Source: Phycisphaerae bacterium
GTDB taxonomy: Bacteria > Planctomycetota > Phycisphaerae > UBA1845 > UTPLA1
DNA: 64,000 nucleotides
Assembly (NCBI GenBank): GCA_035275405.1
Contig: DATEMU010000003.1
Location: 496,001 to 560,000, forward strand
Reading direction: 5' to 3'
Numbering within the stretch: the stretch's first letter is position 1; every line of letters begins with the position of its first letter. Both the position numbers and the translations under genes were made by a program. The notes beneath the pieces were generated by a model. The model was not told the DNA's origin and ran no database searches. It saw nothing but the letters and a program-made list of their open reading frames with translations. Positions 1 through 64,000 of the stretch are shown piece by piece.

Positions 1-1
1 G

Positions 2-589
2 GGCTCCAACCCCGACGGGAACACGGGCGGAAACGTCGACGGCGAAAAACCGCCGCTCAACGCCAACGATCACATCCTTGGCGACGTCAACGCCCCCGTC
101 ACCGTCATCGAGTATGCCGATTTCCAATGCCCCTTCTGCGGCACCTTCGCCCGTACCGAGTTCGACACCATCAAGGCGAACTACATCGACACCGGGCGGG
201 TGCGCTGGGTCTTCCGGCATTTTCCATTGCGCAATATTCACGACCGCGCCGAGCCTTCCGCCCGCGCCTCGGAATGCGCCGCCGACCAGGGGAGCTTTTA
301 TCCTTACCTGGAGTTGACCTTCGCCACGGTCAACGGCAGCAACGCGGCCATCCTCACCGATAGCCAACTGCAACAGCACGCCGCGACGCTCGGCCTCGAC
401 ACCACGCAGTTCAACGCCTGCTTTCCGCCGGGCGACAGCAAGGCCGCCCGTGTCCAGCAGGATTTCGACTCCGGCGTCGCCCTCGGCCTTACCGGCACGC
501 CGACTTTTTTCGTGGAAAACGAGCGTTTTACAGGCTTCCAGACGGCAGCACAGTTAAGCGCCGTGATTGAGCGACATCTCAATAACTAG
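2..589 (+). CDS. DsbA-family thiol:disulfide oxidoreductase, 5' truncated
   Basis: The reading frame is open from the first bases of the window, so the N-terminus lies outside. About 40 visible residues in comes EYADFQCPFCGTFA, a thioredoxin-fold start with a CPFC redox pair, followed by the inserted helical domain and the cis-proline loop LTGTPTFFVENERF near the C-terminus. This is the layout of the DsbA/Thioredoxin_4 family, which acts outside the cytoplasm and forms or shuffles disulfides. Its position next to multihaem c-type cytochromes suggests a role in keeping haem-binding cysteines in the right redox state, but that is inference. A signal peptide cannot be checked. Confidence 0.85.
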   Translation, partial: GSNPDGNTGGNVDGEKPPLNANDHILGDVNAPVTVIEYADFQCPFCGTFARTEFDTIKANYIDTGRVRWVFRHFPLRNIHDRAEPSARASECAADQGSFYPYLELTFATVNGSNAAILTDSQLQQHAATLGLDTTQFNACFPPGDSKAARVQQDFDSGVALGLTGTPTFFVENERFTGFQTAAQLSAVIERHLNN

Positions 590-647
590 TGACGAATGGA
601 GATCTCGGGGCCCACGCCAGCGTCGTGCGGTTTTGGAGGGGTCGAAG

Positions 648-1211
648 ATGCGGCAGTTGTTGTTCGGCATTGTCCTCATCATCGTCGGCTGCGGAGTGCT
701 TCCAGCCCTTTCCCCGCCACCCGCCCACATGACGCCCGTCGTCGGGGGCATCAGTAATACCCGGCCCTTCCTCGGCAACTTCAAGATCGCCGGCGCGGAC
801 GCCTCCTCCGGCACCTTTCTCCTCGCCAGTTGCGGCTGTGGCGATTGGCGCGCCCTTTTCAAGCCCGACGACGGCTCCCCGCAGACCCAGATGGTCGTGC
901 TGTTCTACTCAAACGGCGCCTATACCCCTACCGGCGAGATCACGGTCTATGGGCACGACGAAGCGACCGGCAGGATCGTCAGCGGCAGCGCTGATCAAGA
1001 CACCGGCCTGTTCATCGGGAAGTCGCAAACGACGGTAACGTTGGAAGACATCGCCGCCCAACGCGGCGATGCGCATGACCTCTCGGTCGTCGCGTGCGGG
1101 ATGTGCCATATCGGCGACGACGCGATTTACCCCCTCCCGCCGTACCACCCCGATAAATATAAGACCAATCCGTTGGTCTGCCTTGAATGTCATTCCGTTG
1201 ACGGACAGTAG
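648..1211 (+). CDS. Dihaem c-type cytochrome lipoprotein
   Basis: This 187-residue protein starts with a short hydrophobic leader ending in IIVGC, a lipobox, so it is probably a lipid-anchored periplasmic protein. Two CxxCH haem c motifs lie close to the C-terminus, CGMCH and CLECH, separated by about 27 residues. The central part has no family I recognise; it contains a paired cysteine, ASCGCG. The ATG at 648 was chosen because GGAGGG sits at 635-640, seven bases upstream; an in-frame ATG at 567 lies inside the preceding gene. It follows the DsbA-like gene by 58 bases and may be cotranscribed. The electron partner is unknown. Confidence 0.75.
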   Translation: MRQLLFGIVLIIVGCGVLPALSPPPAHMTPVVGGISNTRPFLGNFKIAGADASSGTFLLASCGCGDWRALFKPDDGSPQTQMVVLFYSNGAYTPTGEITVYGHDEATGRIVSGSADQDTGLFIGKSQTTVTLEDIAAQRGDAHDLSVVACGMCHIGDDAIYPLPPYHPDKYKTNPLVCLECHSVDGQ

Positions 1212-1305
1212 CGAATTTGGAAGTCCGGATAGCTCAGCGGTGCCATTTTTTTTACATTCGGCCCCTTCGATTCTCAGTCGTTGGCGTGCCGGTCCGGGAA
1301 GTAAA

Positions 1306-1363
1306 AGCGGATTTTTCCGCACCTCTTGCGTGAGAATCCGCAACCCTGGTGCACAAATCCGCA
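1306..1363. promoter_or_regulatory. Putative enhancer array for an NtrC-type activator, three phased sites
   Basis: Three copies of a dyad related to TGCGG-N6-CCGCA are present. Their right halves CCGCA begin at 1317, 1338 and 1359, exactly 21 bases apart, so they face the same side of the helix. Left halves are AGCGG, TGCGT and a degenerate GGTGC. The array is centred about 160 bases before the predicted start of transcription at 1499, a usual distance for a sigma-54 enhancer. The same motif recurs at 10091-10125 and 15136-15190. That it binds the regulator at 16615-17991 is inference. Confidence 0.6.
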
Positions 1364-1471
1364 ACTTCTTTCTCGAACACCCAAATAAAATAGCGGAAAA
1401 AAGCCCCATCGGCCCGCCAGAGCATCGATAATCACATATCCCCTAAAAGATGCCCGAGCTGCGGACCTTCG

Positions 1472-1488
1472 TTGGCACGGAAATTGCC
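1472..1488 (+). promoter_or_regulatory. Sigma-54 promoter (-24/-12)
   Basis: TTGGCACGGAAATTGCC matches the sigma-54 consensus YTGGCACGRNNNTTGCW at nearly every position, with GG at 1474-1475, GC at 1486-1487 and ten bases between. The predicted start of transcription is about 1499. No convincing coding sequence follows on this strand; a hairpin with a T run ends at 1675. Confidence 0.7.
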
Positions 1489-1498
1489 TATGTGGATT

Positions 1499-1675
1499 AT
1501 TAGAGAGGTTGTGCGGCGGGTGCGCTTCCCCGAATTGGCCGGTGGCGCTCTGCATCTCCTCTCTCCGGCCCGAACACTTTCGGCGCCATCGGTTTCCGTA
1601 CCCGTCGCACTCATCATCTGACGGCCGGCCTTGCCGAGGAACCCTTTCCTCAAATGGTGAGGCCGGCTTCGTTTT
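1499..1675 (+). ncRNA. Candidate sigma-54-dependent small RNA
   Basis: A strong sigma-54 promoter at 1472-1488 and a terminator-like hairpin at 1624-1675 frame a transcript of about 177 nt in the 518-base spacer between two convergent genes. Near its 5' end AGAGAGG (from 1502) can pair with CCTCTCT about 55 bases later, and the C/T-rich strand of this stem resembles an anti-Shine-Dalgarno sequence. The only frames inside lack a suitable ribosome binding site, so an RNA is more likely than a peptide. Its 3' end lies about 55 bases from the convergent 12-haem gene. The existence of the RNA is a prediction. Confidence 0.45.
1624..1675 (+). terminator. Rho-independent terminator-like hairpin
   Basis: The arms 1624-1635 (GCCGGCCTTGCC) and 1656-1667 (GGTGAGGCCGGC) pair with two imperfect positions, and inside them GAGGAA pairs with TTCCTC. 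The hairpin is followed by TTCGTTTTT on the + strand only. It is about 410 bases past the end of the dihaem lipoprotein gene, so it better fits the transcript starting near 1499. Confidence 0.55.
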
Positions 1676-1729
1676 TACCGGAAACGACGAGTCCTCTCAG
1701 TGACGAGTGCGTCAACCGAAATTGACCGC

Positions 1730-3508
1730 CTACTCCGCCATCAGGGCCAAGACGGCGTCCATCTCCCGCTGACTCACGTCGAGGAGTTGCAGCGCATAGT
1801 TCTTGTTGTGAATGCCGTTGCCGCTCTGGACGAACTGCAGGTTGGCCCGGGCGGCTTCGATTTTCTTAACGGAATCGGGGGCGAGGGGCCGACCGGCGGC
1901 GCGGCGTTCCTTTTCCAGCGTCTCGGCCCGGACGACGGAGGATTCCAGTTCCTTGACCGATGCCTGAATCTCACTCATCCACTGGTCGAAGAGCTTGCGA
2001 TAATCGTCGCCGTGGCAGGCGAGGCAGGTGTTCTGCGTGGCCTTTACCAGCGGGTCGCCTTTGAAGTCGGTGCCGGACTGCGTATGGCAAGCGCGGCAGT
2101 TGAGGCGCGAGCCGAACATGGCGTTGGGCATGGCGACAGAGACGCCATGACCGCCCGTGCCCATGAGCAGGTCGACCTGCTCGCGATGGTGGTTCGGGTG
2201 ACAGTGCTGGCAGTCCTGAAGGACGGGTTGGAGGAAGCCGGAAGACATGCCGACGTGCTGGGCGTCGACCAGCCGATGTTCGATGGTGCGGTGGCAGTCG
2301 GGACAACGGGCCCGCTGCATGGCGATATGGACACGATGGTATTCCTCGACGACTTGCGTATCGCGATTCGCGAAGTTCGCGAGGTAGCGATCCTGATCGT
2401 GACAACTTGCGCAGTCGCGCGCGGTCACCGTCGTTGAGCCGGAGACGACGTCGAAGTGGCAACTGGCGCATTCGATCTTGCGGTCGATGATGTCCTGGTG
2501 GTCCATGAGCGTGGCGGCGCCCGTGGGAGTCGCATGGGTTTCGGTCAGACCGTGGATGGCGATTTTTCTTGCGGGCGGTTCGTGGCAACGGAGGCATTCA
2601 GCGGTATCGCGGTTGAACTCCTGGTTCGTAAAGTGGCAGACAAAACAGGTCTGCTGGTCCACCGCGAAGTGGTTGGCGCCTTTGGCGTCAAAGGTGTGAC
2701 AGGCGGAGCAGTTGATCCCTTCGAGTTGTGCCAGGCGGAGCCGGATGTGCTCCAGGCGGAGCAGCTCGAGGGCGTCTTTGGCGTAGTTGGAGAGTCCGAG
2801 CTTGTCCATCAGGGCGACCATGGCGGCGTCGCGATCGGCAGCCGGCTGGATCGAGCGGCTGGCGGCCTGCACTTGGGTGAAGGCTTCGGCGGGCATCATG
2901 CTTTTCAGTCGAGAACTTATCTCGCTCAGGGCCGCGTCGGTTTCCTTCTGGCGATCCGCGACTTGCAGGTGCTTGGCATGGACGAAGCGGACGGTCGGGG
3001 TGCGCTGCACCTCGGTTTCGAACCCGGCGATGATCCGTTTTTCCTTGCGAGGCTCGCCGATGAGCAGGGATTTGTTGATATGCTCGCCGTCGCCATGGCA
3101 CTTGGAAAGCAGGCAACTGGCGTCGTTGACGTGGGCCCGCGGCCGGCTGGCGCCCGCGCGACCGCTGAAGTAACTGGCGAGCTGGGAGAGGCCCTTGAAC
3201 TTGGCCATGACGGTATGTTGTTCGCCCGGGGCGTAATGGCACTCGACGCACCAGACGTCGAGCTTCGCGCCATGCTTGTCCTTGGCCCAGGTTTCGTAGT
3301 ACGGATCCATGATGTGGCAGGAGCCGCAGAAGTCGGGGCGGGAGGTGTAGTATTCGGCCCCGCCGACCGACATGGCCATGGCCACGAGGAGCAGGGAGAG
3401 CAACAATCCGATGAGACGAAGAAGCGAGCGTTTTCGGCGGGGCTTGGTTTCAGGATCGGTAGCGTGCGGCGCGGGCGGCGTTGCATCGGGAGGGGGCTCA
3501 GGGGTCAT
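1730..3508 (-). CDS. Membrane-anchored dodecahaem cytochrome c with NapC/NirT-like N-terminus
   Basis: The protein has 592 residues. A Pro-rich cytoplasmic start is followed by one transmembrane helix at about residues 25-47, then CGSCHIMDPYYETW and CVECH, the opening pattern of NapC/NirT quinol dehydrogenases. Twelve haem attachment sites can be counted, eleven CxxCH and one CX4CH (CLLSKCH). A helical stretch without haems, about 110 residues long, separates the third and fourth sites. It probably takes electrons from the quinol pool and passes them on outside the membrane; the final acceptor is not visible. The start at 3508 is favoured over an in-frame ATG at 3613 because AAGGAG lies directly upstream and the sigma-54 promoter at 3567-3582 would start RNA near 3556. 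It is divergent from the 20-haem gene. Confidence 0.85.
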   Translation of the reverse strand: MTPEPPPDATPPAPHATDPETKPRRKRSLLRLIGLLLSLLLVAMAMSVGGAEYYTSRPDFCGSCHIMDPYYETWAKDKHGAKLDVWCVECHYAPGEQHTVMAKFKGLSQLASYFSGRAGASRPRAHVNDASCLLSKCHGDGEHINKSLLIGEPRKEKRIIAGFETEVQRTPTVRFVHAKHLQVADRQKETDAALSEISSRLKSMMPAEAFTQVQAASRSIQPAADRDAAMVALMDKLGLSNYAKDALELLRLEHIRLRLAQLEGINCSACHTFDAKGANHFAVDQQTCFVCHFTNQEFNRDTAECLRCHEPPARKIAIHGLTETHATPTGAATLMDHQDIIDRKIECASCHFDVVSGSTTVTARDCASCHDQDRYLANFANRDTQVVEEYHRVHIAMQRARCPDCHRTIEHRLVDAQHVGMSSGFLQPVLQDCQHCHPNHHREQVDLLMGTGGHGVSVAMPNAMFGSRLNCRACHTQSGTDFKGDPLVKATQNTCLACHGDDYRKLFDQWMSEIQASVKELESSVVRAETLEKERRAAGRPLAPDSVKKIEAARANLQFVQSGNGIHNKNYALQLLDVSQREMDAVLALMAE

Positions 3509-3566
3509 GAAGGCTCCTTGATCAGGTACCGGGTGTGGACGAATACCGGCCTGGGACCCGCCTTCC

Positions 3567-3582
3567 AGCAAAACCCATGCCA
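3567..3582 (-). promoter_or_regulatory. Sigma-54 promoter of the dodecahaem cytochrome
   Basis: Read on the - strand, TGGCATGGGTTTTGCT has GG at 3581-3580 and GC at 3569-3568 with ten bases between. RNA would begin near 3556, leaving a 48-base leader that contains the AAGGAG ribosome binding site. I could not find the TGCGG-N6-CCGCA dyad near this promoter. Confidence 0.6.
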
Positions 3583-3590
3583 GGGGCGGT

Positions 3591-3612
3591 TGGACATTCC
3601 CACGATTGTCCA
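3591..3612. promoter_or_regulatory. Perfect dyad TGGACA-N10-TGTCCA
   Basis: Six-base arms at 3591-3596 and 3607-3612 are perfectly inverted around a ten-base spacer. The dyad lies just upstream of the sigma-54 element for the 12-haem gene and just before the start region of the divergent 20-haem gene, so it may be an operator shared by both. The binding protein is unknown. Confidence 0.4.
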
Positions 3613-3634
3613 TCGGCGCGCATCTCCTGCAATG

Positions 3635-3640
3635 TATAAT
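3635..3640 (+). promoter_or_regulatory. Possible -10 element of the 20-haem cytochrome gene
   Basis: TATAAT preceded directly by TG is a good -10 sequence. No clear -35 was seen. If used, RNA would start near 3647, which rules out the in-frame ATG at 3632 and supports the GTG at 3677. Confidence 0.4.
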
Positions 3641-3676
3641 CCCGAATCGAATCTCGCCCAGGGTTCTGGCTGCAAA

Positions 3677-6600
3677 GTGACGAAGAGAAGCCTACAAGAG
3701 CGATCCGGTTGGATTGTGACAACAATCGGCCGGCTTTTTTTTGTTGCGACCGTTCTCTCCGCGGCCGTTCCGTGGCCGGTGGCCGCCGCCCCCTTCACTG
3801 GAACCGTGACCGCTACGTTTTCGCAGGTCGGCGAGCCGACGATGCAGTTGCCGACCGACGTCGCCGCAGGACGGGACGGACGCGTGTATGTGGCCGACGG
3901 GGTCAACGAGCGCGTCGTGATCTTCGATGCGGATGGGCGGATGATCGAGACTGTCCGGGCGATCGGCGACGCGCAGCTGGTCAATCCAACCGGCCTCGCG
4001 GTTGATGCCGAGGGGAAGCTCTTTGTCTGCGATTCCGGGCTGCGAGAGGTGGTCGTGCGCGGCGCTGATGGACAACTCGTCAGAACCTTGGCACTGCCCG
4101 CCGGGGCTGACGAGCATGCGCCGGACCCGACGGATGTGGCGGTGGAGGCCGAGGGAGGCGGGGCGTGGGTCGTGGACAACGATAACCACCGTCTGGTACG
4201 GATTGATCTGGCGACAGGGGCACAGACAGTGATGGGGCGGTATGGGGAGTCGGTCGGTCAACTCCACCATCCCTTCATGATTGCGATGAGCGGCGAGGGG
4301 GATGCGTTTGTCAGCGACGTGATCAATTCGCGCGTGGCCGTGTTTACGAAGAACGCTGCGCCGTCGCAGTCGGTCGGCGCCTATGGAGTTGAACTTGGGC
4401 AGCTCTATCGACCGAAGGGAGTGGCTTGCGATTCCAAGGGGGATGTGTGGGTATCCGACAGCGTGCTCGGGGTAGTGCAGGTCTTTTCGAATAGCGGGTC
4501 GCCGCGCGACGTACTGCGGGACTCCGCGGGCAAACCGCTGCGGTTCGCGTCGCCGATGGGACTGGATTTTGATGCGGACGACCGGTTGTACGTGACCGAA
4601 TTGGGCGCGAATCGTGCGGTGCAAGTGACGATTCAGCGCGGGCCGCCGCGACCGGCAGTCGAGGCGCGGAAGGCGCAGATCGTGGGCGGGCAGGCGCGGT
4701 CGTGCACGGTATGTCATATCGAGTGGATCGAGCCATTTTCCAGGGGATTGCCGACGGAGATCGGGGAACCGCCGCCATCGACAACCGAGCTTCCGTCAGT
4801 CAGCCGGAGCGAGATGTGTTTGTCGTGTCACGACGCGTCGGTCGTCGATTCGCGGCGGCGGGTTTGGCTGGAGCACGGGCATCAGACGGGAATGACGCCG
4901 CCGGCCTCCATGAAGGTTCCATCGCACCTACCGCTGGCGGATGGGAAGATCGCGTGTCGGACATGCCATTCGGCGCACACCGGGGGTAAGTTCGAAGCGG
5001 ATTTTCGCACGGCGGTTTTCATGCGCGTCGCAAACGTCGCGTCGGAACTGTGCATCTCGTGCCACCAGGACAAGACCCGCGGGCCGGAGTTCGGGACGCA
5101 CCCGATCGGCGGGATGCCCTGGCCGATTCCGAAAACGCTGGTCGACGCGGGCGCAAAAGTCGGCCCCAATCCGCGCGAATTGACGTGTCAGGTGTGCCAT
5201 ACGCCGCACGGGTCAAAGGTGGATCATCTGCTGGTCATGGGGACGTCCTCGAATCAGTTATGTCTGAATTGCCACGATCAGATGCGACCGGGGATGTTCC
5301 GCGAAGGCGGGGCGACGGAGCATCCGCTGAGTCCGCATGTCAAGCCCGAGCAGGCGGCGGCGGTAGCGGCGATGGGCACCAAACTGGGGCCCGATGACAA
5401 GCTCATTTGTCTTTCGTGCCACAAACTGCATCACGGCAAGGGCGGGCGGTTCATGCTGGCCGACGAACTGACGGACGGCGGGTTCTGCATTCAGTGCCAC
5501 TCCGAAAAGACGCCGGTGCTGGGGAGTCTGCACGATCTGCGGACGAATCATCCCGAAGAAAAGAACCGGCTGGGCATGACCCCGCAATTCGGCGGGCCGT
5601 GCAGCGCGTGCCACATGTTCCATCGTTATGCGCGGTCGCCGGAGCCGAGCAAGCTGGATCCCGGCGGGGGCAAGTGCATCACGTGTCACCAGACGGGGCG
5701 GTGCGCGGAGTCGAAGGTGCTGGGGGCGGCGAATCATCCGGGGGCGCATTGCGTGGACTGCCACGATCCGCACAATCCGGCGCGGGAGAACTTCGTACGC
5801 GCGGAGTCCAAAAACCTGTGCGTGAAGTGCCATCAGGAACAGATGCGCCTGGTCGGCGGGCCGCACGATTATCGTAAGACCGGCGAAACCTGGCCGGCGG
5901 AGTCGTTGGCGGCGCAAGATACGTGTTTTTCATGCCATCGGCCGCACGGCGATGAGGCGACGGGTCTTTTTCGGATGGCCGGTGCGGCGGGGGGCAGCGA
6001 CGCGGGGTGCCGGGTGTGTCATGCGAATTATGTGTGGGGGGCGGAAGGGAGTCTGGCGGCGCTGCATCCGCGAGAGATGAAGTCGGGGATGGCGCACGGC
6101 GACTTGCCGCTGGCCAACGCGAAGGAGGGTGACGCACGCGGCGTTGGGTGCCGAACTTGTCACAATCCGCATGTCGCCGCAGCGGAGAATCCGTCGATGT
6201 TGCGGGCCGGTGAGGATCAGACGCCGCAGACGCTTTGCACGACGTGCCACACCGAAGCGACGGCGCTGGCGTTTACCAGCCATAGTGCAACAGGGCTGAC
6301 GAAGGCAGGGTTGAAGACCGCGACGATGTGCGCGCCGTGTCATGTAGTTCACGGGGACACCACCACGGTCGATCCGCATCGGCTATGGCCCAAGGCGCTG
6401 GCGGGCGAGGCGGCCGGTCATCGGGCCGCGGAGGCGCATTGCACGGCGTGTCATCGCGACGAGGGGCCGGCGAAGCGACCGAAGATCGCCACGCACCCTG
6501 AGGTTGCCATGAAGGCCGTCGCGGCGGTTCAAGTGGATCGGTCGCTGCCGCTGTGGGACAAGGATGGTCGGGAGGACCCGGAGGGACAGATTGCGTGCGG

Positions 6601-6829
6601 GACGTGTCATGTTCCGCACGGCCAAGTGTTGCCCGAGGGGGAAGCGGAGTTCGTGGGAGGGTTGTCACGGGTGGAGCAGAAGGCGGCGCGGCTCATGCTG
6701 CGGAATTTCCGGCCGCCGAATCTGTGTACGACGTGCCACGGCGGCGACGCGCTGCGGCGGTTTCTCTATTTTCACGATCCGCTGCGCAGATCCGGACCCC
6801 TGGCCAGCGGTCTCCCCTCGAAGAGCTAA
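3677..6829 (+). CDS. Secreted NHL-propeller cytochrome c with 20 haem motifs
   Basis: With the GTG start the protein has about 1050 residues. A signal peptide (hydrophobic core LFFVATVLSAAV, cleavage near VAAAP) is followed by six NHL-type repeats in roughly residues 40-330, each with a pattern like GLAVDAEGKLFVCDSG, which should close a six-bladed propeller. From about residue 345 to the end, 20 CxxCH motifs follow, many in the form CHxPH. Such a mass of haems suggests a long electron conduit in the periplasm or at the cell surface, with the propeller as a docking platform. It is divergent from the 12-haem cytochrome, its likely partner. The start is uncertain: GTG 3677, GTG 3716 and ATG 3632 are all possible and none has a strong ribosome binding site. 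The frame stays open upstream to 2456, but that part is antisense to the neighbour. Confidence 0.85.
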   Translation: MTKRSLQERSGWIVTTIGRLFFVATVLSAAVPWPVAAAPFTGTVTATFSQVGEPTMQLPTDVAAGRDGRVYVADGVNERVVIFDADGRMIETVRAIGDAQLVNPTGLAVDAEGKLFVCDSGLREVVVRGADGQLVRTLALPAGADEHAPDPTDVAVEAEGGGAWVVDNDNHRLVRIDLATGAQTVMGRYGESVGQLHHPFMIAMSGEGDAFVSDVINSRVAVFTKNAAPSQSVGAYGVELGQLYRPKGVACDSKGDVWVSDSVLGVVQVFSNSGSPRDVLRDSAGKPLRFASPMGLDFDADDRLYVTELGANRAVQVTIQRGPPRPAVEARKAQIVGGQARSCTVCHIEWIEPFSRGLPTEIGEPPPSTTELPSVSRSEMCLSCHDASVVDSRRRVWLEHGHQTGMTPPASMKVPSHLPLADGKIACRTCHSAHTGGKFEADFRTAVFMRVANVASELCISCHQDKTRGPEFGTHPIGGMPWPIPKTLVDAGAKVGPNPRELTCQVCHTPHGSKVDHLLVMGTSSNQLCLNCHDQMRPGMFREGGATEHPLSPHVKPEQAAAVAAMGTKLGPDDKLICLSCHKLHHGKGGRFMLADELTDGGFCIQCHSEKTPVLGSLHDLRTNHPEEKNRLGMTPQFGGPCSACHMFHRYARSPEPSKLDPGGGKCITCHQTGRCAESKVLGAANHPGAHCVDCHDPHNPARENFVRAESKNLCVKCHQEQMRLVGGPHDYRKTGETWPAESLAAQDTCFSCHRPHGDEATGLFRMAGAAGGSDAGCRVCHANYVWGAEGSLAALHPREMKSGMAHGDLPLANAKEGDARGVGCRTCHNPHVAAAENPSMLRAGEDQTPQTLCTTCHTEATALAFTSHSATGLTKAGLKTATMCAPCHVVHGDTTTVDPHRLWPKALAGEAAGHRAAEAHCTACHRDEGPAKRPKIATHPEVAMKAVAAVQVDRSLPLWDKDGREDPEGQIACGTCHVPHGQVLPEGEAEFVGGLSRVEQKAARLMLRNFRPPNLCTTCHGGDALRRFLYFHDPLRRSGPLASGLPSKS

Positions 6830-6876
6830 ACTGCCTGAAAGGCAAATGGCTTGGCGATTCGCTCACCAATTCGACG

Positions 6877-8598
6877 TTACTGCTCCTTCGGCTCCAAGCC
6901 GTGGTAATCCGGATACCACATCGCCTCGCGGACGATCACTTCGACCTCACTGTCCTCCACGAGTCGGCCGAGCCCGGACTCGCGGGCCTCGCGGACAACC
7001 TCGCACGCCACATGGAAGCTGACCTGGCGAAGGTCCTGCTGGCTCGGATAGAGCGCGCCAACCGACAGCCGCGAAGAGTCCGTCATATAGGCCAGCGTCT
7101 GTGCCGCGGCCAGCAACATGCGATCGTTGATCTCGTGCGCCTCGGCGACGATCGCGCCCAGACCCAGACCGGGAAAGATAAAGACGTTATTGCCCTGACC
7201 GATGACATGGGTGCGTCCCTGGTATTCAACCGGCGGAAACGGGCTGCCCGTGGCGACGACGGCGCGGCCGTCGGTCCAGCGAATGGCGTCGTCGGGCTTG
7301 CACTCCGCCTTACAGTTGGGGTTGCTGAAGGCGAAGATCACGGGGCGCTGGATGTGCGCGGCCATCTCGCGGATCACCTGTTCGGTGAAAAGTCCGGCCT
7401 TCGCACTGGTCCCCACGAGAATGGTCGGTCGATAGCGCGCCACCATCTCGGCCAGCGTCGTTCCTTCCGGATTCTCCAATCCGAGCGAGGCGAGCACATC
7501 CGGACCGGCGGCAAATTCCCGTTTTGCGGCGTTTAGATCGTTGCGGCCGCGATGCACCAGACCGCGCGTGTCGACGAAGAGCTGCGCCCGCCGCTGCACG
7601 TCCAGCTCCACCCCCGCGGACTTCATCAGCATCCGCACCAGCCGAGCGATACCGATCCCCGCGGCCCCCGCGCCGGCGTAGAGGATGCGATGCTCGCCGA
7701 TCGGTGTGCCCGTTACCTTGAGCGCGCTGATCATTCCCGCAACGGCGACGGCGGAAGTGCCCTGAATGTCATCGTTGAAACTGGGCAGCCGCTGGCGATA
7801 GCGCTCGAGATTGCGGAAGGCGATCTCCTTGTGAAAGTCCTCCCATTGCAGAATGGCCCGGGGAAAGACCTCGATGACGGCCTCGACAAAGGCGTCAATG
7901 AACTTGTCATACGCGGCGCCGCGGAGTCGATGACGGTTGTAGCCGCAGTAGAGAGGATCAGCCAGCAGCTCCGGATTGTCCGTGCCGACGTCGAGGCTGA
8001 TGGGCAGGCATTGGCTGGGATGCAGACCCGCCCCGGCGCAGTACAGCGCGATCTTGCCGCGCGGAATGCCCATGCCCCCGGCCCCTTGATCGCCCAGCCC
8101 CAGAATCCGCTCATTGTCAGTCACGACGATCAAGCGGATGTCGTCGCGCGTCGCGTTTCGCAGGAGTTGGGGAATGCGGTGTTCGTCGTCCGGTGTGATC
8201 CAGACGCCGTGCGGGCGCCGCACAATATGGCTGTATTGCTGGCAGGCCTGACCGACCGTCGGCGTATAGACGATCGGCATTAATTCCTCGATATGCTCGA
8301 TCAAAACGCGATAAAAAAGAACTTCGTTGCGGTCGCGGAGCGACTCCAGGCCGATGTACTTCTCCAGGTCTTCGCTCTTGCAGCGGAGGTGCTCGACCTC
8401 CAGCTCGACCTGCTCCTCGATGGCGAGCACCCGTCCGGGCAGGAGCCCGCGCAGCCCCAGGCGGTCCCGCTCCACCTCCGTGAAAGCGGCATCCTTGTTC
8501 AGCCTGGCATCATCCAGAAGTTGTCGACCGCGCGGCAGCGTTGTTTCATTCATGGCATTCATGGGATTCATAGTATTCATGGTGTTCATGGTGTTCAT
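6877..8598 (-). CDS. maeA: NAD-dependent malic enzyme
   Basis: The 573-residue protein has the full malic enzyme layout: VYTPTVG near residue 110, [16 protein letters not shown] with the catalytic Lys, [15 protein letters not shown], and the nucleotide loop [11 protein letters not shown]. It oxidatively decarboxylates malate to pyruvate in the cytoplasm, feeding the divergent 2-oxoacid:ferredoxin oxidoreductase. The first ATG overlaps the stop of the DUF4405 gene as ATGA and is preceded by GAGGGAG at nine bases, so the two are translationally coupled. An odd N-terminus, [18 protein letters not shown], is encoded by a nine-base tandem repeat; alternative starts exist at each Met. The conserved domain begins after it. 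The gene ends convergently with the 20-haem cytochrome, 47 bases away. Confidence 0.92.
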
Positions 8599-8602
8599 GG
8601 TT
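8549..8602. repeat. Six tandem copies of a 9-bp unit TTCATGGNN
   Basis: Units begin at 8549, 8558, 8567, 8576, 8585 and 8594. On the - strand each encodes Met-Asn plus one residue and offers an in-frame ATG, so the array supplies the N-terminus of the malic enzyme and covers the end of the DUF4405 gene. Confidence 0.85.
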
Positions 8603-9110
8603 GTTGACTCCCTCGATGCCTCCGATGATGTTGCTTTGCCGTGGACGTCGTATCTTGGCCCAGGAACGGTTGCAGAATCGGCTCTTTTCCGGGTTCATCC
8701 AGCGCGACGTGGCCAGGGCCAAGATGACTGACGTTGGCCGAGGCAAAAAAGAGCAACGCGGCGATCAGGACGGTGAGTCCCGCCACGACGCCCAGACCGA
8801 TGACCGTTCGTCGTACACCCACGCTCGACACGGGCGCATGTGCCGGCGCTCCGAAGGCGATCCGGGCGACCTGACAGACCCAGCTCCAATGCAGCGCGAG
8901 GTGGATCAGCAAAACGCCAATCAAAGAGGCGGCCAGCCCAAAATGGATGTCTCCCCAGTCGTGCCGATCGAGGTTCCAGAGCGACAGACCCCGCCCCCCG
9001 CGCGAACCGGGCGGCAGGACGAAACGAACGAGCAGGCCCGTGGCGATCATGGAGGCCAGGATGGCAAATGAAATGACATCGATGATCAGGTTGAGCGTTG
9101 CACGTCGCAT
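8595..9110 (-). CDS. DUF4405-type membrane protein, possible cytochrome b
   Basis: This 171-residue protein has three or four transmembrane segments (around residues 8-30, 55-80 and 105-128). Histidines lie in and near the helices: RHDWGDIH, then LLIHLALHW, the pattern of DUF4405 proteins, which resemble small b-type cytochromes. It may exchange electrons with quinones, but no partner is shown here. GAGGAG eight bases before the ATG is a good ribosome binding site. The stop overlaps the start of the malic enzyme gene (ATGA), so the pair is coupled. It is 83 bases downstream of the Cys-rich protein gene, in the same operon under the sigma-54 promoter near 9984. Confidence 0.7.
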
Positions 9111-9193
9111 GGCCGGCGCTCCTCACGAAGTCTGGCGCCGAGTTGGGGATGGGACACGCTGCACGGCGAAGTTTCTTCGCCGATATATCGAGC

Positions 9194-9904
9194 TTACGCG
9201 GAGCTGCCCCGTTTCAGTTCTTCCTCAATAATCGGCACCACCAATCCCAGATACAGATCGAGCGGGCAATCGAGACGATCCCGCGTTTTGCAGCGTCCAT
9301 CGGCGAGCTGCATGCACGACGGACAGATAATCGCCTGGATCTTGTCCATGTAATCACCCATCCGGTTGCTGTCTATTCCTTCGACAACCGCCGCGAGTTT
9401 CTCGGCCCAATTAAACATGGGGCAATCGTGCTCCTCCTTCAGCGTGCAGCCACCGTCGGCCGTCCGATGGATGCACCGCGGGCAGATTTCGTTCTTGAAA
9501 CGCGCGTCCAATCGTTCCGCCAGCGTTTGCATGTTCGTCCCCCTTCTTGCCGTTTCATTGGGTGGCGGCGAAAAAGCGCTGCGCCGCGCCGGGATAAGCA
9601 ATTCCACCAATCGGTTCAACTCAAACGGCTTTTCCAGGACCGGCATCCACGCGGACAACCCGCAATCCGGATCAGAGACCAGCGCAATCACGCGCGGTCC
9701 GACGGCCTCGGCAAACCGTTTCAATTCGCCGGGAGCGTCGTCCGCAAACGGGCTTCCGCAGATGACGAATGCCGCCCCATGCCGGTCGAGTTCCGTGGCC
9801 GCCTCGACGAGCGTCGATCGCTGCAGGACCTCGAAGTCCGGAGCAAGGGCCCGCGCGATGGCCCATGCCGTCAACGGGTTATTCTCAATCACCACGACGC
9901 GCAT
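9194..9904 (-). CDS. Pseudo-receiver protein with two four-cysteine modules
   Basis: The first about 115 residues look like a CheY-type receiver (MRVVVIENNPLTAWAIARAL ... VLEKPFELNRLVELL), but the acidic pair is E-N and the phosphorylated Asp is replaced in FVICGSPF, so normal phosphotransfer is unlikely. The C-terminal half has two similar blocks, CPRC-x8-C-x7-CP and CPSC-x7-C-x7-CP, which could bind zinc or an iron-sulfur cluster. I do not know a named family. The start at 9904 is preferred over an ATG at 9961: the sigma-54 promoter would start RNA near 9965, leaving no leader for 9961, whereas 9904 has GGAG eight bases upstream. It is first in the operon with DUF4405 and malic enzyme and may be a redox-responsive modulator (inference). 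Confidence 0.6.
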   Translation of the reverse strand: MRVVVIENNPLTAWAIARALAPDFEVLQRSTLVEAATELDRHGAAFVICGSPFADDAPGELKRFAEAVGPRVIALVSDPDCGLSAWMPVLEKPFELNRLVELLIPARRSAFSPPPNETARRGTNMQTLAERLDARFKNEICPRCIHRTADGGCTLKEEHDCPMFNWAEKLAAVVEGIDSNRMGDYMDKIQAIICPSCMQLADGRCKTRDRLDCPLDLYLGLVVPIIEEELKRGSSA

Positions 9905-9974
9905 GGACCCACTCCGCGCACCCGACTGCAAACGTTTGATCTGGGTGTTTCCGATGGTCATACGTCAATCTCCC

Positions 9975-9993
9975 TTGCATGATTCGTGCCAAA
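9975..9993 (-). promoter_or_regulatory. Sigma-54 promoter of the Cys-rich protein/DUF4405/malic enzyme operon
   Basis: On the - strand TTTGGCACGAATCATGCAA has GG at 9990-9989 and GC at 9978-9977 with ten bases between. It differs from consensus only in ATGC for TTGC. RNA would begin near 9965. Confidence 0.6.
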
Positions 9994-10090
9994 GTCAAAA
10001 CCCCGTCGAATTCCCCCTTTTCAGCGAGGATTCTGGACGGCGGAGTCCGTTAGGGGGTGTTTTTCAAGACCTTGGCCGGACGACGTCCAC

Positions 10091-10125
10091 TGCGGAAATC
10101 CCCTCATTTTGCGCGGAATTCCGCG
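10091..10125. promoter_or_regulatory. Putative enhancer sites between two divergent sigma-54 promoters
   Basis: TGCGG-N6-CCTCA at 10091-10106 and TGCGC-N6-CCGCG at 10110-10125 match the dyad found at 1306-1363 and 15136-15190. They lie about 95 bases from the predicted RNA start at 10203 and about 143 from the one at 9965, so one array could serve both divergent operons. Confidence 0.55.
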
Positions 10126-10175
10126 GCCGCCTCGCGCCGAGCCCCGTTTCCGGCTCTGCCAGGCCGCCCCGTCGC

Positions 10176-10192
10176 GTGGCACGCCTCTTGCT
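10176..10192 (+). promoter_or_regulatory. Sigma-54 promoter of the oxidoreductase operon
   Basis: GTGGCACGCCTCTTGCT has the full TGGCACG and TTGC boxes, GG at 10178-10179 and GC at 10190-10191 with ten bases between. RNA would start near 10203, leaving a 34-base leader with GGAG before the GTG at 10237. Confidence 0.75.
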
Positions 10193-10236
10193 CATGTTCG
10201 GGAAGGACGGATGCCCTACATCCACGGAGTTGAACG

Positions 10237-11169
10237 GTGATCGAAAACTACACGCTGCCGGTAAAAGACGATCTGGGATTCTGCAATGTCCTGATGACGG
10301 CGCTGGGCGGGGACGGCGCCAACATGGGCGGCAAACTCCTCTTCAAGATCGGCTGCGCCTGGTTCGGGCTCGACGGCGGATACGACGCCCGCTACGGATC
10401 CGAAAAAAAAGGGACGGCGACGGACGTCTCCGTCCGATTCTGCCAGGTGGATACGCCGGTCCGCCAATCGGGACCGACCACCACGGCCAACTTTCTTGTG
10501 GTCTTTCACGACGACCTCATCGAGCCGCTGGACCTGGGGGCCGCCCTCGCGCCTCAGGCGGTCTGCATCGTGAATAGCGTCAAGCCGCCGGAACAGATTC
10601 GCCGTATGCTGGGGATGCAAGGCGGCAAGGTCGTGTGTCTCGATGCGACGAAGATCGCGTTTGAGTGCAAGAGCCGGCTGAACATGCCGCTCGTTGCCGC
10701 GCTGTCCCACGAGTTGGGGTTCCCGGACGAAAAGGTCAGGGAAGTCATCGCCGGCCAGTGGCCGCGGGCCGCCGAGGCCAACATGGCCGCTTTCTCCGCC
10801 GCCTTGTCCGGCATCCATTCTCAGGCCTTTGAAGGCAACGGCCGTGCCGCGGCGGGGCCGGCCGCAGTGACGCGCGGGCCCCTCGGCTGGCGCAACATGC
10901 TCAACGGCGGGACCATTGATGCCCTGACCCACTCGACTTTGAACCGCGACAACCGCGTCGCCGGCCGCGGACATGTCCCGCGCTTTGATGCCGCGGCGTG
11001 CAATTCGTGCGGAATCTGCCTCACCATCTGTTCCGATCCCGGCGGGCTGCTGTGGCGCGAAGGCCGAATGCTGGGCATTGACGAGAAGTTCTGCAAAGGG
11101 TGCATGCGCTGCGTCGAAGTCTGTCCGGACACCAAGAAGGGCAAGGCGCTGACGTTCGACTACGCCTGA
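10237..11169 (+). CDS. 2-oxoacid:ferredoxin oxidoreductase, fused gamma and ferredoxin (delta) subunits
   Basis: Residues 1-190 match the gamma subunit of pyruvate-type oxidoreductases (GGDGANMGGKLLFKIG, then RQSGPTTTANFLVV). A linker of about 60 residues leads to a C-terminal ferredoxin-like domain with CNSCGICLTICS and CKGCMRCVEVCPD, enough for two [4Fe-4S] clusters. It forms an enzyme with the alpha-beta fusion encoded 16 bases downstream and hands electrons from the TPP-bound intermediate to ferredoxin. The GTG start is supported by GGAG seven bases upstream. Transcription from the sigma-54 promoter at 10176 is expected. Gamma and delta are separate genes in many organisms, so this fusion is notable. 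Confidence 0.88.
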   Translation: MIENYTLPVKDDLGFCNVLMTALGGDGANMGGKLLFKIGCAWFGLDGGYDARYGSEKKGTATDVSVRFCQVDTPVRQSGPTTTANFLVVFHDDLIEPLDLGAALAPQAVCIVNSVKPPEQIRRMLGMQGGKVVCLDATKIAFECKSRLNMPLVAALSHELGFPDEKVREVIAGQWPRAAEANMAAFSAALSGIHSQAFEGNGRAAAGPAAVTRGPLGWRNMLNGGTIDALTHSTLNRDNRVAGRGHVPRFDAAACNSCGICLTICSDPGGLLWREGRMLGIDEKFCKGCMRCVEVCPDTKKGKALTFDYA

Positions 11170-11185
11170 CAGGAAGGAATCTTTA

Positions 11186-13519
11186 ATGTCCGCTTCTCTC
11201 ACAGAACTACCGCCCGCCGTCGCGCCAAATCCCGTTGCCAGGCAATCCGTCTGGCTCGGCAACGGCAACGAGGCCGTTGCCCGGGCGATTCTTGACATCG
11301 GCTACGACGCCGAGGGGTACTATCCGATCACCCCGTCCTCGGACGTCGGCGAAGTCGTCTCCAAGGCCTTCGCCGAGGGCAAGGCTGACCTCTCCTTCAT
11401 TGTCGCCACCAGCGAACTTGCGGCGCTGGGCATCTGCACGGGCGTCGCCGTCGCCGGCGGTCGCGCGGTGGATGTCACCAGCGCCAACGGCCTGCTGCTG
11501 AAGGCCGAGCAGATGCCCGCCATCTCCGGCCTGGGCCTGCCGATGGTGCTGAATCTCTCGACACGCGACGTGTCCGCCCCGCTCAACATCAAAAACGGAC
11601 ACTCCGACCTCTACGCCACGCTCGGCTGGGGCTGGCTCACGTTCCTCGCGCCGACGGTCCAGGCCGCGTACGACATGAACATCATCGCGATTCGCGTGGC
11701 CGAGGCCGTGAACCTGCCCGCCATCGTGGCCTATGACGGATTCCATACTTCGCATGCCAATCGGCGCATACACGTCTTCGCCGACGCCGAGGACGTTCGC
11801 CGCTTCGTCGGGCCGCTGCCGTTCAAGAAAACGCTTAAAGGCGAGGGTGGCCGCTTCAGCCTACTCGATTTCGGACACCCTCGTACCTTCGGCCCGTACA
11901 TGAACGACGATCTGATCAACGCCAAGGTCCAGATGGACCTCAAGTTCGCGAAGGCGTATGAGATCCTGCCGGCGATTTTCAAGGAATTTGCGGCCCTGAC
12001 CGGTCGATCGTACGCCTTCGTGCAGCAATACGGCGAACTCGGAGCGGAGCGCTGTCTCGTCGCGCTCAATACCGCCGGTGAGGCGGCCAAGGACGCCGTG
12101 GACGCGCTCAATCGCCGCGGCGAGCCCGTCAATCTCGTCATCCCCACGGTGTTGCGTCCGTGGCCCGAGAGGCAAATCGTCGAGGCGCTGGGCGACGCCG
12201 GATCCATCGTCGTCGCTGAGCGAGGCAGCCAGTACGGTGCGAACAACTATCTCGCGAATGAAATCGGTGCGGCCCTTCAGCGCCGTCGCAATCACGCCTC
12301 CATCATCCAGCGAACCTACGGCATTGGCGGTTTGAATTTCACCAAAGACGACGCGCTACGGATGTACGCTGATGCCGTACTCGACGACGAAATCGTCCCA
12401 AAGCCGACGACCTCGAGTCGCTCACCGACCGCCGATTCCGACCGCCCCTTCTTCTCCTTCGCCCCGCACAAGACCTATCACGGCGCCTGGGCCGGCGACG
12501 AGAGTTACCATCCGCAGCGCACTCTGGATCCCCTGAGCGCACAGCAGTGCTCGCTCAACGCCGGCATGGACGGCAAGGTCAACCTCAAGGTGCTGTCCAA
12601 CATGCCGACGCGCTTTGAAAAGCACAGCGCGTGCCCCGGCTGCGGCATCTTCACCAGCCTGAACCTCTTCCTCCGTGGAATTGACGGCCATGTCTGCCTG
12701 CTCTTTAACACGGGCTGCGGCATGGTCGTCACCACTGGATATCCGCTGACCAGCTTCAAGGTCCCGTACTTCCACAATCTCTTTCATAACAATTCGTCCA
12801 CGGCCACCGGCGTGGTCGAGATGGTCAAGCGCTTCAAACGCCGCGGCGAACTGCCCGAGGACGTGACCGTCATCTCCGTCAGCGGCGATGGCGGCGACGA
12901 CATCGGCATCGACCAGGTCATCGGTGCGGCCCTCCGCAACGACCCGTTCATTCACTTCGAATACGACAACAAGGGCTACATGAACACCGGCGCGCAGCTC
13001 TGCTACAGCGGCTTCAAAGGCCAGAAAAACAGCAACGCGCACTTCGGCCCGCAGCAAACCGGGAAGACGACGCACCACAAGGAGATCATCGAGATCCTCC
13101 GCGGCACTTTCGCACCGTACCTGGCGACGTGCTGCGAGTCGCACGCCCTCGACATGATCCGCAAGGCCCGCAAGGCCCAGACGACCGTCCGCGCCGGCGG
13201 GTTTGCTTTTGTGAAGGCCCTCTCCGTCTGTCCGCTGAACTGGGGTATGGACGAGCACGTCGGCCCGTCGGCGGTCGAGGCCGCGGTGAATGCCTGCATG
13301 CACCCGCTCTATGAGATCGAGCACGGCATCACCCGCATCACCGTGGACCCGGAGTCCAGCGGCAAGAAGATCCCGATCACGGAAGCGCTGAAGAAAATGG
13401 GCGGGGCCTTTGCACATCTCGCGACGCCCGACTATGCAGCCGTGGCCAAGGAGGTCCAGGACGAAGTTGATCGCCGCTGGGCGCGGCTCAAGGCCATGGC
13501 GGCCAGTGAGATCCTGTAG
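11186..13519 (+). CDS. 2-oxoacid:ferredoxin oxidoreductase, fused alpha and beta subunits
   Basis: The 777-residue protein carries an alpha-type domain first (GNEAVARAILDIGYDAEGYYPITPSSD near residue 26, through ERGSQYGANNYLANEIGAAL) and then a beta-type, TPP-binding domain from about residue 470 (KHSACPGCG, NTGCGM, GDGGDDIGIDQV). Together with the upstream gamma-delta fusion it makes a complete enzyme of two polypeptides. The likely reaction is pyruvate + CoA + oxidised ferredoxin to acetyl-CoA + CO2 + reduced ferredoxin; substrate choice cannot be read from sequence with certainty. AGGAAGGA upstream of the ATG is a strong ribosome binding site. The malic enzyme on the other side of the shared control region would supply pyruvate. 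Confidence 0.9.
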   Translation: MSASLTELPPAVAPNPVARQSVWLGNGNEAVARAILDIGYDAEGYYPITPSSDVGEVVSKAFAEGKADLSFIVATSELAALGICTGVAVAGGRAVDVTSANGLLLKAEQMPAISGLGLPMVLNLSTRDVSAPLNIKNGHSDLYATLGWGWLTFLAPTVQAAYDMNIIAIRVAEAVNLPAIVAYDGFHTSHANRRIHVFADAEDVRRFVGPLPFKKTLKGEGGRFSLLDFGHPRTFGPYMNDDLINAKVQMDLKFAKAYEILPAIFKEFAALTGRSYAFVQQYGELGAERCLVALNTAGEAAKDAVDALNRRGEPVNLVIPTVLRPWPERQIVEALGDAGSIVVAERGSQYGANNYLANEIGAALQRRRNHASIIQRTYGIGGLNFTKDDALRMYADAVLDDEIVPKPTTSSRSPTADSDRPFFSFAPHKTYHGAWAGDESYHPQRTLDPLSAQQCSLNAGMDGKVNLKVLSNMPTRFEKHSACPGCGIFTSLNLFLRGIDGHVCLLFNTGCGMVVTTGYPLTSFKVPYFHNLFHNNSSTATGVVEMVKRFKRRGELPEDVTVISVSGDGGDDIGIDQVIGAALRNDPFIHFEYDNKGYMNTGAQLCYSGFKGQKNSNAHFGPQQTGKTTHHKEIIEILRGTFAPYLATCCESHALDMIRKARKAQTTVRAGGFAFVKALSVCPLNWGMDEHVGPSAVEAAVNACMHPLYEIEHGITRITVDPESSGKKIPITEALKKMGGAFAHLATPDYAAVAKEVQDEVDRRWARLKAMAASEIL

Positions 13520-13582
13520 CGATTGCGGCCCCGGTTCTCAGCGGTTGCAATATACCCCGCCTCGCCCAACAAGAGCCGACTC

Positions 13583-13954
13583 ATGCGCTATCCACTGCTT
13601 ATCACACTTTCGGCACTAGCAATTTGCTCGCTCGGGATCACCTGCCCGCCGCCGCTCTCCCCCTGCCAACTTCCGGTGCTCCCCGATCCCGCCGTGGTCG
13701 TCTCGCTCACTAGCTCCGCCACGCTCCAGGCGATCCCCGGCGCGGACCTCACGCTGACCGACGGCGTCCTGGACTATGAGATGGACGAAATCGCCCCTGC
13801 CGTCTACGGCGGCGCCTACGGGGTTCCGGGGACCTTCACGCTGATCGTCGAAGCCGAGGACTTCCAGTCGATCACGGTCGAAAACATCGTCGTCGAAGGC
13901 GAGCCCTGCGACGTCATGACGGTGGAATTGCAGTTTGAGTTGGACCCCGTGTGA
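13583..13954 (+). CDS. Putative lipoprotein with a small beta-sandwich-like domain
   Basis: The 123-residue product begins MRYPLLITLSALAICSLGITC, a signal sequence with a cysteine that could be lipidated, though the box GITC is not ideal. The rest is rich in beta-prone segments (AVVVSLTSSATLQAIPGADLTL; YGVPGTFTLIVEAEDFQS) like the carboxypeptidase regulatory-like fold often found in secreted proteins. The function is unknown. The upstream ATG at 13523 is less likely because the lipoprotein signal starts at 13583. It follows the oxidoreductase gene by 63 bases and could be read through from it. Confidence 0.55.
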   Translation: MRYPLLITLSALAICSLGITCPPPLSPCQLPVLPDPAVVVSLTSSATLQAIPGADLTLTDGVLDYEMDEIAPAVYGGAYGVPGTFTLIVEAEDFQSITVENIVVEGEPCDVMTVELQFELDPV

Positions 13955-14012
13955 CGCCTCGGGAGTTTTTTCCCACAACAGATCGCGCGGATCGCGCGCC
14001 GTCTCGCGCCCT

Positions 14013-14465
14013 TCAATCCTCCGTCCCGAGATCCTCGCCATACGTCGACATCACCAGCAGATTCTCGTCCTTTTCATGGTGTTCCACGTACTGGAGCAGG
14101 TTTTGGATCCGCCGACAGGCGTCGCGGATCAGCAGCGCATCTTCCGGGTGCAACCGGCCCAGGTCCTCGTGGATATCGTTGAGCAGCCGCTGCATCTCCC
14201 CATGCTCATGTGCCAGCCGGTCCACTTCGCGGGACAGCATCGGCCGCCTCTCCACGATCGGCAGCATGTATCCGTCGCGTTCCTCCAGGGACATGTGCTT
14301 GGTCAGGTGGGCGCGGAGGTGGTCGAACGACTCCCGCACGTCGGCGATCCACTTCTGCTGATGGATGCGCGGGACAACGGCGGTCTTTTCCTGCAACGCG
14401 GCGGACAGGACGTTGAGCTTGTTGTGTTCTTCGCGCAGCCAACAGGCCATCTCGCGCATGTTCAT
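14013..14465 (-). CDS. Hemerythrin-like HHE domain protein
   Basis: The 150-residue four-helix protein has the spaced metal ligands of hemerythrin-like proteins: EEHNKL, HLRAHLTKHMSLEERDGY, AHEHGEM and VEHHEKDENLL. A diiron site that binds O2 or related small molecules is expected. The ATG at 14465 has AGGAGG eight bases upstream; longer in-frame starts overlap the CBS gene. It is the second gene of an operon with the CBS protein, 64 bases downstream of it, under a sigma-54 promoter at 15065-15082, next to a globin-sensor kinase. An O2-buffering or O2-sensing role in the regulon is inferred. Confidence 0.82.
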   Translation of the reverse strand: MNMREMACWLREEHNKLNVLSAALQEKTAVVPRIHQQKWIADVRESFDHLRAHLTKHMSLEERDGYMLPIVERRPMLSREVDRLAHEHGEMQRLLNDIHEDLGRLHPEDALLIRDACRRIQNLLQYVEHHEKDENLLVMSTYGEDLGTED

Positions 14466-14529
14466 GGTGCGACCTCCTCTTCTTTCGCCCACCCGCTCGA
14501 ATCCCACTCCACCCTTGGCCGACACGGCC

Positions 14530-14961
14530 TCAGAACGGATACGCCGGATCATAGTGATGCGCGGCGAGCGTAACGTTTTCCTCCGACAGCTCAATCAGCC
14601 GTCGAAGCAGATCGCGTGTCGAGAGCATCCCCACGACGTGTTCGCCCATCACGACCGGTAGCGCGCCGACGCGATGCTCGTAGAGCAGATGCGCCGCTTC
14701 GGCCAGGTCCGCGCCTGGGATGATTGTCACCAGGTTCGTGCTCATGACATCCTCGGCCACAAGCTGGGCCTCGGCCTTCCTGTCGAAACCGCCGGCCGAC
14801 CGAAGGTCTCGGTCGGTCACGATCCCAACGAGTCGATGGGCGTTGTCCACCACCGGCACCTGCCGGATGCCATGCGCGCGGATCAACTCGGCGATCCGCT
14901 CGACGCGCTCATCCGTGGACACGGTCAAAGGGTCCGGCGTCATGTAATCGTTGACGAGCAT
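14530..14961 (-). CDS. Tandem CBS domain protein
   Basis: The 143-residue protein is made almost entirely of two CBS domains: residues 8-60 (MTPDPLTVSTDERVERIAEL, PVVDNAHRLVGIVTDRDLR) and 73-125 (MSTNLVTIIPGADLAEAAHL, PVVMGEHVVGMLSTRDLL). Such stand-alone pairs bind adenine nucleotides and adjust partner proteins to energy state. GGGAG before the ATG gives the start. It leads the operon with the hemerythrin gene. The 93-base leader predicted from the sigma-54 promoter is long enough to hold further control. A similar CBS protein lies at the window's right end. Confidence 0.85.
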   Translation of the reverse strand: MLVNDYMTPDPLTVSTDERVERIAELIRAHGIRQVPVVDNAHRLVGIVTDRDLRSAGGFDRKAEAQLVAEDVMSTNLVTIIPGADLAEAAHLLYEHRVGALPVVMGEHVVGMLSTRDLLRRLIELSEENVTLAAHHYDPAYPF

Positions 14962-15064
14962 GGCGAGTCTCCCGAATGGGGGCGCAGAGAGCCCGCGCCC
15001 GCGAGCCTACGGCAAACAACGGGGTACCACCGGTCGGACCTCCGTGTCGCCTGACGATTCGCCG

Positions 15065-15082
15065 TGCAAGAAGTGTGCCAAA
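15065..15082 (-). promoter_or_regulatory. Sigma-54 promoter of the CBS-hemerythrin operon
   Basis: On the - strand TTTGGCACACTTCTTGCA has GG at 15079-15078 and GC at 15067-15066 with ten bases between and a full TTGCA. RNA would begin near 15054. It is divergent from the kinase promoter at 15240 with the enhancer array between them. Confidence 0.7.
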
Positions 15083-15135
15083 CCAGGCGTGTCTTTGAAC
15101 CGTACGAGGGCTGATTCGCTGGCAGCAACTTTGAA

Positions 15136-15190
15136 AGCGCAAAGAGTCGCAACTGCGGGACTTTCCGCAGAAACTGCGAATAATTCCGCA
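15136..15190. promoter_or_regulatory. Putative enhancer array between CBS-hemerythrin and kinase-regulator operons
   Basis: TGCGG-N6-CCGCA at 15154-15169 is a perfect dyad. TGCGA-N6-CCGCA at 15175-15190 lies exactly 21 bases further on. A weaker AGCGC-N6-TCGCA is at 15136-15151. The sites are about 100 bases from both divergent predicted RNA starts (15054 and 15267). Autoregulation of the kinase-regulator operon would follow if the NtrC-type protein binds here. Confidence 0.65.
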
Positions 15191-15239
15191 GCAAAGTGGT
15201 TCGAATGGCCCTCCAAACCGCTGTGGTGGCGGGTGTTCC

Positions 15240-15256
15240 CTGGCATCCTTATTGCC
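15240..15256 (+). promoter_or_regulatory. Sigma-54 promoter of the kinase-regulator operon
   Basis: CTGGCATCCTTATTGCC has GG at 15242-15243 and GC at 15254-15255 with ten bases between. RNA would begin near 15267, giving a 23-base leader before the ATG at 15290. Confidence 0.6.
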
Positions 15257-15289
15257 TGTTACGACGCAACTAGAGGTCGCAGGGTCATC

Positions 15290-16618
15290 ATGCCAATCGA
15301 TTCCACGCCGGAAAAGCCTCGAAAAGGCCCATCCGATAGGGCGCCCGCTGCGCCGTCCCCTTCGCCAGATCGACCGGTTCGGCTTGCTCGCCTTAGGCGA
15401 TATAATCCCGGTGTGCCACACGAGTTATTCGAGGAAATGAAGCAGTATGTCGGCTTTGACGAGGCTGATGCTAGGGCCTTGATGGAGCTTAAGGCCCCCC
15501 TGTCCGGGTGTTTTTCGGAAGTGATAGAGGTCTTTTACACAACTCTCTCTCGCCATCCTCGCGCCAAAGCTGTTTTTGCAATCGACCCGGGGATGATCGA
15601 GCGGCTCAAGAAGTCCCTCCGTCTGTGGCTCACCGAACTCTTCGAGGGCCGGTATGACGACGCCTATTACGATCGCCGGGCGCGGATCGGAAGAACCCAT
15701 GTGCGGGTGGATCTCCCGCAGCACTATATGTTTACGGCAATGAACGTCGTTCGCCTGGGGCTCGCGACAAAGATCCGTGAACTCAAACCCCCCGACATCG
15801 ACCGTAAGCTCGGGGCTCTGCATAAGCTGCTCGACATCGAACTGGCCATTATGAACGAGACCTACCGGGAGGACCTCGTCTCTCGACTGCAGGCCATCGA
15901 ACAAGACCATTATCAAACCAAGCTCAACAAGTCGGAGCATCTGGCGGCGGTCGGGGAACTTGCCGCTTCCCTCGCCCACGAGATCAAAAACCCCCTCGCG
16001 GGTATCAGTGGGGCGATTCAGATCCTCGGTCAGGAACTCGACGACGATCATCCGCACAAGGAGATCATCGAGGAGGCCTTGCGCCAGATCGACCGACTGG
16101 ACGCCGCCGTCAAGGATCTCCTGATTTACGCACGGCCCAAGCCGCCCGTCACGGCGCCCGTCCCCATCTATCAGCTTCTGCAGCGGGCGCTGGTGCTGCT
16201 GCGCGAAGAGCCGGCGTTTCGAGGCGTGCGTATTGAGTGCAACCCGGCCGATAGTGAATCGGCGATGGAGATCGACGAGGCCCAAATCCAGCAAGTCCTG
16301 ACCAATTTATTGATTAATGCGGCACATGCTTGTCAAAACGGCGGTACCATACAATGTCGCGTGCTGCCCGCTGCGACTTCCAAAAAGATTGTCATCGAGG
16401 ACGACGGCATCGGCATGACCCGCGACGTTCTCGATCGAGCCTTCGAGCCCTTCTACACGACCAAGGCCAAGGGGACCGGGCTGGGCCTGGCCATCTGCAA
16501 GCGAATCGTGGAATCGCACGGAGGGACCATCACGCTGGACAGCCGCCCCGGCCACGGTACTCGGGTCACCGTCGAACTGCCGGAACGCGTGGGTTTCGCT
16601 GAAACGGGAATTTCATGA
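15290..16618 (+). CDS. Protoglobin-sensor histidine kinase
   Basis: The 442-residue soluble protein begins with a basic Pro-rich tail. About residues 35-190 then match a globin-coupled sensor (LFEEMKQYVGFDEADARAL ... RIGRTHVRVDLPQHYMFTAM); His137 is the likely proximal haem ligand. A coiled linker leads to an NtrB-type kinase: phosphorylated His230 in SLAHEIKNPLAG, the N box NLLINAAHA, and ATP lid motifs EDDGIGM and GTGLGLAIC. It should sense O2, NO or CO through haem and phosphorylate the regulator encoded next, with which it overlaps by four bases (ATGA). AGGG lies just before the ATG. The frame is open further upstream, but that part covers the control region. Confidence 0.88.
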   Translation: MPIDSTPEKPRKGPSDRAPAAPSPSPDRPVRLARLRRYNPGVPHELFEEMKQYVGFDEADARALMELKAPLSGCFSEVIEVFYTTLSRHPRAKAVFAIDPGMIERLKKSLRLWLTELFEGRYDDAYYDRRARIGRTHVRVDLPQHYMFTAMNVVRLGLATKIRELKPPDIDRKLGALHKLLDIELAIMNETYREDLVSRLQAIEQDHYQTKLNKSEHLAAVGELAASLAHEIKNPLAGISGAIQILGQELDDDHPHKEIIEEALRQIDRLDAAVKDLLIYARPKPPVTAPVPIYQLLQRALVLLREEPAFRGVRIECNPADSESAMEIDEAQIQQVLTNLLINAAHACQNGGTIQCRVLPAATSKKIVIEDDGIGMTRDVLDRAFEPFYTTKAKGTGLGLAICKRIVESHGGTITLDSRPGHGTRVTVELPERVGFAETGIS

Positions 16619-17991
16619 ATAAGCCTCGCATCCTGATCATCGAAGACGAGAAGCTAATTCGCTGGACGTTGCGCCAACGCTTCGTCGAGGAGGGCTACAG
16701 TGCGGACGAGGCCCCGACAGCGACCGAGGGGCTTACCAAGCTTGGCGACGAACTCTTCGATCTCGTCATGCTGGACTACAAGCTGCCCGACAAGACGGGC
16801 CTGGAGGTCCTGCGCAAGCTGCGCGAGTCCGACAAGGACATCGTCGTTCTGATGATGACGGCCTATAGCAACGTGGAAAATGCTGTGGAAGCGATGAAGT
16901 TGGGCGCCATCGACTATGTCGGCAAGCCCTTCAAAATGGACGAGCTGATGCTGACCGTCGCGAAGGCGCTGGAGACGACGCGACTGAAGCGCGAGCTTCG
17001 CGACTTGCGGACCAGGTTGCAGGGGGAATTCGGCTTTGACCGCATTCTGGGACGCTGCCCGGCGATGACGAAGCTTTTTGGCGTCATTTGCGATGTCGCC
17101 AGAAGCGGCTCATCGACGGTCTTTCTTTGCGGCGAGAGCGGCACGGGAAAGGACCTCGTGGCCAAGACCGTCCATTACAATTCGGATCGCGCCCACCGCC
17201 CCTTTATGAACATTACCTGCACCGCGATCCCCGAAAACCTATTGGAGAGCGAACTTTTCGGTCACGAGCGCGGCGCGTTCACCGACGCCAAACAAAAGAA
17301 GCGAGGGTTGATTGAATTGGCGGACGGTGGGACGGTATTCCTCGACGAAGTCGGGGACATGCCGCCCGTTCTTCAGGCCAAGCTGCTTCGGTTTCTCGAA
17401 GAAAAGTCCTTTCGCCGCGTGGGCGGCGTCAAGGAAATCTCCGTGGACGTGCGCGTCATCGCGGCGACCAACCGGGATATCCAGAAAATCATCAAAGAGG
17501 GGAAGTTTCGCGAAGACCTGTACTACCGACTGAACGTGGTCAGCATCGATCTGCCGCCGTTACGCGCCCGCGGCGAGGATATTGAACTGCTCACGACTCA
17601 CTTTGTGGACCACTTCGCCCGCGAGTTCAAGAAAAACGTCAAACGCGTGACGCCGGAGACACAGGAGAAGCTCAACGGCTACGCCTGGCCGGGTAATGTG
17701 CGAGAACTGCGAAACGTGATTGAACGCGCGGTTTTGTTGTGCAAGGGCGAAGCGATCGTCCCCGAGGATCTGGCCCTGGGCCGGTCAGAGCCGGCTCCGT
17801 GGTCCGGCGATGTGGAGAGCTTCGCGCTTCCGACGTCAGGCTTCGACCTCAACAAGCTCAACGAACTGGAATCGCATCTGTTGCGGGAGGCGATGACGCG
17901 CACGAAAAACAATCAGGTCCAGGCCGCACAATTGTTAAACCTGACGCGCGATCGCCTGCGCTACAAGCTGCAAAAATACCGGCTCCTTTAA
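16615..17991 (+). CDS. NtrC-family sigma-54-dependent response regulator
   Basis: The 458-residue protein has a receiver domain (phosphorylatable Asp54 in VMLDYKLPD, Lys in YVGKPFK), an AAA+ domain from about residue 145 (Walker A GESGTGKD, sigma-54 contact loop GAFTDA, Walker B GGTVFLDEVGD, arginine finger region) and a Fis-type helix-turn-helix in the last 45 residues (NNQVQAAQLLNLTRDRLRYKL). It activates sigma-54 polymerase in response to the partner kinase. Six sigma-54-type promoters and three arrays of one dyad lie within the 15 kb to the left, one array directly upstream of its own operon. These are its most likely targets. Confidence 0.93.
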   Translation: MNKPRILIIEDEKLIRWTLRQRFVEEGYSADEAPTATEGLTKLGDELFDLVMLDYKLPDKTGLEVLRKLRESDKDIVVLMMTAYSNVENAVEAMKLGAIDYVGKPFKMDELMLTVAKALETTRLKRELRDLRTRLQGEFGFDRILGRCPAMTKLFGVICDVARSGSSTVFLCGESGTGKDLVAKTVHYNSDRAHRPFMNITCTAIPENLLESELFGHERGAFTDAKQKKRGLIELADGGTVFLDEVGDMPPVLQAKLLRFLEEKSFRRVGGVKEISVDVRVIAATNRDIQKIIKEGKFREDLYYRLNVVSIDLPPLRARGEDIELLTTHFVDHFAREFKKNVKRVTPETQEKLNGYAWPGNVRELRNVIERAVLLCKGEAIVPEDLALGRSEPAPWSGDVESFALPTSGFDLNKLNELESHLLREAMTRTKNNQVQAAQLLNLTRDRLRYKLQKYRLL

Positions 17992-18083
17992 GTCGGATGG
18001 CCGCGAGTGGACGGGCCGCCTCAGGTATTGAATGGTGATCCCATCGAACGGCCGGCGGTCAATCCGACAGCTCGAAAGGTCAA

Positions 18084-18158
18084 TCGGGGCGACAAGATTC
18101 GAACTTGCGACCTCCTGGACCCAAACCAGGCGCTCTGACCAGGCTGAGCTACGCCCCG
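18084..18158 (-). tRNA. tRNA-Pro (anticodon UGG)
   Basis: On the - strand the 75-base sequence folds as a tRNA: acceptor CGGGGCG paired with CGCCCCG, discriminator A, D arm with AGCCTGGTCAGAGC, anticodon arm CCTGG-TTTGGGT-CCAGG giving anticodon TGG, and T arm GCAAG-TTCGAAT-CTTGT. CCA is not encoded. Confidence 0.95.
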
Positions 18159-18168
18159 TAGAGACGGG

Positions 18169-18174
18169 ATTATA
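18169..18174 (-). promoter_or_regulatory. -10 element of tRNA-Pro
   Basis: On the - strand a perfect TATAAT lies eleven bases before the tRNA 5' end. The -35 region is weak (GTCGAA). Confidence 0.55.
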
Positions 18175-18275
18175 ACCGGACAACGGCGAGATTCGACCTC
18201 GTCCTTTGTCGCTCACCGCGGCGACAAAAAGGCGACGATTATAAAGAAGCGTTCCCCTTCTAATCGCGGACCTCA

Positions 18276-18281
18276 TAGAAT
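18276..18281 (+). promoter_or_regulatory. -10-like hexamer of a probable leaderless gene
   Basis: TAGAAT is followed by seven bases and then the ATG at 18289. The same arrangement is kept in front of the paralog at 19935. No Shine-Dalgarno is present. Confidence 0.5.
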
Positions 18282-18288
18282 GTTCTGC

Positions 18289-19803
18289 ATGGACTCTCGG
18301 GACCCCGGCGGCGATTCCACTTCACCCGCGGAGAATCGGCGGGCCTCGCGCGGCTGGGTGCGGCGGCATCCGGTTGTGACAGGCTTTCTGGTCTTCACCG
18401 CGATGCTCGTCGCGGCGGTTTGGTTCGCCAACGATCAGGCGGAACGAGCGCTGGAGAGGCGCATCGCTGCCATCCGCGATCGTGGCGAGCCGGTGACCGT
18501 TCAGGACATCCTATACGCGCAACCGCGGATCTCCGACGATGAGAATATGGCTTTTCAACTGGCGAGCGCCGGCCGCGCAAGCATGGCCGTCAGAATAAAT
18601 GAAGAAGAGTCCAAGTCGATTCCCTATCTGGGCAACGGAAGATTGCCGCCAACCGGAGAGCGCTGGAACGATGACATGCTTATGGCCAGCGACTCCTATC
18701 TGGATCGCGCCGACGAGGCCCTGGGCGAGCTTCACAAGGCGCTCAAACTTGAGCGAAGCTATTTGGCGCTTAACTGGAGCACTCCGGCGATCAATGTTCT
18801 GATACCAGAATTGTCCGACCTGCGGCAGGCATCCAAGATTCTTGTCCTGGAATCCCTCATCGCGGCCCAAAAGGACCAACGTCAAAGGGCCGAACAACTT
18901 CTTCTCGACATGACGCCAATGACACGCGCGCTCGATGGCAGCAGCACCCTCATCGGCGCGCTGGTCCAACTCGCCACGACCTCACTGATGCAGGATTCAG
19001 TCGAACGGTGCATCAATCAATGCGGCCTCAGTGACGCATCACTTCGTAAGTTACATATCGCCCTCCAGGAATCAGAAGCCTACCCCGACATGAAGCAGGC
19101 TTACTATGGGGAACGCATTATTTTTCTCGACACCCTTCAATGGGTTCGAACCAGCGGGCCCAGTGCGATAACCACACTTACTGGAAGTCAGGGATCGCCG
19201 GGCCCCGAGTCGCTCTGGAGGTACATACCGATACTTCCGCCCTTGGACATTTCGTGTGGCCTTGATCAATACAATCTTCTGGTCAGCGCTGTTGGCACAC
19301 CCAATGGGCGCACCATCAAGGCCATAACGACTCTTGACGGGGCCGCCGAGCGCCTTCCCATGTATTGCGTCATGTCGAGAATAATGCTTCCGAGCCTCTC
19401 GCGTTCCATTGTGCTCTGGGTCCGCACTGTCGGCTCCAATCGCGCCCTCCGCGCCGCCATCGCGGCCGAGCGATTTCGACTTGCCAACGATTGTTGGCCG
19501 GAAAAGCTCGATGATCTCGTTCCGAAATATCTCGACGCCGTGCCGCTCGACCCCATCGACGGCAAGTCGATCCGCTACGCGATCATCCCCGAGGGCATGA
19601 AAACGTGGACGATCTGCGACGACGACAAGAACGAGGATAACGGCGGCGATGTAAGGCGACTTGAGTCGCGAACAGGCAATAGAACTAAGGATCGGCCGAT
19701 GGACTACGGCTGGGTCATTCTGAATCCGTCGCTACGCAACCGCCCCGCACCGACCACCACGCAACCTGCGACCTCGCAGCCGACGAGCCGGCCTGTGCAA
19801 TAA
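18289..19803 (+). CDS. Membrane-anchored paralogous protein with pseudopilin-like C-terminus, copy 1
   Basis: The 504-residue protein has one N-terminal transmembrane helix (residues 27-47, after GWVRRHPVV) and a large outer domain. Near the C-terminus it has RLANDCWPEKLDDLVPKYLDAVPLDPIDG, which resembles the end of GspG-like and other planctomycete secreted proteins where small substitutions around DPxDG form a surface motif. The Pro/Thr/Gln-rich tail is low complexity. The start at 18289 is chosen because the paralog at 19935 begins with the same MDSRDP and the same upstream TAGAAT. Function unknown. The two genes are 131 bases apart, a tandem duplication. Confidence 0.7.
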   Translation: MDSRDPGGDSTSPAENRRASRGWVRRHPVVTGFLVFTAMLVAAVWFANDQAERALERRIAAIRDRGEPVTVQDILYAQPRISDDENMAFQLASAGRASMAVRINEEESKSIPYLGNGRLPPTGERWNDDMLMASDSYLDRADEALGELHKALKLERSYLALNWSTPAINVLIPELSDLRQASKILVLESLIAAQKDQRQRAEQLLLDMTPMTRALDGSSTLIGALVQLATTSLMQDSVERCINQCGLSDASLRKLHIALQESEAYPDMKQAYYGERIIFLDTLQWVRTSGPSAITTLTGSQGSPGPESLWRYIPILPPLDISCGLDQYNLLVSAVGTPNGRTIKAITTLDGAAERLPMYCVMSRIMLPSLSRSIVLWVRTVGSNRALRAAIAAERFRLANDCWPEKLDDLVPKYLDAVPLDPIDGKSIRYAIIPEGMKTWTICDDDKNEDNGGDVRRLESRTGNRTKDRPMDYGWVILNPSLRNRPAPTTTQPATSQPTSRPVQ

Positions 19804-19869
19804 GAGTTTCCCAGCGTGAGCGTCTGGTTTGAGGCCAGGAGGTCACAAGTTCGAATCGTGCCGCCCTGA
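19804..19869 (+). pseudogene. tRNA-Pro-like remnant
   Basis: This stretch resembles the anticodon and T-arm half of the tRNA-Pro at 18084-18158 but in the opposite orientation. The anticodon stem is intact (TCTGG-TTTGAGG-CCAGG) and the T loop TTCGAAT is kept. The T stem has two mismatches and no 5' acceptor strand matches GCCGCCCTGA. It is a dead fragment rather than a working tRNA. Confidence 0.55.
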
Positions 19870-19921
19870 GTTTCGGCGGCTGCGCATGCGGCGCTTGTTG
19901 GGAAGCCCGCACCGGCGGGCG

Positions 19922-19927
19922 TAGAAT
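19922..19927 (+). promoter_or_regulatory. -10-like hexamer of a probable leaderless gene
   Basis: TAGAAT is followed by seven bases and the ATG at 19935. TTGGGA lies 18 bases before it and could be the -35. There is no Shine-Dalgarno. Confidence 0.5.
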
Positions 19928-19934
19928 ATCCCGC

Positions 19935-21407
19935 ATGGACTCTCGGGACCCCATCGGCGATTCTCCACCCACCGCGAGGGATCAGCGACGCGGCTGGGTC
20001 CGCAGGCACCCGGTCGTCACGGCCTTGGCGATTCTGTTTGTTTGTGTCGCCGCTCTGATCTGGCAACTTGACCGACGCAACGAAGACGCCGTGACAGCCC
20101 ACATTGCCGCGATTCGCGCCCGCGGTGAGCCGTCGACAATCGCCGACATTCTTTCTCAGCGGCCGGATATCCCCGACGCGGACAATAGGGCGGTCGCAGT
20201 CGAGGCGGCTGGGAAGAGGCTCTCGGGCCTACGACCGCTGGGCGATGAGATTGCCTTGCTCCCCTTCCTGGGCTCGTTCGTCGCTCCCCCCACTGGAGAA
20301 CTGTGCGATGCATCGGCCATCCGTGCCAGCCAGGAGTTTCTTTCACAGGCGGGAAGCGTCCTGAATGAACTGCATGTCGCGCTTCGACTCCCGCGCAGCT
20401 ACTACAAGCTCCAATGGAGCACCCCGGCGATCAACATGTCGCTCTCGGGGCTGTCCGAGATAGGGACGGTCGGCAAGGGGCTGATGTTGGAAGCGTATAC
20501 CGCCGCGCAGCTACAAGACAGGGACAAAGCGACGACGTGTCTGCGTGATGGAATAGGCCTCACCCATCTGATGGACGGCGAGAGTCTTCTGATTACCGCA
20601 CTCGTACAAATAGCCTTAACGGCCCGATTGCAGGAAACGCTCGAACGATGCATCAACCTCTGCGGGATGGACGAGTCGGCGCTACGCGATATTCAGACCC
20701 AGTTGACACGGCATGAAACACAACCGGACATGAAAAAGGCCCTGATCGGAGAACGCGTTTTTTTCCTCGATTCAATACAGTGGATGCGCTCGACGGGAAG
20801 CAGCCCGCCGACGATGCCAATGCCCTCTTGGTGGACGGCCCTACCCGTTATTCAATCCATCGACACGGCGCTGGCCTTAGACCAATTCGAGCAACTGGTC
20901 GCCTCCACCGGACCGCCGGATTCGAGTTTGGTCAATGCGTCGATGAGGGTAGACCATGCGGTCAGCAACCTGCCTAGGTATTGTGTCGTGTCGAAGCTAT
21001 TGTTTTCGAGCTTCTCTCGCCCCATGGTGCTGTTCGTTCGCAACGTAGGGCGGAATCGCGCCCTCTGCGCCGCCGTTGGGGCCGAGCGTTTCCGGCTGGC
21101 AAACGGCCGGTGGCCGGAAAGACTCGATGAGCTTGTTCCTGAGTATCTCAATGCCGTGCCCATTGACCCGATCGACGGAAATCCGATCCGCTACGCGATC
21201 ATTCCCGAAGGCATCAAAACCTGGACGATCAGCGACGATGACAAGAACGAGGACAACGGCGGAGACGTAAGGCGCTTGGAGCGCCCATTGGAGCATGGGC
21301 CCACTCCGCGCCCCAAAGACCACGGCTGGGTGATCCTCAATCCGGCGATGCGGAACCGACCAGCGCAGACGACTTCGCAGCCGACGACGCGCGGTGCAGA
21401 GAAGTAG
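19935..21407 (+). CDS. Membrane-anchored paralogous protein with pseudopilin-like C-terminus, copy 2
   Basis: The 490-residue protein is a full-length paralog of the one at 18289-19803: same MDSRDP start, single helix after GWVRRHPVV, shared LQWSTPAINM and ERCINLCGM blocks, and the C-terminal RLANGRWPERLDELVPEYLN and DPIDG. Identity is visibly higher at the two ends than in the middle. It is probably anchored in the inner membrane with the main domain outside. No function is known to me. A GC-rich hairpin at 21408-21429 directly overlaps the end and may protect or end the transcript. Confidence 0.7.
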   Translation: MDSRDPIGDSPPTARDQRRGWVRRHPVVTALAILFVCVAALIWQLDRRNEDAVTAHIAAIRARGEPSTIADILSQRPDIPDADNRAVAVEAAGKRLSGLRPLGDEIALLPFLGSFVAPPTGELCDASAIRASQEFLSQAGSVLNELHVALRLPRSYYKLQWSTPAINMSLSGLSEIGTVGKGLMLEAYTAAQLQDRDKATTCLRDGIGLTHLMDGESLLITALVQIALTARLQETLERCINLCGMDESALRDIQTQLTRHETQPDMKKALIGERVFFLDSIQWMRSTGSSPPTMPMPSWWTALPVIQSIDTALALDQFEQLVASTGPPDSSLVNASMRVDHAVSNLPRYCVVSKLLFSSFSRPMVLFVRNVGRNRALCAAVGAERFRLANGRWPERLDELVPEYLNAVPIDPIDGNPIRYAIIPEGIKTWTISDDDKNEDNGGDVRRLERPLEHGPTPRPKDHGWVILNPAMRNRPAQTTSQPTTRGAEK

Positions 21408-21429
21408 CGTCCGCCCTCTGTGGCGGACG
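21408..21429. repeat. Short palindrome after a gene end
   Basis: CGTCCGCC at 21408-21415 pairs with GGCGGACG at 21422-21429 around a six-base loop. There is no T run, so it is more likely a stabilising or dispersed repeat hairpin than a classical terminator. Confidence 0.55.
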
Positions 21430-21495
21430 GTGAGGTGTTCGTCGAGAGTCACTCCCGGAATTGAAATCTCGTCGGCCCCGACAGAGCGGGGGCCG

Positions 21496-23367
21496 CTACG
21501 GTCGCGGCTCTGATTCGGTGGCCCGTTCAAAGACTTTTTGCGTGATCTGGGCCGAGGGCGGCTCGGGCGGGGGTGGGAGGCCGTGGATGTCGACCTCAAT
21601 ATCGGTGAAGCCTGACCGCCGCATTCGCATGGCGTGAATGAAGAACATCAACAGCGCCGCAAGGGCATAGCCGGCCGCGATGCGATAGCCGCGATGGAAG
21701 AAGGTCCCCTCCGGTGCGGCGAGGTGCAGCGGGGTATTGTCGAATGCGGCTTCCGTCCGCTGCCAGACGAGCAGCTCGCGCGGCGTGAACTCGTGCGCCC
21801 CCGGCTCGATGCGATAGGCGTGGTGGAAGCCCAGCAGTGTTACGACCGCGGCGATCAGGCACCAGATCCCCGCCGTCTTGAACCGCCGGTCGATCAGAAA
21901 CGCCGTGATCGCCGAGATGATCATCCCCGTGATGACGAAGCCGCTGTTGGCCCCGGCCAGCGCGTACACGCCGATCGGCCACCATGCGTCGGTGCGTCGC
22001 GCGGCATCCTCCAGCGCATTTCCGTGCTGCTGGATCATGGGCAGTATCCCGCCGCTCGCCCCGATTCCCTGAAGGACATGCGGCATCAGGAAGACCGCCA
22101 TCATGGCCACGGCCGGGAAGAAGCCTAGGGCGACGGCCGGGTAGTGCCGCGTCGGCACGGCCTCGTAGCTTTGTGCCGCGATGATGACACCGATGTAGAG
22201 CACGATCGCCATGCCCGCCTCCATCGGGATCACGGCGAAGGTGAGCTGCCCCAGTCCCAGGATGAACACGACCGTGAAAAAGAGGCCGTTGATGATCGAA
22301 TACCCGCACCGCGCCCCCAGGGCCTTCCAGCCGGGATGGCCGATGTAGATCGTCGTCGGGAAGCAGCTCCCGAACAGACCCGCCGCGATCGTCCCGACGC
22401 CGTTGACCGCCATGCACGGGCCGGTCGAGAAGCGATCGCCCGCGGCCTCGGCCGATTCAATGTTCTGCAGCGAGCCGATCGCGTTGATCAGGCCCATCGG
22501 AACGATCACGCCGAGAAACGACCAGAGCAGATCGGGATGATCGCGGAACAGATCGACGATCTCGCGGCCGAAGAAGTGCGGCTCGAGCAGCTTGTTCCAG
22601 GCGGGCTGCTGCACGAACCCGCCGATCGTCGCGCGGACGCCTTCCCACGCGGTCGTCACGTCGCCGGTGCTCATCATCTTTGGCCCCAGACCGGAAATCA
22701 GCGGCAGCGTCCACGCGAGGATTGTTCCCAGCGCCAGTGCGACGAGACCGCTGGGCATGCCGAGCGGAAATCGTACGCGCGCGAAGTAGCCGATCAGCAC
22801 GACAAACAGCGGCACCATCGCCACGAGCGGTCGCTCGTAGATCTGAAAGGCGAAGGGGCTGGCGATGAAGATAACGCCGATCGCCGCAAGGGCGGAGAGC
22901 AGCGCCGCCCGCGGCGTGACGCGGCGGACCCAGCCGCCGATGAAGGCCCCGAGAAATTCAATGACCCCGCTGCCGATGCAGGCGACGAGCCCGACCTTCC
23001 ACGCCAACTCGCCCGCCTGCTCCGGGCCGAGTTCGGCGGAGAAGCGCTGATAGACCGGGGCGAGGATGAAGAGGATGTACGCGAAGACGGACGGCGTGTT
23101 GATGCCGTAAGGCAGGGCGGTGCAGGTCGGGTTGCCGTCGCGCCGCGCGACCCGCCGGGCGTGCAGGGCGTAGTACAGGTTGCCGATGAGCAGGCTGACG
23201 GCGATACCCGGCAGGACGCGGTGGTAGACGAGCTCGTCGGTAAATCCGCAGAGCTGCGTGCACAGCGCGACGATGACGAGCACTTGCACGAGGTTGTCGA
23301 CAGCGAGGCCGAAGAAGCCGTCGAGATCGCCTTTGACGAACCATCGGTAGCGGATCGTGGATGCCAT
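21496..23367 (-). CDS. NCS2/AzgA-type purine permease with long C-terminal region
   Basis: The 623-residue protein has about twelve to fourteen hydrophobic segments and the layout of NCS2/AzgA-type nucleobase transporters: DNLVQVLVIVALC near the start, a family-typical block around NAIGSLQNIESAEAAGDRFS, and ATGLFGSCFPTT-like residues in IAAGLFGSCFPTTIYIG. Substrates in the family are adenine, guanine, hypoxanthine, xanthine or uracil; which one cannot be read here. The C-terminal 100 residues include two extra helices and a Pro-rich tail. The start at 23367 is preferred over 23475 because the upstream part is a dispersed palindromic repeat and GGGAG lies in front of 23367. An adenine deaminase occurs at 54455-56197, which may be related in pathway. 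Confidence 0.78.
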   Translation of the reverse strand: MASTIRYRWFVKGDLDGFFGLAVDNLVQVLVIVALCTQLCGFTDELVYHRVLPGIAVSLLIGNLYYALHARRVARRDGNPTCTALPYGINTPSVFAYILFILAPVYQRFSAELGPEQAGELAWKVGLVACIGSGVIEFLGAFIGGWVRRVTPRAALLSALAAIGVIFIASPFAFQIYERPLVAMVPLFVVLIGYFARVRFPLGMPSGLVALALGTILAWTLPLISGLGPKMMSTGDVTTAWEGVRATIGGFVQQPAWNKLLEPHFFGREIVDLFRDHPDLLWSFLGVIVPMGLINAIGSLQNIESAEAAGDRFSTGPCMAVNGVGTIAAGLFGSCFPTTIYIGHPGWKALGARCGYSIINGLFFTVVFILGLGQLTFAVIPMEAGMAIVLYIGVIIAAQSYEAVPTRHYPAVALGFFPAVAMMAVFLMPHVLQGIGASGGILPMIQQHGNALEDAARRTDAWWPIGVYALAGANSGFVITGMIISAITAFLIDRRFKTAGIWCLIAAVVTLLGFHHAYRIEPGAHEFTPRELLVWQRTEAAFDNTPLHLAAPEGTFFHRGYRIAAGYALAALLMFFIHAMRMRRSGFTDIEVDIHGLPPPPEPPSAQITQKVFERATESEPRP

Positions 23368-23377
23368 GAGCCACTCC

Positions 23378-23400
23378 CCCTCTCCCTTCGAGGGAGAGGG
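23378..23400. repeat. Dispersed palindromic element in the permease leader
   Basis: CCCTCTCCCT at 23378-23387 pairs perfectly with AGGGAGAGGG at 23391-23400 around TCG. It belongs to a common REP-like class whose translation reads like PLPRRERG. It lies just upstream of the permease start and its purine arm adjoins the ribosome binding site. Confidence 0.75.
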
Positions 23401-23573
23401 CCGGGGTGAGGGTTCGATGCAGTGTTCCTGCGAGAGTCCTTTCTCGCAGGCGTGCCGGCGGGAGTCTGTTCCCACAAGGCTATTTCAGCGACTTGCCCAC
23501 CAAGCCGCGATTATTTCAGCGGCAGGTTATACCACCGACCGAGGGGCAGGAGAATAATCGCCTGAGTCAGGGG

Positions 23574-23579
23574 TACAAT
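23574..23579 (+). promoter_or_regulatory. -10-like hexamer of a probable leaderless gene
   Basis: TACAAT is followed by six bases and the ATG at 23586. No Shine-Dalgarno or clear -35 was seen. Confidence 0.4.
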
Positions 23580-23585
23580 GAAGAA

Positions 23586-23924
23586 ATGGGCCATCGCGAA
23601 CAACATGGGTTTCGGGTCGTTCCGTCTATTTTTAGATTGCGAATAAGTCCGGCCCTCCTTGCCTTGATTGTTCTTTTCGCAGGGATCACGCTTGGCGATT
23701 TGATGATTGCCGCTGGCATTGGAACCGGCTCGCGTTTTCAAAAGATCTTCGGGGGCATCATCATGATCGGCTCACCGTGCGTGGCGATCGCCTTGATGGT
23801 CGTCGAAGGTCGGAGAAACAAGCGGGAGTCTATGCCGCCCGGTCACTGCCACTCCTGCGGCTACAACCTCACCGGTAACGTCAGCGGTCGCTGCCCGGAA
23901 TGCGGAACGCCCGTTTCACTATGA
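23586..23924 (+). CDS. Small membrane protein ending in a zinc ribbon, tandem member 1
   Basis: The 112-residue protein has two hydrophobic helices (about residues 17-38 and 50-70) and ends with CHSCGYNLTGNVSGRCPECG, a four-Cys zinc ribbon of the type spread through planctomycete genomes. Function unknown. Its stop overlaps the next start as ATGA. The DNA encoding the ribbon is almost the same as in the next two genes although the rest is unrelated. Confidence 0.65.
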   Translation: MGHREQHGFRVVPSIFRLRISPALLALIVLFAGITLGDLMIAAGIGTGSRFQKIFGGIIMIGSPCVAIALMVVEGRRNKRESMPPGHCHSCGYNLTGNVSGRCPECGTPVSL

Positions 23925-24736
23925 TACAACAATTCCCAGTTTCTGACAGAATGTCGCTAAGACAAAAGGGGTTGTTGCTCGTCGCTGGAGTAGCGGCGCT
24001 CTTGATGGTCGCGTTCTGGATCACATCCTATTTCTGGACCGCCATCCTGAAAGTCGAATCTTGCATTTTCGCGATCCATCGTGGAGTTATCGATTGGTGG
24101 CCTGAATACGATCTTCACATGGACATCGAGATTCCGAGCAGCGCCATAGCACTTCACAAGGCGGATCAGGCCCTGTTTGTGATTGGGCAGATACCCCTCG
24201 GAGCGCTTGTGGTGGTGTGCCTCGCGGCATTCCTCGCTTGGACGCCAAACCCACAAATTGGAAAAATCTGCCTTCGATTCCGAACTCGACCGCGCACGAG
24301 AGTGGCGTTCGCCTGCTTTTGCGTGTCTCTGCTCGTTTGTTGGGCGCTGAGCCTGGGACGAGAGATGGGCGCCCAAATCCCTTTCGCCCGCGCAGCGGTC
24401 GCGACGGGCCAAGTTCACTTTGCATGGAATCCGTCATCGGGGAGTGATAAGAAATCGGACGCCGTGCGAAGTGCCGATTTCGACCTTTGGTGCCGTGAAG
24501 CAATGATGCGGTCTTGCCCGGGCTGCGAACAGGGCTATTACATGAATTCGTACCACACAATGAATGGAATCAACCTCCTCTGGCCGTTTTCCATCTTTGT
24601 CTCCGGTTTTTTTCTCATGGAGCGCGGTGTTCGTGAAGCCAGAAAAGGACATTTGTGTCACCGCTGCGGCTACAACCTCACCGGCAACGTCAGCGGTCGC
24701 TGCCCGGAGTGCGGAACGATATGCAAGCCGCATTGA
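23921..24736 (+). CDS. Membrane protein ending in a zinc ribbon, tandem member 2
   Basis: The 271-residue protein has at least four hydrophobic segments (around residues 18-38, 84-105, 128-148 and 223-243) and ends with CHRCGYNLTGNVSGRCPECG. The central outer segment has an unusual Cys pair, CPGC. It starts within the stop of the previous gene (ATGA), though MSLRQKG at 23951 is also possible. It overlaps the next gene by 16 bases. Function unknown; the gene order suggests the three are made together. Confidence 0.65.
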   Translation: MIQQFPVSDRMSLRQKGLLLVAGVAALLMVAFWITSYFWTAILKVESCIFAIHRGVIDWWPEYDLHMDIEIPSSAIALHKADQALFVIGQIPLGALVVVCLAAFLAWTPNPQIGKICLRFRTRPRTRVAFACFCVSLLVCWALSLGREMGAQIPFARAAVATGQVHFAWNPSSGSDKKSDAVRSADFDLWCREAMMRSCPGCEQGYYMNSYHTMNGINLLWPFSIFVSGFFLMERGVREARKGHLCHRCGYNLTGNVSGRCPECGTICKPH

Positions 24737-25434
24737 ACGCTGCAACTACTTCTCGGCCCGCCCATAAGTCGCACGTGCTCTTGTTGGTCGGCGGTGCGAT
24801 CCTCGTTCTGGCGATCATGGTTTGGTCAGCGTTCTCGCAGCGCGCGATCTTTTTCCACCATATTCCCCTTAGCGACGGATTCATCCGTATTGAAATCCGG
24901 GAGGGCCGACTTCGATTTGACGGAAAGACGCCCACAAGCGCAGGTGTGTCCTCGTACCCTCATCTTGCAAGAGTGCCGGGCATCCTATCCTACCTATGGT
25001 ACGTAACGAATATTGGCATGGCGACCACACCCCCACGACCGGGAGCAACTTGGCTGAGCTGGCATTCGAGGATTCATCTCGGAGTTTTTATTGCGATACT
25101 CATGCTATATCCGGCGATCGTCTCTCGCGACGCCCGAAGCCTCTTAAAGTGGGCCGGGCTCGGATGCTGCATAGCGATCTTTGCCAAACTAGTCGTGGCT
25201 TTTCGCGTCGCCGCTACCTCACGAAACTACAGCCCGGAAAGGCTGTTTCTCGACTTGGCCGTACAGTTCTTCGTGGTGCTGATTCCGACAGCACTTTTGT
25301 TCTTGTGGGCCATGAAGGCTGAGAAAAAGCCCGGATATTGTGCGCGATGCGGCTACAACCTCACTGGCAACGTCAGCGGTCGCTGCCCAGAGTGCGCAGC
25401 GCCGGTCGGGGGAACAATCCCCGATCCGGCATAG
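24721..25434 (+). CDS. Membrane protein ending in a zinc ribbon, tandem member 3
   Basis: The 237-residue protein has hydrophobic helices near residues 19-38, 115-135, 150-170 and 190-212 and ends with CARCGYNLTGNVSGRCPECA, where the last Gly of the usual motif is Ala. The start lies inside the ribbon codons of the upstream gene. Outside the ribbon it shows no clear similarity to members 1 and 2. Function unknown. Confidence 0.65.
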   Translation: MQAALNAATTSRPAHKSHVLLLVGGAILVLAIMVWSAFSQRAIFFHHIPLSDGFIRIEIREGRLRFDGKTPTSAGVSSYPHLARVPGILSYLWYVTNIGMATTPPRPGATWLSWHSRIHLGVFIAILMLYPAIVSRDARSLLKWAGLGCCIAIFAKLVVAFRVAATSRNYSPERLFLDLAVQFFVVLIPTALLFLWAMKAEKKPGYCARCGYNLTGNVSGRCPECAAPVGGTIPDPA

Positions 25435-25518
25435 GACGAATGCCCCGGAAGCCGATAGAAAGAAGGCGGGACACCGCGAGACTATGATCCACCGGTCTCG
25501 CCGATTCGGAGATTGAAC

Positions 25519-25728
25519 ATGCGACTTGTCCTGAGCTTTGTATTTGCCCTGGGGATGGCCGTCGGATTGGGTGCGGGGTGCTCCGACAACAGCCATGAGT
25601 GCTGCGACCATCATGCGCGCCACGACGACGCGGACATCAAGGTCGATGCGCCCTACGCCCGCGTCCGAGTTAACATCCCGGACAATGATGATGACGACGT
25701 CGACGTCGATGTGGATGTCGACGATTAG
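25519..25728 (+). CDS. Small acidic lipoprotein
   Basis: The 69-residue protein has a signal ending in LGAGC, a clear lipobox. The mature part has ECCDHHARHDDAD and ends in an aspartate ladder, DNDDDDVDVDVDVDD. The His/Cys/Asp-rich surface could bind metal ions such as calcium, but this is inference. GGAG seven bases before the ATG supports the start over an in-frame TTG at 25513. No family is recognised. Confidence 0.6.
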   Translation: MRLVLSFVFALGMAVGLGAGCSDNSHECCDHHARHDDADIKVDAPYARVRVNIPDNDDDDVDVDVDVDD

Positions 25729-25808
25729 CGCGGGCGGGTCGATCCGCCACACGAAAATAGCGAGAGGCCTTAGCTCAGTTCCTGGCGACGATCTTCGCGC
25801 TGCGTGAC

Positions 25809-26105
25809 ATGATCCGAGTCGTTATCCCATTCCACCTGCGAACCCTGGCCTGCGTGGACGACGAGGTGCCTCTTGATGTGGAAGGCCCAATCACACAGCG
25901 CTCCGTCCTCGACGCCCTCGATGCCCGTTATCCGATGCTCCGCGGCACGATCCGCGATCATGGCACGTTGAAACGTCGGCCGTTTATCCGCTTTTTCGCC
26001 TGCGAACGTGACCTGTCGCACGAATCGCCGGATGTCCCGCTGCCCGAGGCGGTCGCGACCGGCCGCGAACCCTTCCTTATTGTCGGCGCGATCGCAGGCG
26101 GTTAG
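25809..26105 (+). CDS. MoaD/ThiS-like sulfur carrier protein
   Basis: The 98-residue protein has the ubiquitin-like beta-grasp pattern ([27 protein letters not shown]) and ends exactly in Gly-Gly (IVGAIAGG), the end that is adenylated and thiocarboxylated in MoaD, ThiS and related carriers. No MoaE, ThiG, MoeB-like or CysM-like partner gene is nearby, so its pathway is open. It is followed after 25 bases by the DUF1428 gene and they may be cotranscribed. Confidence 0.75.
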
Positions 26106-26130
26106 ACTGGCTGCCAACGGAGGAAATACC

Positions 26131-26490
26131 ATGGCTTATGTTGATGGATACGTACTGCCGGTACCCAAGAAAAACCTCAAGGCCTATGTCGGCATTGCGA
26201 AAAAGGCCGGCAAGATCTGGCGCGACCACGGCGCGCTCGAGTATCGCGAGTGCGTCGGAGAGGACCTGAACGTGAAGTTCGGAATGCCGTTTCCCAAGCT
26301 GGTCAAGCCCAAGACCGGCGAGACGGTCGTCTTCTCGTACATCGTCTTCAAGTCGCGGGCCCATCGCGACAAGGTGAACGCCAAGGTCATGAAGGACCCG
26401 CGCCTCATGCAGATGTGCGACCCGAAGAAGATGCCCTTCGACTGTAAGCGGATGGTCTACGGCGGATTCGAGACGCTGGTCGACGCCTAA
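26131..26490 (+). CDS. DUF1428 family protein
   Basis: The 119-residue protein matches the DUF1428 dimeric alpha-beta barrel family from end to end (MAYVDGYVLPVPKKNLKAY; VFSYIVFKSRAHRDKVNAKV; MPFDCKRMVYGGFETLV). The biochemical role is not established. GGAGGA upstream of the ATG is a strong ribosome binding site. The product should be soluble. Confidence 0.88.
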   Translation: MAYVDGYVLPVPKKNLKAYVGIAKKAGKIWRDHGALEYRECVGEDLNVKFGMPFPKLVKPKTGETVVFSYIVFKSRAHRDKVNAKVMKDPRLMQMCDPKKMPFDCKRMVYGGFETLVDA

Positions 26491-26556
26491 GGCGGTGTTT
26501 CCCGGCGCACGACGGAGGCAGTGCCGAGCAGGATCGCGCACCGCCGCCGCGCATTC

Positions 26557-27852
26557 CTATCGCGTCTCGCTGCTGACGACCTGGCCGTTGATCACCACGC
26601 CGGTGCAATGCGTCGTGTATTCGAAGGGATCGCCGTCGTAGAGGGCCACGTCGGCGTCCTTGCCCGGTTCCAGGGAGCCTACGCGGTCGGAAATGCCGAG
26701 CATTTTCGCCGCGTCGATCGTGATCGTGCCTAGCGCCTGCTCAAACGTCAGGCCGTTCGCCGCTGCGATGGCCGCCTCGAAGAGGGCGATGCGCGTCTTG
26801 GGGACGTAGTCCTCATAGCCGCTTTGCAAGGCGACCGGGATCCCGGCCTTGATCAGCGTCGCCGCCGATTCCATGCTCAGATTCTCCGTCTCGCCGCGAC
26901 CGGTACGCGTCATGGTCGGGTGGATGATGACCGGCACGCCGGCAGCCTTGATCTGGTCCATGACGAGGTAAGATTCCGCCGCACCGTCCAGCACGATCTT
27001 GATCTTGAACTCCCCGGCCACGCGCAGGGCCGAAACGATGTCCGTCGCCCGGTGGACCGTGACCAGCAGCGGCAGTTCGCCCTTGAGGACGCGCGTCATC
27101 GTCTCCAGCCGCAGATCGCGGTCAGGCCGCTTCTTTTCATCCGGCAGTTCCAGTTTTCGCTGGTACTCCTGGGCCTTGATGAGCTGTGCGCGGAGCATCG
27201 CGATCGCCTTGGAGCGCGTGCCGGGAGATTTTTTCTCGGCATCTTTCCCCTTGGCCCGCGCATCTTCGCCCAGCGTACAGGCCACCATTGCGGTTGGATT
27301 GATGACCGCGTCCTCGACCGTGTTGCCGGTCGTCTTGACGATCATCGTCTGTCCGGAGATGAGCGCGCCGGGGGCGTGGCCGGTGTGCAGGGTCGTGACG
27401 CCGAAGCCGCGGACCCATTCGATGAGGCGTTCCTGCGCGTTGTAGGAATCGATGGCCCGCAACTCGGGCTGAATCGGTTCGCTGGCATCGAGCTGGTCCT
27501 GGTCCTGATCCTGATTGAGATAGCCGGTCAGGCCGACGACGCTGTGGGCATCGATGAGGCCGGGCGTGACGACCTTGGCCGTGAGTGTCTTTACTCCGTC
27601 GGGGATCGTGACGGTATCGGCCGGACCGACCTTAACGATCTTTTGGGCTTCAATGAGAACAACGCCGTCCTTGATTGGCGCGCCGACCATCGTGTAGACC
27701 GTTTCACCGCGAATGGCGAGTTGGGCTGAAGCGGGCGCGGACGAATAGAGCAGATTCACCACAGAGGCACAGAGACACAAAGAAAGGACTCTGTTCTTCG
27801 TCTCGGTGCCTCTGTGCCTCTGTGGTGCATCTTCTGTTTTCGAAGAGTTCAT
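26557..27852 (-). CDS. Secreted amidohydrolase-like protein, metal site degenerate
   Basis: The 431-residue protein is a paralog of the neighbour at 27855-29150, with the same frame of blocks: VVTPGLIDAHS, SGQTMIVKTTGNTVED, SPGTRSKAIAMLRAQLIKAQEYQRKL, and the end SLEPGKDADVALYDGDPFE. The metal-binding HxH of amidohydrolases is reduced to HSV, and positions that are HH and HSDD in the neighbour are DG and SGYED here, so it is probably inactive or changed in function. The first 35 residues (PQRHRGTETKN, then LCLCASVVNLL) are encoded by a dispersed inverted repeat and act as the only signal-like sequence. It follows the neighbour by two bases, so they share an operon. Confidence 0.75.
   Translation of the reverse strand: MNSSKTEDAPQRHRGTETKNRVLSLCLCASVVNLLYSSAPASAQLAIRGETVYTMVGAPIKDGVVLIEAQKIVKVGPADTVTIPDGVKTLTAKVVTPGLIDAHSVVGLTGYLNQDQDQDQLDASEPIQPELRAIDSYNAQERLIEWVRGFGVTTLHTGHAPGALISGQTMIVKTTGNTVEDAVINPTAMVACTLGEDARAKGKDAEKKSPGTRSKAIAMLRAQLIKAQEYQRKLELPDEKKRPDRDLRLETMTRVLKGELPLLVTVHRATDIVSALRVAGEFKIKIVLDGAAESYLVMDQIKAAGVPVIIHPTMTRTGRGETENLSMESAATLIKAGIPVALQSGYEDYVPKTRIALFEAAIAAANGLTFEQALGTITIDAAKMLGISDRVGSLEPGKDADVALYDGDPFEYTTHCTGVVINGQVVSSETR
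27757..27827. repeat. Dispersed inverted repeat inside a gene start
   Basis: CACCACAGAGGCACAGAG at 27757-27774 is perfectly inverted at 27810-27827, with 35 bases between. It is a known type of scattered palindrome. Here it lies within the first 32 codons of the amidohydrolase-like gene and encodes its signal-like segment. Confidence 0.85.
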
Positions 27853-27854
27853 GG

Positions 27855-29150
27855 CTATTTTTCCCCGGTCTCAAAGCAGCACAGGTGCATCTCCTGGTCC
27901 CGGCCCGCGCCGTAACCGCCGACGGCGTAGAGGTAGTCCTTCGGATCGCTGCGATCAAAGACTTTTTCGCCTTCGACGTACGTCTCCAGCACCTTGGTAT
28001 AGACGCTCAAAGGATCGCCGGACAGGATGATGAAATCCGCGTCCTTGCCCGGTTCGAGCGAGCCGATCCGTTTATCCAGATCGATCATTTTCGCCCCGGC
28101 CATCGTCATCGCGTAGAGCGCCTTTTCGCGGGACATCCCGGCTCGCACGCCCAGCGCGGCCGACCGGAGAAAATGCCGCGAATCGGTGATCCAATCGTCG
28201 CTATGGTAAGCAGTCAGGACGCCCGCCTTCTCCAGGACCGCACCGGTATTAAGCAGCAAATCTCTGGCCTCGATCTTCCCGCCCGGGCTGTCCACGAGGA
28301 TGATCGAACACGGAACGCCGGCTTTGGCGATCTCCTCCGCGACCTTCCAACCCTCGCTGACGTGGTGAAGCACGACGCGGAAGTGAAACTCCTGCGACAG
28401 GCGAATGACGGTGAGGATGTCGTCGGCACGGTGGGTGTGATGGTGGACGATCCGCTTTCCGTCGAGCACTTCGAGGAGGCCTTCCATCTCCAGATCTCGC
28501 TCGGGTCGTTTTTCCGGGTCGTCGCCGGCTTGCTGAAGTTTGCGGCGATATTCCTGGGCCTTGACGAACTTTTCGCGTATCAGTGCGGCGGACTTCGAGC
28601 GCGTACCGGGAAACGGCGCCTCGCGCTGGGAGTTGGTGCCGTTGGCCATCTTCATGCCGCCGAGGATATTGCCCGCCTCGTCGTGGATCGCCATCTCTTC
28701 AATCGTGCGGGCCTTGCGAAGCTTCAGATAGATTGTCTGGCCGCTCAGCAGGTGGCCGGAACCGGGCATGACGTTCAGCGTGGTCATGCCGCCGGCCCGC
28801 GCGCGGACAAAGCCGGAATCGCGGACATTGACGGAATCGAGCACGCGGACATCGGGCTGGATCGGCCCGCTGCTGTCGGCGGCCCAACCGCCGCCGATGT
28901 GGCTGTGAGTGTCCACCAGGCCGGGCATGATGACTTTGCCCGTGCAGTCGACGCGCTGCGCGTCCGCGAATCCAGCGTCGGGACCCACCGCTACGATTCT
29001 TCCTTTGTGCACGACAATCGTGCCGTGGGCGATCGGGTCGCCGACAATGGGAATGATCTTCGCCCCGACAAATGCCACGGGCTCGTCCTGCGCGGGGGCG
29101 AGGGAAGTTAGCAGTAACAGGGTGGAAATCGCAAGGGATGCGTACTTCAT
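27855..29150 (-). CDS. Secreted amidohydrolase family protein
   Basis: The 431-residue protein has a signal peptide (MKYASLAISTLLLLTSLAPA) and an amidohydrolase domain: IMPGLVDTHSH with the metal HxH, a central HHHTHR, LHHVSEG, the AYHSDDW segment, and the C-terminal SLEPGKDADFIILSGDP strand typical of imidazolonepropionase/dipeptidase-like members. It probably hydrolyses a C-N bond in the periplasm; the substrate is unknown. It lies upstream of a degenerate paralog in the same operon. Such secreted pairs occur in planctomycetes and Bacteroidetes. Confidence 0.85.
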   Translation of the reverse strand: MKYASLAISTLLLLTSLAPAQDEPVAFVGAKIIPIVGDPIAHGTIVVHKGRIVAVGPDAGFADAQRVDCTGKVIMPGLVDTHSHIGGGWAADSSGPIQPDVRVLDSVNVRDSGFVRARAGGMTTLNVMPGSGHLLSGQTIYLKLRKARTIEEMAIHDEAGNILGGMKMANGTNSQREAPFPGTRSKSAALIREKFVKAQEYRRKLQQAGDDPEKRPERDLEMEGLLEVLDGKRIVHHHTHRADDILTVIRLSQEFHFRVVLHHVSEGWKVAEEIAKAGVPCSIILVDSPGGKIEARDLLLNTGAVLEKAGVLTAYHSDDWITDSRHFLRSAALGVRAGMSREKALYAMTMAGAKMIDLDKRIGSLEPGKDADFIILSGDPLSVYTKVLETYVEGEKVFDRSDPKDYLYAVGGYGAGRDQEMHLCCFETGEK

Positions 29151-29291
29151 CGATCCGCTCCAAACCTCAGGACCTTCTTCCCGAAGGAGCGGATCTTAAC
29201 GGATCGGGCCGATCGCGTCCCCCAGTGCCCGCACTGCGGGTGGGGGCACTGGGCAACGCGTCGATCAGGGGCAATTGATCCCGAATAGAAG

Positions 29292-29666
29292 TTATTGAAC
29301 CAGCGGATTCAGGGGCTGGGCGTCGCAGACATCCCCGGCGCTGTCGAAGTCCGCGTTTTCCTGGCCGGGATTGCTTTGCGCTGGGCAATTGTCGCACGCG
29401 TCGCCCACGCCGTCGACGTCGGCGTCGAGTTGATTCCCGTTGGCCGTATTGTCGCAGTTGTCGCAGGCGTTACCGACGCCGTCCGAGTCGTCATCCGCCT
29501 GATCCGTATTGCCCACCGTCGGACAATTGTCGGCGTTGTTGATGACGCTGTCGCCATCCGCATCATTCGTAAACAACCCGAGCAGAATGTTGCAGCCGGT
29601 CAGCACCAGTAAACTGAGCGCGCAACACACTACAAACCGAGTCCCGATCAATCTTGCCGTGGCCAT
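29292..29666 (-). CDS. Lipoprotein with thrombospondin type 3 repeats
   Basis: The 124-residue protein has a signal ending in LTGC, then three to four calcium-binding thrombospondin type 3 repeats with the DxDxDG pattern ([47 protein letters not shown]). The repeats would form a rigid calcium-filled rod on the cell surface. No other domain is present. A ribosome-binding-like GGTAGAG precedes the ATG. Confidence 0.8.
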
Positions 29667-29951
29667 GCTCTACCTCCACGAAAAGGGTTCCACGCGAGGG
29701 CCGGCGAGGATGGTTCAGTTGAGTCACCGCGCTTCCGCGGTTGAGATTAGCCGTGCCGAAGGATGCTATTCAGCACGTTTCAATGCGGTCAAGGTGTATC
29801 TAAAACCCCGGTAACGAATGCCCGTGTTTTTGCTGAATAATTGAGAATCGGCGCGTCAAGATCACATTCTGTTTACGTCGAATTCATCACCCATTCATGG
29901 CTGTCGCGCAGACTGGTGAGTGTTGCCGTCAGTCCCCCTTTGGAGTAACCG

Positions 29952-30275
29952 ATGCCTACGACGATTCAAACGATTTCAAAAGAAGAACTGTCACAGAAGC
30001 TTTCGGAACACGATCGATTCCAACTCCTGAACGTGCTGGAGCCCGAATACTACAAGGAAGGGATCATCCGCGGCTCTCGAAAGATTCCGCTTTCACAACT
30101 CGACCGGCGATTCAATGAGCTGGATAAGTCGCAGGAAGTGGTGGTGTATTGCGCCAGCCACGATTGCCCGGCTTCCCGCCAGGCCGCCGAAGCCCTCGCG
30201 GCAAAAGGTTTCGACGTGAAGGCCTACGAAGGCGGCATCAAGGAGTGGAAAGAAGCCGGACTGCCGACCGAATGA
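29952..30275 (+). CDS. Rhodanese-like sulfurtransferase, single domain
   Basis: The 107-residue protein matches single rhodanese domains: LLNVLEPEYYKEGIIRGSRKIPLSQL, then the active loop VVVYCASHDCPASRQAAEAL. The catalytic Cys is in YCASHDC, in the variant seen in thiosulfate sulfurtransferase-like proteins. It would move sulfane sulfur or act as a sensor. GGAG before the ATG fixes the start. It is convergent with a 49-residue gene. Confidence 0.85.
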   Translation: MPTTIQTISKEELSQKLSEHDRFQLLNVLEPEYYKEGIIRGSRKIPLSQLDRRFNELDKSQEVVVYCASHDCPASRQAAEALAAKGFDVKAYEGGIKEWKEAGLPTE

Positions 30276-30299
30276 TCGCCGTCCCTGCGCGCCAAGGGC

Positions 30300-30449
30300 T
30301 TACGCCCTCTTGAAATACTGGATGGCGCGCTCGTGCTTCTCGGCCGCTGCCCGCGAGTTGAACGTGCCCAGATTGCGACGTCGCCCGCTCTTCGGGTTTT
30401 TCTTACGCGAGTAGAGTCGATACTGACCGGTGGCCAGTTTGCGGATCAT
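30300..30449 (-). CDS. Conserved 49-residue basic protein
   Basis: This short gene encodes MIRKLATGQYRLYSRKKNPK, followed by GRRRNLGTFNSRAAAEKHER and a short tail, a pattern I recognise from small basic conserved bacterial proteins annotated as hypothetical. AGGAG lies seven bases before the ATG at 30449. It ends 25 bases after the convergent rhodanese gene. A nucleic-acid-binding role is plausible from the charge but unproven. Confidence 0.75.
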   Translation of the reverse strand: MIRKLATGQYRLYSRKKNPKSGRRRNLGTFNSRAAAEKHERAIQYFKRA

Positions 30450-30510
30450 CAATCATCTCCTTTTGGCGCGGCCCGAAAGATCCTAGGCGCTGCAAGGGAG
30501 GAAATCGCGC

Positions 30511-30771
30511 GTGGCGGAAAAGAAAAAATGGTCGCACAAGGTCAAGACGACGTCGACGTATCCGCCCGCGGGCCTTTTTACCAGGAGCGCCCCCGCGATT
30601 GCTCGTGGAATGGCCAGCAGGCGCGTCAGCCCCAAGGGCATCAGTTCCGGCATCCGCATGATCCAGTTTTTCATTAACCGGGCAGGCAAGGGGCTGTCGC
30701 CGACGCGCCGTCGCGAACTCGAACGGGCCAAGCGAATGCTCCAGGCGCGATTGAAACGACGCCGGGCTTGA
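30511..30771 (+). CDS. DUF3175 family protein
   Basis: The 86-residue basic protein matches DUF3175: KKKWSHKVKTTSTYPPAGLF, then ARGMASRRVSPKGISSGIRMIQFFINRAGKGLSP and a Lys/Arg-rich end. Function not established. The start is GTG with GGAGG nine bases upstream. It is divergent from the 49-residue gene. Confidence 0.85.
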   Translation: MAEKKKWSHKVKTTSTYPPAGLFTRSAPAIARGMASRRVSPKGISSGIRMIQFFINRAGKGLSPTRRRELERAKRMLQARLKRRRA

Positions 30772-30813
30772 ACCGGCCAGAGTCTCGGCGCAAGATGTGC
30801 AGGGCGGTGTCCT

Positions 30814-32154
30814 ATGCGAATCCGATCGGCGTTTGTCCTCAGCTCTTGTCTGTTCGCTTTCACGAGTCCTCCTGTGAGAGCCGGCAACTGGCCTTCCTTC
30901 CGCGGACCCAATGGGCGCGGTATCGGCGATGGCCGACCGCCAATTGAATGGGACGTAGAATCCGGGGAACATGTGAAATGGAAATCGTCCATCCCCGGCC
31001 AGGGCCATTCTTCCCCGATCCTGTGGGGCGATCGCATTTTCCTCACGACGGCCGTCAGCGCGGATAAGTCATCGCCGGAATTCAAGACCGGCTGGCTCGA
31101 CGGCACCGGCGAGTCCGCGGCGGACGAGGGGCCGTGGACGTGGAAGGTATTGTGCCTCAACAAGAAGGATGGTCGCCTCGTGTGGCAGCGCGACGCCCAC
31201 ACGGGTATTCCCAAGTCCAAGCGTCACATCAAGGCCACGTATGCGAACAGTACGCCTGCGACCGATGGCACGCACGTCGTCGCCTTCTTCGGCTCCGAGG
31301 GCCTCTACTGTTACGATGTCGAGGGCGAGCTTCTTTGGAAGAAAGACCTCGGTCTGCTCAAAAGCGGTCCCTACAACGCGGAGGATCTGGAGTGGGGCAG
31401 CGCGAATTCGCCGATTATCCATGATGGTCAGGTCATCCTCCAGTGCGACGCGATGAACAACGCGTTCTGGGCCAGTTTCGACGTGAAGACCGGCCGCGAG
31501 CTGCGCCGCGTGAAGCGCGTCGATATCACGACGTGGAGCACGCCGAGCATCGCCGAGTCCGGCGGGCGAACGCAGGTCGTTTGCAACGGATACAAGGAGA
31601 TGGCGGGATACGATCTGAAGACTGGAGAACGATTATGGACGCTGCACGGAGGCGGCGACTGTCCAGTCCCGACACCGCAAGTCGTCGGCGACATGATCTA
31701 CCTGACGAACGGTCATGGCCGCAGCCCAATCTACGCCATCCGCGCGGATGCCCGCGGCGACCTGACGCCGACCGATGAGGTTGCGCTACCCGAAGGCCTT
31801 GCCTGGTGCCAACCGAAAAACGGCTCCTATATGCCGACGCCGCTGGTGTTGGACAAAAACCTCTACGTGGCGAGCGACAACGGCATCCTCGCGGCATATG
31901 ACGCGAAGACCGGGAAGCAACTCTATCGCGAGCGGATCAAGGGAGCCGGCACATTTTCCGCGTCAATCGTCGCTGCCGACGACCGCCTCTACTTCGTCAA
32001 CGAAGCGGGCGACGTGTTCGTCTTTCAGGCGGGCGATTCGTTCAAGCTCCTGGCGAGCAACTCCATGAACGAAATCTGCCTGGCCACGCCGGCGATTGCG
32101 GATGGGCAGATCTTCATCCGCGGCCGGGATCATCTCTATTGCATTGGCGATTAA
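30814..32154 (+). CDS. Secreted PQQ-type beta-propeller protein
   Basis: The 446-residue protein has a signal peptide and begins its mature part with NWPSFRGPNGRGIGDG, the usual start of the planctomycete PQQ_2/BamB-like propeller family. Repeats such as LLWKKDLG, GRELRRVKRVDITTWSTP and LYVASDNGILAAYDAKTGK mark the blades. Function is unknown; many such proteins are thought to be scaffolds and need not bind PQQ. It ends 40 bases before the convergent transglutaminase-like gene. Confidence 0.85.
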   Translation: MRIRSAFVLSSCLFAFTSPPVRAGNWPSFRGPNGRGIGDGRPPIEWDVESGEHVKWKSSIPGQGHSSPILWGDRIFLTTAVSADKSSPEFKTGWLDGTGESAADEGPWTWKVLCLNKKDGRLVWQRDAHTGIPKSKRHIKATYANSTPATDGTHVVAFFGSEGLYCYDVEGELLWKKDLGLLKSGPYNAEDLEWGSANSPIIHDGQVILQCDAMNNAFWASFDVKTGRELRRVKRVDITTWSTPSIAESGGRTQVVCNGYKEMAGYDLKTGERLWTLHGGGDCPVPTPQVVGDMIYLTNGHGRSPIYAIRADARGDLTPTDEVALPEGLAWCQPKNGSYMPTPLVLDKNLYVASDNGILAAYDAKTGKQLYRERIKGAGTFSASIVAADDRLYFVNEAGDVFVFQAGDSFKLLASNSMNEICLATPAIADGQIFIRGRDHLYCIGD

Positions 32155-32194
32155 TATGAGGCAGCCGCCCCCGACGGCGTTTGTGAGTGAGGCA

Positions 32195-33721
32195 CTACTT
32201 CACTTCCACGACCTCGATCTGCAATCGCCCCAGTAGCGGCAACATGGTCGCAATGGAATCGAGAATCCCCTCGTCGTTGAGCGGAAGCAGCGAGAGCGCC
32301 ACGTGAGTCGGGTCGCAATCGGTCTGCCGCAGCGCCGCGTCGATGTCCACCCATTGGCCGCCGATGTTGACTTGTGCCCACATGTGATAGCCGAAGGCGG
32401 CTTCGTGGCCCTCGGCATAGCCCTCCGGTATCTGCACGATCCCGCTGACGCCGCGGGCCGGCAACCCTGCCGACCGCGCCAAGGCCGCCAGCAACACGCC
32501 GTGTTCTGTGCAATCGCCGGCCTTGTTGCGAGCGACTTCGCTCGCCGTTGCAAAGCCCACGTCCAGGCTCTTGTCCTCGACGAAGTCCGTGACAAACTTC
32601 CGCAGCGCGTCTGCCTTGTCCGCGGGCGACTTCACTCCCCGAACCGCCTTTCGCGCGAGCTTCTTTATTCGCCCATCCTCCAGATCCAGCATCGTAGATG
32701 ATCGCAGATACTCACGCAGTTCCGCAGAGGGCGCGCCGGCGCTGGCCCTCTCGACTTTCTTCCAGTCAATGCGGCGAATCGTCAGCAGGCCTTCGTGGTC
32801 GTTGATGCGCCGAAACGACTGCATGCCCGTCTTGGGCAACTCCGGCAGCTTGCGCGGATCATCCGCGGGCAGGCGAAGGCGCAAAGTAACTTCCCGCGCC
32901 TCCGGGTCGATGCGCTGCTCGACCGGTATAAACGTACTGAGAAACAACTCCGGCGGCGCCCCGCCCTTAAGGGCCTCCTCCCTGGTCGAGCGGACCACCG
33001 TAATTTTGGCGATGCCCATGTCGAGCGTCGTCAGCAGCGGCGTCGAATCTTCATCCACCCATGACTCCGTCACGATCGGCATTCCCTGAAGCTGCATCGT
33101 GGCCGTGACGCGCCAGGCATCCACCTTTTTTCCGTCCAGCTCGATCCTGTCCTTGCCGTGGACCTTAAAGGTCATGCTCACGGGGCCGTCCGGCTTCATG
33201 CTCGGTTCGTACGTCTTCACGGTGAACTCGGTACCCGTCTTCAGGCCGCGTTTCCGCTGCTCCAGCAACTGGCCCCAGGCGAACTTGATCTCGGGATCGA
33301 AGTCCATCGTCTCTTGGCGCGAAGCGCCGGCCTGCATCGTTGTCAGCGTCAGCCGACCGTCCTTGATCACCCCGGAGTGTCCGATCGGCATCTGCCCCAT
33401 CGTGGATTCGTGGGAGAAGGCGATCGGTCGGCCGCCCAGCGTCTCGCGATAGCTCTGATCCATCGTGATCTTCACGGTCGCCTCCGCCCGCGCGATCTCG
33501 AAGCTCATGCGCACCTGGGAATGAACTTCGTCCCCCTTGCGGTCGGCGGAGGCCATCATGTATCCGCACTTGGTGTCCTGCATTTTGACGACGTACCACT
33601 CCTCCTCGCCGTCGGGGTATTGGATGTCCGACGGAGTCCGCGCGAACGTCCCCAACGCAATCGACAGCACCATCGCCGCAGCGGACAAGTAAGTTCGACG
33701 CCGTAAGAGCAAGTGAGGCAT
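32195..33721 (-). CDS. Secreted transglutaminase-like protein
   Basis: The 508-residue protein has a signal peptide, a long beta-rich N-terminal region and, from about residue 360, a transglutaminase core with the full triad: Cys in NKAGDCTEHGVLLAALARSAG, His in YHMWAQVNIG and Asp in WVDIDAA. In bacteria these enzymes are often proteases or amide-bond formers; the substrate is unknown. It is divergent from a lipoprotein gene that appears to be leaderless. Confidence 0.85.
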   Translation of the reverse strand: MPHLLLRRRTYLSAAAMVLSIALGTFARTPSDIQYPDGEEEWYVVKMQDTKCGYMMASADRKGDEVHSQVRMSFEIARAEATVKITMDQSYRETLGGRPIAFSHESTMGQMPIGHSGVIKDGRLTLTTMQAGASRQETMDFDPEIKFAWGQLLEQRKRGLKTGTEFTVKTYEPSMKPDGPVSMTFKVHGKDRIELDGKKVDAWRVTATMQLQGMPIVTESWVDEDSTPLLTTLDMGIAKITVVRSTREEALKGGAPPELFLSTFIPVEQRIDPEAREVTLRLRLPADDPRKLPELPKTGMQSFRRINDHEGLLTIRRIDWKKVERASAGAPSAELREYLRSSTMLDLEDGRIKKLARKAVRGVKSPADKADALRKFVTDFVEDKSLDVGFATASEVARNKAGDCTEHGVLLAALARSAGLPARGVSGIVQIPEGYAEGHEAAFGYHMWAQVNIGGQWVDIDAALRQTDCDPTHVALSLLPLNDEGILDSIATMLPLLGRLQIEVVEVK

Positions 33722-33767
33722 GATTACTCCTTCTGAACGGTCAGGTCTCGCCGGTTTTTCGGTTTAC

Positions 33768-33795
33768 TTGACTGTCCGATTCCAGGAGTTATTAT
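33768..33795 (+). promoter_or_regulatory. Sigma-70 promoter of a leaderless lipoprotein gene
   Basis: TTGACT at 33768-33773 and TATTAT at 33790-33795 are 16 bases apart. The ATG at 33805 lies nine bases after the -10, so RNA would start at or within a few bases of the start codon. Confidence 0.65.
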
Positions 33796-33804
33796 CCTAG
33801 TCCG

Positions 33805-34383
33805 ATGAACGCAGGGACGCGAATTATCGGTTCGATGCTGCTGATCACCGTCGCGGCGGCCGGCTGTCAGCGTCCGGCCCCTCCCGAATCCCCCACGGCG
33901 TCGACGATTACCGACGAAGATGTTCAACCGCTGTGGGACACGGCTCTGGCCGTCCTCATCAAACACGACTTCCGTCCCGATCGCCAGGACCGCACTGCGG
34001 GGATCATCACCACTCATCCGACAACCAGCAAACAGTGGCATGAGCCATGGCGGCAGGACGTCGCGGATTCATACAGCCTTGGCGAGGCCTCGCTGCACAC
34101 CGTTCAGCGCCAGGCGACGGTGCGGTTCATTCGTCATCCAAAAGACCAACCTCCCGCTGCTGATAATTGGGCGATCGAGGTGCAAGTCGATATCTATCGC
34201 CTGTCCGTCCCGGAATACCAGATCACGTCGTCTTCGTCCGCCATCCGCAGCTTCAACGCCGACCTTCCGACGGTCACGGGGGAAAAAGTGGCCGACGCCC
34301 GCGCCGCCCGTCGCTGGGTTCCCCTGGGCCGCGACGGGGCCATGGAAGAGCGGCTATTGTCGCGAATCCTCGCGTCGTATTGA
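33805..34383 (+). CDS. Putative lipoprotein, planctomycete type
   Basis: The 192-residue protein has a signal ending in AAAGC and then a domain with DEDVQPLWDTALAVLIKHDFRPDRQDRTAGII, an arrangement I associate with uncharacterised planctomycete lipoproteins. The rest is mixed alpha-beta with no motif I know. A strong sigma-70 promoter ends nine bases before the ATG and there is no Shine-Dalgarno. Confidence 0.65.
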   Translation: MNAGTRIIGSMLLITVAAAGCQRPAPPESPTASTITDEDVQPLWDTALAVLIKHDFRPDRQDRTAGIITTHPTTSKQWHEPWRQDVADSYSLGEASLHTVQRQATVRFIRHPKDQPPAADNWAIEVQVDIYRLSVPEYQITSSSSAIRSFNADLPTVTGEKVADARAARRWVPLGRDGAMEERLLSRILASY

Positions 34384-34429
34384 TCTGGGAACGCAAGGCC
34401 CGGGCTAGCGCGGCCATCATTGTTCATCC

Positions 34430-35197
34430 TCAAAAAATCCCCACATTCCGCGCCACAAAGATCAGCACAGACACTCCGCCGCACACGATTCCGCAGATGC
34501 TCATCGACCGGCCCGCGCCAATCTGCCCCAGGGTCCGAGCACGCTGAAGGGCCATGGCGCCAAAGATGACCGCGGCCGGACCGAGAACAGGCAGGCAGTA
34601 CGTCGGAAGCGAGAGAACCCCCAGCGTCAGGGCAAAGGGGGCCAGCGAATTCGTAATCGGCCCGGCCTCCATGATCTGCGTGGCCCCCTCCATCGTGAAC
34701 GGCATCCCACACGCTCGGCACGTATTCACATCAACCGGCATGTCGCGGCCGCAGCGCGGACAGACGATGACCTGCTCGCCGTTGGCCAACCGCTTGATCG
34801 TCGGCGCTTTTGTTCCGGCGGTCGCATAGGCGTGCATCGGCGTCGGCAGTTGACCGTCCTCCGCCACGGCGGCGGGACCGGCGGCGAGGCCCGAACTCGG
34901 ATCCATCATCGGAACCGTGAACACGCCGCCGCAGGTCGGACAGCGTCCCAACTGTCCGCACTGCTCTCCGCGGGCTTCGAGAATGGACCCGCAACGGGTA
35001 CAGGAAAACGTGAACCGGGCCAATTTGGCGGTCGGCCGCACGGAAGGGTTTGACGGCCGGACGACGAAGGGTTTCTCGCCCTCGGCGGGAAGGCTGAAGT
35101 GACACGCACAGTGCGGACAAGCCATCATCTTGCCGACGAGATCAGGCGTGATCGTCAGGGACTTGCGGCAGGCCGGACAGTCCAACAGGTAGCCCAT
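34430..35197 (-). CDS. Multi-zinc-ribbon protein with DUF4190-like membrane domain
   Basis: The 255-residue protein has three zinc-ribbon pairs in the first 170 residues (CPAC/CPHC, CTRC/CPTC, CPRC/CRAC) and two C-terminal transmembrane helices (PFALTLGVLSLPTYCLPVLGP and SMSICGIVCGGVSVL), which match the DUF4190 pattern. The ribbons face the cytoplasm by the usual rule. A TATGAT hexamer at 35206-35211 lies eight bases before the ATG and there is no Shine-Dalgarno. Function unknown. Confidence 0.75.
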   Translation of the reverse strand: MGYLLDCPACRKSLTITPDLVGKMMACPHCACHFSLPAEGEKPFVVRPSNPSVRPTAKLARFTFSCTRCGSILEARGEQCGQLGRCPTCGGVFTVPMMDPSSGLAAGPAAVAEDGQLPTPMHAYATAGTKAPTIKRLANGEQVIVCPRCGRDMPVDVNTCRACGMPFTMEGATQIMEAGPITNSLAPFALTLGVLSLPTYCLPVLGPAAVIFGAMALQRARTLGQIGAGRSMSICGIVCGGVSVLIFVARNVGIF

Positions 35198-35205
35198 TGC
35201 GCGGA

Positions 35206-35211
35206 ATCATA
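35206..35211 (-). promoter_or_regulatory. -10-like hexamer of a probable leaderless gene
   Basis: On the - strand TATGAT is followed by eight bases and the ATG at 35197. Confidence 0.45.
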
Positions 35212-35236
35212 CCTTGTGGGCGGCGTGGCGGCGGCG

Positions 35237-36481
35237 CTAACTGCTCTGGGGATCGAAGACAGCCTTGACGATCGGGTGTCGGCCCCTCGCCAGAAGGTGT
35301 CCCAGGGCGGTTCGATATTCGCTGAGTTTGTAGCGCGCGACGGGAATGGCCGACAAGTCGAGCCGCCCGGCCCGCAACCACTCCAGCACCAGTTGATACG
35401 TATGAATCGGCCGCTCGCCGTCGCATTCGATCTGCCGGCCGTTGGCCCCGACCACTTGAATCTCGTTGAACCAAAGCGGCGTCGTATCCACGAGCGCGAT
35501 CCCGCTGGTGCCCACGAGCACCACCGTACCGCGACTGCGGGTCCACTTCATGGCGTCGGTCAGGCTCGTTCCGGTTCCGATGCAATCGAACGTCAGATCG
35601 AAACCGCCGATCAGCGCCTGATTCCCGAACCGCCCGGCCAGACGGCGGCCGCCGACGGCATCGGCGATAGCGTCATAACGCTCGGCGTTACCGGCCCCGC
35701 GCGGAATCCGAAGGATGGACGTCGCTCCGAGGGCGCCGGCCAGTTCCCCCTGAAATGCATGCCTCGCCAGGATCGTAATCGGATTGTCGTGTCCCAGCGC
35801 CCGGATGGCGGCAATGATGCCCAAGGCGACAATTCCCGATCCGCAAACAAGTATGGCCTCTCCGGGCTTCGGTCGTCGGCGCAGGACCGCATGCGCAGCG
35901 GAAGCAATCGGGTCCAGGAGCACGGCGACCTCGTCGCTGATTGAATCGTTTACGAGGTGAAGCTGCGAGTGATGAGCAACAAAATACTCGGCCCAGCTTC
36001 CGCCGGTCCTGGCATTGAGCCCGATCAGGGAGCGGGGCGGAAAACCGTTTTCGGCCGCGCTCTCGCAAAGCGAGCTTCGCCCCGCGGCGCACTGCCGACA
36101 TAGCGCGTCCGTGCCGCGAGCCCTGCATCCCAGCGCGGGCTCAACGCACACCCGCTGACCGATCCGGTAGTCATCGACACCGTCGCCGACCTGATCAATC
36201 GTCGCGACGTTTTCGTGACCGAGGACCGCCGGAAAACTGGCGAAGGCCTGAAGTATCGTCGCGGGATGCTGGCGCTGCGTTATCAACGCGAGGTCAGTGC
36301 CGCAGATGCCGCCGAGGCGCGTTTTCAAGCGAACCCAACCCGGGCCCGGCAGTTCCGGCATCGGTCGGTCCACGAGGCGCAGTCCCGACAAGGCGCCGTA
36401 GTAGGCTCGTTGCGCGACGGCCCCCGCGACCTTGCAGATCACCCATCGGAAAGGGGAAACATCGTAAACAAGGGCCTTCAT
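35237..36481 (-). CDS. Zinc-dependent alcohol dehydrogenase-like protein (MDR family)
   Basis: The 414-residue protein has the medium-chain dehydrogenase layout: GGICGTDLALI and GHENVATIDQVGDGVDDYRIGQRV for the catalytic zinc, a structural zinc region with CRARGTDALCRQCAAGRSSLC, and the nucleotide fold AILVCGSGIVALGIIAAIRAL. Substrate is unknown. The ATG at 36481 was taken because MKALVYD is the usual start and TATACT lies nine bases upstream; a longer frame to 36532 has no support. Confidence 0.85.
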   Translation of the reverse strand: MKALVYDVSPFRWVICKVAGAVAQRAYYGALSGLRLVDRPMPELPGPGWVRLKTRLGGICGTDLALITQRQHPATILQAFASFPAVLGHENVATIDQVGDGVDDYRIGQRVCVEPALGCRARGTDALCRQCAAGRSSLCESAAENGFPPRSLIGLNARTGGSWAEYFVAHHSQLHLVNDSISDEVAVLLDPIASAAHAVLRRRPKPGEAILVCGSGIVALGIIAAIRALGHDNPITILARHAFQGELAGALGATSILRIPRGAGNAERYDAIADAVGGRRLAGRFGNQALIGGFDLTFDCIGTGTSLTDAMKWTRSRGTVVLVGTSGIALVDTTPLWFNEIQVVGANGRQIECDGERPIHTYQLVLEWLRAGRLDLSAIPVARYKLSEYRTALGHLLARGRHPIVKAVFDPQSS

Positions 36482-36490
36482 GGGGCGCGT

Positions 36491-36496
36491 AGTATA
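36491..36496 (-). promoter_or_regulatory. -10-like hexamer of a probable leaderless gene
   Basis: On the - strand TATACT is followed by nine bases and the ATG at 36481. No Shine-Dalgarno. Confidence 0.45.
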
Positions 36497-36695
36497 GGCC
36501 CGGCCAGTGAATAGTATTTGACACAATGGCAAGGAGCCGCGGAAGCGACTTGTTACTTTCAGTTCTCAATGTTCTTTGTGCAGGCCACCGTGAATTCGCT
36601 ATTCAACATGTTGAGGTCGCACAATTTTGGCCTTGTTAATTTGGGGGCTCTAGGTAGGATGCGTATAAGACCGAAAATAGAAAAGGGTGGCGGCA

Positions 36696-37292
36696 ATGCA
36701 CTCCCCGCCGACCGAGTGGCGTATGAAGGCCGTCTTCACTACTGGCGAGATCGCCGAAATCTGCAAGATCAGCCAGCAGACCGTGATCCGCTGCTTCGAC
36801 AGCGGCCGGCTCAAGGGATTCCGCGTGCCCGGTTCGAAGTTTCGTCGCGTGCCCCGGGCCGAACTCATCGCTTTCATGAAGCAGAACAATATCCCGATCG
36901 AGAACCTCGACACGGGCAAGCGGCGCGTGCTCATCGTCGATGACGATCCCGCCATCGTGGACATGCTGACCGACCTGCTCGGCCGCGACGGCCGCTTCGA
37001 AGTAAAGTCGGCGTCCAACGGTTTCGACGCTGGAGCCCTGACCAAAGAATACAAGCCGGACGTCCTGCTTCTCGACTACCTCCTGCCCGACGTGAACGGC
37101 AATGTCGTCTGCCAGCGGGTGCGCAGTGACCCTGAGCTCGCGCACACGAAAATCATCATCGTTTCCGGAGCGGTGGCGCCGGCGGAACTCGAAAAGCTCC
37201 GCGCTGCGGGGGCCGACGATTTCATCAAGAAGCCGTTCGACATCGACAAACTCATTGACCGAATCGCGGAACTGTGCAGCAGCGTTTATTAG
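36696..37292 (+). CDS. Helix-turn-helix/receiver protein in reversed order
   Basis: The 198-residue protein begins with an excisionase/MerR-type DNA-binding domain (FTTGEIAEICKISQQTVIRCFDSGRLKGFRVPG) and ends with an intact receiver (IVDDDPAIVDML, Asp in DVLLLDYLLPD, SGA, Lys in FIKKPFD). Receivers usually come first in response regulators, so the order is reversed. AGGGTGG before the ATG supports 36696. It lies 24 bases upstream of the HDOD kinase, its probable partner. Confidence 0.85.
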   Translation: MHSPPTEWRMKAVFTTGEIAEICKISQQTVIRCFDSGRLKGFRVPGSKFRRVPRAELIAFMKQNNIPIENLDTGKRRVLIVDDDPAIVDMLTDLLGRDGRFEVKSASNGFDAGALTKEYKPDVLLLDYLLPDVNGNVVCQRVRSDPELAHTKIIIVSGAVAPAELEKLRAAGADDFIKKPFDIDKLIDRIAELCSSVY

Positions 37293-37316
37293 TTCGCATG
37301 TGAAGGGAAGACCGCC

Positions 37317-39602
37317 ATGTCCGAAGCACCTCGCCCAGGCGGAACCTCGCAGCTCGAAGATGGACCGTGGGGCACGGCCGCCGCCGCCGATCCCCACAAG
37401 GTTGAGCAGATCCTCTCCCAGCTCGATGAACTGCCGCCGCCTCGGGTAGGGGGTTTACGAACGGCCGATGCCGGCCGACTCGCGAATTCGATTGTCGCGG
37501 ACGCCCCATTACTCGCCGAGATGCGAGCGATTCAGGCATTGCCAGCGTTCGATCCCCGGCCGGCACGAGTCTTCGTCGGGGAGTGGATCGCCCTGCACGG
37601 CGTCGAGGGGGTTCGAGCGCTCGCCCTCGCCCTCAAAATCCTGGACAACTTGGAAACCGGCTGCGGGGATCGCCGTGGTCGCCTCGACCAGGCTGAATTC
37701 AGGCGGCACGGCCTGGCCGTCGCGTGTGGCGCCGCACAAATCAGCCAGGCATTGGAAATGCCGGTCGCGTCGCTCGAAATGTTCGCGGCGGGGCTGGTCC
37801 ACGATATCGGCAAGGCCGCGCTCGATGCGGCACTGCCGAAAAGCTACGTCCGCGTGCTTCGCCGCTTCGAAGCGACCGGTGCGGACTTCGCCGACGTCGA
37901 GCAGGCCGTTCTCGGCATCGATCATCTGGCTGCGGGCCGTCATCTCGCGCAGCGCTGGGGACTTCCGGAGCGGGTCGCGGAGTGCATCTGGTTGCACCAT
38001 CACCTGCCCGAGTCGCTGCCGGCCGCTGTCGCTGTCGGGAGGCACGTGCAAATCGTTCAACTCGCCGACACCCTTGCCCGGGAGCGACGGATCGGCTTCT
38101 CCGGTACTCCAACCATCGCCCGCTCTTCGCAGCTTCTCGCCATTCAACTCGGTCTCTCGGAAGAGAAACGAAATACCATTGCCGACGCACTCCTGAGCGA
38201 AGTCTCGGCGCGGGCCGGTTGGCTGTCGCCCCGGCCGAAAACCGATCCTGTCAGTTCGGCCCTTGTGGCCTCGGTGCGCGACAAGTCGGTTCGATTGATG
38301 GAGGAAAACCGCCGGCTCAAAACGGATCTTCGCTACTTCACGGCCGTCGACCGGTTCAACCAGTCCTTGTCGGCCACTGCCAGCGTGCGCGAGGTATGCG
38401 CCGCCGGGGCCGGGGCCATTCAGCGGGCATGTCGAACCAGCCTTCATGAAGTTCGCGCGGTCGTCTTTGTCGTCAGTGCGAACGGCCAGTGGGTCGATGT
38501 CGGCTGGGCGGAGGGCCAGACACGCAGCGCCGTATATCAGCGATCGGTCGACGCAGCGGGCGGTACGTCGTCCGCGACACCCGAAGCGCAACATGCAGAA
38601 GCCGGTGCAGGGCTTTTGGCGGTGCCCGGCGACTTCGCGGACGTCATTGATCGTGCGCGAGGGGCGCTGGGCAACGGAACCGTGCGGCTATTGCCCATTC
38701 TTCATGACAACCGCTGGGTGGGGGGCGCGCTGCTGACCGGGACCGATGACGCAATGACCGCGCTGGAGCGGCAAATAACAGGGCTTTCCGCTTTGGCGCA
38801 CGCCGTCGGTCTCGCTCTCGCTCGTGCCGGGGAATATGCCGCTGGTCGCCGCCTCGCTGACGAACTCGCCGCCGCGCAGCGCCGCGCTGCCGCGCTGGAG
38901 CCGCACCGGATTCGTAACAGCACGCTCGATACCGTACTCGCCATGGCCGCCGGCGCCGCGCACGACCTCAACAATCCGTTGGCCGTCATTTCCGGCCGCG
39001 CACAGCTCCTTCACAGCCGCATCACCAACGAACCGGTTCGCGCGGTTCTGAAGGAAATAGCCGGCCAGGCTCAAAGTGCCAGTAACATCGTCACCGAGTT
39101 AATGGACTTTGCCCGACCCTGCACCCCCGTTCCCGAATCCATCAATCCCGCGGAGTTTTTTGAGACCCTCCGGACAGAACTGGCCGCCGCGGGATTATTG
39201 GATGGGCGGGACCTGTCGTTGGAGGTTGCCCCATCTACGCCGCCTGTATGGTTTGATCGCACACAGTTATCGCATCTCTTTCGGGAACTCATCGCCAATT
39301 CCGTCGAGGCCACGACCCCCGACGGCGGCCGTTTGACCGTCAAGGCCGCTCCCGATCTGGCCGAAGAACACGTCGTCATGCGGGTGTCCGACAATGGACG
39401 TGGCATGACGGCGGACGTACTCGGGCGGGCGATGGATCCGTTTTTCTCGCACCGACCGGCGGGCCGCGGACGGGGGCTGGGGTTGGCCCGAGTGCAGCGC
39501 TGGGTCGCGGCCGGTCAGGCGGCGATTCAGATTGATAGCCAACCCGGTCAGGGAACAACGGTCACTCTGCGACTGCCTGTCCCGCCCGTTCAAACAAAGT
39601 AA
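37317..39602 (+). CDS. HDOD/HD-domain sensor histidine kinase
   Basis: The 761-residue soluble protein has an N-terminal HDOD-type domain (about residues 30-270) that keeps an HD pair at 162-163 in GLVHDIGKAALD, so phosphohydrolase activity is possible. A GAF-like region (about residues 340-510) follows, then a kinase core with phosphorylated His549 in GAAHDLNNPLAVISG, N box RELIANSVEATT, SDNGRGM and GRGLGLARV. It is flanked by a helix-turn-helix/receiver gene and a receiver-like gene. The signal is unknown. Confidence 0.85.
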   Translation: MSEAPRPGGTSQLEDGPWGTAAAADPHKVEQILSQLDELPPPRVGGLRTADAGRLANSIVADAPLLAEMRAIQALPAFDPRPARVFVGEWIALHGVEGVRALALALKILDNLETGCGDRRGRLDQAEFRRHGLAVACGAAQISQALEMPVASLEMFAAGLVHDIGKAALDAALPKSYVRVLRRFEATGADFADVEQAVLGIDHLAAGRHLAQRWGLPERVAECIWLHHHLPESLPAAVAVGRHVQIVQLADTLARERRIGFSGTPTIARSSQLLAIQLGLSEEKRNTIADALLSEVSARAGWLSPRPKTDPVSSALVASVRDKSVRLMEENRRLKTDLRYFTAVDRFNQSLSATASVREVCAAGAGAIQRACRTSLHEVRAVVFVVSANGQWVDVGWAEGQTRSAVYQRSVDAAGGTSSATPEAQHAEAGAGLLAVPGDFADVIDRARGALGNGTVRLLPILHDNRWVGGALLTGTDDAMTALERQITGLSALAHAVGLALARAGEYAAGRRLADELAAAQRRAAALEPHRIRNSTLDTVLAMAAGAAHDLNNPLAVISGRAQLLHSRITNEPVRAVLKEIAGQAQSASNIVTELMDFARPCTPVPESINPAEFFETLRTELAAAGLLDGRDLSLEVAPSTPPVWFDRTQLSHLFRELIANSVEATTPDGGRLTVKAAPDLAEEHVVMRVSDNGRGMTADVLGRAMDPFFSHRPAGRGRGLGLARVQRWVAAGQAAIQIDSQPGQGTTVTLRLPVPPVQTK

Positions 39603-39774
39603 GCGAACTTCGGGCGAGGGCCGCTATCTGAAAACGGCGGCCGATTGGGGGGTCAATCAACCAGTATTCATGCGCCAACAGGCGACAACGAATTCCGGGC
39701 CAGGCGGGTCGCGTAGGCCTCTCTCCCTCCTCCCCTCGCTCTCACGGCTGAAACGGCCCGCCGGCCACTTTTTT

Positions 39775-39815
39775 CCCTCCCCTTGCGAAGGGGCGGGTCA
39801 GGGTGGGGTTGATCA
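39775..39815. repeat. Dispersed palindromic element
   Basis: CCCCTT at 39779-39784 pairs with AAGGGG at 39788-39793 around GCG, within a longer GC-rich block ending GGGTGGGG. It is of the same REP-like kind as at 23378-23400. It fills the 274-base gap between the kinase and the next gene, in which I see no other gene. Confidence 0.65.
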
Positions 39816-39876
39816 GTATTCGCCTCGGATGGAGTGAATGGGGAACGAAGCAAGGAAGCGAATGAAGGAAGCAAGG

Positions 39877-40473
39877 ATGCCACACAACCATCTTCAAATC
39901 CTGATCGTCGCGGATGAGCCCGATATCACCGCGATGCTGGCCACGCACATTATGACCGCCCGGGACGACGCGCACGTGTCCGTCGTGGACACGATCAAAG
40001 AGGCCCGTCGACTCGCTGCCTCCGATGCCTTCGACGTGATCGTCGCTCAGGAAAACCTTTCCGACGGTTCAGCCCTGGGGCTGGTTGAAGTCGCCGCAAA
40101 GGCCGTTGTGACGCCGCTGGTCGTTGTCGCACCTAATGCGGACGTCGAGCAGGTTCGCTCGACCTTCCGCGAAGGCGCGGCCGACGTGATCGACTCGGCG
40201 GCCGACGGTGAAGGACTCTTGGACTGCATCGATCGCGTGGTCGCACGCGGTCGCCAGGAGCAGCGCCGCGGCCGGCGCAGCCGTCGCCTTCGCCGCGTCT
40301 CCTCGCGGCTCATCAAGGATCGCCGCGAGCTGCGCCAGCGCGTGGATCTGATCTGCCGGGACGTTGTCGACGCTTATCGGCGGCTGGCGGAAAAGGTCGT
40401 GGCCGCCAAAAACGGCGACGACCCGCGCAACCCCATTCGCCGCGCCCCGCGGCCGATGGTGGAAGACAACTGA
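39877..40473 (+). CDS. Receiver-like protein lacking the phosphorylation site
   Basis: The 198-residue protein starts with a receiver fold (LQILIVADEPDITAMLATHI) but the Asp position is replaced (FDVIVAQENLSDGS) and the conserved Lys is missing, so it is a pseudo-receiver. The C-terminal 80 residues are strongly basic and helical (RRGRRSRRLRRVSSRLIKDRREL) and may form a coiled coil. The start at 39877 has AAGGA upstream; the ATG at 39838 has none. It may bind the upstream kinase and tune it. Confidence 0.65.
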   Translation: MPHNHLQILIVADEPDITAMLATHIMTARDDAHVSVVDTIKEARRLAASDAFDVIVAQENLSDGSALGLVEVAAKAVVTPLVVVAPNADVEQVRSTFREGAADVIDSAADGEGLLDCIDRVVARGRQEQRRGRRSRRLRRVSSRLIKDRRELRQRVDLICRDVVDAYRRLAEKVVAAKNGDDPRNPIRRAPRPMVEDN

Positions 40474-40655
40474 ATCGCCGCTCGTCTCATAACGAAATTT
40501 CATCCTCTCCACCGCCGTCCGTGTTTTCGACCCTTCGCAGATTCCTCGGATTCGCCCGCGAAGTCTCCCCCTTTCAGGAATACAACTGAATAGAGGAAAT
40601 CCGTCCCTATCAGCGCCGCGCTGCGCGGGATGGACCTCGATGGGGAGGAAATCCA

Positions 40656-41042
40656 GTGGTGGCGGGTTCATCCTTCGGCGCGATCGCGCCGAGGGTCCTC
40701 TATGCGCGATCCTGTTTCGGCGTCCCGCTCTGGGCCGGTCGCATGTGGCTCCCCGCACCGGCGCTGGCGGCGCTTTGCTCGCGACTGCGAATTCGCCTGC
40801 CGGAACCGATCGGCTACGCGATCGAACGCGTCAGCCCGGCGTACTACGTCGAACTTCGCGCGCTGGATATTGCGAAAGCCGAAGCGGAGGACTCGACGCG
40901 AAACCTCAGCCCAGCGCCCGTCAAACCGTCTTCTCTGCTTTGGCCTTTTCGATGGCCTCAACCACTAGGTTCGCGGCCATCAGAGTCGCCAACTCAATTT
41001 TTGGAACAAGGCCCACCAAGATACATTGACCTCCTGAATTGA
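40656..41042 (+). CDS. Uncertain small protein
   Basis: The 128-residue frame begins at GTG with GGAGG seven to eight bases upstream. The middle (LRIRLPEPIGYAIERVSPAYYVELRALDIAKAEAE) looks like a real protein, while the last 45 residues are Pro/Ser-rich and less convincing. I know no family. Other frames in this 600-base gap are no better. A frameshifted remnant is possible. Confidence 0.35.
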   Translation: MVAGSSFGAIAPRVLYARSCFGVPLWAGRMWLPAPALAALCSRLRIRLPEPIGYAIERVSPAYYVELRALDIAKAEAEDSTRNLSPAPVKPSSLLWPFRWPQPLGSRPSESPTQFLEQGPPRYIDLLN

Positions 41043-41070
41043 TCGCGGCTGTTCTTATTCGAGGCGGCCC

Positions 41071-41832
41071 CTACACCTCAAACACATCGCTCACTTGGTA
41101 CCGCGATGCCAGATGCACCGGAAACAAGCTTCCGATCCGCTTGCGATGCGTCTCCAGCGCAAGATCCGGCCGGTTGTTCTCCTGGCTCAGGTGCGCGACG
41201 GCCACCCATTGCAGACGGCGCGATTTGCAGCGCTGCGACAACTCCGCCGCCTCGTCGTTGGACAGGTGGCCCGCGTCCCCGGCGATGCGGCGTTTGAGTT
41301 GCTCGGGATACGACCCCGTCCGCAGCATTTCCACGTCGTAGTTGCTTTCCAGGTAAGCCGCATCCACTTCCCCCAGCACCGACTGGAGTGCCGCGAATGG
41401 ATGGCCCAGATCCGTAAAGATCCCCAGCCGCTTGCCCTCGTGTTCCACGACGAAACAAACCGTGTCGATCCCGTCGTGCGGCGTGCGGATGGTGTGGACG
41501 CTGACATCACCGAATTCGAGACGGTCACCGGGGGTGTAGGATCGCACATCCCGCACTTTCCCAAGTTTGTAACGGATGGCCCGAAAAACTGCGTTGCTCA
41601 TGTAGATAGGGAGCCCGAACTTCCGCTGGAACACGCCGGCACAGCGGGTGTGGTCATAGTGATCGTGGGAGATGATAAGGGCCTGGACGTCGCGGATGTC
41701 GCGGCCGTGGGCCCGCATCCGGTTGGCGGCCTGCTCGCCGCTGATCCCCGCGTCAAAGAGCAGCCGGGTGTCCCCCGCCTCGACGTAGATCGAATTCCCG
41801 TTCGAGCCGGACTGCAATGAAAACGTCAGCAT
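41071..41832 (-). CDS. MBL-fold metallohydrolase, WalJ/YycJ-like
   Basis: The 253-residue protein starts LTFSLQSGSNGNSIYVEAGDTRLLFDAG, the pattern of the YycJ/WalJ group of metallo-beta-lactamase fold proteins, and has the metal motif SHDHYDHTRC, TPHDG and TDLGHP. Members are DNA-related exonucleases or phosphodiesterases; the exact substrate is not known here. The ATG at 41832 has TATACT eight bases upstream and no Shine-Dalgarno. Confidence 0.85.
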   Translation of the reverse strand: MLTFSLQSGSNGNSIYVEAGDTRLLFDAGISGEQAANRMRAHGRDIRDVQALIISHDHYDHTRCAGVFQRKFGLPIYMSNAVFRAIRYKLGKVRDVRSYTPGDRLEFGDVSVHTIRTPHDGIDTVCFVVEHEGKRLGIFTDLGHPFAALQSVLGEVDAAYLESNYDVEMLRTGSYPEQLKRRIAGDAGHLSNDEAAELSQRCKSRRLQWVAVAHLSQENNRPDLALETHRKRIGSLFPVHLASRYQVSDVFEV

Positions 41833-41840
41833 CGGCCCCC

Positions 41841-41846
41841 AGTATA
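41841..41846 (-). promoter_or_regulatory. -10-like hexamer of a probable leaderless gene
   Basis: On the - strand TATACT is followed by eight bases and the ATG at 41832. Confidence 0.45.
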
Positions 41847-41954
41847 AACGCCAAAACGCCGAAATAAAGAGGGAGGACGAGGCTCTTGCCGAGCCGGCTC
41901 GATCGAAGCGAACCACTTATGCTAAAATCCGTTTCTTAGGAAGGAAGCCTGACT

Positions 41955-43730
41955 ATGCTCAACGTTGTCCATGTCACCCACGAGGCCGTGCAGAAGATCG
42001 GGGGAATCGGTTCGGTTCTCGAAGGGCTGATTACTTCGCCGGCCTATTCCGAAGCCGTCCATCGCACGATCCTCTTATGCCCCCTGTTCCGCGCCGACGG
42101 TCACGTAGACGACCGCCTCGGGCCGGAAGGGGAGGTTCTGTACTCGTCCATCGACGGCCGGACGAATCACGCCCTGGCGGAGGCCTTTCGGCAGGTTCAG
42201 CAACGCTTTCACGTCGAGATCGTCTACGGCCGGCGCATGCTCCGCGATCCGCTTACGGGCACTGTGCAGCGCCCGGAAGTCGTCTTGATTGACATTGGCC
42301 GCGCGGCGGCGGACGCGGTCAACGCCCTAAAGGGCCGGTTCTACGAGGCCTTCGGGATCGTCTCCACGCGCTATGAGCAAAGTTGGGAGTACGAGCAATA
42401 CCTTCGACTGGCCGAGCCGGGTCTGGCCGCCGTTCGCGCCCTATGCGGCGGTGCGGCTCATTCGCAGAGTGTCATCGTCGCGCATGAATTCATGGGCCTG
42501 CCGACGGCCCTGGCCGCGAAGCTCCATCCCGAGTGGAACATGCGGACGGTCTATTATGCCCACGAAGTTCCGCCGATTCGCAAGATCGTCGAGGAGCATT
42601 CCGGCCACGACACGATGTTCTACAACGTCCTGGCGCATGCACAAAGAGAGGGCCGCTACATCAATGACGTGTTCGGCGACCAGTCAGGCTACTTTCGCCA
42701 CGCCCTCGCCGAGGCCAGCCGCCATCTGGACGTGACCCTCGCCGTCGGCGATTACGTGGTGGACGAATTGCACTTCCTCTCGCCGGAGATGAAGCGATCG
42801 AACATCCGCCTGACGTACAATGGCATCCCCGCCTACGAGAATGCGGAAAAAGAAGCCGCCGCCAGCAAAGAGCGCCTCGCCGATTACGCCGAGGCCCTGC
42901 TCGGCGACCGCCCGGACTACATCTTCACGCACGTGACGCGCATGACGCCGAGCAAGGGGCTCTGGCGCGACCTCAACGTGATGAAATACATCGAGGAGGA
43001 CTTCCGCCGCCACGAAACGACCGCGGTGCTCTTCGTCCTTTCTACTGAAATAGGCGGGCCGCGGCCCCCCGACGACGTTCGGCACATGGAGCGCTGGTGG
43101 GATTGGCCCGTCGCCCATCGCGAGGGAATGCCCGATCTCACCGCCGGCGAGGCCCTGTTTTACTCCGGCGTGCAGTCCTTCAACGCCCGCAGCCGCAACG
43201 CCAAGATCGTCTATATCAACCAATTTGGGTTCGACCGGTCGAGCTGTGGCACGAGGATGCCGCGCGACATGCAGTTCTGGGACATCCGCCGGGGCAGCGA
43301 CGTCGAGTTCGGCCAGTCGATCTACGAACCCTTCGGCATCGCCCAGTTGGAGGCATTGTCCTTCGGGGCGATCTGCGTGATGAGCAGCATCTGCGGCTGC
43401 GCCGGGTTCGTCTCTAAGGTCGCGGGTCGCGGCGGCACGCCGAACGTCGTCGTCGCGGATTACACCAATTACCGCACAACACCGGACACGATCGAGGAGT
43501 ACATGCGGATGACCCGCGAGGCCCGCGAGGATTTCGACGACGAAGTCGCCGCCGACGTGGCCCGCGAATTGCTCAAGCGCCTGCCGCGATCCCACGAAGA
43601 GAAGGCCGCTTACATACGCAGGGGTTATGAACTCGCCAGCCAGATGAGCTGGGACGTGATCGCGAAAGACTACTTCCTTCCGGCGATCCGCGAGATCTCC
43701 GACGCGAAACCGTCGGCCGGCGCGGCATGA
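41955..43730 (+). CDS. Glycogen-synthase-like glycosyltransferase
   Basis: The 591-residue protein begins MLNVVHVTHEAVQKIGGIGSV, the donor-site loop of glycogen/starch synthases (GGxG), and has VYYAHEVPP in the middle and EPFGIAQLEALSFGAICVMS near residue 455, the usual sugar-nucleotide site of GT-B enzymes. It probably makes an alpha-glucan from ADP- or UDP-glucose. A TAAAAT -10 preceded by TGC lies near 41930 and GGAAGGA precedes the ATG. Confidence 0.8.
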   Translation: MLNVVHVTHEAVQKIGGIGSVLEGLITSPAYSEAVHRTILLCPLFRADGHVDDRLGPEGEVLYSSIDGRTNHALAEAFRQVQQRFHVEIVYGRRMLRDPLTGTVQRPEVVLIDIGRAAADAVNALKGRFYEAFGIVSTRYEQSWEYEQYLRLAEPGLAAVRALCGGAAHSQSVIVAHEFMGLPTALAAKLHPEWNMRTVYYAHEVPPIRKIVEEHSGHDTMFYNVLAHAQREGRYINDVFGDQSGYFRHALAEASRHLDVTLAVGDYVVDELHFLSPEMKRSNIRLTYNGIPAYENAEKEAAASKERLADYAEALLGDRPDYIFTHVTRMTPSKGLWRDLNVMKYIEEDFRRHETTAVLFVLSTEIGGPRPPDDVRHMERWWDWPVAHREGMPDLTAGEALFYSGVQSFNARSRNAKIVYINQFGFDRSSCGTRMPRDMQFWDIRRGSDVEFGQSIYEPFGIAQLEALSFGAICVMSSICGCAGFVSKVAGRGGTPNVVVADYTNYRTTPDTIEEYMRMTREAREDFDDEVAADVARELLKRLPRSHEEKAAYIRRGYELASQMSWDVIAKDYFLPAIREISDAKPSAGAA

Positions 43731-43734
43731 CGAG

Positions 43735-44331
43735 TCATTCGAACGATCGCCGCAAGCGATTCAGATCGAGTTCGAACCCTGGGATGGCCTCGCTCATGAG
43801 TTGGTCTCCTTTAGGGGCCATCATGACATACCGCCCCTGCTTCAGCGAATAAAAAGCCAACTCCTTGCGATAGGGGTCGATGATCCAATATTCGGGGACG
43901 CCGCAGCGTTCGTAGTCCCCCTTCTTCGTTTCGTAGTCAAAGCGGCGCGAGGAGGTCGAGATGATCTCCACGACGAGGTCCGGCGCCCCGGTAATGCGCG
44001 TCAGATTCTTGGAAACCCGTTCCTGCCGAAGGAACACGATATCCGGGCGATAGACCAGATCGCCGCCGCGCGGGCCCTCACCAAGATAGACATCCACTTC
44101 GACAAAGACCTCGCCGACGGGATGAGTATCAAGATATTGGTCAATCTGCGACGAGATTTTCACGGCCACTTTTTGGTGCAGGGGCAGAGGGCTGGGCGAC
44201 ATGCAAACCACTCCGTCAATTAGCTCATACCACTCCTCAGTCTCCGGAAGCGACGCATACTCCTCGGCCGTCATCCGCAGACCCTGAAGAAGCTCCGACT
44301 TTTCTGATGCGATCAACACAGCAGCCGCCAT
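43735..44331 (-). CDS. Uma2/DUF820 family putative nuclease
   Basis: The 198-residue protein matches the Uma2 family: MTAEEYASLPETEEWYELIDGVV, RPDIVFLR, PDLVVEIISTSSRRFDYETKKGDYERCGVPEYWIIDP. The PD-(D/E)xK nuclease fold is kept, but the cellular role is unknown. AGGAG before the ATG at 44331 gives the start. Confidence 0.88.
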   Translation of the reverse strand: MAAAVLIASEKSELLQGLRMTAEEYASLPETEEWYELIDGVVCMSPSPLPLHQKVAVKISSQIDQYLDTHPVGEVFVEVDVYLGEGPRGGDLVYRPDIVFLRQERVSKNLTRITGAPDLVVEIISTSSRRFDYETKKGDYERCGVPEYWIIDPYRKELAFYSLKQGRYVMMAPKGDQLMSEAIPGFELDLNRLRRSFE

Positions 44332-44454
44332 GGTGTTCTCCTGACCTGCTATTTTAGCACCGTCGCCGGATAATCGGAAGCCCGAAGTTGGGCGGTGTTC
44401 CCTTGGTGTAGAGTGCACTATTATCTTCGATAAGTCCTGATTTCGGAGCGCACC

Positions 44455-45924
44455 ATGCTGATAGAAACCTTACTCGCCTCCGCCGAGCGCGGTCCCGACA
44501 AGCCCGCGGTGAGTGATCCCTTCACCTCGCTCACGTTCGCCAACCTCCTCCGCTTCGCCGACGTCATGCGCCGGCAGGTGGAGAAAACCACGCAGGCGCC
44601 GCATGTCGGAATCCTCATGCCGAGCAGTTGCGCATTTGCCGGGACCTTCTACGGCATCCTCTGGGCCGGTCGGACCGTCGTGCCGCTCAACTTCCTTCTC
44701 CAGCCCCCCGAAATCGCCGCGATCATCAATGACGCCGGACTCGACACGATCTACACCGTCAAACATTTCGCGGACGCCGTCGCGCAGCTTCCCGTGAAGG
44801 CGATTTTCATGGAGGACCTGCCGATCAAGCGCGAGATGGTGCTGGAGCGGCTCCATCGCACGCCGCCGCCGCCGAGCGTGCAGCCCGACGACACCGCGAT
44901 CCTGCTCTACACTTCCGGCACTTCGGGTGTGCCCAAGGGTGTGTGTCAGACTTATCGCAACCTGAAAAGCGACATGGACGCCGCGGTTGAAAAGGCCCAG
45001 CTCAAGCGGGACCATCATTTCCTCGGTGTCCTGCCGCTCTTCCACAGCTTCGGCATCACGGCAATGCTCCTCGTCCCCGTCGCCCTCGGCTCCTCCACCT
45101 ATTACCTCCCGCGCTTTACCCCCGCGGGAATCATCGAGGCCATCCGCGAGCAAAAGGTCAGCGTGACGATGATGATCGCCAGCATGTTCACCGCAATGCT
45201 CCGCGTAAAAAAGGCCACGCCCGACGATTTCGCCACGATCGAATACGCCCTCAGCGGCGGCGAGGCCCTCCCCGACGCCGTCCACGCCGCCTTCAAGGAG
45301 CGCTTCGGGGTCGACATCCTCCAGGGCTACGGCATGACCGAGGCCTCGCCCGTCGTCAGCCTCAACGTCCCCTGGTCCAACCGCGTGGGCACTGTCGGTC
45401 AGGCCATCCCCGGCGCGGAAGTGGCGGCGTTCGACGACGAGGGCAAGCGCGTCGCCGCGGGAGAGGTCGGCGAGCTGCGTGTCCGTGGGCCGATGGTCAT
45501 GAAGGGCTACTATCATAAAGAGGCCGAAACACGCGCGGCGATCACTCCGGACGGCTGGTATTGCACCGGCGACATGGGCACGGTCGATGCCGACGGATAC
45601 ATCCGCATCACCGGCCGCAAGAAGGAGATGATCATCGTCGGCGGGGAGAACGTGTACCCGCGCGAGATCGAGGCGGTCCTGGAGGACCATCCCGCCGTCG
45701 CCGAGGCGGCAGTCGTAGGGCAAATGGATGCGTCACGCGGCGAGGTCGTCGTTGCGTTCGTCGTCCCGCGCGAGGGACAGGAAACAACGGAAATCGCCCT
45801 GCGAGACTTCTGCCGCGACCGCGTGGCGGGCTACAAAGTCCCGCGCCGCGTGGTGATCGCCAGCGATCTCCCCCGCGGCCCGACAGGAAAAATCCTGAAG
45901 CGCAAGCTGAAGGAACTGCTGTAG
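44455..45924 (+). CDS. AMP-forming acyl-CoA ligase
   Basis: The 489-residue protein has the adenylation signature LLYTSGTSGVPKGV, YGMTEASP, YCTGDMG, GRKKEMIIVGGENVYPREIE and the C-terminal catalytic Lys in PTGKILKRKL. It activates a carboxylic acid, probably a fatty acid, to its CoA thioester. No fatty-acid cluster surrounds it. The product is soluble or loosely membrane bound. Confidence 0.9.
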   Translation: MLIETLLASAERGPDKPAVSDPFTSLTFANLLRFADVMRRQVEKTTQAPHVGILMPSSCAFAGTFYGILWAGRTVVPLNFLLQPPEIAAIINDAGLDTIYTVKHFADAVAQLPVKAIFMEDLPIKREMVLERLHRTPPPPSVQPDDTAILLYTSGTSGVPKGVCQTYRNLKSDMDAAVEKAQLKRDHHFLGVLPLFHSFGITAMLLVPVALGSSTYYLPRFTPAGIIEAIREQKVSVTMMIASMFTAMLRVKKATPDDFATIEYALSGGEALPDAVHAAFKERFGVDILQGYGMTEASPVVSLNVPWSNRVGTVGQAIPGAEVAAFDDEGKRVAAGEVGELRVRGPMVMKGYYHKEAETRAAITPDGWYCTGDMGTVDADGYIRITGRKKEMIIVGGENVYPREIEAVLEDHPAVAEAAVVGQMDASRGEVVVAFVVPREGQETTEIALRDFCRDRVAGYKVPRRVVIASDLPRGPTGKILKRKLKELL

Positions 45925-46026
45925 GACGGGTTCCACCCGCCATCGCCGGCGACAAGGTTGTGTTTGCGGAGCGGAGGAGGCCTGAGCTTGACCGCAAGAT
46001 TGGAACGCAAATTCTCTGATCCTCAA

Positions 46027-47346
46027 ATGAATCGCTCGAACCGGCTTGCCGTTTGGCAGATCAATCGAATCCGTCAACGCCTTGGATTCTGGTGCGTTGC
46101 ATCCGCCATTTCGGTATTCGCATTTCCTTATGCTGTCATTGCCGCCGAGCCCTCGAAACCCATCAACGGCGAGCTCCGCGAAATCAAGGGCGTCCCCGTC
46201 CTCCGCATCTGGGGCACCCCGCGCGAGCAAGGCTACGCTCAGGGCTACCTCCTCGCCCCACAGGGAATCAAGCTCCTGGACGGCTATCTCCGCGGTCTCG
46301 GCGGCCCGGACGCCATCAAGGCCTACGAAATCACCTCCTTCATGGTCATGCAGCGGATGAAAATCCCGCAGGCCTACAAGGAAGAACTCGAAGGCATCAT
46401 CGCCGGAGGCAAAGCCCGCCTCGGCGACAAGTTGACCGTCCCCGCCCTCGGCCGCGCGCTGGAGTATCGCGACCTCCTCGCCATCAATTGTATCCCCTAC
46501 ACCGCGCGGATGGGCTGCTCATCCTTCGCCGCCTGGGGACCGCTCACCGAAAAAGGCCACACCCTCGTCGGCCGAAACCTCGACTGGGTTCACTATCCCG
46601 CCCTGGACGGTCAGCAGATCGTCGTCGTCCGCATCCCGCCCGACGGGAACAAGACCCTCGCCTGGGTCTCCGTTACCTGGCCCTGCTTCATCGGCTGCCT
46701 GACCGGAATGAACGCCGAGGGCGTGACCATCAGCATCCACGACGCCGAAGGCCCGACGGCCAGCGATCCCTCGCGCCTGGCCCCACGGGCGATGGCCCTG
46801 CGCGAAGCGTTGGAGCAGGCGCACGCCGCCACGGCCCTCGACGATGTCGCCCGCGTACTGAAATCCCGCACGACCGCCGTCGGCAACAACGTCCCCGTCG
46901 CCTTCCCCTACGACGGCAAGCACGCCTCCGCGGGCGTCTTCGAATACGACGGCGATCTGGACAAGGACAGCGGTGTCACCCTGCGCATGTGTGAGTCGAA
47001 ATCCGGCCCCTACGCCGGAATGCTCACCTGCACCAACCACTATCTCAGTCGCCGTCCGTCGGTCTCCTGCGATCGCTACGAGAAGATCGATCGCCGCCTC
47101 CACGAAGCCGCCTCCGGTCATCACAAGATCGGCCTGCCCGAGGCCTGGCAAATCTTGAAGAGCTCCCAGTTCACCGGCCGCGTGCTGACCTACCACAGCG
47201 TCGTCTTCGAGCCGAATGAGATGCGCATGCACGTCGCCTTCGCCGTCGGCCAGCGCCCCGCCCCCGAGAATCCGTCTATCGAACTGGACGTACGCTCGCT
47301 GCTCCTGGAGTCGCCGCCCCCGCGCCTTCCCAGCCCGAAGGGCTGA
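46027..47346 (+). CDS. C45-type Ntn hydrolase, secreted
   Basis: The 439-residue protein has a signal-like segment (WCVASAISVFAFPYAVIAA) and then the C45/acyl-CoA:6-APA acyltransferase-like fold: GTPREQGYAQGYLLA, the autocatalytic Gly-Cys site in ARMGCSSFAAWG and VGRNLDWVHY. Cleavage before the Cys would free the nucleophile. The substrate is unknown; amides are likely. The last codons (PSPKG stop) lie inside a dispersed repeat, so its C-terminus was probably reset by a repeat insertion. Confidence 0.8.
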   Translation: MNRSNRLAVWQINRIRQRLGFWCVASAISVFAFPYAVIAAEPSKPINGELREIKGVPVLRIWGTPREQGYAQGYLLAPQGIKLLDGYLRGLGGPDAIKAYEITSFMVMQRMKIPQAYKEELEGIIAGGKARLGDKLTVPALGRALEYRDLLAINCIPYTARMGCSSFAAWGPLTEKGHTLVGRNLDWVHYPALDGQQIVVVRIPPDGNKTLAWVSVTWPCFIGCLTGMNAEGVTISIHDAEGPTASDPSRLAPRAMALREALEQAHAATALDDVARVLKSRTTAVGNNVPVAFPYDGKHASAGVFEYDGDLDKDSGVTLRMCESKSGPYAGMLTCTNHYLSRRPSVSCDRYEKIDRRLHEAASGHHKIGLPEAWQILKSSQFTGRVLTYHSVVFEPNEMRMHVAFAVGQRPAPENPSIELDVRSLLLESPPPRLPSPKG

Positions 47347-47428
47347 TCGACAGTAGGCAGGGCAACGCCCCCGTCTGGATTTTCAGCCTGAAGGGCTGAC
47401 CGTTAGTAGGCAGGAGGCAACGCCCCTG
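47331..47428. repeat. Two direct copies of a dispersed repeat
   Basis: Copy A (47331-47373) and copy B (47384-47428) share CAGCCYGAAGGGCTGA followed by AGTAGGCAGG and GCAACGCCCC. Copy A supplies the stop codon of the C45-type gene. Confidence 0.7.
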
Positions 47429-47483
47429 TTACCAAGCCCACCAAAAATAGAATCATGATCACGAAGGGATCGAATGGTTCTTA

Positions 47484-47733
47484 GCCCCCAACGGGGGCGC
47501 AGGACCGTAGCCACGGTCGCGAGACCGTGGGAAGGATGTCCCCCAAAATAAATCCCCCGCCCCGAAGCGGGCGGAGGAATTGCGCAATCCCGGCGCCGGC
47601 CGCCATCGTTTTCTGTCCCTTCCGTCTCTTTTGTCCTTTTGGTCCCTTCCGTCACTTTGCTCTTCCCCAACGCCAAAGGCGTTCCATCACATAGCCCAGG
47701 GTTGTCCCGGCGCGCCGGGGCTACCCTGGGGGA
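47484..47733. repeat. Cluster of different palindromic repeats
   Basis: This spacer holds at least three palindromes: GCCCCC-AAC-GGGGGC at 47484-47498, AACGCC-AAA-GGCGTT at 47669-47683, and a longer one with outer arms CCCAGGG and CCCTGGG between about 47695 and 47733. A stretch of CTTCCGTCTC and TTTTGTCC units lies between. I see no gene in 47347-47746. Confidence 0.65.
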
Positions 47734-47746
47734 CCGCGCATTGAAT

Positions 47747-48274
47747 TCACGCTGCTACCCCAACGGGGTTGTGTCCCGCCCCCCCCGCTTCCAATATGAT
47801 GGCCTTCTTTTGCTCCTCTGGAATCGCCGTCCCACACTCCGGACATCGACCGCTGACATTGCCGGTGAGGTTGTAGCCGCAGTCTCTGCAACGAAACCGC
47901 CGATTGAACCGGTTGAGCTTGCGAGTTACACGCCAAAGGGGAAGTGCCAATACCACCGTTGCAGATAGCGAAATTGGAACGCTGTACAAACTTCTCCCGG
48001 ACTCGAAGAACATCCACGGTAACGGCCAGCAAACAAATTGAGGGTTGTAGTTTTCACGAATGTGCCATCCTTTTGTTGGGCCATATTCAGGAGGCCCGTG
48101 AAGAATAGCCAAGTGACCGCTGCAAAACGACACTTCATTGGGCGACATATCGCTGTCCCAGCTCACGACCCAGATGCAGCTGAGAATCGTGAGCCCGACG
48201 ATGAGAAGCAAACTCGCGCCGTACAACTGCCTCGCGCGTTGAAGTCGACGGATTATCCGATCTCGTTGCAACAC
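47747..48274 (-). CDS. Membrane protein ending in a zinc ribbon
   Basis: The 175-residue protein has two hydrophobic segments (about residues 20-38 and 98-112) and near the end CRDCGYNLTGNVSGRCPECG, followed by a 30-residue tail. Start is GTG. It lies six bases after the small zinc-ribbon gene. Part of the end overlaps repeat-like DNA, so the tail may not be ancestral. Function unknown. Confidence 0.6.
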   Translation of the reverse strand: MLQRDRIIRRLQRARQLYGASLLLIVGLTILSCIWVVSWDSDMSPNEVSFCSGHLAILHGPPEYGPTKGWHIRENYNPQFVCWPLPWMFFESGRSLYSVPISLSATVVLALPLWRVTRKLNRFNRRFRCRDCGYNLTGNVSGRCPECGTAIPEEQKKAIILEAGGAGHNPVGVAA

Positions 48275-48280
48275 AGACTA

Positions 48281-48442
48281 TTAATCCACCGGCGACTGTT
48301 CCCGATCGAGGCCTATGATAGTCCCACACTCCGGGCACCGTCCGCTCACGTGGCCGACCAGACTATATTGGCATCGCCGACAGACGTGTGAACACGTACC
48401 ACGCCGGCGATGCCTTCGGCCATAGACGATCAACGCGATCAT
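48281..48442 (-). CDS. Very small zinc-ribbon protein
   Basis: The 53-residue protein has a short hydrophobic start (MIALIVYG), a basic stretch and the ribbon CRRCQYSLVGHVSGRCPECG, a diverged form of the common motif. The ATG at 48442 shares one base with the upstream stop (TGATG), which is why it is preferred to the ATG at 48463. Function unknown. Confidence 0.5.
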   Translation of the reverse strand: MIALIVYGRRHRRRGTCSHVCRRCQYSLVGHVSGRCPECGTIIGLDREQSPVD

Positions 48443-49443
48443 CACTTCCAGACCTCGTCCCACCCCTCAGTAACCGGGCTTTGCTTCCGTTGAATCTCCT
48501 CCCGAAGCAGCGTCGAAAAAACGGAGTCGTATCGCCCGTCCCCACCGTGTATCCGGTAGAGGGTGCGCGTCCCGCTGACTGTTTCATTAGTCGGAAAATC
48601 AATCGCGGCCGACACCTTGATTCGCTCATTTTCGATGGACTTCGCGCTTAGCTTGTAGTAAAGACTGTCCTCGCCCTTTCTGACGATTTCGATCACGATG
48701 CTGCTGACAGCCGGGAGATATCGCGCCTCGCGCAGCTGCAACACAGCGCTCATGGTAAACACGCGATCACCCTCATACTCGATCTGCCCAAGCCCCTGAA
48801 ATGCCGACTCCAGCGTCCCCGACCAATCGAAGGTCCCGTCTTCCCGGACGACCAACACGGCCCTGGGATCGTCCGGCGACAAAGACCATTTTCCCGCGAG
48901 GCGGGAAGTATTGTCTACCCGGTATCGCCGTCGATCGTGCCGCGTAAGTCTCAGCGAACTCAGGGGTGCATAGAAGCCGCCACAATCCATCAACGCCGAA
49001 CCATCGCCTTGCAGTTCCAGATTGATAAATGCTTCATCATCGGGGCTACTCGTGGCCCCGTCCGCCCCGCCGCGCTGAATCCTCACGCGCGTCTGCGTCG
49101 GCGTGTATTCCGCCGCGGTCAACCTGAATGCGCCGCAAGTGTCGCCTGCATTTCTGAGGCCATGCAGTCCATAGGGCGAAGTCATGAGAGAACGCGACCA
49201 ATCAATCATTCCATCCGGTTCGATCGTCACGAAGACCACCCGCTCATTGGCCCACCATTGCGGCGAGGTCCCGCTTGAATCCTGCCCTTCACTAACTGCC
49301 CGCTCCACTTCCCTCCAGGGAATCGACCACCGCCCCGCCAGCTTCGAAAACGTCGGCTCGTCCGCAACGCGGATATTGCTCGCCCCGCACCCCGATCCTG
49401 TCGCGATCGCCACCGCGATGATCATGAGGGATAACCTTGACAT
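48442..49443 (-). CDS. Putative lipoprotein with two repeated domains
   Basis: The 333-residue protein starts MSRLSLMIIAVAIATGSGC, a lipoprotein signal, and has two related units beginning LAGRWSIP and LAGKWSLS, each with a DGxxDWS strand. This beta-rich repeat is of unknown function. An in-frame ATG at 49473 is less likely since the signal starts at 49443. It overlaps the next gene by one base. Confidence 0.65.
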   Translation of the reverse strand: MSRLSLMIIAVAIATGSGCGASNIRVADEPTFSKLAGRWSIPWREVERAVSEGQDSSGTSPQWWANERVVFVTIEPDGMIDWSRSLMTSPYGLHGLRNAGDTCGAFRLTAAEYTPTQTRVRIQRGGADGATSSPDDEAFINLELQGDGSALMDCGGFYAPLSSLRLTRHDRRRYRVDNTSRLAGKWSLSPDDPRAVLVVREDGTFDWSGTLESAFQGLGQIEYEGDRVFTMSAVLQLREARYLPAVSSIVIEIVRKGEDSLYYKLSAKSIENERIKVSAAIDFPTNETVSGTRTLYRIHGGDGRYDSVFSTLLREEIQRKQSPVTEGWDEVWK

Positions 49444-49504
49444 ATCCGCCGCTACGCGGCGCCGCTCGCCCATGACTCACCGATAATCTGACCCAGTAGC
49501 CGCA

Positions 49505-50158
49505 TTACCGCTTCGCAAACGCTTCCCATTCCGAATAAAAATCACGAGCGGGATCAGGATTAACCCAATAGGGACCGTCCTTGTGCCAGCGCTCATACAT
49601 CGCCCCATCGGGGGTGTACCAGATCGCCTCTCTGATCCATTCATGCCTATTGTGATACCACTCCACCTCGGGCCTCTCAAAGACGAACACGGCCTGAAGG
49701 CGATCATCGTGTCCGTAGAAGCGCACGCGTCCCCAAGGATCGCCAAACCACTTCCATCCCGTCACTCGAGTAATCGGTCTAGCAACGTCTTCGGGCCAGA
49801 TGCGTTGAAGACACTCCGCTTGTGACATCGGGAGTGGTACAAGGTTGAATCTCCAAAGACCCCACAACACGACCACAGCAATGGGTACACCTAAGAGCGT
49901 GAGATAGAACCTTGAAGCGCGCCGGGGACGCCTCCGGAAGGTTTTGGGCTCGTTTATGTTGAACCCTTGTCCACACTCTGGACATCGCGAACAGGCGGGA
50001 AGCCCAAGGAGAGAATATCCGCACTTCCTGCAATATCGATCCCCACTCGGGCTCGGCATCGAGTATTCAGGCATGATCACCTCTTCGTACTCCCGTAGGG
50101 TGGCCACAACCTTTTCTGTCGCCCCATCCGACACGCGCACCTGATAATCAAACGCCAC
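49505..50158 (-). CDS. Membrane protein with central zinc ribbon
   Basis: The 217-residue protein has the ribbon CRKCGYSLLGLPACSRCPECG at residues 43-63, one transmembrane helix at about 84-104 and a C-terminal domain with many Trp and Tyr. Unlike its relatives in this window the ribbon lies before the membrane helix. The start is either this GTG or the ATG at 50074, which has AGAGG close by. Function unknown. Confidence 0.6.
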   Translation of the reverse strand: MAFDYQVRVSDGATEKVVATLREYEEVIMPEYSMPSPSGDRYCRKCGYSLLGLPACSRCPECGQGFNINEPKTFRRRPRRASRFYLTLLGVPIAVVVLWGLWRFNLVPLPMSQAECLQRIWPEDVARPITRVTGWKWFGDPWGRVRFYGHDDRLQAVFVFERPEVEWYHNRHEWIREAIWYTPDGAMYERWHKDGPYWVNPDPARDFYSEWEAFAKR

Positions 50159-50348
50159 TCACTACAACGATAGTCGCCCCTCGCCCGCCCGCGCAACGCC
50201 CTGGCTCGCGATTTTCTTTACCTCGCTATTCCGCGCCTAACCCATTGCCCCGCCACCACTAACAGTCCGACGCAATCTAGTCCGAGTTTACAGTCGCCGC
50301 GAACCTCAAGTCGAAGTTCCAGAGTTCACCCGCCAAGGCGGGTGGCGG

Positions 50349-50383
50349 ACCCCAAGCCCCAAGCCCCAAGCCCCAAGCCCCAA
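50349..50383. repeat. Five tandem copies of CCCCAAG
   Basis: A 7-bp unit is repeated five times without change. It lies in the 788-base spacer 50159-50946, which I find non-coding; the long frame that crosses it is low-complexity (PKPQAPSPKPQ). Confidence 0.85.
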
Positions 50384-50779
50384 GCCTCCGCACACCCCTG
50401 CCTTCACCTGATCGTCTACACCCCCGTTCCCCTGATCAACTATTCACCTGTTCCCCTGTTCAGATTAGAGGGAGCGCTGAGCAAGAGTATCTGGCAGAGG
50501 ACAAATAGAAGCGGCGAAGCCGCCGCGCTTACGCTGCAATGGCCACTGATCACTGTTCACTGGCCACCAGCTCTGCGGAGTCTCCGCGCCATGAAGATGA
50601 TTTTCAAGATTTTCAAGCGTTTTCAACTTCAAGAGTTTGATCGTTTGCATCTCGCGGCTCCGCTCAACTCCCGTCGCCTCACCTGCTCTCCTGCCTGCCT
50701 GTTCTCCTGCTCTGATATGGCGCTCGTTTGCGGTCGATTGCGCAGCAAACAAACCTCTCGGTATCTCTGTGCCTTCTTC

Positions 50780-50807
50780 AATCCTGTCAATCCTGTCAAT
50801 CGTGTCC
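50780..50807. repeat. AATCCTGTC-type dispersed repeat
   Basis: AATCCTGTC is repeated here in tandem and also appears at 59291-59320. Further fragments that look like mobile or simple repeats, such as the TTTTCAAG units near 50600-50630, fill the same spacer. Confidence 0.55.
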
Positions 50808-50946
50808 ATTCGTCTGTGCCCATCTGCGTCATCTGCGGAACCATTTTTTCGCTCGTTCTCGCTCAATTTCGCCCCCCTCCCCCCGGGGATTCGAGTTCGA
50901 ACCTCATCCGCGCAGGGAACTCGACATAGAAGTGTGATTCGCTTTC

Positions 50947-52908
50947 TTAGCGACCGCGGGATGCTCCCGCCGCCGCCTCCAGCCTCCCCCGCACCGCAGC
51001 ATCATCCGGATTTACCGCCAGCACCCGCCGATACTGCTCCGCCGCCTCCGCCTGGCGCCCCAGCCGCATCAGGCAATCCGCGTAGTTCGTGCGAATCACC
51101 GTCGCCGACGGCGCGATCCTCAGCGCCGCCTCGTAGTGGGCCGGGGCCTCCTCGGCGCGGCCGAGCTGGATCAGAAGGCCCGCCAGGTTGTTGTGGGCGC
51201 CAGCCGAATCCGGCTGCAATCGCAGCGCCGATGCGTACGCCTCCGCCGCCTCCGCCAGCCGGCCGACCTTCGACAGCGCGTTGCCCAGGTTGTTGTGCGC
51301 CCCGGCCCAATCCGCATCCGACCGGATGGCCGCCTGGTAATGCCCAATCGCGTCCTGCGTCCGACCCTGCTCCGCCAGCAGCACGCCGAGGTTGTTGTGC
51401 GCCTCCGCATGCTCGGGTTGCAGCGCCAAGGCCCGTTCGTACTCTGCGATGGCCTCCGCCTTTCGCCCCTCCTGCGCATAGACGATCGCCAAGTTGTTGT
51501 GCGTCCGCGCGTCGCTCGGATCGAGCGCCAGTGCGTCCCGATAGTGCCCGATCGCCTCGTCCCTTTGGCCCGATTCCGCTTTTGCCACTCCCAACGCGAA
51601 GTGCGCGCGCGGATTGTTCGGCCGCTTCTCGAGGACGTCCGTCCACATTCGCACGACCGATTCATAGTCGCGGTTCCGCGCAATCGTCGCGCCTCCCAGC
51701 GCCGCCGCGACGATCAGCAGCAAGACGACCCCGACCGGCCGGTGGCCTCGCGGCGCAAACTGTCGAAGCGCGCTGTCCACGACGAAGACAACGATCGCGA
51801 TCACGGCCGCCAGCGGCAGATACATCCGATGCTCAAACGCCGCGTCCTTGATTGTCACGAAGCTCGACGTCGGCGCGAGGATCAGGAAAAACCACACTCC
51901 GAGAAACCCGATCGCCGGTCGCCGCACCGACGCCCAAAGCGTCGCGGCCAGGAGCGCGCCAATGAACAACCCTGGCCCGATCGCTTCCCGCGCGGGCGTC
52001 ACCAGCGGCCACGCATAGTCCAGGCACAATGGATCTGGCCAGAGAGACAATCGAATGTAATGCACGATCACACCGAGTTGTGTCGTAGCGTAATCGAGCG
52101 GCGTGATCCCCTTGATCCCCACCCCCGCCGTCACCGACCGCGGTCCGCCCGCGACCAGCCACGCGAGAATCAGCCATGTCGCCGCCAGGCTGGCATAAAG
52201 TCCCCAGCGCCGCCGCAGCGCCTCTCGAAACGTCCCCGCAAGAATCGCCCGGTCGTAAAGCAGCGCCACGACCGGCGCGGTCACCATGACCTCTTTCGTC
52301 GCCATCCCCAACCCGCAGGCTGCGACCGCAAGGATGAACCATCGAAGCCCCGGCTGCTCCGCATGGCGAATCACGGCGTACAAAGTGAGCAAATAGAACA
52401 ACCCCATCAGCGATTCAACGCGCTGGATGACGTAGGTCACGCTCTCCGTCTGCAACGGATGCACGACCCAGAGCAGAGCCGTGGCCGTCGCGAGTCCCGT
52501 GGCAGAGGCATGAAACCGCTGGTCCTTCAAGCAGAGCAGCGTGCGCCGCACAATTCCAAACAGAACCAGTCCCGCGCAGAGGTGGATCAACAGATTGACG
52601 ACGTGATACCCGCGAGTCGAAAGTCCGCCGGCTGCGTGGTTTAGCGCCAGCGTCAAATTCGCCACCGGCCGCCCCGCCACGGTCGTGTTCCGCGGGGGCG
52701 AGAGAACTCCGCTGAGCGGCCACCATTGGCGGATCGTGCTGTTCTCGACGATGCCATCCTGATCGTCAAAGATAAACGGCCCGCCAAGACTGTTCGCATA
52801 CACGACAATCCCCGCGAGGACGATCGCAAAGTGGCCCACCGTACGAATCGTTCGATCGCCGCGGCTCGCGCTGTCCGCCGCCTTCGATTTCTTCGCCTTT
52901 CTGCCCAT
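50947..52908 (-). CDS. Polytopic membrane protein with C-terminal TPR array
   Basis: The 653-residue protein has about ten transmembrane segments (residues 30-430) with the lumen loop FIFDDQDGIVENSTIRQWWPL and RPVANLTLALNH, like the TMTC/DUF1736 group, followed by about six or seven tetratricopeptide repeats (AHFALGVAKAESGQRDEAIGHYRDAL; AHNNLGVLLAEQGRTQDAI). The family may transfer mannose to proteins in eukaryotes; in bacteria the role is unknown. The start at 52908 lacks a Shine-Dalgarno and has a weak TATCCT six bases before it. Confidence 0.75.
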   Translation of the reverse strand: MGRKAKKSKAADSASRGDRTIRTVGHFAIVLAGIVVYANSLGGPFIFDDQDGIVENSTIRQWWPLSGVLSPPRNTTVAGRPVANLTLALNHAAGGLSTRGYHVVNLLIHLCAGLVLFGIVRRTLLCLKDQRFHASATGLATATALLWVVHPLQTESVTYVIQRVESLMGLFYLLTLYAVIRHAEQPGLRWFILAVAACGLGMATKEVMVTAPVVALLYDRAILAGTFREALRRRWGLYASLAATWLILAWLVAGGPRSVTAGVGIKGITPLDYATTQLGVIVHYIRLSLWPDPLCLDYAWPLVTPAREAIGPGLFIGALLAATLWASVRRPAIGFLGVWFFLILAPTSSFVTIKDAAFEHRMYLPLAAVIAIVVFVVDSALRQFAPRGHRPVGVVLLLIVAAALGGATIARNRDYESVVRMWTDVLEKRPNNPRAHFALGVAKAESGQRDEAIGHYRDALALDPSDARTHNNLAIVYAQEGRKAEAIAEYERALALQPEHAEAHNNLGVLLAEQGRTQDAIGHYQAAIRSDADWAGAHNNLGNALSKVGRLAEAAEAYASALRLQPDSAGAHNNLAGLLIQLGRAEEAPAHYEAALRIAPSATVIRTNYADCLMRLGRQAEAAEQYRRVLAVNPDDAAVRGRLEAAAGASRGR

Positions 52909-53069
52909 GGCGGCAGGATAGGCCCAAGCCCGCACCTCCGCCAAACATCCGCGTGCCGGTCCGGCGTGCAATCATCGGAGTCGCCGCGTTAATATTGCTT
53001 GTTGAGCAGCGTTTCTTCTAAAGACACTGCAGTATCCTTGGCTCCATCGTCTTGAGGGAGAATTGCAAT

Positions 53070-54443
53070 ATGAAGTCAAACCGCCGGGTTGCTGTCGGAC
53101 TTTGCCTCACCTCCATTGCGGTGGCGGCGTCGCCCGTTTTAGCCGGCCCAAAGTCCAAGAAAGAACCTGCCTCCGCACAGCGCCGGGAAAAAAGGGCCGA
53201 CGCCGTCGTGAAGGCCCTCGCTGCGGGCAAATATGCCGACGCCACGAAGTGGTTCGACAAGACATTGAAGGGCGCCTTGCCCGCGGCGAAGCTCGAGGAG
53301 ATTTGGAAATCCCTCGAGACGCAATGTGGTTCGTTCAAATCGTTCGGTCCACAGCACGCCCGGAAGGACGGCGGCAATAACGCGATCTCTGTTCCCGCCG
53401 AATTCGACAAAGCCAAACTGCAGCTGCAACTCGTTTTCGACAAATCCGACAAGATCACCGGCTTCTGGATCAAACCCGCCGAAGGCGCCGACCTCTCGCC
53501 CAAGCCCTCCGCGCCACCGCCGTATGACGAACCCGGCATGTATACGGAAACGGCCGTCGAATTCGGGAAAAGCCCGTGGACGATCAACGGCAAGCTGACG
53601 GTCCCGCGCATGCGGGTCCTCTGCCCCGTCGTCGTTCTGGTCCACGGCTCCGGCCCGCACGATGAGGATGAAACCATCGGCCCCAACAAGGTCTTTCGCG
53701 ATTTGGCGTACGGTCTTTCGTCGAACGGCGTCGCCGTCCTCCGCTACCACAAGCGCACCCACGCACACAAGGCGGAACTGGCCAAGACCGGTAAAATCAC
53801 CGTACGCGAAGAGGTGATCGACGACGCGCTGGCGGCGCTGAAGTTTGTACGGACACAATCAAACGTCGACACGTCGCGTGTCTATCTGCTCGGCCATAGC
53901 CTCGGCGCGACTCTTGCGCCGCAGATTGCGACCGACGACAAGAAACTCGGAGGAGTCGTCCTTCTTTCCGGCACGTCGCGAAACTTTTATGACGTCATTC
54001 TCGGTCAGCTTTCGTATCTTGCCTCGCTTCCCGGACCCGATCAGGAAGTCACGAGGAAATTGTTCGAGGAAAATCGAAAAAAAATCGCCCTCACTCGATT
54101 CGGGAAGGCGCAGCCGGGAACCGATCTGCTTGGCGCACCGATAGGCTATTGGGATGACCTGAACAAATACGCGCAAAAAGCCGTCCCGCAGGCGGCGGCG
54201 CTGGATTGCCGCATCCTCGTCTGCGGCGGGGGCCGAGATCACCAGATCACGAAGGAGGACTTTGAGATCTACCGAAAGGGCCTGGGAAGCAGGAAAAACG
54301 TCACGTTCAAATGGTACGACGACCTGAACCACCTCTACATGACCGGCAAAGGCATGTCCACGCCGGCGGAATACGAAAAGGCCGGTTACGTCGACAAGAA
54401 AGTGATTGATGATTTGGCGGAGTGGATTCGCGAGGGTTCTTGA
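53070..54443 (+). CDS. Secreted alpha/beta hydrolase with N-terminal DUF3887-like domain
   Basis: The 457-residue protein has a signal peptide (VGLCLTSIAVAASPVLA), a DUF3887-type domain (about residues 42-150: ADAVVKALAAGKYADATKWFDKTL) and an alpha/beta hydrolase with nucleophile Ser in LLGHSLGAT, Asp in GGGRDHQ and His in DDLNHLYM. It probably hydrolyses an ester outside the cytoplasm. GGGAGA precedes the ATG at 53070; an in-frame ATG at 53052 is less favoured. Confidence 0.85.
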   Translation: MKSNRRVAVGLCLTSIAVAASPVLAGPKSKKEPASAQRREKRADAVVKALAAGKYADATKWFDKTLKGALPAAKLEEIWKSLETQCGSFKSFGPQHARKDGGNNAISVPAEFDKAKLQLQLVFDKSDKITGFWIKPAEGADLSPKPSAPPPYDEPGMYTETAVEFGKSPWTINGKLTVPRMRVLCPVVVLVHGSGPHDEDETIGPNKVFRDLAYGLSSNGVAVLRYHKRTHAHKAELAKTGKITVREEVIDDALAALKFVRTQSNVDTSRVYLLGHSLGATLAPQIATDDKKLGGVVLLSGTSRNFYDVILGQLSYLASLPGPDQEVTRKLFEENRKKIALTRFGKAQPGTDLLGAPIGYWDDLNKYAQKAVPQAAALDCRILVCGGGRDHQITKEDFEIYRKGLGSRKNVTFKWYDDLNHLYMTGKGMSTPAEYEKAGYVDKKVIDDLAEWIREGS

Positions 54444-54454
54444 GACCATCGGGC

Positions 54455-56197
54455 TTAATTCGAAATCAATAAGATCGGCTCAAACCGCTCCACATCGATC
54501 AGCCCCAGATTCGTCAGCTTCAACTTCCCGATCACCGACAGACTCAGGAACGACAGAGCCATGAACGGCTGCTCCAGCCGGCAGCCCAATTGCCGCGCCG
54601 CGGCGCACACCTCGCGCAGCTTGTCGGCCACCGCCTCCGCCGGCTCATCGCTGACCAACCCTGCGATCGGAAGCGGCACTTCGGCCACCACGTTCCCGTC
54701 CGCCGCGACGACGAGGCCGCCGCGCATCTTCACCAGCCGCACGGCCGCCGCCATCATGTCCTCATCCGACATGCCGACCACGATGATGTTGTGCGCGTCG
54801 TGGGCCACCGACGAAGCCATTGCTCCGCGCTGCAGATTGAATCCGCGGACAAATCCCCGTCCAATCTCTCCGCTCGCCCGATGGCGCTCGATGACCACCA
54901 GCTTGGCCAGGTCCCGCGACGCATCGGCCACCAGCTGGCCATCGCGCACCGCCGCCGATTCGACGCTTCGCTCCGTGTCGATGCGGTTCTCCAAGACGTG
55001 GATGACGTGGATCTTCGGCGGCGATTGCGAAGTCGCCCCCGGCGGCGCCGCCACGACAAAGTCCTTCGGCTCGATCCAATGTACGTCTACGCTGCTCCGC
55101 AGCGCCGCCCGCCCGGTTGCGGTGGGGCGGTCCACCACGCACCGTCCATCCTCCGCCACGAGCCGACCGCGATGATAGGTTTCCACGACGCGGCAGCTTT
55201 TCAGATCCTCCAGGACCGCCAAATCCGCGCGATAACCCGGCAGGATTGCGCCGGCCTGCCGCAGTCCGAAGTACCGCGCTGCGTTGAATCCGGCCAGTTT
55301 CACCGCCAGGATCGGATCGAGCCCGCCCGCGATCGCAGTCCGCACCATGTAATCGATTTGCCCCTCCTCAAGCAGATCGCGCACGTCCTTGTCGTCTGTG
55401 CAAAACATGAAACGGTCGGCCGTTTCCGGTTTCACCAGCGACAACAGCGCCGCCAGGTTTCGCGTCTGCGAGCCTTCGCGGATCATGATGCACAGCCCGC
55501 GGCGCAGCTTCTCCGCCGCCTCCTCGGCGCGGGTGCATTCGTGATCGCTCATGATCCCCGCCGCCGCATACGCGGTCAGCGCCGCACCCTTCACGGCGGG
55601 GGCGTGCCCGTCGATGACGCGCTCCTTGCAGATCGCCAGCTTCGCAAGCACCTCCGCGTCGCCTTCAATCACGCCGGGGTAGTTCATCATCTCCGCCAGC
55701 CCCAGCACCCACGGATTCGACAGAAACGGCGCGAGATCCTCCGACGTAAGCTGTGCCCCTGCGGTCTCCAGCGGACTCGCCGGCACGCACGAGCTGAGCA
55801 TCACATAGACATCGATTGGCGCGTACTTCGCCTCCCGAAGAACATACGAGATGCCCTCCGCCCCCATGACGTTGGCGAACTCGTGCGGGTCGGCCACGAC
55901 CGCCGTCGTCCCATGGGCCGTCACCACTTGCGCGAACTCCGGCACGGCCAGGAGCGACGATTCGATGTGGACATGGGCGTCGATAAACCCCGGAGCGACA
56001 TAGCGTCCCGCCAAATCGATGGTCTTGGTCGCTTGATAATCCCCGATTCCGGCGATTCGCTCGCCTACAATGGCGATGTCGCCTTCCTGTATTTCGTGGG
56101 ATACGACATTGACGATTTTGGAGTTCTTGAGGACTAAATCGGCCGGCCGGCGGCCCGCGGCGACATCGATAAGTTGACGTAAGTGGTTATCGGACAC
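54455..56197 (-). CDS. ade: Adenine deaminase
   Basis: The 580-residue protein matches adenine deaminase through its length: GRYVAPGFIDAHVHIESSLL with the metal HxH, TTAVVADPHEFANVMG, DGHAPAVKG, SDHECT, FCTDDKD, and the C-terminal VAHDAHNIIVVGMSDEDM block. It converts adenine to hypoxanthine and ammonia. The GTG at 56197 has AGAGG upstream and is preferred over the frame to 56260. TATAAT on this strand at 56222-56227 is its likely -10. It is divergent from rpsP. Confidence 0.92.
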   Translation of the reverse strand: MSDNHLRQLIDVAAGRRPADLVLKNSKIVNVVSHEIQEGDIAIVGERIAGIGDYQATKTIDLAGRYVAPGFIDAHVHIESSLLAVPEFAQVVTAHGTTAVVADPHEFANVMGAEGISYVLREAKYAPIDVYVMLSSCVPASPLETAGAQLTSEDLAPFLSNPWVLGLAEMMNYPGVIEGDAEVLAKLAICKERVIDGHAPAVKGAALTAYAAAGIMSDHECTRAEEAAEKLRRGLCIMIREGSQTRNLAALLSLVKPETADRFMFCTDDKDVRDLLEEGQIDYMVRTAIAGGLDPILAVKLAGFNAARYFGLRQAGAILPGYRADLAVLEDLKSCRVVETYHRGRLVAEDGRCVVDRPTATGRAALRSSVDVHWIEPKDFVVAAPPGATSQSPPKIHVIHVLENRIDTERSVESAAVRDGQLVADASRDLAKLVVIERHRASGEIGRGFVRGFNLQRGAMASSVAHDAHNIIVVGMSDEDMMAAAVRLVKMRGGLVVAADGNVVAEVPLPIAGLVSDEPAEAVADKLREVCAAARQLGCRLEQPFMALSFLSLSVIGKLKLTNLGLIDVERFEPILLISN

Positions 56198-56221
56198 GGA
56201 CGTAACCTCTGTTAGGGCGGT

Positions 56222-56227
56222 ATTATA
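56222..56227 (-). promoter_or_regulatory. -10 element of adenine deaminase
   Basis: On the - strand TATAAT is perfect. The -35 is weak. RNA would start near 56215 and the GTG is at 56197. Confidence 0.5.
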
Positions 56228-56278
56228 CCGCGACGGGACGATCCAATGACAGACGTCCAAAGCACGCCAAACTACGGG

Positions 56279-56306
56279 TTGCCGAACCCCGGCTTTGTGG
56301 TATCAT
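56279..56306 (+). promoter_or_regulatory. Sigma-70 promoter of rpsP
   Basis: TTGCCG at 56279-56284 and TATCAT at 56301-56306 are 16 bases apart. RNA would begin near 56313, giving a leader of about 45 bases. Confidence 0.6.
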
Positions 56307-56357
56307 TCGGAGTTCTTCGCTGTTTGGAAGGCGATGTAGTATCAATCTGAGGCACCC

Positions 56358-56618
56358 ATGGCAGTCACCCTGAGACTCGTTCGACTCGGCCGCCGCAATC
56401 GGTCATTCTTTCGTCTTCGCGCATCGGATCGCCGCGATCCGACCGGCGGTCGGTTCCTGGAAGAATTGGGATTCGTCGATCCCATCCAAAAAGATCAAAG
56501 CAAACAGGTCGTTCTGAAAAAGGAGCGTATCGAACATTGGCTAAAAAACGGAGCCACGGCGTCCGACACCGTACGGACCCTGCTCAAAAAGCACGGCATC
56601 GGCACGCAGCGCGCGTGA
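56358..56618 (+). CDS. rpsP: 30S ribosomal protein S16
   Basis: The 86-residue protein matches S16 (MAVTLRLVRLGRRNRSFFRL; DRRDPTGGRFLEELGFVDP; RIEHWLKNGATASDTVRTLL). It binds 16S rRNA in 30S assembly. In many bacteria rimM and trmD follow; here trmD follows directly, so rimM is missing from the operon. Confidence 0.95.
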   Translation: MAVTLRLVRLGRRNRSFFRLRASDRRDPTGGRFLEELGFVDPIQKDQSKQVVLKKERIEHWLKNGATASDTVRTLLKKHGIGTQRA

Positions 56619-56631
56619 GTTAGCCGGGTGG

Positions 56632-56651
56632 CACGGGCGTCTCCGCCCGTG
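56632..56651. repeat. Palindrome between rpsP and trmD
   Basis: CACGGGCG at 56632-56639 pairs with CGCCCGTG at 56644-56651 around TCTC. It belongs to a class of scattered short palindromes and sits in the 87-base gap where rimM would be expected. Confidence 0.7.
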
Positions 56652-56705
56652 AATCCCTTTCGGTTCGCTCCGTCGCACGGCCGATCGCCACCGGCAGGTT
56701 TCGCC

Positions 56706-57467
56706 ATGCGGATCGACGTGCTGACACTTTTCCCGGAGGCCTGCGAGCCCTTCTTTGAGGCGAGCGTCCTTGGCCGGGCCCGACGATCGGGCCGAGTGAC
56801 GATTACCTGTCACAACATCCGGGACTTCACCACCGACCCCCATCGAAAGGTCGACGATCGACCCTTCGGCGGCGGACCCGGGATGGTCATGATGTGTCAG
56901 CCGGTCATCGACGCGGTCGAGGCCGTAGAAAAATTAGCGGAGTCGCCCGCGACACGCGTCTTGCTGACGCCGCAGGGAATGCGGCTCGATCAACGAATCG
57001 TTGAGGAGTTGTCGACGCGGTCGCGGTTATTACTCGTTGCCGGCCATTACGAAGGCTTCGACGAGCGAATTCGAGAGTTGCTGTCGCCGATGGAGATTTC
57101 CGTCGGGGACTACGTGCTGTCCGGCGGCGAAGCGGCGGCGATGGTGGTCGTGGACGCCGTCGTGCGGCTGTTGCCGGGAGTGCTCGGCGACGAGACCTCG
57201 ATTGAGGAAGAGTCGTTTTCGACGCAGCCGCTGGCTGCGGAAAACGGCGCAGGCCGCGCAGAACTTGCGGCGTACCTGGAGTACCCGCAATACACCCGCC
57301 CGCGGGTGTATCGAGAGAAGGAAGTCCCGGAGATCCTCCTCAGCGGCGATCACGCCCGTATCCGGGCGTGGCGCGCCGACGAGGCCCTCCGTCGAACAGT
57401 GGAGAGACGCCCGGATTTGGTGGCGAATCGGTTGACGAAGACGGACACCCCGGAATGCCGACATTGA
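56706..57467 (+). CDS. trmD: tRNA (guanine-N1)-methyltransferase TrmD
   Basis: The 253-residue protein has the trefoil-knot motifs of TrmD: MRIDVLTLFPEACEPFFEASVLGRA, DDRPFGGGPGMVMM, VAGHYEGFDERI, ISVGDYVLSGGEAAAMVVVDAVVRLLPGVLG. It methylates G37 of tRNAs. A frame open to 56628 upstream covers the palindrome and is not used. L19 follows 19 bases later. Confidence 0.95.
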   Translation: MRIDVLTLFPEACEPFFEASVLGRARRSGRVTITCHNIRDFTTDPHRKVDDRPFGGGPGMVMMCQPVIDAVEAVEKLAESPATRVLLTPQGMRLDQRIVEELSTRSRLLLVAGHYEGFDERIRELLSPMEISVGDYVLSGGEAAAMVVVDAVVRLLPGVLGDETSIEEESFSTQPLAAENGAGRAELAAYLEYPQYTRPRVYREKEVPEILLSGDHARIRAWRADEALRRTVERRPDLVANRLTKTDTPECRH

Positions 57468-57486
57468 GAAGGTCAGGAGACGTATC

Positions 57487-57930
57487 ATGCGAAACAGATT
57501 CATTGACAGCATCGAAAAGGGCCGGCTCCGCAAGGAACCTTTGGCCTTCGACATCGGCGATACCGTCTCCGTCGGCGTGCGGATCATTGAAGGTTCGAAG
57601 GAACGCGTGCAGCCCTACGTCGGCGTCGTCATCGGACGACAGGGCCGGGGCATGAACGAGACCTTTACCGTCCGGCGCATCGTCAACAATGAAGGCGTTG
57701 AACGGATCTTTCCGATCCAGTCGCCGCGCATCGTGGCGGTCGAAGTGATTCGCCACGGCAAGGTCCGCCGCAGCAAGCTCTACTACCTCCGCGACCGCGT
57801 CGGCAAATCCCGCAAGCTCCGCGAACGCCGCGGCGGCGAGCGCGCCGAAGAAGCCTCCGGCGCCGCCGAAACCCCCGGCGTCCCTACAGAGAAAATCCCC
57901 CGCGGCGCGCAAGTCGCCGTGCCGGTCTGA
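57487..57930 (+). CDS. rplS: 50S ribosomal protein L19
   Basis: The first about 115 residues are L19 (IGDTVSVGVRIIEGSKERVQPYVGVVIGRQGRG; GVERIFPIQSPRI; RRSKLYYLRDRVGKSRKLRER). The last 30 residues are an Ala/Glu/Pro-rich extension beyond the usual length. It is the third gene of the rpsP operon. Confidence 0.95.
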   Translation: MRNRFIDSIEKGRLRKEPLAFDIGDTVSVGVRIIEGSKERVQPYVGVVIGRQGRGMNETFTVRRIVNNEGVERIFPIQSPRIVAVEVIRHGKVRRSKLYYLRDRVGKSRKLRERRGGERAEEASGAAETPGVPTEKIPRGAQVAVPV

Positions 57931-57958
57931 TCCCCCATCGGGCCAGGCCCCGCCGTAG

Positions 57959-59113
57959 TCAGTCGTCGTAATCGATCAACCGGCCACTTTCATCGAATCG
58001 CAATTCGATGGTCTCGCTTTTTGACTTCGCTTTTCTAACGCCCCGTCCGTGTTTCTCTTTATACTTCCACTTTACCCAGTGCATCTCGACTTCGGCCTCA
58101 AGTTCCCCGGTTTCTTCGTCAAAGTCCTCGTGCGTTACCTCGGCAACGACCTCGTTTTCAATAGGATCGAGGCCTTCAGCACGACAAAATAGATCTACGG
58201 CGATCTCCGCTAACTTATCGCTTTCAGGAGCCGGGGGGTACGCCGCTTCTGGATCCAGGTGGCGCGGCTCAACGACGGTGGTCCGGCCCGGTGGATTCGG
58301 AGGACCGGAAAACGAAGGTTCCACACGATAAGGATGCCCTTGCGGTGAATCCGAATACTCTCGCGGGGGTTCGGCGGGCGCGGAGGGGCGATCTTGAAAT
58401 TGCGGCCTGGGCGCCTCGACCCGCCCTGCACTCGGCGGTCGCTGTGACGGCTGCGCCCTCGATCGCTTGTCAGGTTGCGACGGCGGCTTGGCGGCACTTC
58501 CAGCGATCTCAATAAAAGGCCGGATCGTCGAATCCTCCGGATTGGCGGCGATGTAATCAAGAAGCGTTTGAGCGCCCGCTGCGCGATCGCCGCTGAAATA
58601 CCGCACAAAGCCCAGAAGGAAGTACATTCGCGAACTCTTGGAGTGAAGCTGGGTGATTTGCTCCAGGTTCGCGAGTTGTTTCTCGATAATGCCAATCTCA
58701 CCAAATAGTCCGCGCATATCCAGCGGAGTCGCGGCCAGGTCCGGGGCGATCTTCATGACTTCGCGAGCCGTCGTCGCCGCATTCTCGAAATCGCCGAGGG
58801 CAAATTCGCTGAATGACTTCGATAAGCGGCTTCGTGGATCATGCGGGTTGAGCGACGCGGCACTGGCAAAGTACTCACGAGCCTTTGCATAATGGCCATC
58901 CAGAAGCGCCTTCTCGCCCTGATCGAGAAGCCCCTCTGCATCCGAGGCCGTGTCCTCTGGAATGGGGCCGACACGGTCAGGACTCGATCGTGGCCCCTCG
59001 AATTTTTCCCCCGGCTCACCCCCAGCCCCAGTCACCGGAGGTGCCGCCGCCAAAACTGCGAGCAGTGCAATGGATCTGTACAGCGGGAATAAGTAACGAT
59101 CTGAAAGTATCAT
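57959..59113 (-). CDS. TPR-containing secreted protein
   Basis: The 384-residue protein has a signal sequence (RSIALLAVLAAAPPVTGAG), TPR-like helices at about residues 58-190 (AEGLLDQGEKALLDGHYAKAREYFASAA), a long Pro-rich linker (residues 208-290) and a C-terminal alpha-beta region with MHWVKWKYKEKHGRGVRK. Function unknown. GGAG eight bases before the ATG supports the start. It ends convergently, 28 bases after rplS. Confidence 0.65.
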   Translation of the reverse strand: MILSDRYLFPLYRSIALLAVLAAAPPVTGAGGEPGEKFEGPRSSPDRVGPIPEDTASDAEGLLDQGEKALLDGHYAKAREYFASAASLNPHDPRSRLSKSFSEFALGDFENAATTAREVMKIAPDLAATPLDMRGLFGEIGIIEKQLANLEQITQLHSKSSRMYFLLGFVRYFSGDRAAGAQTLLDYIAANPEDSTIRPFIEIAGSAAKPPSQPDKRSRAQPSQRPPSAGRVEAPRPQFQDRPSAPAEPPREYSDSPQGHPYRVEPSFSGPPNPPGRTTVVEPRHLDPEAAYPPAPESDKLAEIAVDLFCRAEGLDPIENEVVAEVTHEDFDEETGELEAEVEMHWVKWKYKEKHGRGVRKAKSKSETIELRFDESGRLIDYDD

Positions 59114-59290
59114 CTCTGCAACTCCGATCGGTGGTTGGAGGTTTCGCCGACGGACATTTGGAGGCGGTGGGAGTTATAGCCGACCGTCCCCCCTATATGA
59201 TAGCCCAGACCTTTCGTGTCATGCCGAAAAGAAAGTGCATCTGACTCGCGATGTTCGGTCATGCAGGCGTATGACTTCCGCGCATTTCCA

Positions 59291-59320
59291 AATTCTGTCA
59301 ATCCTGTAATCCTGTCAGTC
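59291..59320. repeat. AATCCTGTC-type dispersed repeat
   Basis: AATTCTGTC, AATCCTGTA and ATCCTGTCA follow one another, the same unit as at 50780-50807. It lies in the 329-base gap 59114-59442, where I find no gene. Confidence 0.6.
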
Positions 59321-59442
59321 TAGAAGAAGCCAGAATCCCCTCCGCTTGGCCTGCCGGCGTTGTAGCATCAGGCGCTCGGGGCTGTTTGAAAATGGCCTGA
59401 GTCACTCGACACGATTCGTGGCCCAGGCCAAAATCTCGTCTC

Positions 59443-59814
59443 ATGCGTACCGCCACCCAACAACTCGGTCAGGCCGGCGAAAAAATCGCCCGGCGCTTCC
59501 TGAAGAAGAACGGTTTCCGCGTCCTCGCCGCCAACTACGAGTGCGCCGCGGGCGAGATCGACCTCATCGGTTTTCGCGAAGGCTGCATCGTCTTCTTCGA
59601 GGTCAAGAGCCGCGCCTCCGACGCCGCCGCTCCGCCGGAAGAAAACATTACGCCCGCCAAGCGTCGGCAGATGGAAAAGACTGCCCGCTACTGGCTCGCC
59701 GCCCACCGCCATCCCGATTGTGCGTACCGTTTCGATGCGATCAGCGTGGTCATTCCGCCCGAGGGCGAGCCAACGGTCCGGCACATCATCGAAGCCTTCA
59801 CGCCCTCGCGGTAG
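59443..59814 (+). CDS. yraN: YraN family (UPF0102) nuclease-like protein
   Basis: The 123-residue protein matches YraN: QQLGQAGEKIARRFLKKNGFRVLAANYECAAGEIDLIG, then VFFEVKSR, the residues of a PD-(D/E)xK fold, and KRRQMEKTARYWL. A DNA role is assumed for the family. TatD, another metal-dependent nuclease, follows 41 bases later. Confidence 0.92.
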   Translation: MRTATQQLGQAGEKIARRFLKKNGFRVLAANYECAAGEIDLIGFREGCIVFFEVKSRASDAAAPPEENITPAKRRQMEKTARYWLAAHRHPDCAYRFDAISVVIPPEGEPTVRHIIEAFTPSR

Positions 59815-59855
59815 AATGGCGTGGTGGCGATTCTCACCGGTCCTTGGCGGCGCGC

Positions 59856-60629
59856 ATGATCGACTCTCATTGCCATCTCACCTATCCCGAACTCGGCTCG
59901 CAGATTCCCGCCGTGCTTCAGCGCGCCGCCGCCGCGGGCGTGCGGGAGTGCGTGACCATCGCGACGGACATGGATGACGCGAGAAAAGCCCTGGACCTCT
60001 CCGCGCAGTTCCCCAACGTCCACGTCGTCTGCGGCATCCATCCGCATCAGGCCGGCAAGGTTGAGGCGGGATGGGACGCCGCACTCACTGCGCTCGTCCG
60101 CCGCGAGGATGTCCACGCCGTCGGTGAGATGGGCCTCGACTATCACTACGACTTCTCCGACCGCGAGTCGCAGCAGCGCGTCTTTGCCCGTCAGCTCGAA
60201 ATTGCCGCCGAAGTGAAAAAACCCGTCGTTATCCATTGCCGCGAGGCCCACACCGACGTGCTCAATTCGCTCGCGGGTTGCCAAGGCATCCCCAACGTGG
60301 TATTCCACTGCTTTACCGGCAGCGAGTCGGAGGCGAATGAGATTCTGGAGCGCGGCTACTGGATTTCGCTGACCGGCGTTGTCACCTTCAAACGCTCCGG
60401 CGAGCTGCGCCGTGTGGCCGCGATGATCCCCGAGGACCGGCTGATGATCGAAACCGACTCGCCCTACCTGTCGCCCGAGCCGGTCCGCAATGCCCGCCCC
60501 AACGAGCCGTCGTACCTGCCGCATACGGCCCGCTGCATCGCCGCGGCCCGCGGAATCAATTTGGAAACGCTGATTACGATCACCGAGGCGAACACCCGCC
60601 GGTTCTACCATCTGCCTGTGCCTCAATGA
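59856..60629 (+). CDS. tatD: TatD family metal-dependent hydrolase
   Basis: The 257-residue protein has the TatD metal ligands: IDSHCHL, GEMGLDYHYDF, VVIHCRE, FHCFTGS and IETDSPYLSP. The family are 3'-5' exonucleases or D-aminoacyl deacylase-like enzymes. The ATG at 59856 starts MIDSHCHL; a frame open further upstream overlaps yraN. It overlaps the ROK gene by four bases (ATGA). Confidence 0.93.
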   Translation: MIDSHCHLTYPELGSQIPAVLQRAAAAGVRECVTIATDMDDARKALDLSAQFPNVHVVCGIHPHQAGKVEAGWDAALTALVRREDVHAVGEMGLDYHYDFSDRESQQRVFARQLEIAAEVKKPVVIHCREAHTDVLNSLAGCQGIPNVVFHCFTGSESEANEILERGYWISLTGVVTFKRSGELRRVAAMIPEDRLMIETDSPYLSPEPVRNARPNEPSYLPHTARCIAAARGINLETLITITEANTRRFYHLPVPQ

Positions 60630-61594
60630 GCGAACCTGCGACCAGACTGGCGATTGGTGTCGACGTCGGTGGAACAGCCGTCAAGGCGGGTCTCGTCGAT
60701 GAACTCGGTCGCGTCCTGCAAACCGACTGTGTCCCCACCGAGGCGGATCGTGGAGTGGATCACGTGCTGGCCCGTCTTGCCGACGTGGTCGGAAAGCTGC
60801 AAGTTGCCGCCCAAAGCATGACTCGGCCCGTGCTCGGCGTCGGTCTCGGCGTCCCCGGCACCCTCAGCCGCGCGCGAGGGATCGTCATCTCCCCACCGAA
60901 CCTGCCGGGCTGGAAAAACGTTCCCATCGTCAAGCGCCTCAAGGCCGCGACGGGCCTGACGATCTGGCTCGACAACGACGCCAACAACGCCGCCCTCGGC
61001 GAGGCCCTTTGCGGCGCCGGTCGCGGCGTTCAAGACATGGTCATGCTGACCCTCGGCACGGGGGTTGGCGGCGGTATCATCGCCGGCGGCCGGCTCTGGC
61101 GCGGGGCGCAGGAAAATGCCGGCGAACTGGGCCACATGATCGTCCAGGCCGGCGGTCGCCGCTGCGGCTGCGGTCAACTCGGCTGCCTCGAGGCCCTCGC
61201 TTCCGCCACGGCGACGGTGACGACCGTGAGCGAATTCCTCGCGCAGGGCCGCGACTCAACGCTGCAACAGATCTTGAAATCCGGCCGCGACCTGCAATGC
61301 GAAGATGTCCAGAAGGCCGCCGACGCAGGGGATGCGGTCGGGCGCGAAGCGTGGCTGCAAACCTGCCGCTACCTGGCCATCGCCTGCATCAACATCCACC
61401 ACATCCTCAACCCGCAGCGAATCGTACTTTCCGGGGGAATGAGCAGCGCCGGTCAGTCACTGCTTCAGCCCGTCACTCAATTCATCGCCGAATTCGAATC
61501 GAAAATGCTCGGCGACCCGCCTGAAATCCGCCTCGCCGAACTCGGTAACGACGCCGGTTTCATCGGCTCGGCGCTGAGCGTGTTTCAGCCGTAG
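60626..61594 (+). CDS. ROK family kinase, glucokinase-like
   Basis: The 322-residue protein has the ATP/sugar fold IGVDVGGTAVKAGLVDE, DNDANNAALGE, and the ROK zinc motif CGCGQLGCLEALAS with ENAGELGHM before it. It likely phosphorylates glucose or a related hexose. It is coupled to tatD by ATGA. Confidence 0.88.
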   Translation: MSEPATRLAIGVDVGGTAVKAGLVDELGRVLQTDCVPTEADRGVDHVLARLADVVGKLQVAAQSMTRPVLGVGLGVPGTLSRARGIVISPPNLPGWKNVPIVKRLKAATGLTIWLDNDANNAALGEALCGAGRGVQDMVMLTLGTGVGGGIIAGGRLWRGAQENAGELGHMIVQAGGRRCGCGQLGCLEALASATATVTTVSEFLAQGRDSTLQQILKSGRDLQCEDVQKAADAGDAVGREAWLQTCRYLAIACINIHHILNPQRIVLSGGMSSAGQSLLQPVTQFIAEFESKMLGDPPEIRLAELGNDAGFIGSALSVFQP

Positions 61595-61607
61595 TTCTTC
61601 GGTTCGC

Positions 61608-61862
61608 CTATTCGCGGATGTATTCATCCCACGCATCATTGGCCGTGTCGAAGACGTCTTGGCGATAGTCGTTGACGCTTTGGACAACGGAAGCGTCCGG
61701 GAGGAAACCCAGCGAACCGAAACCGTATGGATCGTAATAGTCATAATAGCCGCCGAATTCCGTCAGATCGCAGCCGCTTGCCGAGAAGATGCCCGCGAGC
61801 GCGAGCAAGATAAGTCCCGTTCGACGTGCCGATAAACCGATCATCTTTTTTGGAACTGCCAT
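61608..61862 (-). CDS. Small lipoprotein
   Basis: The 84-residue protein has a signal ending in FSASGC. The mature part has many Tyr and Gly residues (FGGYYDYYDPYGFGSLGF) and an acidic end. AAGGAGG seven bases upstream supports the ATG at 61862. No family recognised. It ends convergently, 13 bases after the ROK gene. Confidence 0.6.
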   Translation of the reverse strand: MAVPKKMIGLSARRTGLILLALAGIFSASGCDLTEFGGYYDYYDPYGFGSLGFLPDASVVQSVNDYRQDVFDTANDAWDEYIRE

Positions 61863-61986
61863 GCGTGTACCTCCTTCGCGCAACAACACAGGCAACGAAA
61901 TGACCTGTTAACCGCTCAATTCATCGCGTTTCATTTCTATACAAAATAGCCGGCCCGCAAGCAAACCCGTCGCACTTTTCCCTTTT

Positions 61987-62589
61987 TCACGGCCGTGCGG
62001 GCTCGGTTTTGCGGACGACGCTGCCGCACTCCGGACAGATGCCGCTGACGTTACCGGTCAGGTCGTAACCGCAGGTCAGGCAAAGGTACGGCGAAAGTCG
62101 GCGGACGACATCATCATCCTTCACGCCCATGAACCCGACTCGCAGACCGGCGCGCCGTAGCACACGCGTGGCCCGATTATTGATGTAAAGCAGGACCAGG
62201 AAATTGACCATCGGCATCCAACAGGTCAGGACAAAGAGGATGATGAGCGCGGCGCGGTGGGGGAGCGCCGCGCTCATCCAGATTGTGGCAAGCACCACTG
62301 CAAGAAGCGTTCCCACCCAGATGACGCCCGCGCCCATTACGAAAACCATGTTGACGCCGGATTGGCTGAGGGCGGCGATCATGAAGATATAACTCGCGAC
62401 GCACGCCAGGGTCATCCAAAGGAGCCAACGTTGACGCCGCGCGATGCTCCGCATTTCGTTCCCGCCCGCCAATTCCACTTCCCATTGCCGGTCGGCAGCG
62501 GCGTGAAATCCGCACACCGGGCACGGTGCCTCGATGGACCGTGGATCGAGGGATGAGTGCTTGCAGGTAGGGCAAATAAACCGGGGCAT
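61987..62589 (-). CDS. Membrane protein with zinc ribbons at both ends
   Basis: The 200-residue protein has an N-terminal ribbon (CPTCKHSSLDPRSIEAPCPVCG), three transmembrane helices (about residues 57-77, 82-105 and 116-136) and a C-terminal ribbon CLTCGYDLTGNVSGICPECG. It is another member of the ribbon-ended family in this window. The start at 62589 is not firm; an ATG at 62613 is possible. Function unknown. Confidence 0.65.
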   Translation of the reverse strand: MPRFICPTCKHSSLDPRSIEAPCPVCGFHAAADRQWEVELAGGNEMRSIARRQRWLLWMTLACVASYIFMIAALSQSGVNMVFVMGAGVIWVGTLLAVVLATIWMSAALPHRAALIILFVLTCWMPMVNFLVLLYINNRATRVLRRAGLRVGFMGVKDDDVVRRLSPYLCLTCGYDLTGNVSGICPECGSVVRKTEPARP

Positions 62590-62626
62590 GACGTTCTCGC
62601 CGGGTGTCGCCATTATGGCGGAGAAT

Positions 62627-63529
62627 TCATTGGGCGTCGCCTTCCAGTTCCTCAATTGTTCTCGGCCAATCTTCCTTGAGCAATCGTGAAAGCGACCGAT
62701 CCGCCAGGACGCGCCCCTCCGTCTGGCATCGCGGGCAATAGTTCGTCTCATTTTCCGCGTATCGGATCCGCTGCACTTTCGTTCCGCACGCCGGGCAGGG
62801 TTTTCCAAAACGGCCATGCACCGCGAAATCCGGCCGGAAGGCCGTGATCTCGCCGGGACCGGGAAAGCGTTCGCCAAACTCTTTCAGGAGCACATCCGTC
62901 CATTGCCGAAGCGTCGATTGGGTGACGCGATAGAGCCGCGCGATCTCTTCCCCGGTCAGTCTCTGCGTCAGCTTGACCGGCGACAATCCCGCCGCATGGA
63001 GAATCTCGTCGGAATAGGCGTTTCCAATGCCCGCGAAGAGACGCGGATCGGTCAGCGATCGTTTCACCGTATGGTTTTCACGAACGAGCCGATCATGAAA
63101 CGTGGCCGCATCCACCTCAAACGGCTCAATACCACCCGGGTCATGTGCCGCCAGCGCCGTTTGGCCCCGTACGAGATGGATAGACGCCCTTTTCTTCTTG
63201 CTCGCCTCCGTCAATAGAAGTGTTCCCCTGGGGAAATGCATCGCCGCGAGGGATATCTTGCGCGGCGGCCTCGTCTGACGCGGTTCCCAGCGGAGCCGCC
63301 CGGCGATCATCAGATGCAGGATCAGGAAAAGGTCTTCGTCCAGCGCGAGGACCAGCCGCTTTCCGATCCGGCGAATATCTTGAACCCGTTTCCCATCGAC
63401 CGCCTCAATTGGCGGCTCGTAAGTCCGCACGACGAACGGGCTGATGATCCGAAACCGCGTCAGTCGTTCCCCGACGATGCGTCGACGCAGGCCCTCTCGA
63501 TAGACCTCGATGTCGGGAAGCTCGGGCAT
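62627..63529 (-). CDS. mutM: Formamidopyrimidine-DNA glycosylase family protein
   Basis: The 300-residue protein begins PELPDIEVYREGL, so Pro2 and Glu3 of the active site are kept, and has ADPRLFAGIGNAYSDEILHAAG-like residues (LTDPRLFAGIGNAYSDEIL) and the C-terminal zinc finger CPACGTKVQRIRYAENETNYCPRC. It should remove oxidised purines such as 8-oxoguanine. Membership in Nei rather than Fpg cannot be excluded. Confidence 0.9.
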   Translation of the reverse strand: MPELPDIEVYREGLRRRIVGERLTRFRIISPFVVRTYEPPIEAVDGKRVQDIRRIGKRLVLALDEDLFLILHLMIAGRLRWEPRQTRPPRKISLAAMHFPRGTLLLTEASKKKRASIHLVRGQTALAAHDPGGIEPFEVDAATFHDRLVRENHTVKRSLTDPRLFAGIGNAYSDEILHAAGLSPVKLTQRLTGEEIARLYRVTQSTLRQWTDVLLKEFGERFPGPGEITAFRPDFAVHGRFGKPCPACGTKVQRIRYAENETNYCPRCQTEGRVLADRSLSRLLKEDWPRTIEELEGDAQ

Positions 63530-63581
63530 GACGAATGGAGGGGACTCGGGCCGCGACCAGAAAACGTGAATAAGAGAACGG

Positions 63582-63998
63582 TTACCTCGGCCCCTGCATG
63601 TATTCGTGAAGATACTTGATCGTCTCTTCCGATTCCTGCAGTTCCTGCGCGAGAATGTCCCCGCTGGAGACCATGCCGACGAGCTTGCCGCCCTCCACGA
63701 CGGGAAGGTGCCGAAGCTTGTGCCGCGTCATGACGCTGCGGCAGGCGTCGATCGTTGTGTTCTGCACGCAGAAGGCCACCTTGTCCGTCATGACCTCGTG
63801 GACTTTGGTCTTTTTGGGATCGCGCTCGGCGCCGGCCACGCGATTCATCACGTCGCGCTCCGTGAAGATTCCGGCGATCCGGCCTTCCTGCATCACCACG
63901 ACCGCGCCGATCCGCCGTTCGTTCATCAGGCGGATCGCCTCAAAGACCGTCGCGTCGCGCTCGACCGTGGCCACGTCGTGGCCCTTTTTGTTCAGCAG
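63582..63998 (-). CDS. Tandem CBS domain protein, 5' truncated
   Basis: The frame is open to the window edge (LLNKKGHDVATVERDATVFEAI), so the start lies outside. Two CBS domains can be seen: ATVFEAIRLMNERRIGAVVVMQEGRIAGIFTERDVM and DACRSVMTRHKLRHLPVVEGGKLVGMVSSGDIL. It resembles stand-alone CBS regulators and ends KYLHEYMQGPR. A second such protein is at 14530-14961. Confidence 0.85.
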   Translation of the reverse strand: MLNKKGHDVATVERDATVFEAIRLMNERRIGAVVVMQEGRIAGIFTERDVMNRVAGAERDPKKTKVHEVMTDKVAFCVQNTTIDACRSVMTRHKLRHLPVVEGGKLVGMVSSGDILAQELQESEETIKYLHEYMQGPR

Positions 63999-64000
63999 AT

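Follow-up and report, generated by a model that had tools for sequence, protein, structure and literature searches.

Paired dyads upstream of sigma-54 promoters in a Phycisphaerae bacterium are very probably the docking sites of a two-part oxygen-sensing switch

Introduction

In Myxococcus xanthus, the NmpRSTU system consists of a haem-binding globin kinase (NmpU), a relay (NmpS and NmpT), and an NtrC-like regulator (NmpR) (PMC11841059, PMC6211767). NmpR binds paired GCGCA-N5-TGCGC sequences before sigma-54 promoters, with a preferred gap of 14-15 bp (PMC11841059), and its targets are a CBS gene, a cbb3 oxidase, hemN/hemerythrin, and the genes of its own pathway (PMC11841059, PMC6211767). According to the published model, the kinase is in its active state when oxygen is present, and NmpR acts at low oxygen because the signal is inverted by the relay (PMC11841059, PMC6211767). 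Nmp-like genes have already been noted in some Planctomycetes (PMC6211767). The kinase AfGcHK sits in an Nmp-type relay locus, and the targets of the Anaeromyxobacter Nmp system have been stated to be unknown (PMC11841059).

The primary concern of this study is a stretch of 64,000 nucleotides (64 kb) from a Phycisphaerae bacterium, referred to as the window, in which one dyad recurs at several control regions. With a probability of roughly 0.83, the dyads are upstream activating sequences for the NtrC-type regulator encoded at 16615-17991, partnered with a protoglobin kinase, and together define a sigma-54 regulon; a two-part oxygen-sensing switch for respiration and fermentation genes and a small RNA very probably docks at this motif. 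Small RNAs driven by sigma-54 with an activator site upstream are familiar from Proteobacteria, for example CrcZ and NrsZ.

Sequence motif and arrays

A sequence-only reading of the window had reported the dyad TGCGG-N6-CCGCA at 15154-15169, 15175-15190, 10091-10125, and 1306-1363, and all of these sites were present when the sequence was read again. The exact dyad TGCGGGACTTTCCGCA occupies 15154-15169 and is followed 21 bp on by TGCGAATAATTCCGCA at 15175-15190, while the dyads starting at 1306, 1327, and 1348 have a successive spacing of 21 bp; the exact 21-base spacing reported for these two arrays is therefore correct. In the array near 10 kb, the dyads at 10091-10106 and 10110-10125 are 19 bp apart and in opposite orientation. 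Each of the three arrays has a canonical -24/-12 element downstream, in agreement with their proposed placement at sigma-54 control regions. Two of them do lie between divergent promoters, with the minus-strand partner of the 10 kb array (TGGCACGAATCATGC) carrying one mismatch. The arrays and promoter elements are as follows.

15154-15190, plus strand: enhancer array, two dyads 21 bp apart, between divergent sigma-54 promoters
10091-10125: enhancer array, 10091-10106 in minus and 10110-10125 in plus orientation
1306-1363, plus strand: enhancer array, three dyads 21 bp apart (1306-1321, 1327-1342, 1348-1363)
15241-15255, plus strand: sigma-54 -24/-12 element of the kinase-regulator operon, TGGCATCCTTATTGC
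15066-15080, minus strand: sigma-54 -24/-12 element of the CBS/hemerythrin genes, TGGCACACTTCTTGC
10177-10191, plus strand: sigma-54 -24/-12 element of the oxidoreductase operon, TGGCACGCCTCTTGC
9977-9991, minus strand: probable divergent sigma-54 element with one mismatch, read by eye
1473-1487, plus strand: sigma-54 -24/-12 element of the small RNA, TGGCACGGAAATTGC

The dyad originally described is real, but its core is AT-rich, and TGCGGA-WWWW-TCCGCA, the consensus from twenty sites, is a better description than TGCGG-N6-CCGCA. The promoter pattern TGGCAN6TTGC, expected 0.57 times in 64 kb, occurs five times; the three arrays account for four of these.

Two other sequences in the window deserve mention. 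A perfect sigma-54 element (TGGCATGGGTTTTGC) without a dyad array lies at 3568-3582 on the minus strand, just upstream of a multiheme cytochrome gene (1730-3508) whose true start is probably at about 3508; this element is probably served by another activator. The sequence TGCGGCTACAACCTCA recurs exactly at window positions 23856, 24665, and 25348, and as its reverse complement at 47866; these repeats look like a coding motif, not an enhancer.

Paired sites and chance

The lone dyad is uninformative. With two mismatches allowed it matches the window 99 times against 75.8 expected and the 5.29-Mb draft genome 6038 times against 9358 for the reversed pattern, so the genome search for single dyads that had been proposed does not discriminate. 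No canonical -24/-12 element is found near the lone sites at 6699, 11008, 50008, and 57236. Several other counts were set aside. The 14-mer GCGGAWWWWTCCGC is found 37 times in this genome against six for the reversed control, but this control is biased, with an excess of this kind in nearly all of 61 genomes. A strict pair pattern with two mismatches gave 16 matches against 13 for its reversal in this genome and no excess in relatives; its top four matches here are true arrays and most of the others are background. The pattern combining a site with a sigma-54 promoter is confounded across relatives because its control reverses the promoter too, and it was used solely for choosing loci to read.

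In contrast to the lone dyad, pairing at 19-21 bp and placement upstream of sigma-54 promoters are far beyond chance. A 16-column matrix was trained on just the seven window sites; applied to the window it finds close pairs at the three arrays only, a circular result because the arrays are the training set. The held-out set consisted of 46 further sigma-54 promoters (TGGCAYN5TTGC) outside the window, each scanned over 280 bp upstream. Pairs 19-22 bp apart are found at six of the 46 (five arrays, one of them common to two divergent promoters), and seven of the 46 have a site scoring at least 15. In 300 dinucleotide-preserving shuffles of the same upstream DNA, the number of pairs was always zero and that of single sites averaged 0.2, with a maximum of 2; the control downstream of the promoters gave neither pairs nor single sites. 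The enhancer-like behaviour that had been proposed thus extends to promoters that played no part in defining the motif. In 384 kb of this genome, much of it chosen for carrying sigma-54 promoters and hence not a random sample, nine of ten pairs have a canonical sigma-54 promoter 68-213 bp downstream of them. For the tenth (C12:5666/5686), the promoter carries one mismatch, CGGCACGTGAATTGC, and lies about 120 bp downstream, before a second oxidoreductase operon. The three control regions first reported are present, but as a count for the genome three is too low, since about nine or ten array regions were found.

Sensor kinase and regulator

The array at 15154-15190 precedes an operon of two genes with the following computed domain content.

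15290-16618, plus strand: globin-coupled histidine kinase, predicted haem sensor (Protoglobin, HisKA, HATPase_c)
16615-17991, plus strand: NtrC-type response regulator, proposed dyad binder (receiver, sigma-54 AAA+ domain, Fis-type HTH of the HTH_8 family; GAFTDA loop)

The best PDB match of the kinase sensor is AfGcHK (5ohe, E 5e-39), and among the genome contigs searched its nearest named kinase relative is in a Phycisphaerae MAG. The ORFs of kinase and regulator overlap and are followed by a tRNA, and no NmpS/NmpT-type relay genes lie between or beside the two genes at this locus. The kinase alignment keeps the His at AfGcHK position 99 and the Tyr at position 45, which we take to be the haem ligand and the distal oxygen contact, respectively. 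Within the 64-kb window, 16615-17991 is the sole enhancer-binding gene. Its sigma-54 contact loop reads GAFTDA in place of the canonical GAFTGA, and relatives share GAFTDA. Beyond the regulator and the tRNA, the neighbouring ORFs 18280-19803 (507 amino acids) and 19935-21407 (490 amino acids) are similar to each other and look like a tandem duplication.

Full-length relatives of the kinase are present in most of 61 genomes of the order, and in every one of the 20 loci read the regulator adjoins the kinase, although in one it is truncated by a contig end. A CBS gene, a hemerythrin gene, or both lie on the divergent side of the kinase in eight of 13 family loci, as here. Of 20 relatives whose DNA upstream of the kinase was scanned, 13 belong to the family; a pair was considered significant if reached in at most one of 200 shuffles. 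Pairs 20-22 bp apart are found in seven of the 13 family genomes (L211, L212, L214, L215, L216, L218, and L219), while the other six (L213, L217, L220, L221, L222, and L223) have no significant pair upstream of the kinase. Outside the family, L225 reaches the threshold and L226 comes close, with its pair inside the kinase gene; in most other families among the relatives scanned, the motif is invisible at the kinase promoter. Because no significant pair is seen at these promoters, within the family and beyond it, either the motif or the wiring must drift. The regulator is proposed as the binder mainly because the array is retained at the promoter of its own operon, which is an argument and not proof. 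The earlier suggestion that the adjacent NtrC-type gene encodes the binder is supported by this retention in seven of 13 family genomes and by the gene being the only one of its kind in the window.

Predicted targets

Since the kinase carries a protoglobin domain, the genes behind the arrays are predicted to form an oxygen or redox regulon. The kinase-regulator operon itself is a predicted target (autoregulation), as is the small RNA at 1498-1676 described below. The other predicted targets are listed here, with contig handles for those outside the window.

14530-14961, minus strand: CBS-domain protein
14013-14594, minus strand: hemerythrin-domain protein, in the CBS operon, true start probably inside the ORF
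10237-11169, plus strand: 2-oxoacid:ferredoxin oxidoreductase, gamma/ferredoxin-like subunit
11186-13519, plus strand: 2-oxoacid:ferredoxin oxidoreductase, alpha-beta fusion
9194-9961, minus strand: protein of unassigned family (no Pfam match), possible divergent target
C12:5815: second 2-oxoacid:ferredoxin oxidoreductase
C15:48831, minus strand: cbb3 oxidase operon with FixO and a P-type ATPase
C4:202500, minus strand: HypF-HypC, divergent from the PLP lyase
C4:202657, plus strand: Cys/Met PLP lyase, divergent from HypF-HypC
C3:492452, minus strand: c554-type and Rieske multiheme cytochromes
C12:56747, minus strand: multicopper oxidase
C11:128819, plus strand: DUF7901 protein
C7:205201, plus strand: probable secreted protein, one strong and one weak site

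The protein encoded at 9194-9961, divergent from the oxidoreductase operon, has several cysteines and an N-terminus that appears receiver-like by eye. A malic-enzyme-like ORF has a short tandem repeat at its 5' end (8540-8598), and its true start may be further in.

Target conservation is illustrated, though not measured, by 20 loci from relatives that were picked for TCCGC near a sigma-54 promoter. In other genera of the family, one site lies upstream of a sigma-54 promoter of HypF (L375), one weaker site upstream of a sigma-54 promoter of the PLP lyase (L378), and a pair between two divergent sigma-54 promoters at the oxidoreductase (POR) alpha gene (L377), where the second promoter faces an acetyl-CoA hydrolase/transferase.

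Small RNA

The array at 1306-1363 does stand at a sigma-54 promoter, as reported, but what it faces is a predicted small RNA and not a protein gene: the next coding region downstream of the promoter at 1473 is 1730-3613, on the other strand.

1498-1676, plus strand: predicted small RNA with a long hairpin bearing a conserved loop, a GC-rich hairpin, and T5, its ends inferred from the promoter and the T-run
1558-1576, plus strand: invariant loop core of the small RNA, CCTCTCTCCGGCCCGAACA

The 180 bases downstream of the promoter fold at -84.9 kcal/mol against -62.6 kcal/mol for shuffled sequence (z -6). A search at the DNA level showed that a run of about 20 nucleotides is perfectly conserved in other family genomes. 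With at most one mismatch, the core is present in 42 of 114 genomes of the order, while the reversed control is never found. All copies have the same architecture, namely an outer stem, a 5' asymmetric bulge, an inner stem, and a loop of about 20 nucleotides with invariant CTCCGGCCCGAAC; a T-run often follows (homologues L268-L305). In 26 copies that come from outside the family, pairing holds in 93% of cells and both partners have changed in 18 of 20 pairs; covariation scores 0.63, compared with 0.33 after shuffling and at most 0.25 after sliding. A covariance model built from these 26 finds the window copy (E 2e-5) and seven other family copies, none of which was in the training set. Rfam 15 has no credible match for the RNA or its homologues. 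Judged by sequence, this is an order-wide hairpin RNA family that was previously undescribed. A search with the RNA model under strict filters, covering 294 genomes of the phylum but few of the order, gave no copy beyond this genome. The RNA also contains a 36-codon GTG frame, which was set aside because it is the loop and the stem pairing that are conserved.

Promoters of the RNA differ within the family. Copies L272, L274, L275, and L270 lie behind a TATAAT-like box (TATACT in L270), while L268, L269, L271, and L273 lie behind a sigma-54 element; L268, L271, and L273 have the dyad too, 120-185 bp further upstream. The window copy is predicted to be expressed from its sigma-54 promoter. Tandem copies about 100-230 bp apart are seen in L283, L302, L303, L304, and L305, with different stems and the same loop, as if duplicated and then diverged. 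The C-rich loop resembles anti-Shine-Dalgarno seeds; a search for mRNA partners in 384 kb of this genome gave nothing convincing.

Discussion

From these observations we infer the identity of the binder, the phosphotransfer, the oxygen response and its sign, and the expression of the RNA. In the proposed mechanism, the protoglobin kinase would sense oxygen, some other haem ligand, or the redox state, and phosphorylate the NtrC-type regulator. Regulator dimers would occupy neighbouring dyads two helical turns apart on one DNA face and then oligomerise. At promoters 50-230 bp away, sigma-54 polymerase would be driven by the AAA+ domain to form open complexes; between divergent promoters, one array could activate in both directions. 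The regulon would comprise the operon itself, the CBS/hemerythrin genes, 2-oxoacid:ferredoxin oxidoreductases, cbb3 oxidase, and hydrogenase maturation, and further the multiheme cytochromes, multicopper oxidase, and conserved hairpin RNA.

The arrays could be sigma-54 enhancers whose main binder is another NtrC-type protein, with the globin kinase-regulator pair merely a target. The census of enhancer-binding proteins spans the 64-kb window, the regulator gene is distant from most arrays, and in six family genomes out of 13 no clear pair is seen at the regulator operon promoter, all of which would suit another binder; this is nevertheless unlikely, given that the array is kept at the kinase-regulator promoter in seven family genomes, that the window holds no second enhancer-binding gene, and that the targets match those of the Myxococcus globin-kinase system. 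It is far less probable that the dyads are operators of an ordinary dimeric HTH repressor or activator, near sigma-54 promoters by chance. Palindromic 16-mers like these, with AT in the core, are what many dimeric factors typically bind, and single 14-mer copies are common in these genomes. Yet the dyads come as pairs and triplets with a spacing of 19-21 bp, placed at enhancer distances upstream of -24/-12 elements and never overlapping them, and the link with held-out sigma-54 promoters is far beyond chance. Next to no weight can be given to the idea that the pattern arose from GC-rich base composition together with the inspection of many promoters by eye: loose single-site counts are indeed not enriched over the reversed pattern, but the pairs at held-out promoters, absent from shuffles and downstream controls, refute this explanation for paired sites.

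The regulator of 16615-17991 thus remains the preferred binder. Its GAFTDA loop counts against that reading, though relatives share it. The sign of the response is a further difficulty. If phosphate is transferred directly and the kinase is activated by oxygen like AfGcHK, oxygen-labile enzymes would be switched on in oxygen, with POR, Hyp, and cbb3 among the genes induced, which is physiologically odd; either the kinase sign would be reversed here or control would run through phosphatase activity.

The analysis yields a binding code and a list of targets, both predicted, for a globin-coupled two-component system from bacteria other than myxobacteria. It points to a planctomycete version, more simply wired, of the myxobacterial oxygen regulon (CBS, hemerythrin, cbb3). 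That simplicity makes the sign of the oxygen response a sharp, testable question. A conserved small-RNA family has come to light as well, and some of its copies lie behind sigma-54 promoters with these enhancers. The odds seem evenly balanced on a broader proposal, an oxygen regulon in which a haem-globin kinase signals straight to a sigma-54 activator that also controls one copy of the hairpin RNA family with its invariant CUCCGGCCCGAAC loop. If true, oxygen would act on transcription and also on translation, through a C-rich loop that could pair with Shine-Dalgarno sequences, and with the loop as seed the affected mRNA leaders would carry a GGAGAGAGG-like sequence.

Comparison with known systems

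Like NmpRSTU, the present locus has a globin kinase, an NtrC-like regulator, paired dyads upstream of sigma-54 promoters, and predicted autoregulation, and a CBS protein, a hemerythrin, and a cbb3 oxidase are among the predicted targets. Unlike NmpRSTU, the kinase and regulator genes are adjacent, without NmpS/NmpT relay genes at the locus; the dyad is TGCGGA-W4-TCCGCA, spaced 21 bp centre-to-centre with a gap of 5 bp between 16-mers; and POR, Hyp, and a small RNA are among the predicted targets. Because the dyad and spacing differ and the locus has no relay genes, it is better considered a variant of NmpRSTU than a member. AfGcHK (Anaeromyxobacter sp. Fw109-5; PDB 5ohe; PMC8697598) likewise has a protoglobin sensor on a histidine kinase, with the His and Tyr pocket positions kept, but the partner here is an NtrC-type regulator in the same operon. 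NtrC/NtrB enhancers also have tandem dyads upstream of -24/-12 elements and a receiver-AAA+-HTH protein as binder (here proposed), while the sensor and dyad are different and the genes are respiratory, not nitrogen genes. Like CrcZ and NrsZ, the predicted non-coding RNA is behind a sigma-54 promoter with an activator site upstream, but it differs in consisting of one long hairpin, whose C-rich loop is invariant, and it has no Rfam match.
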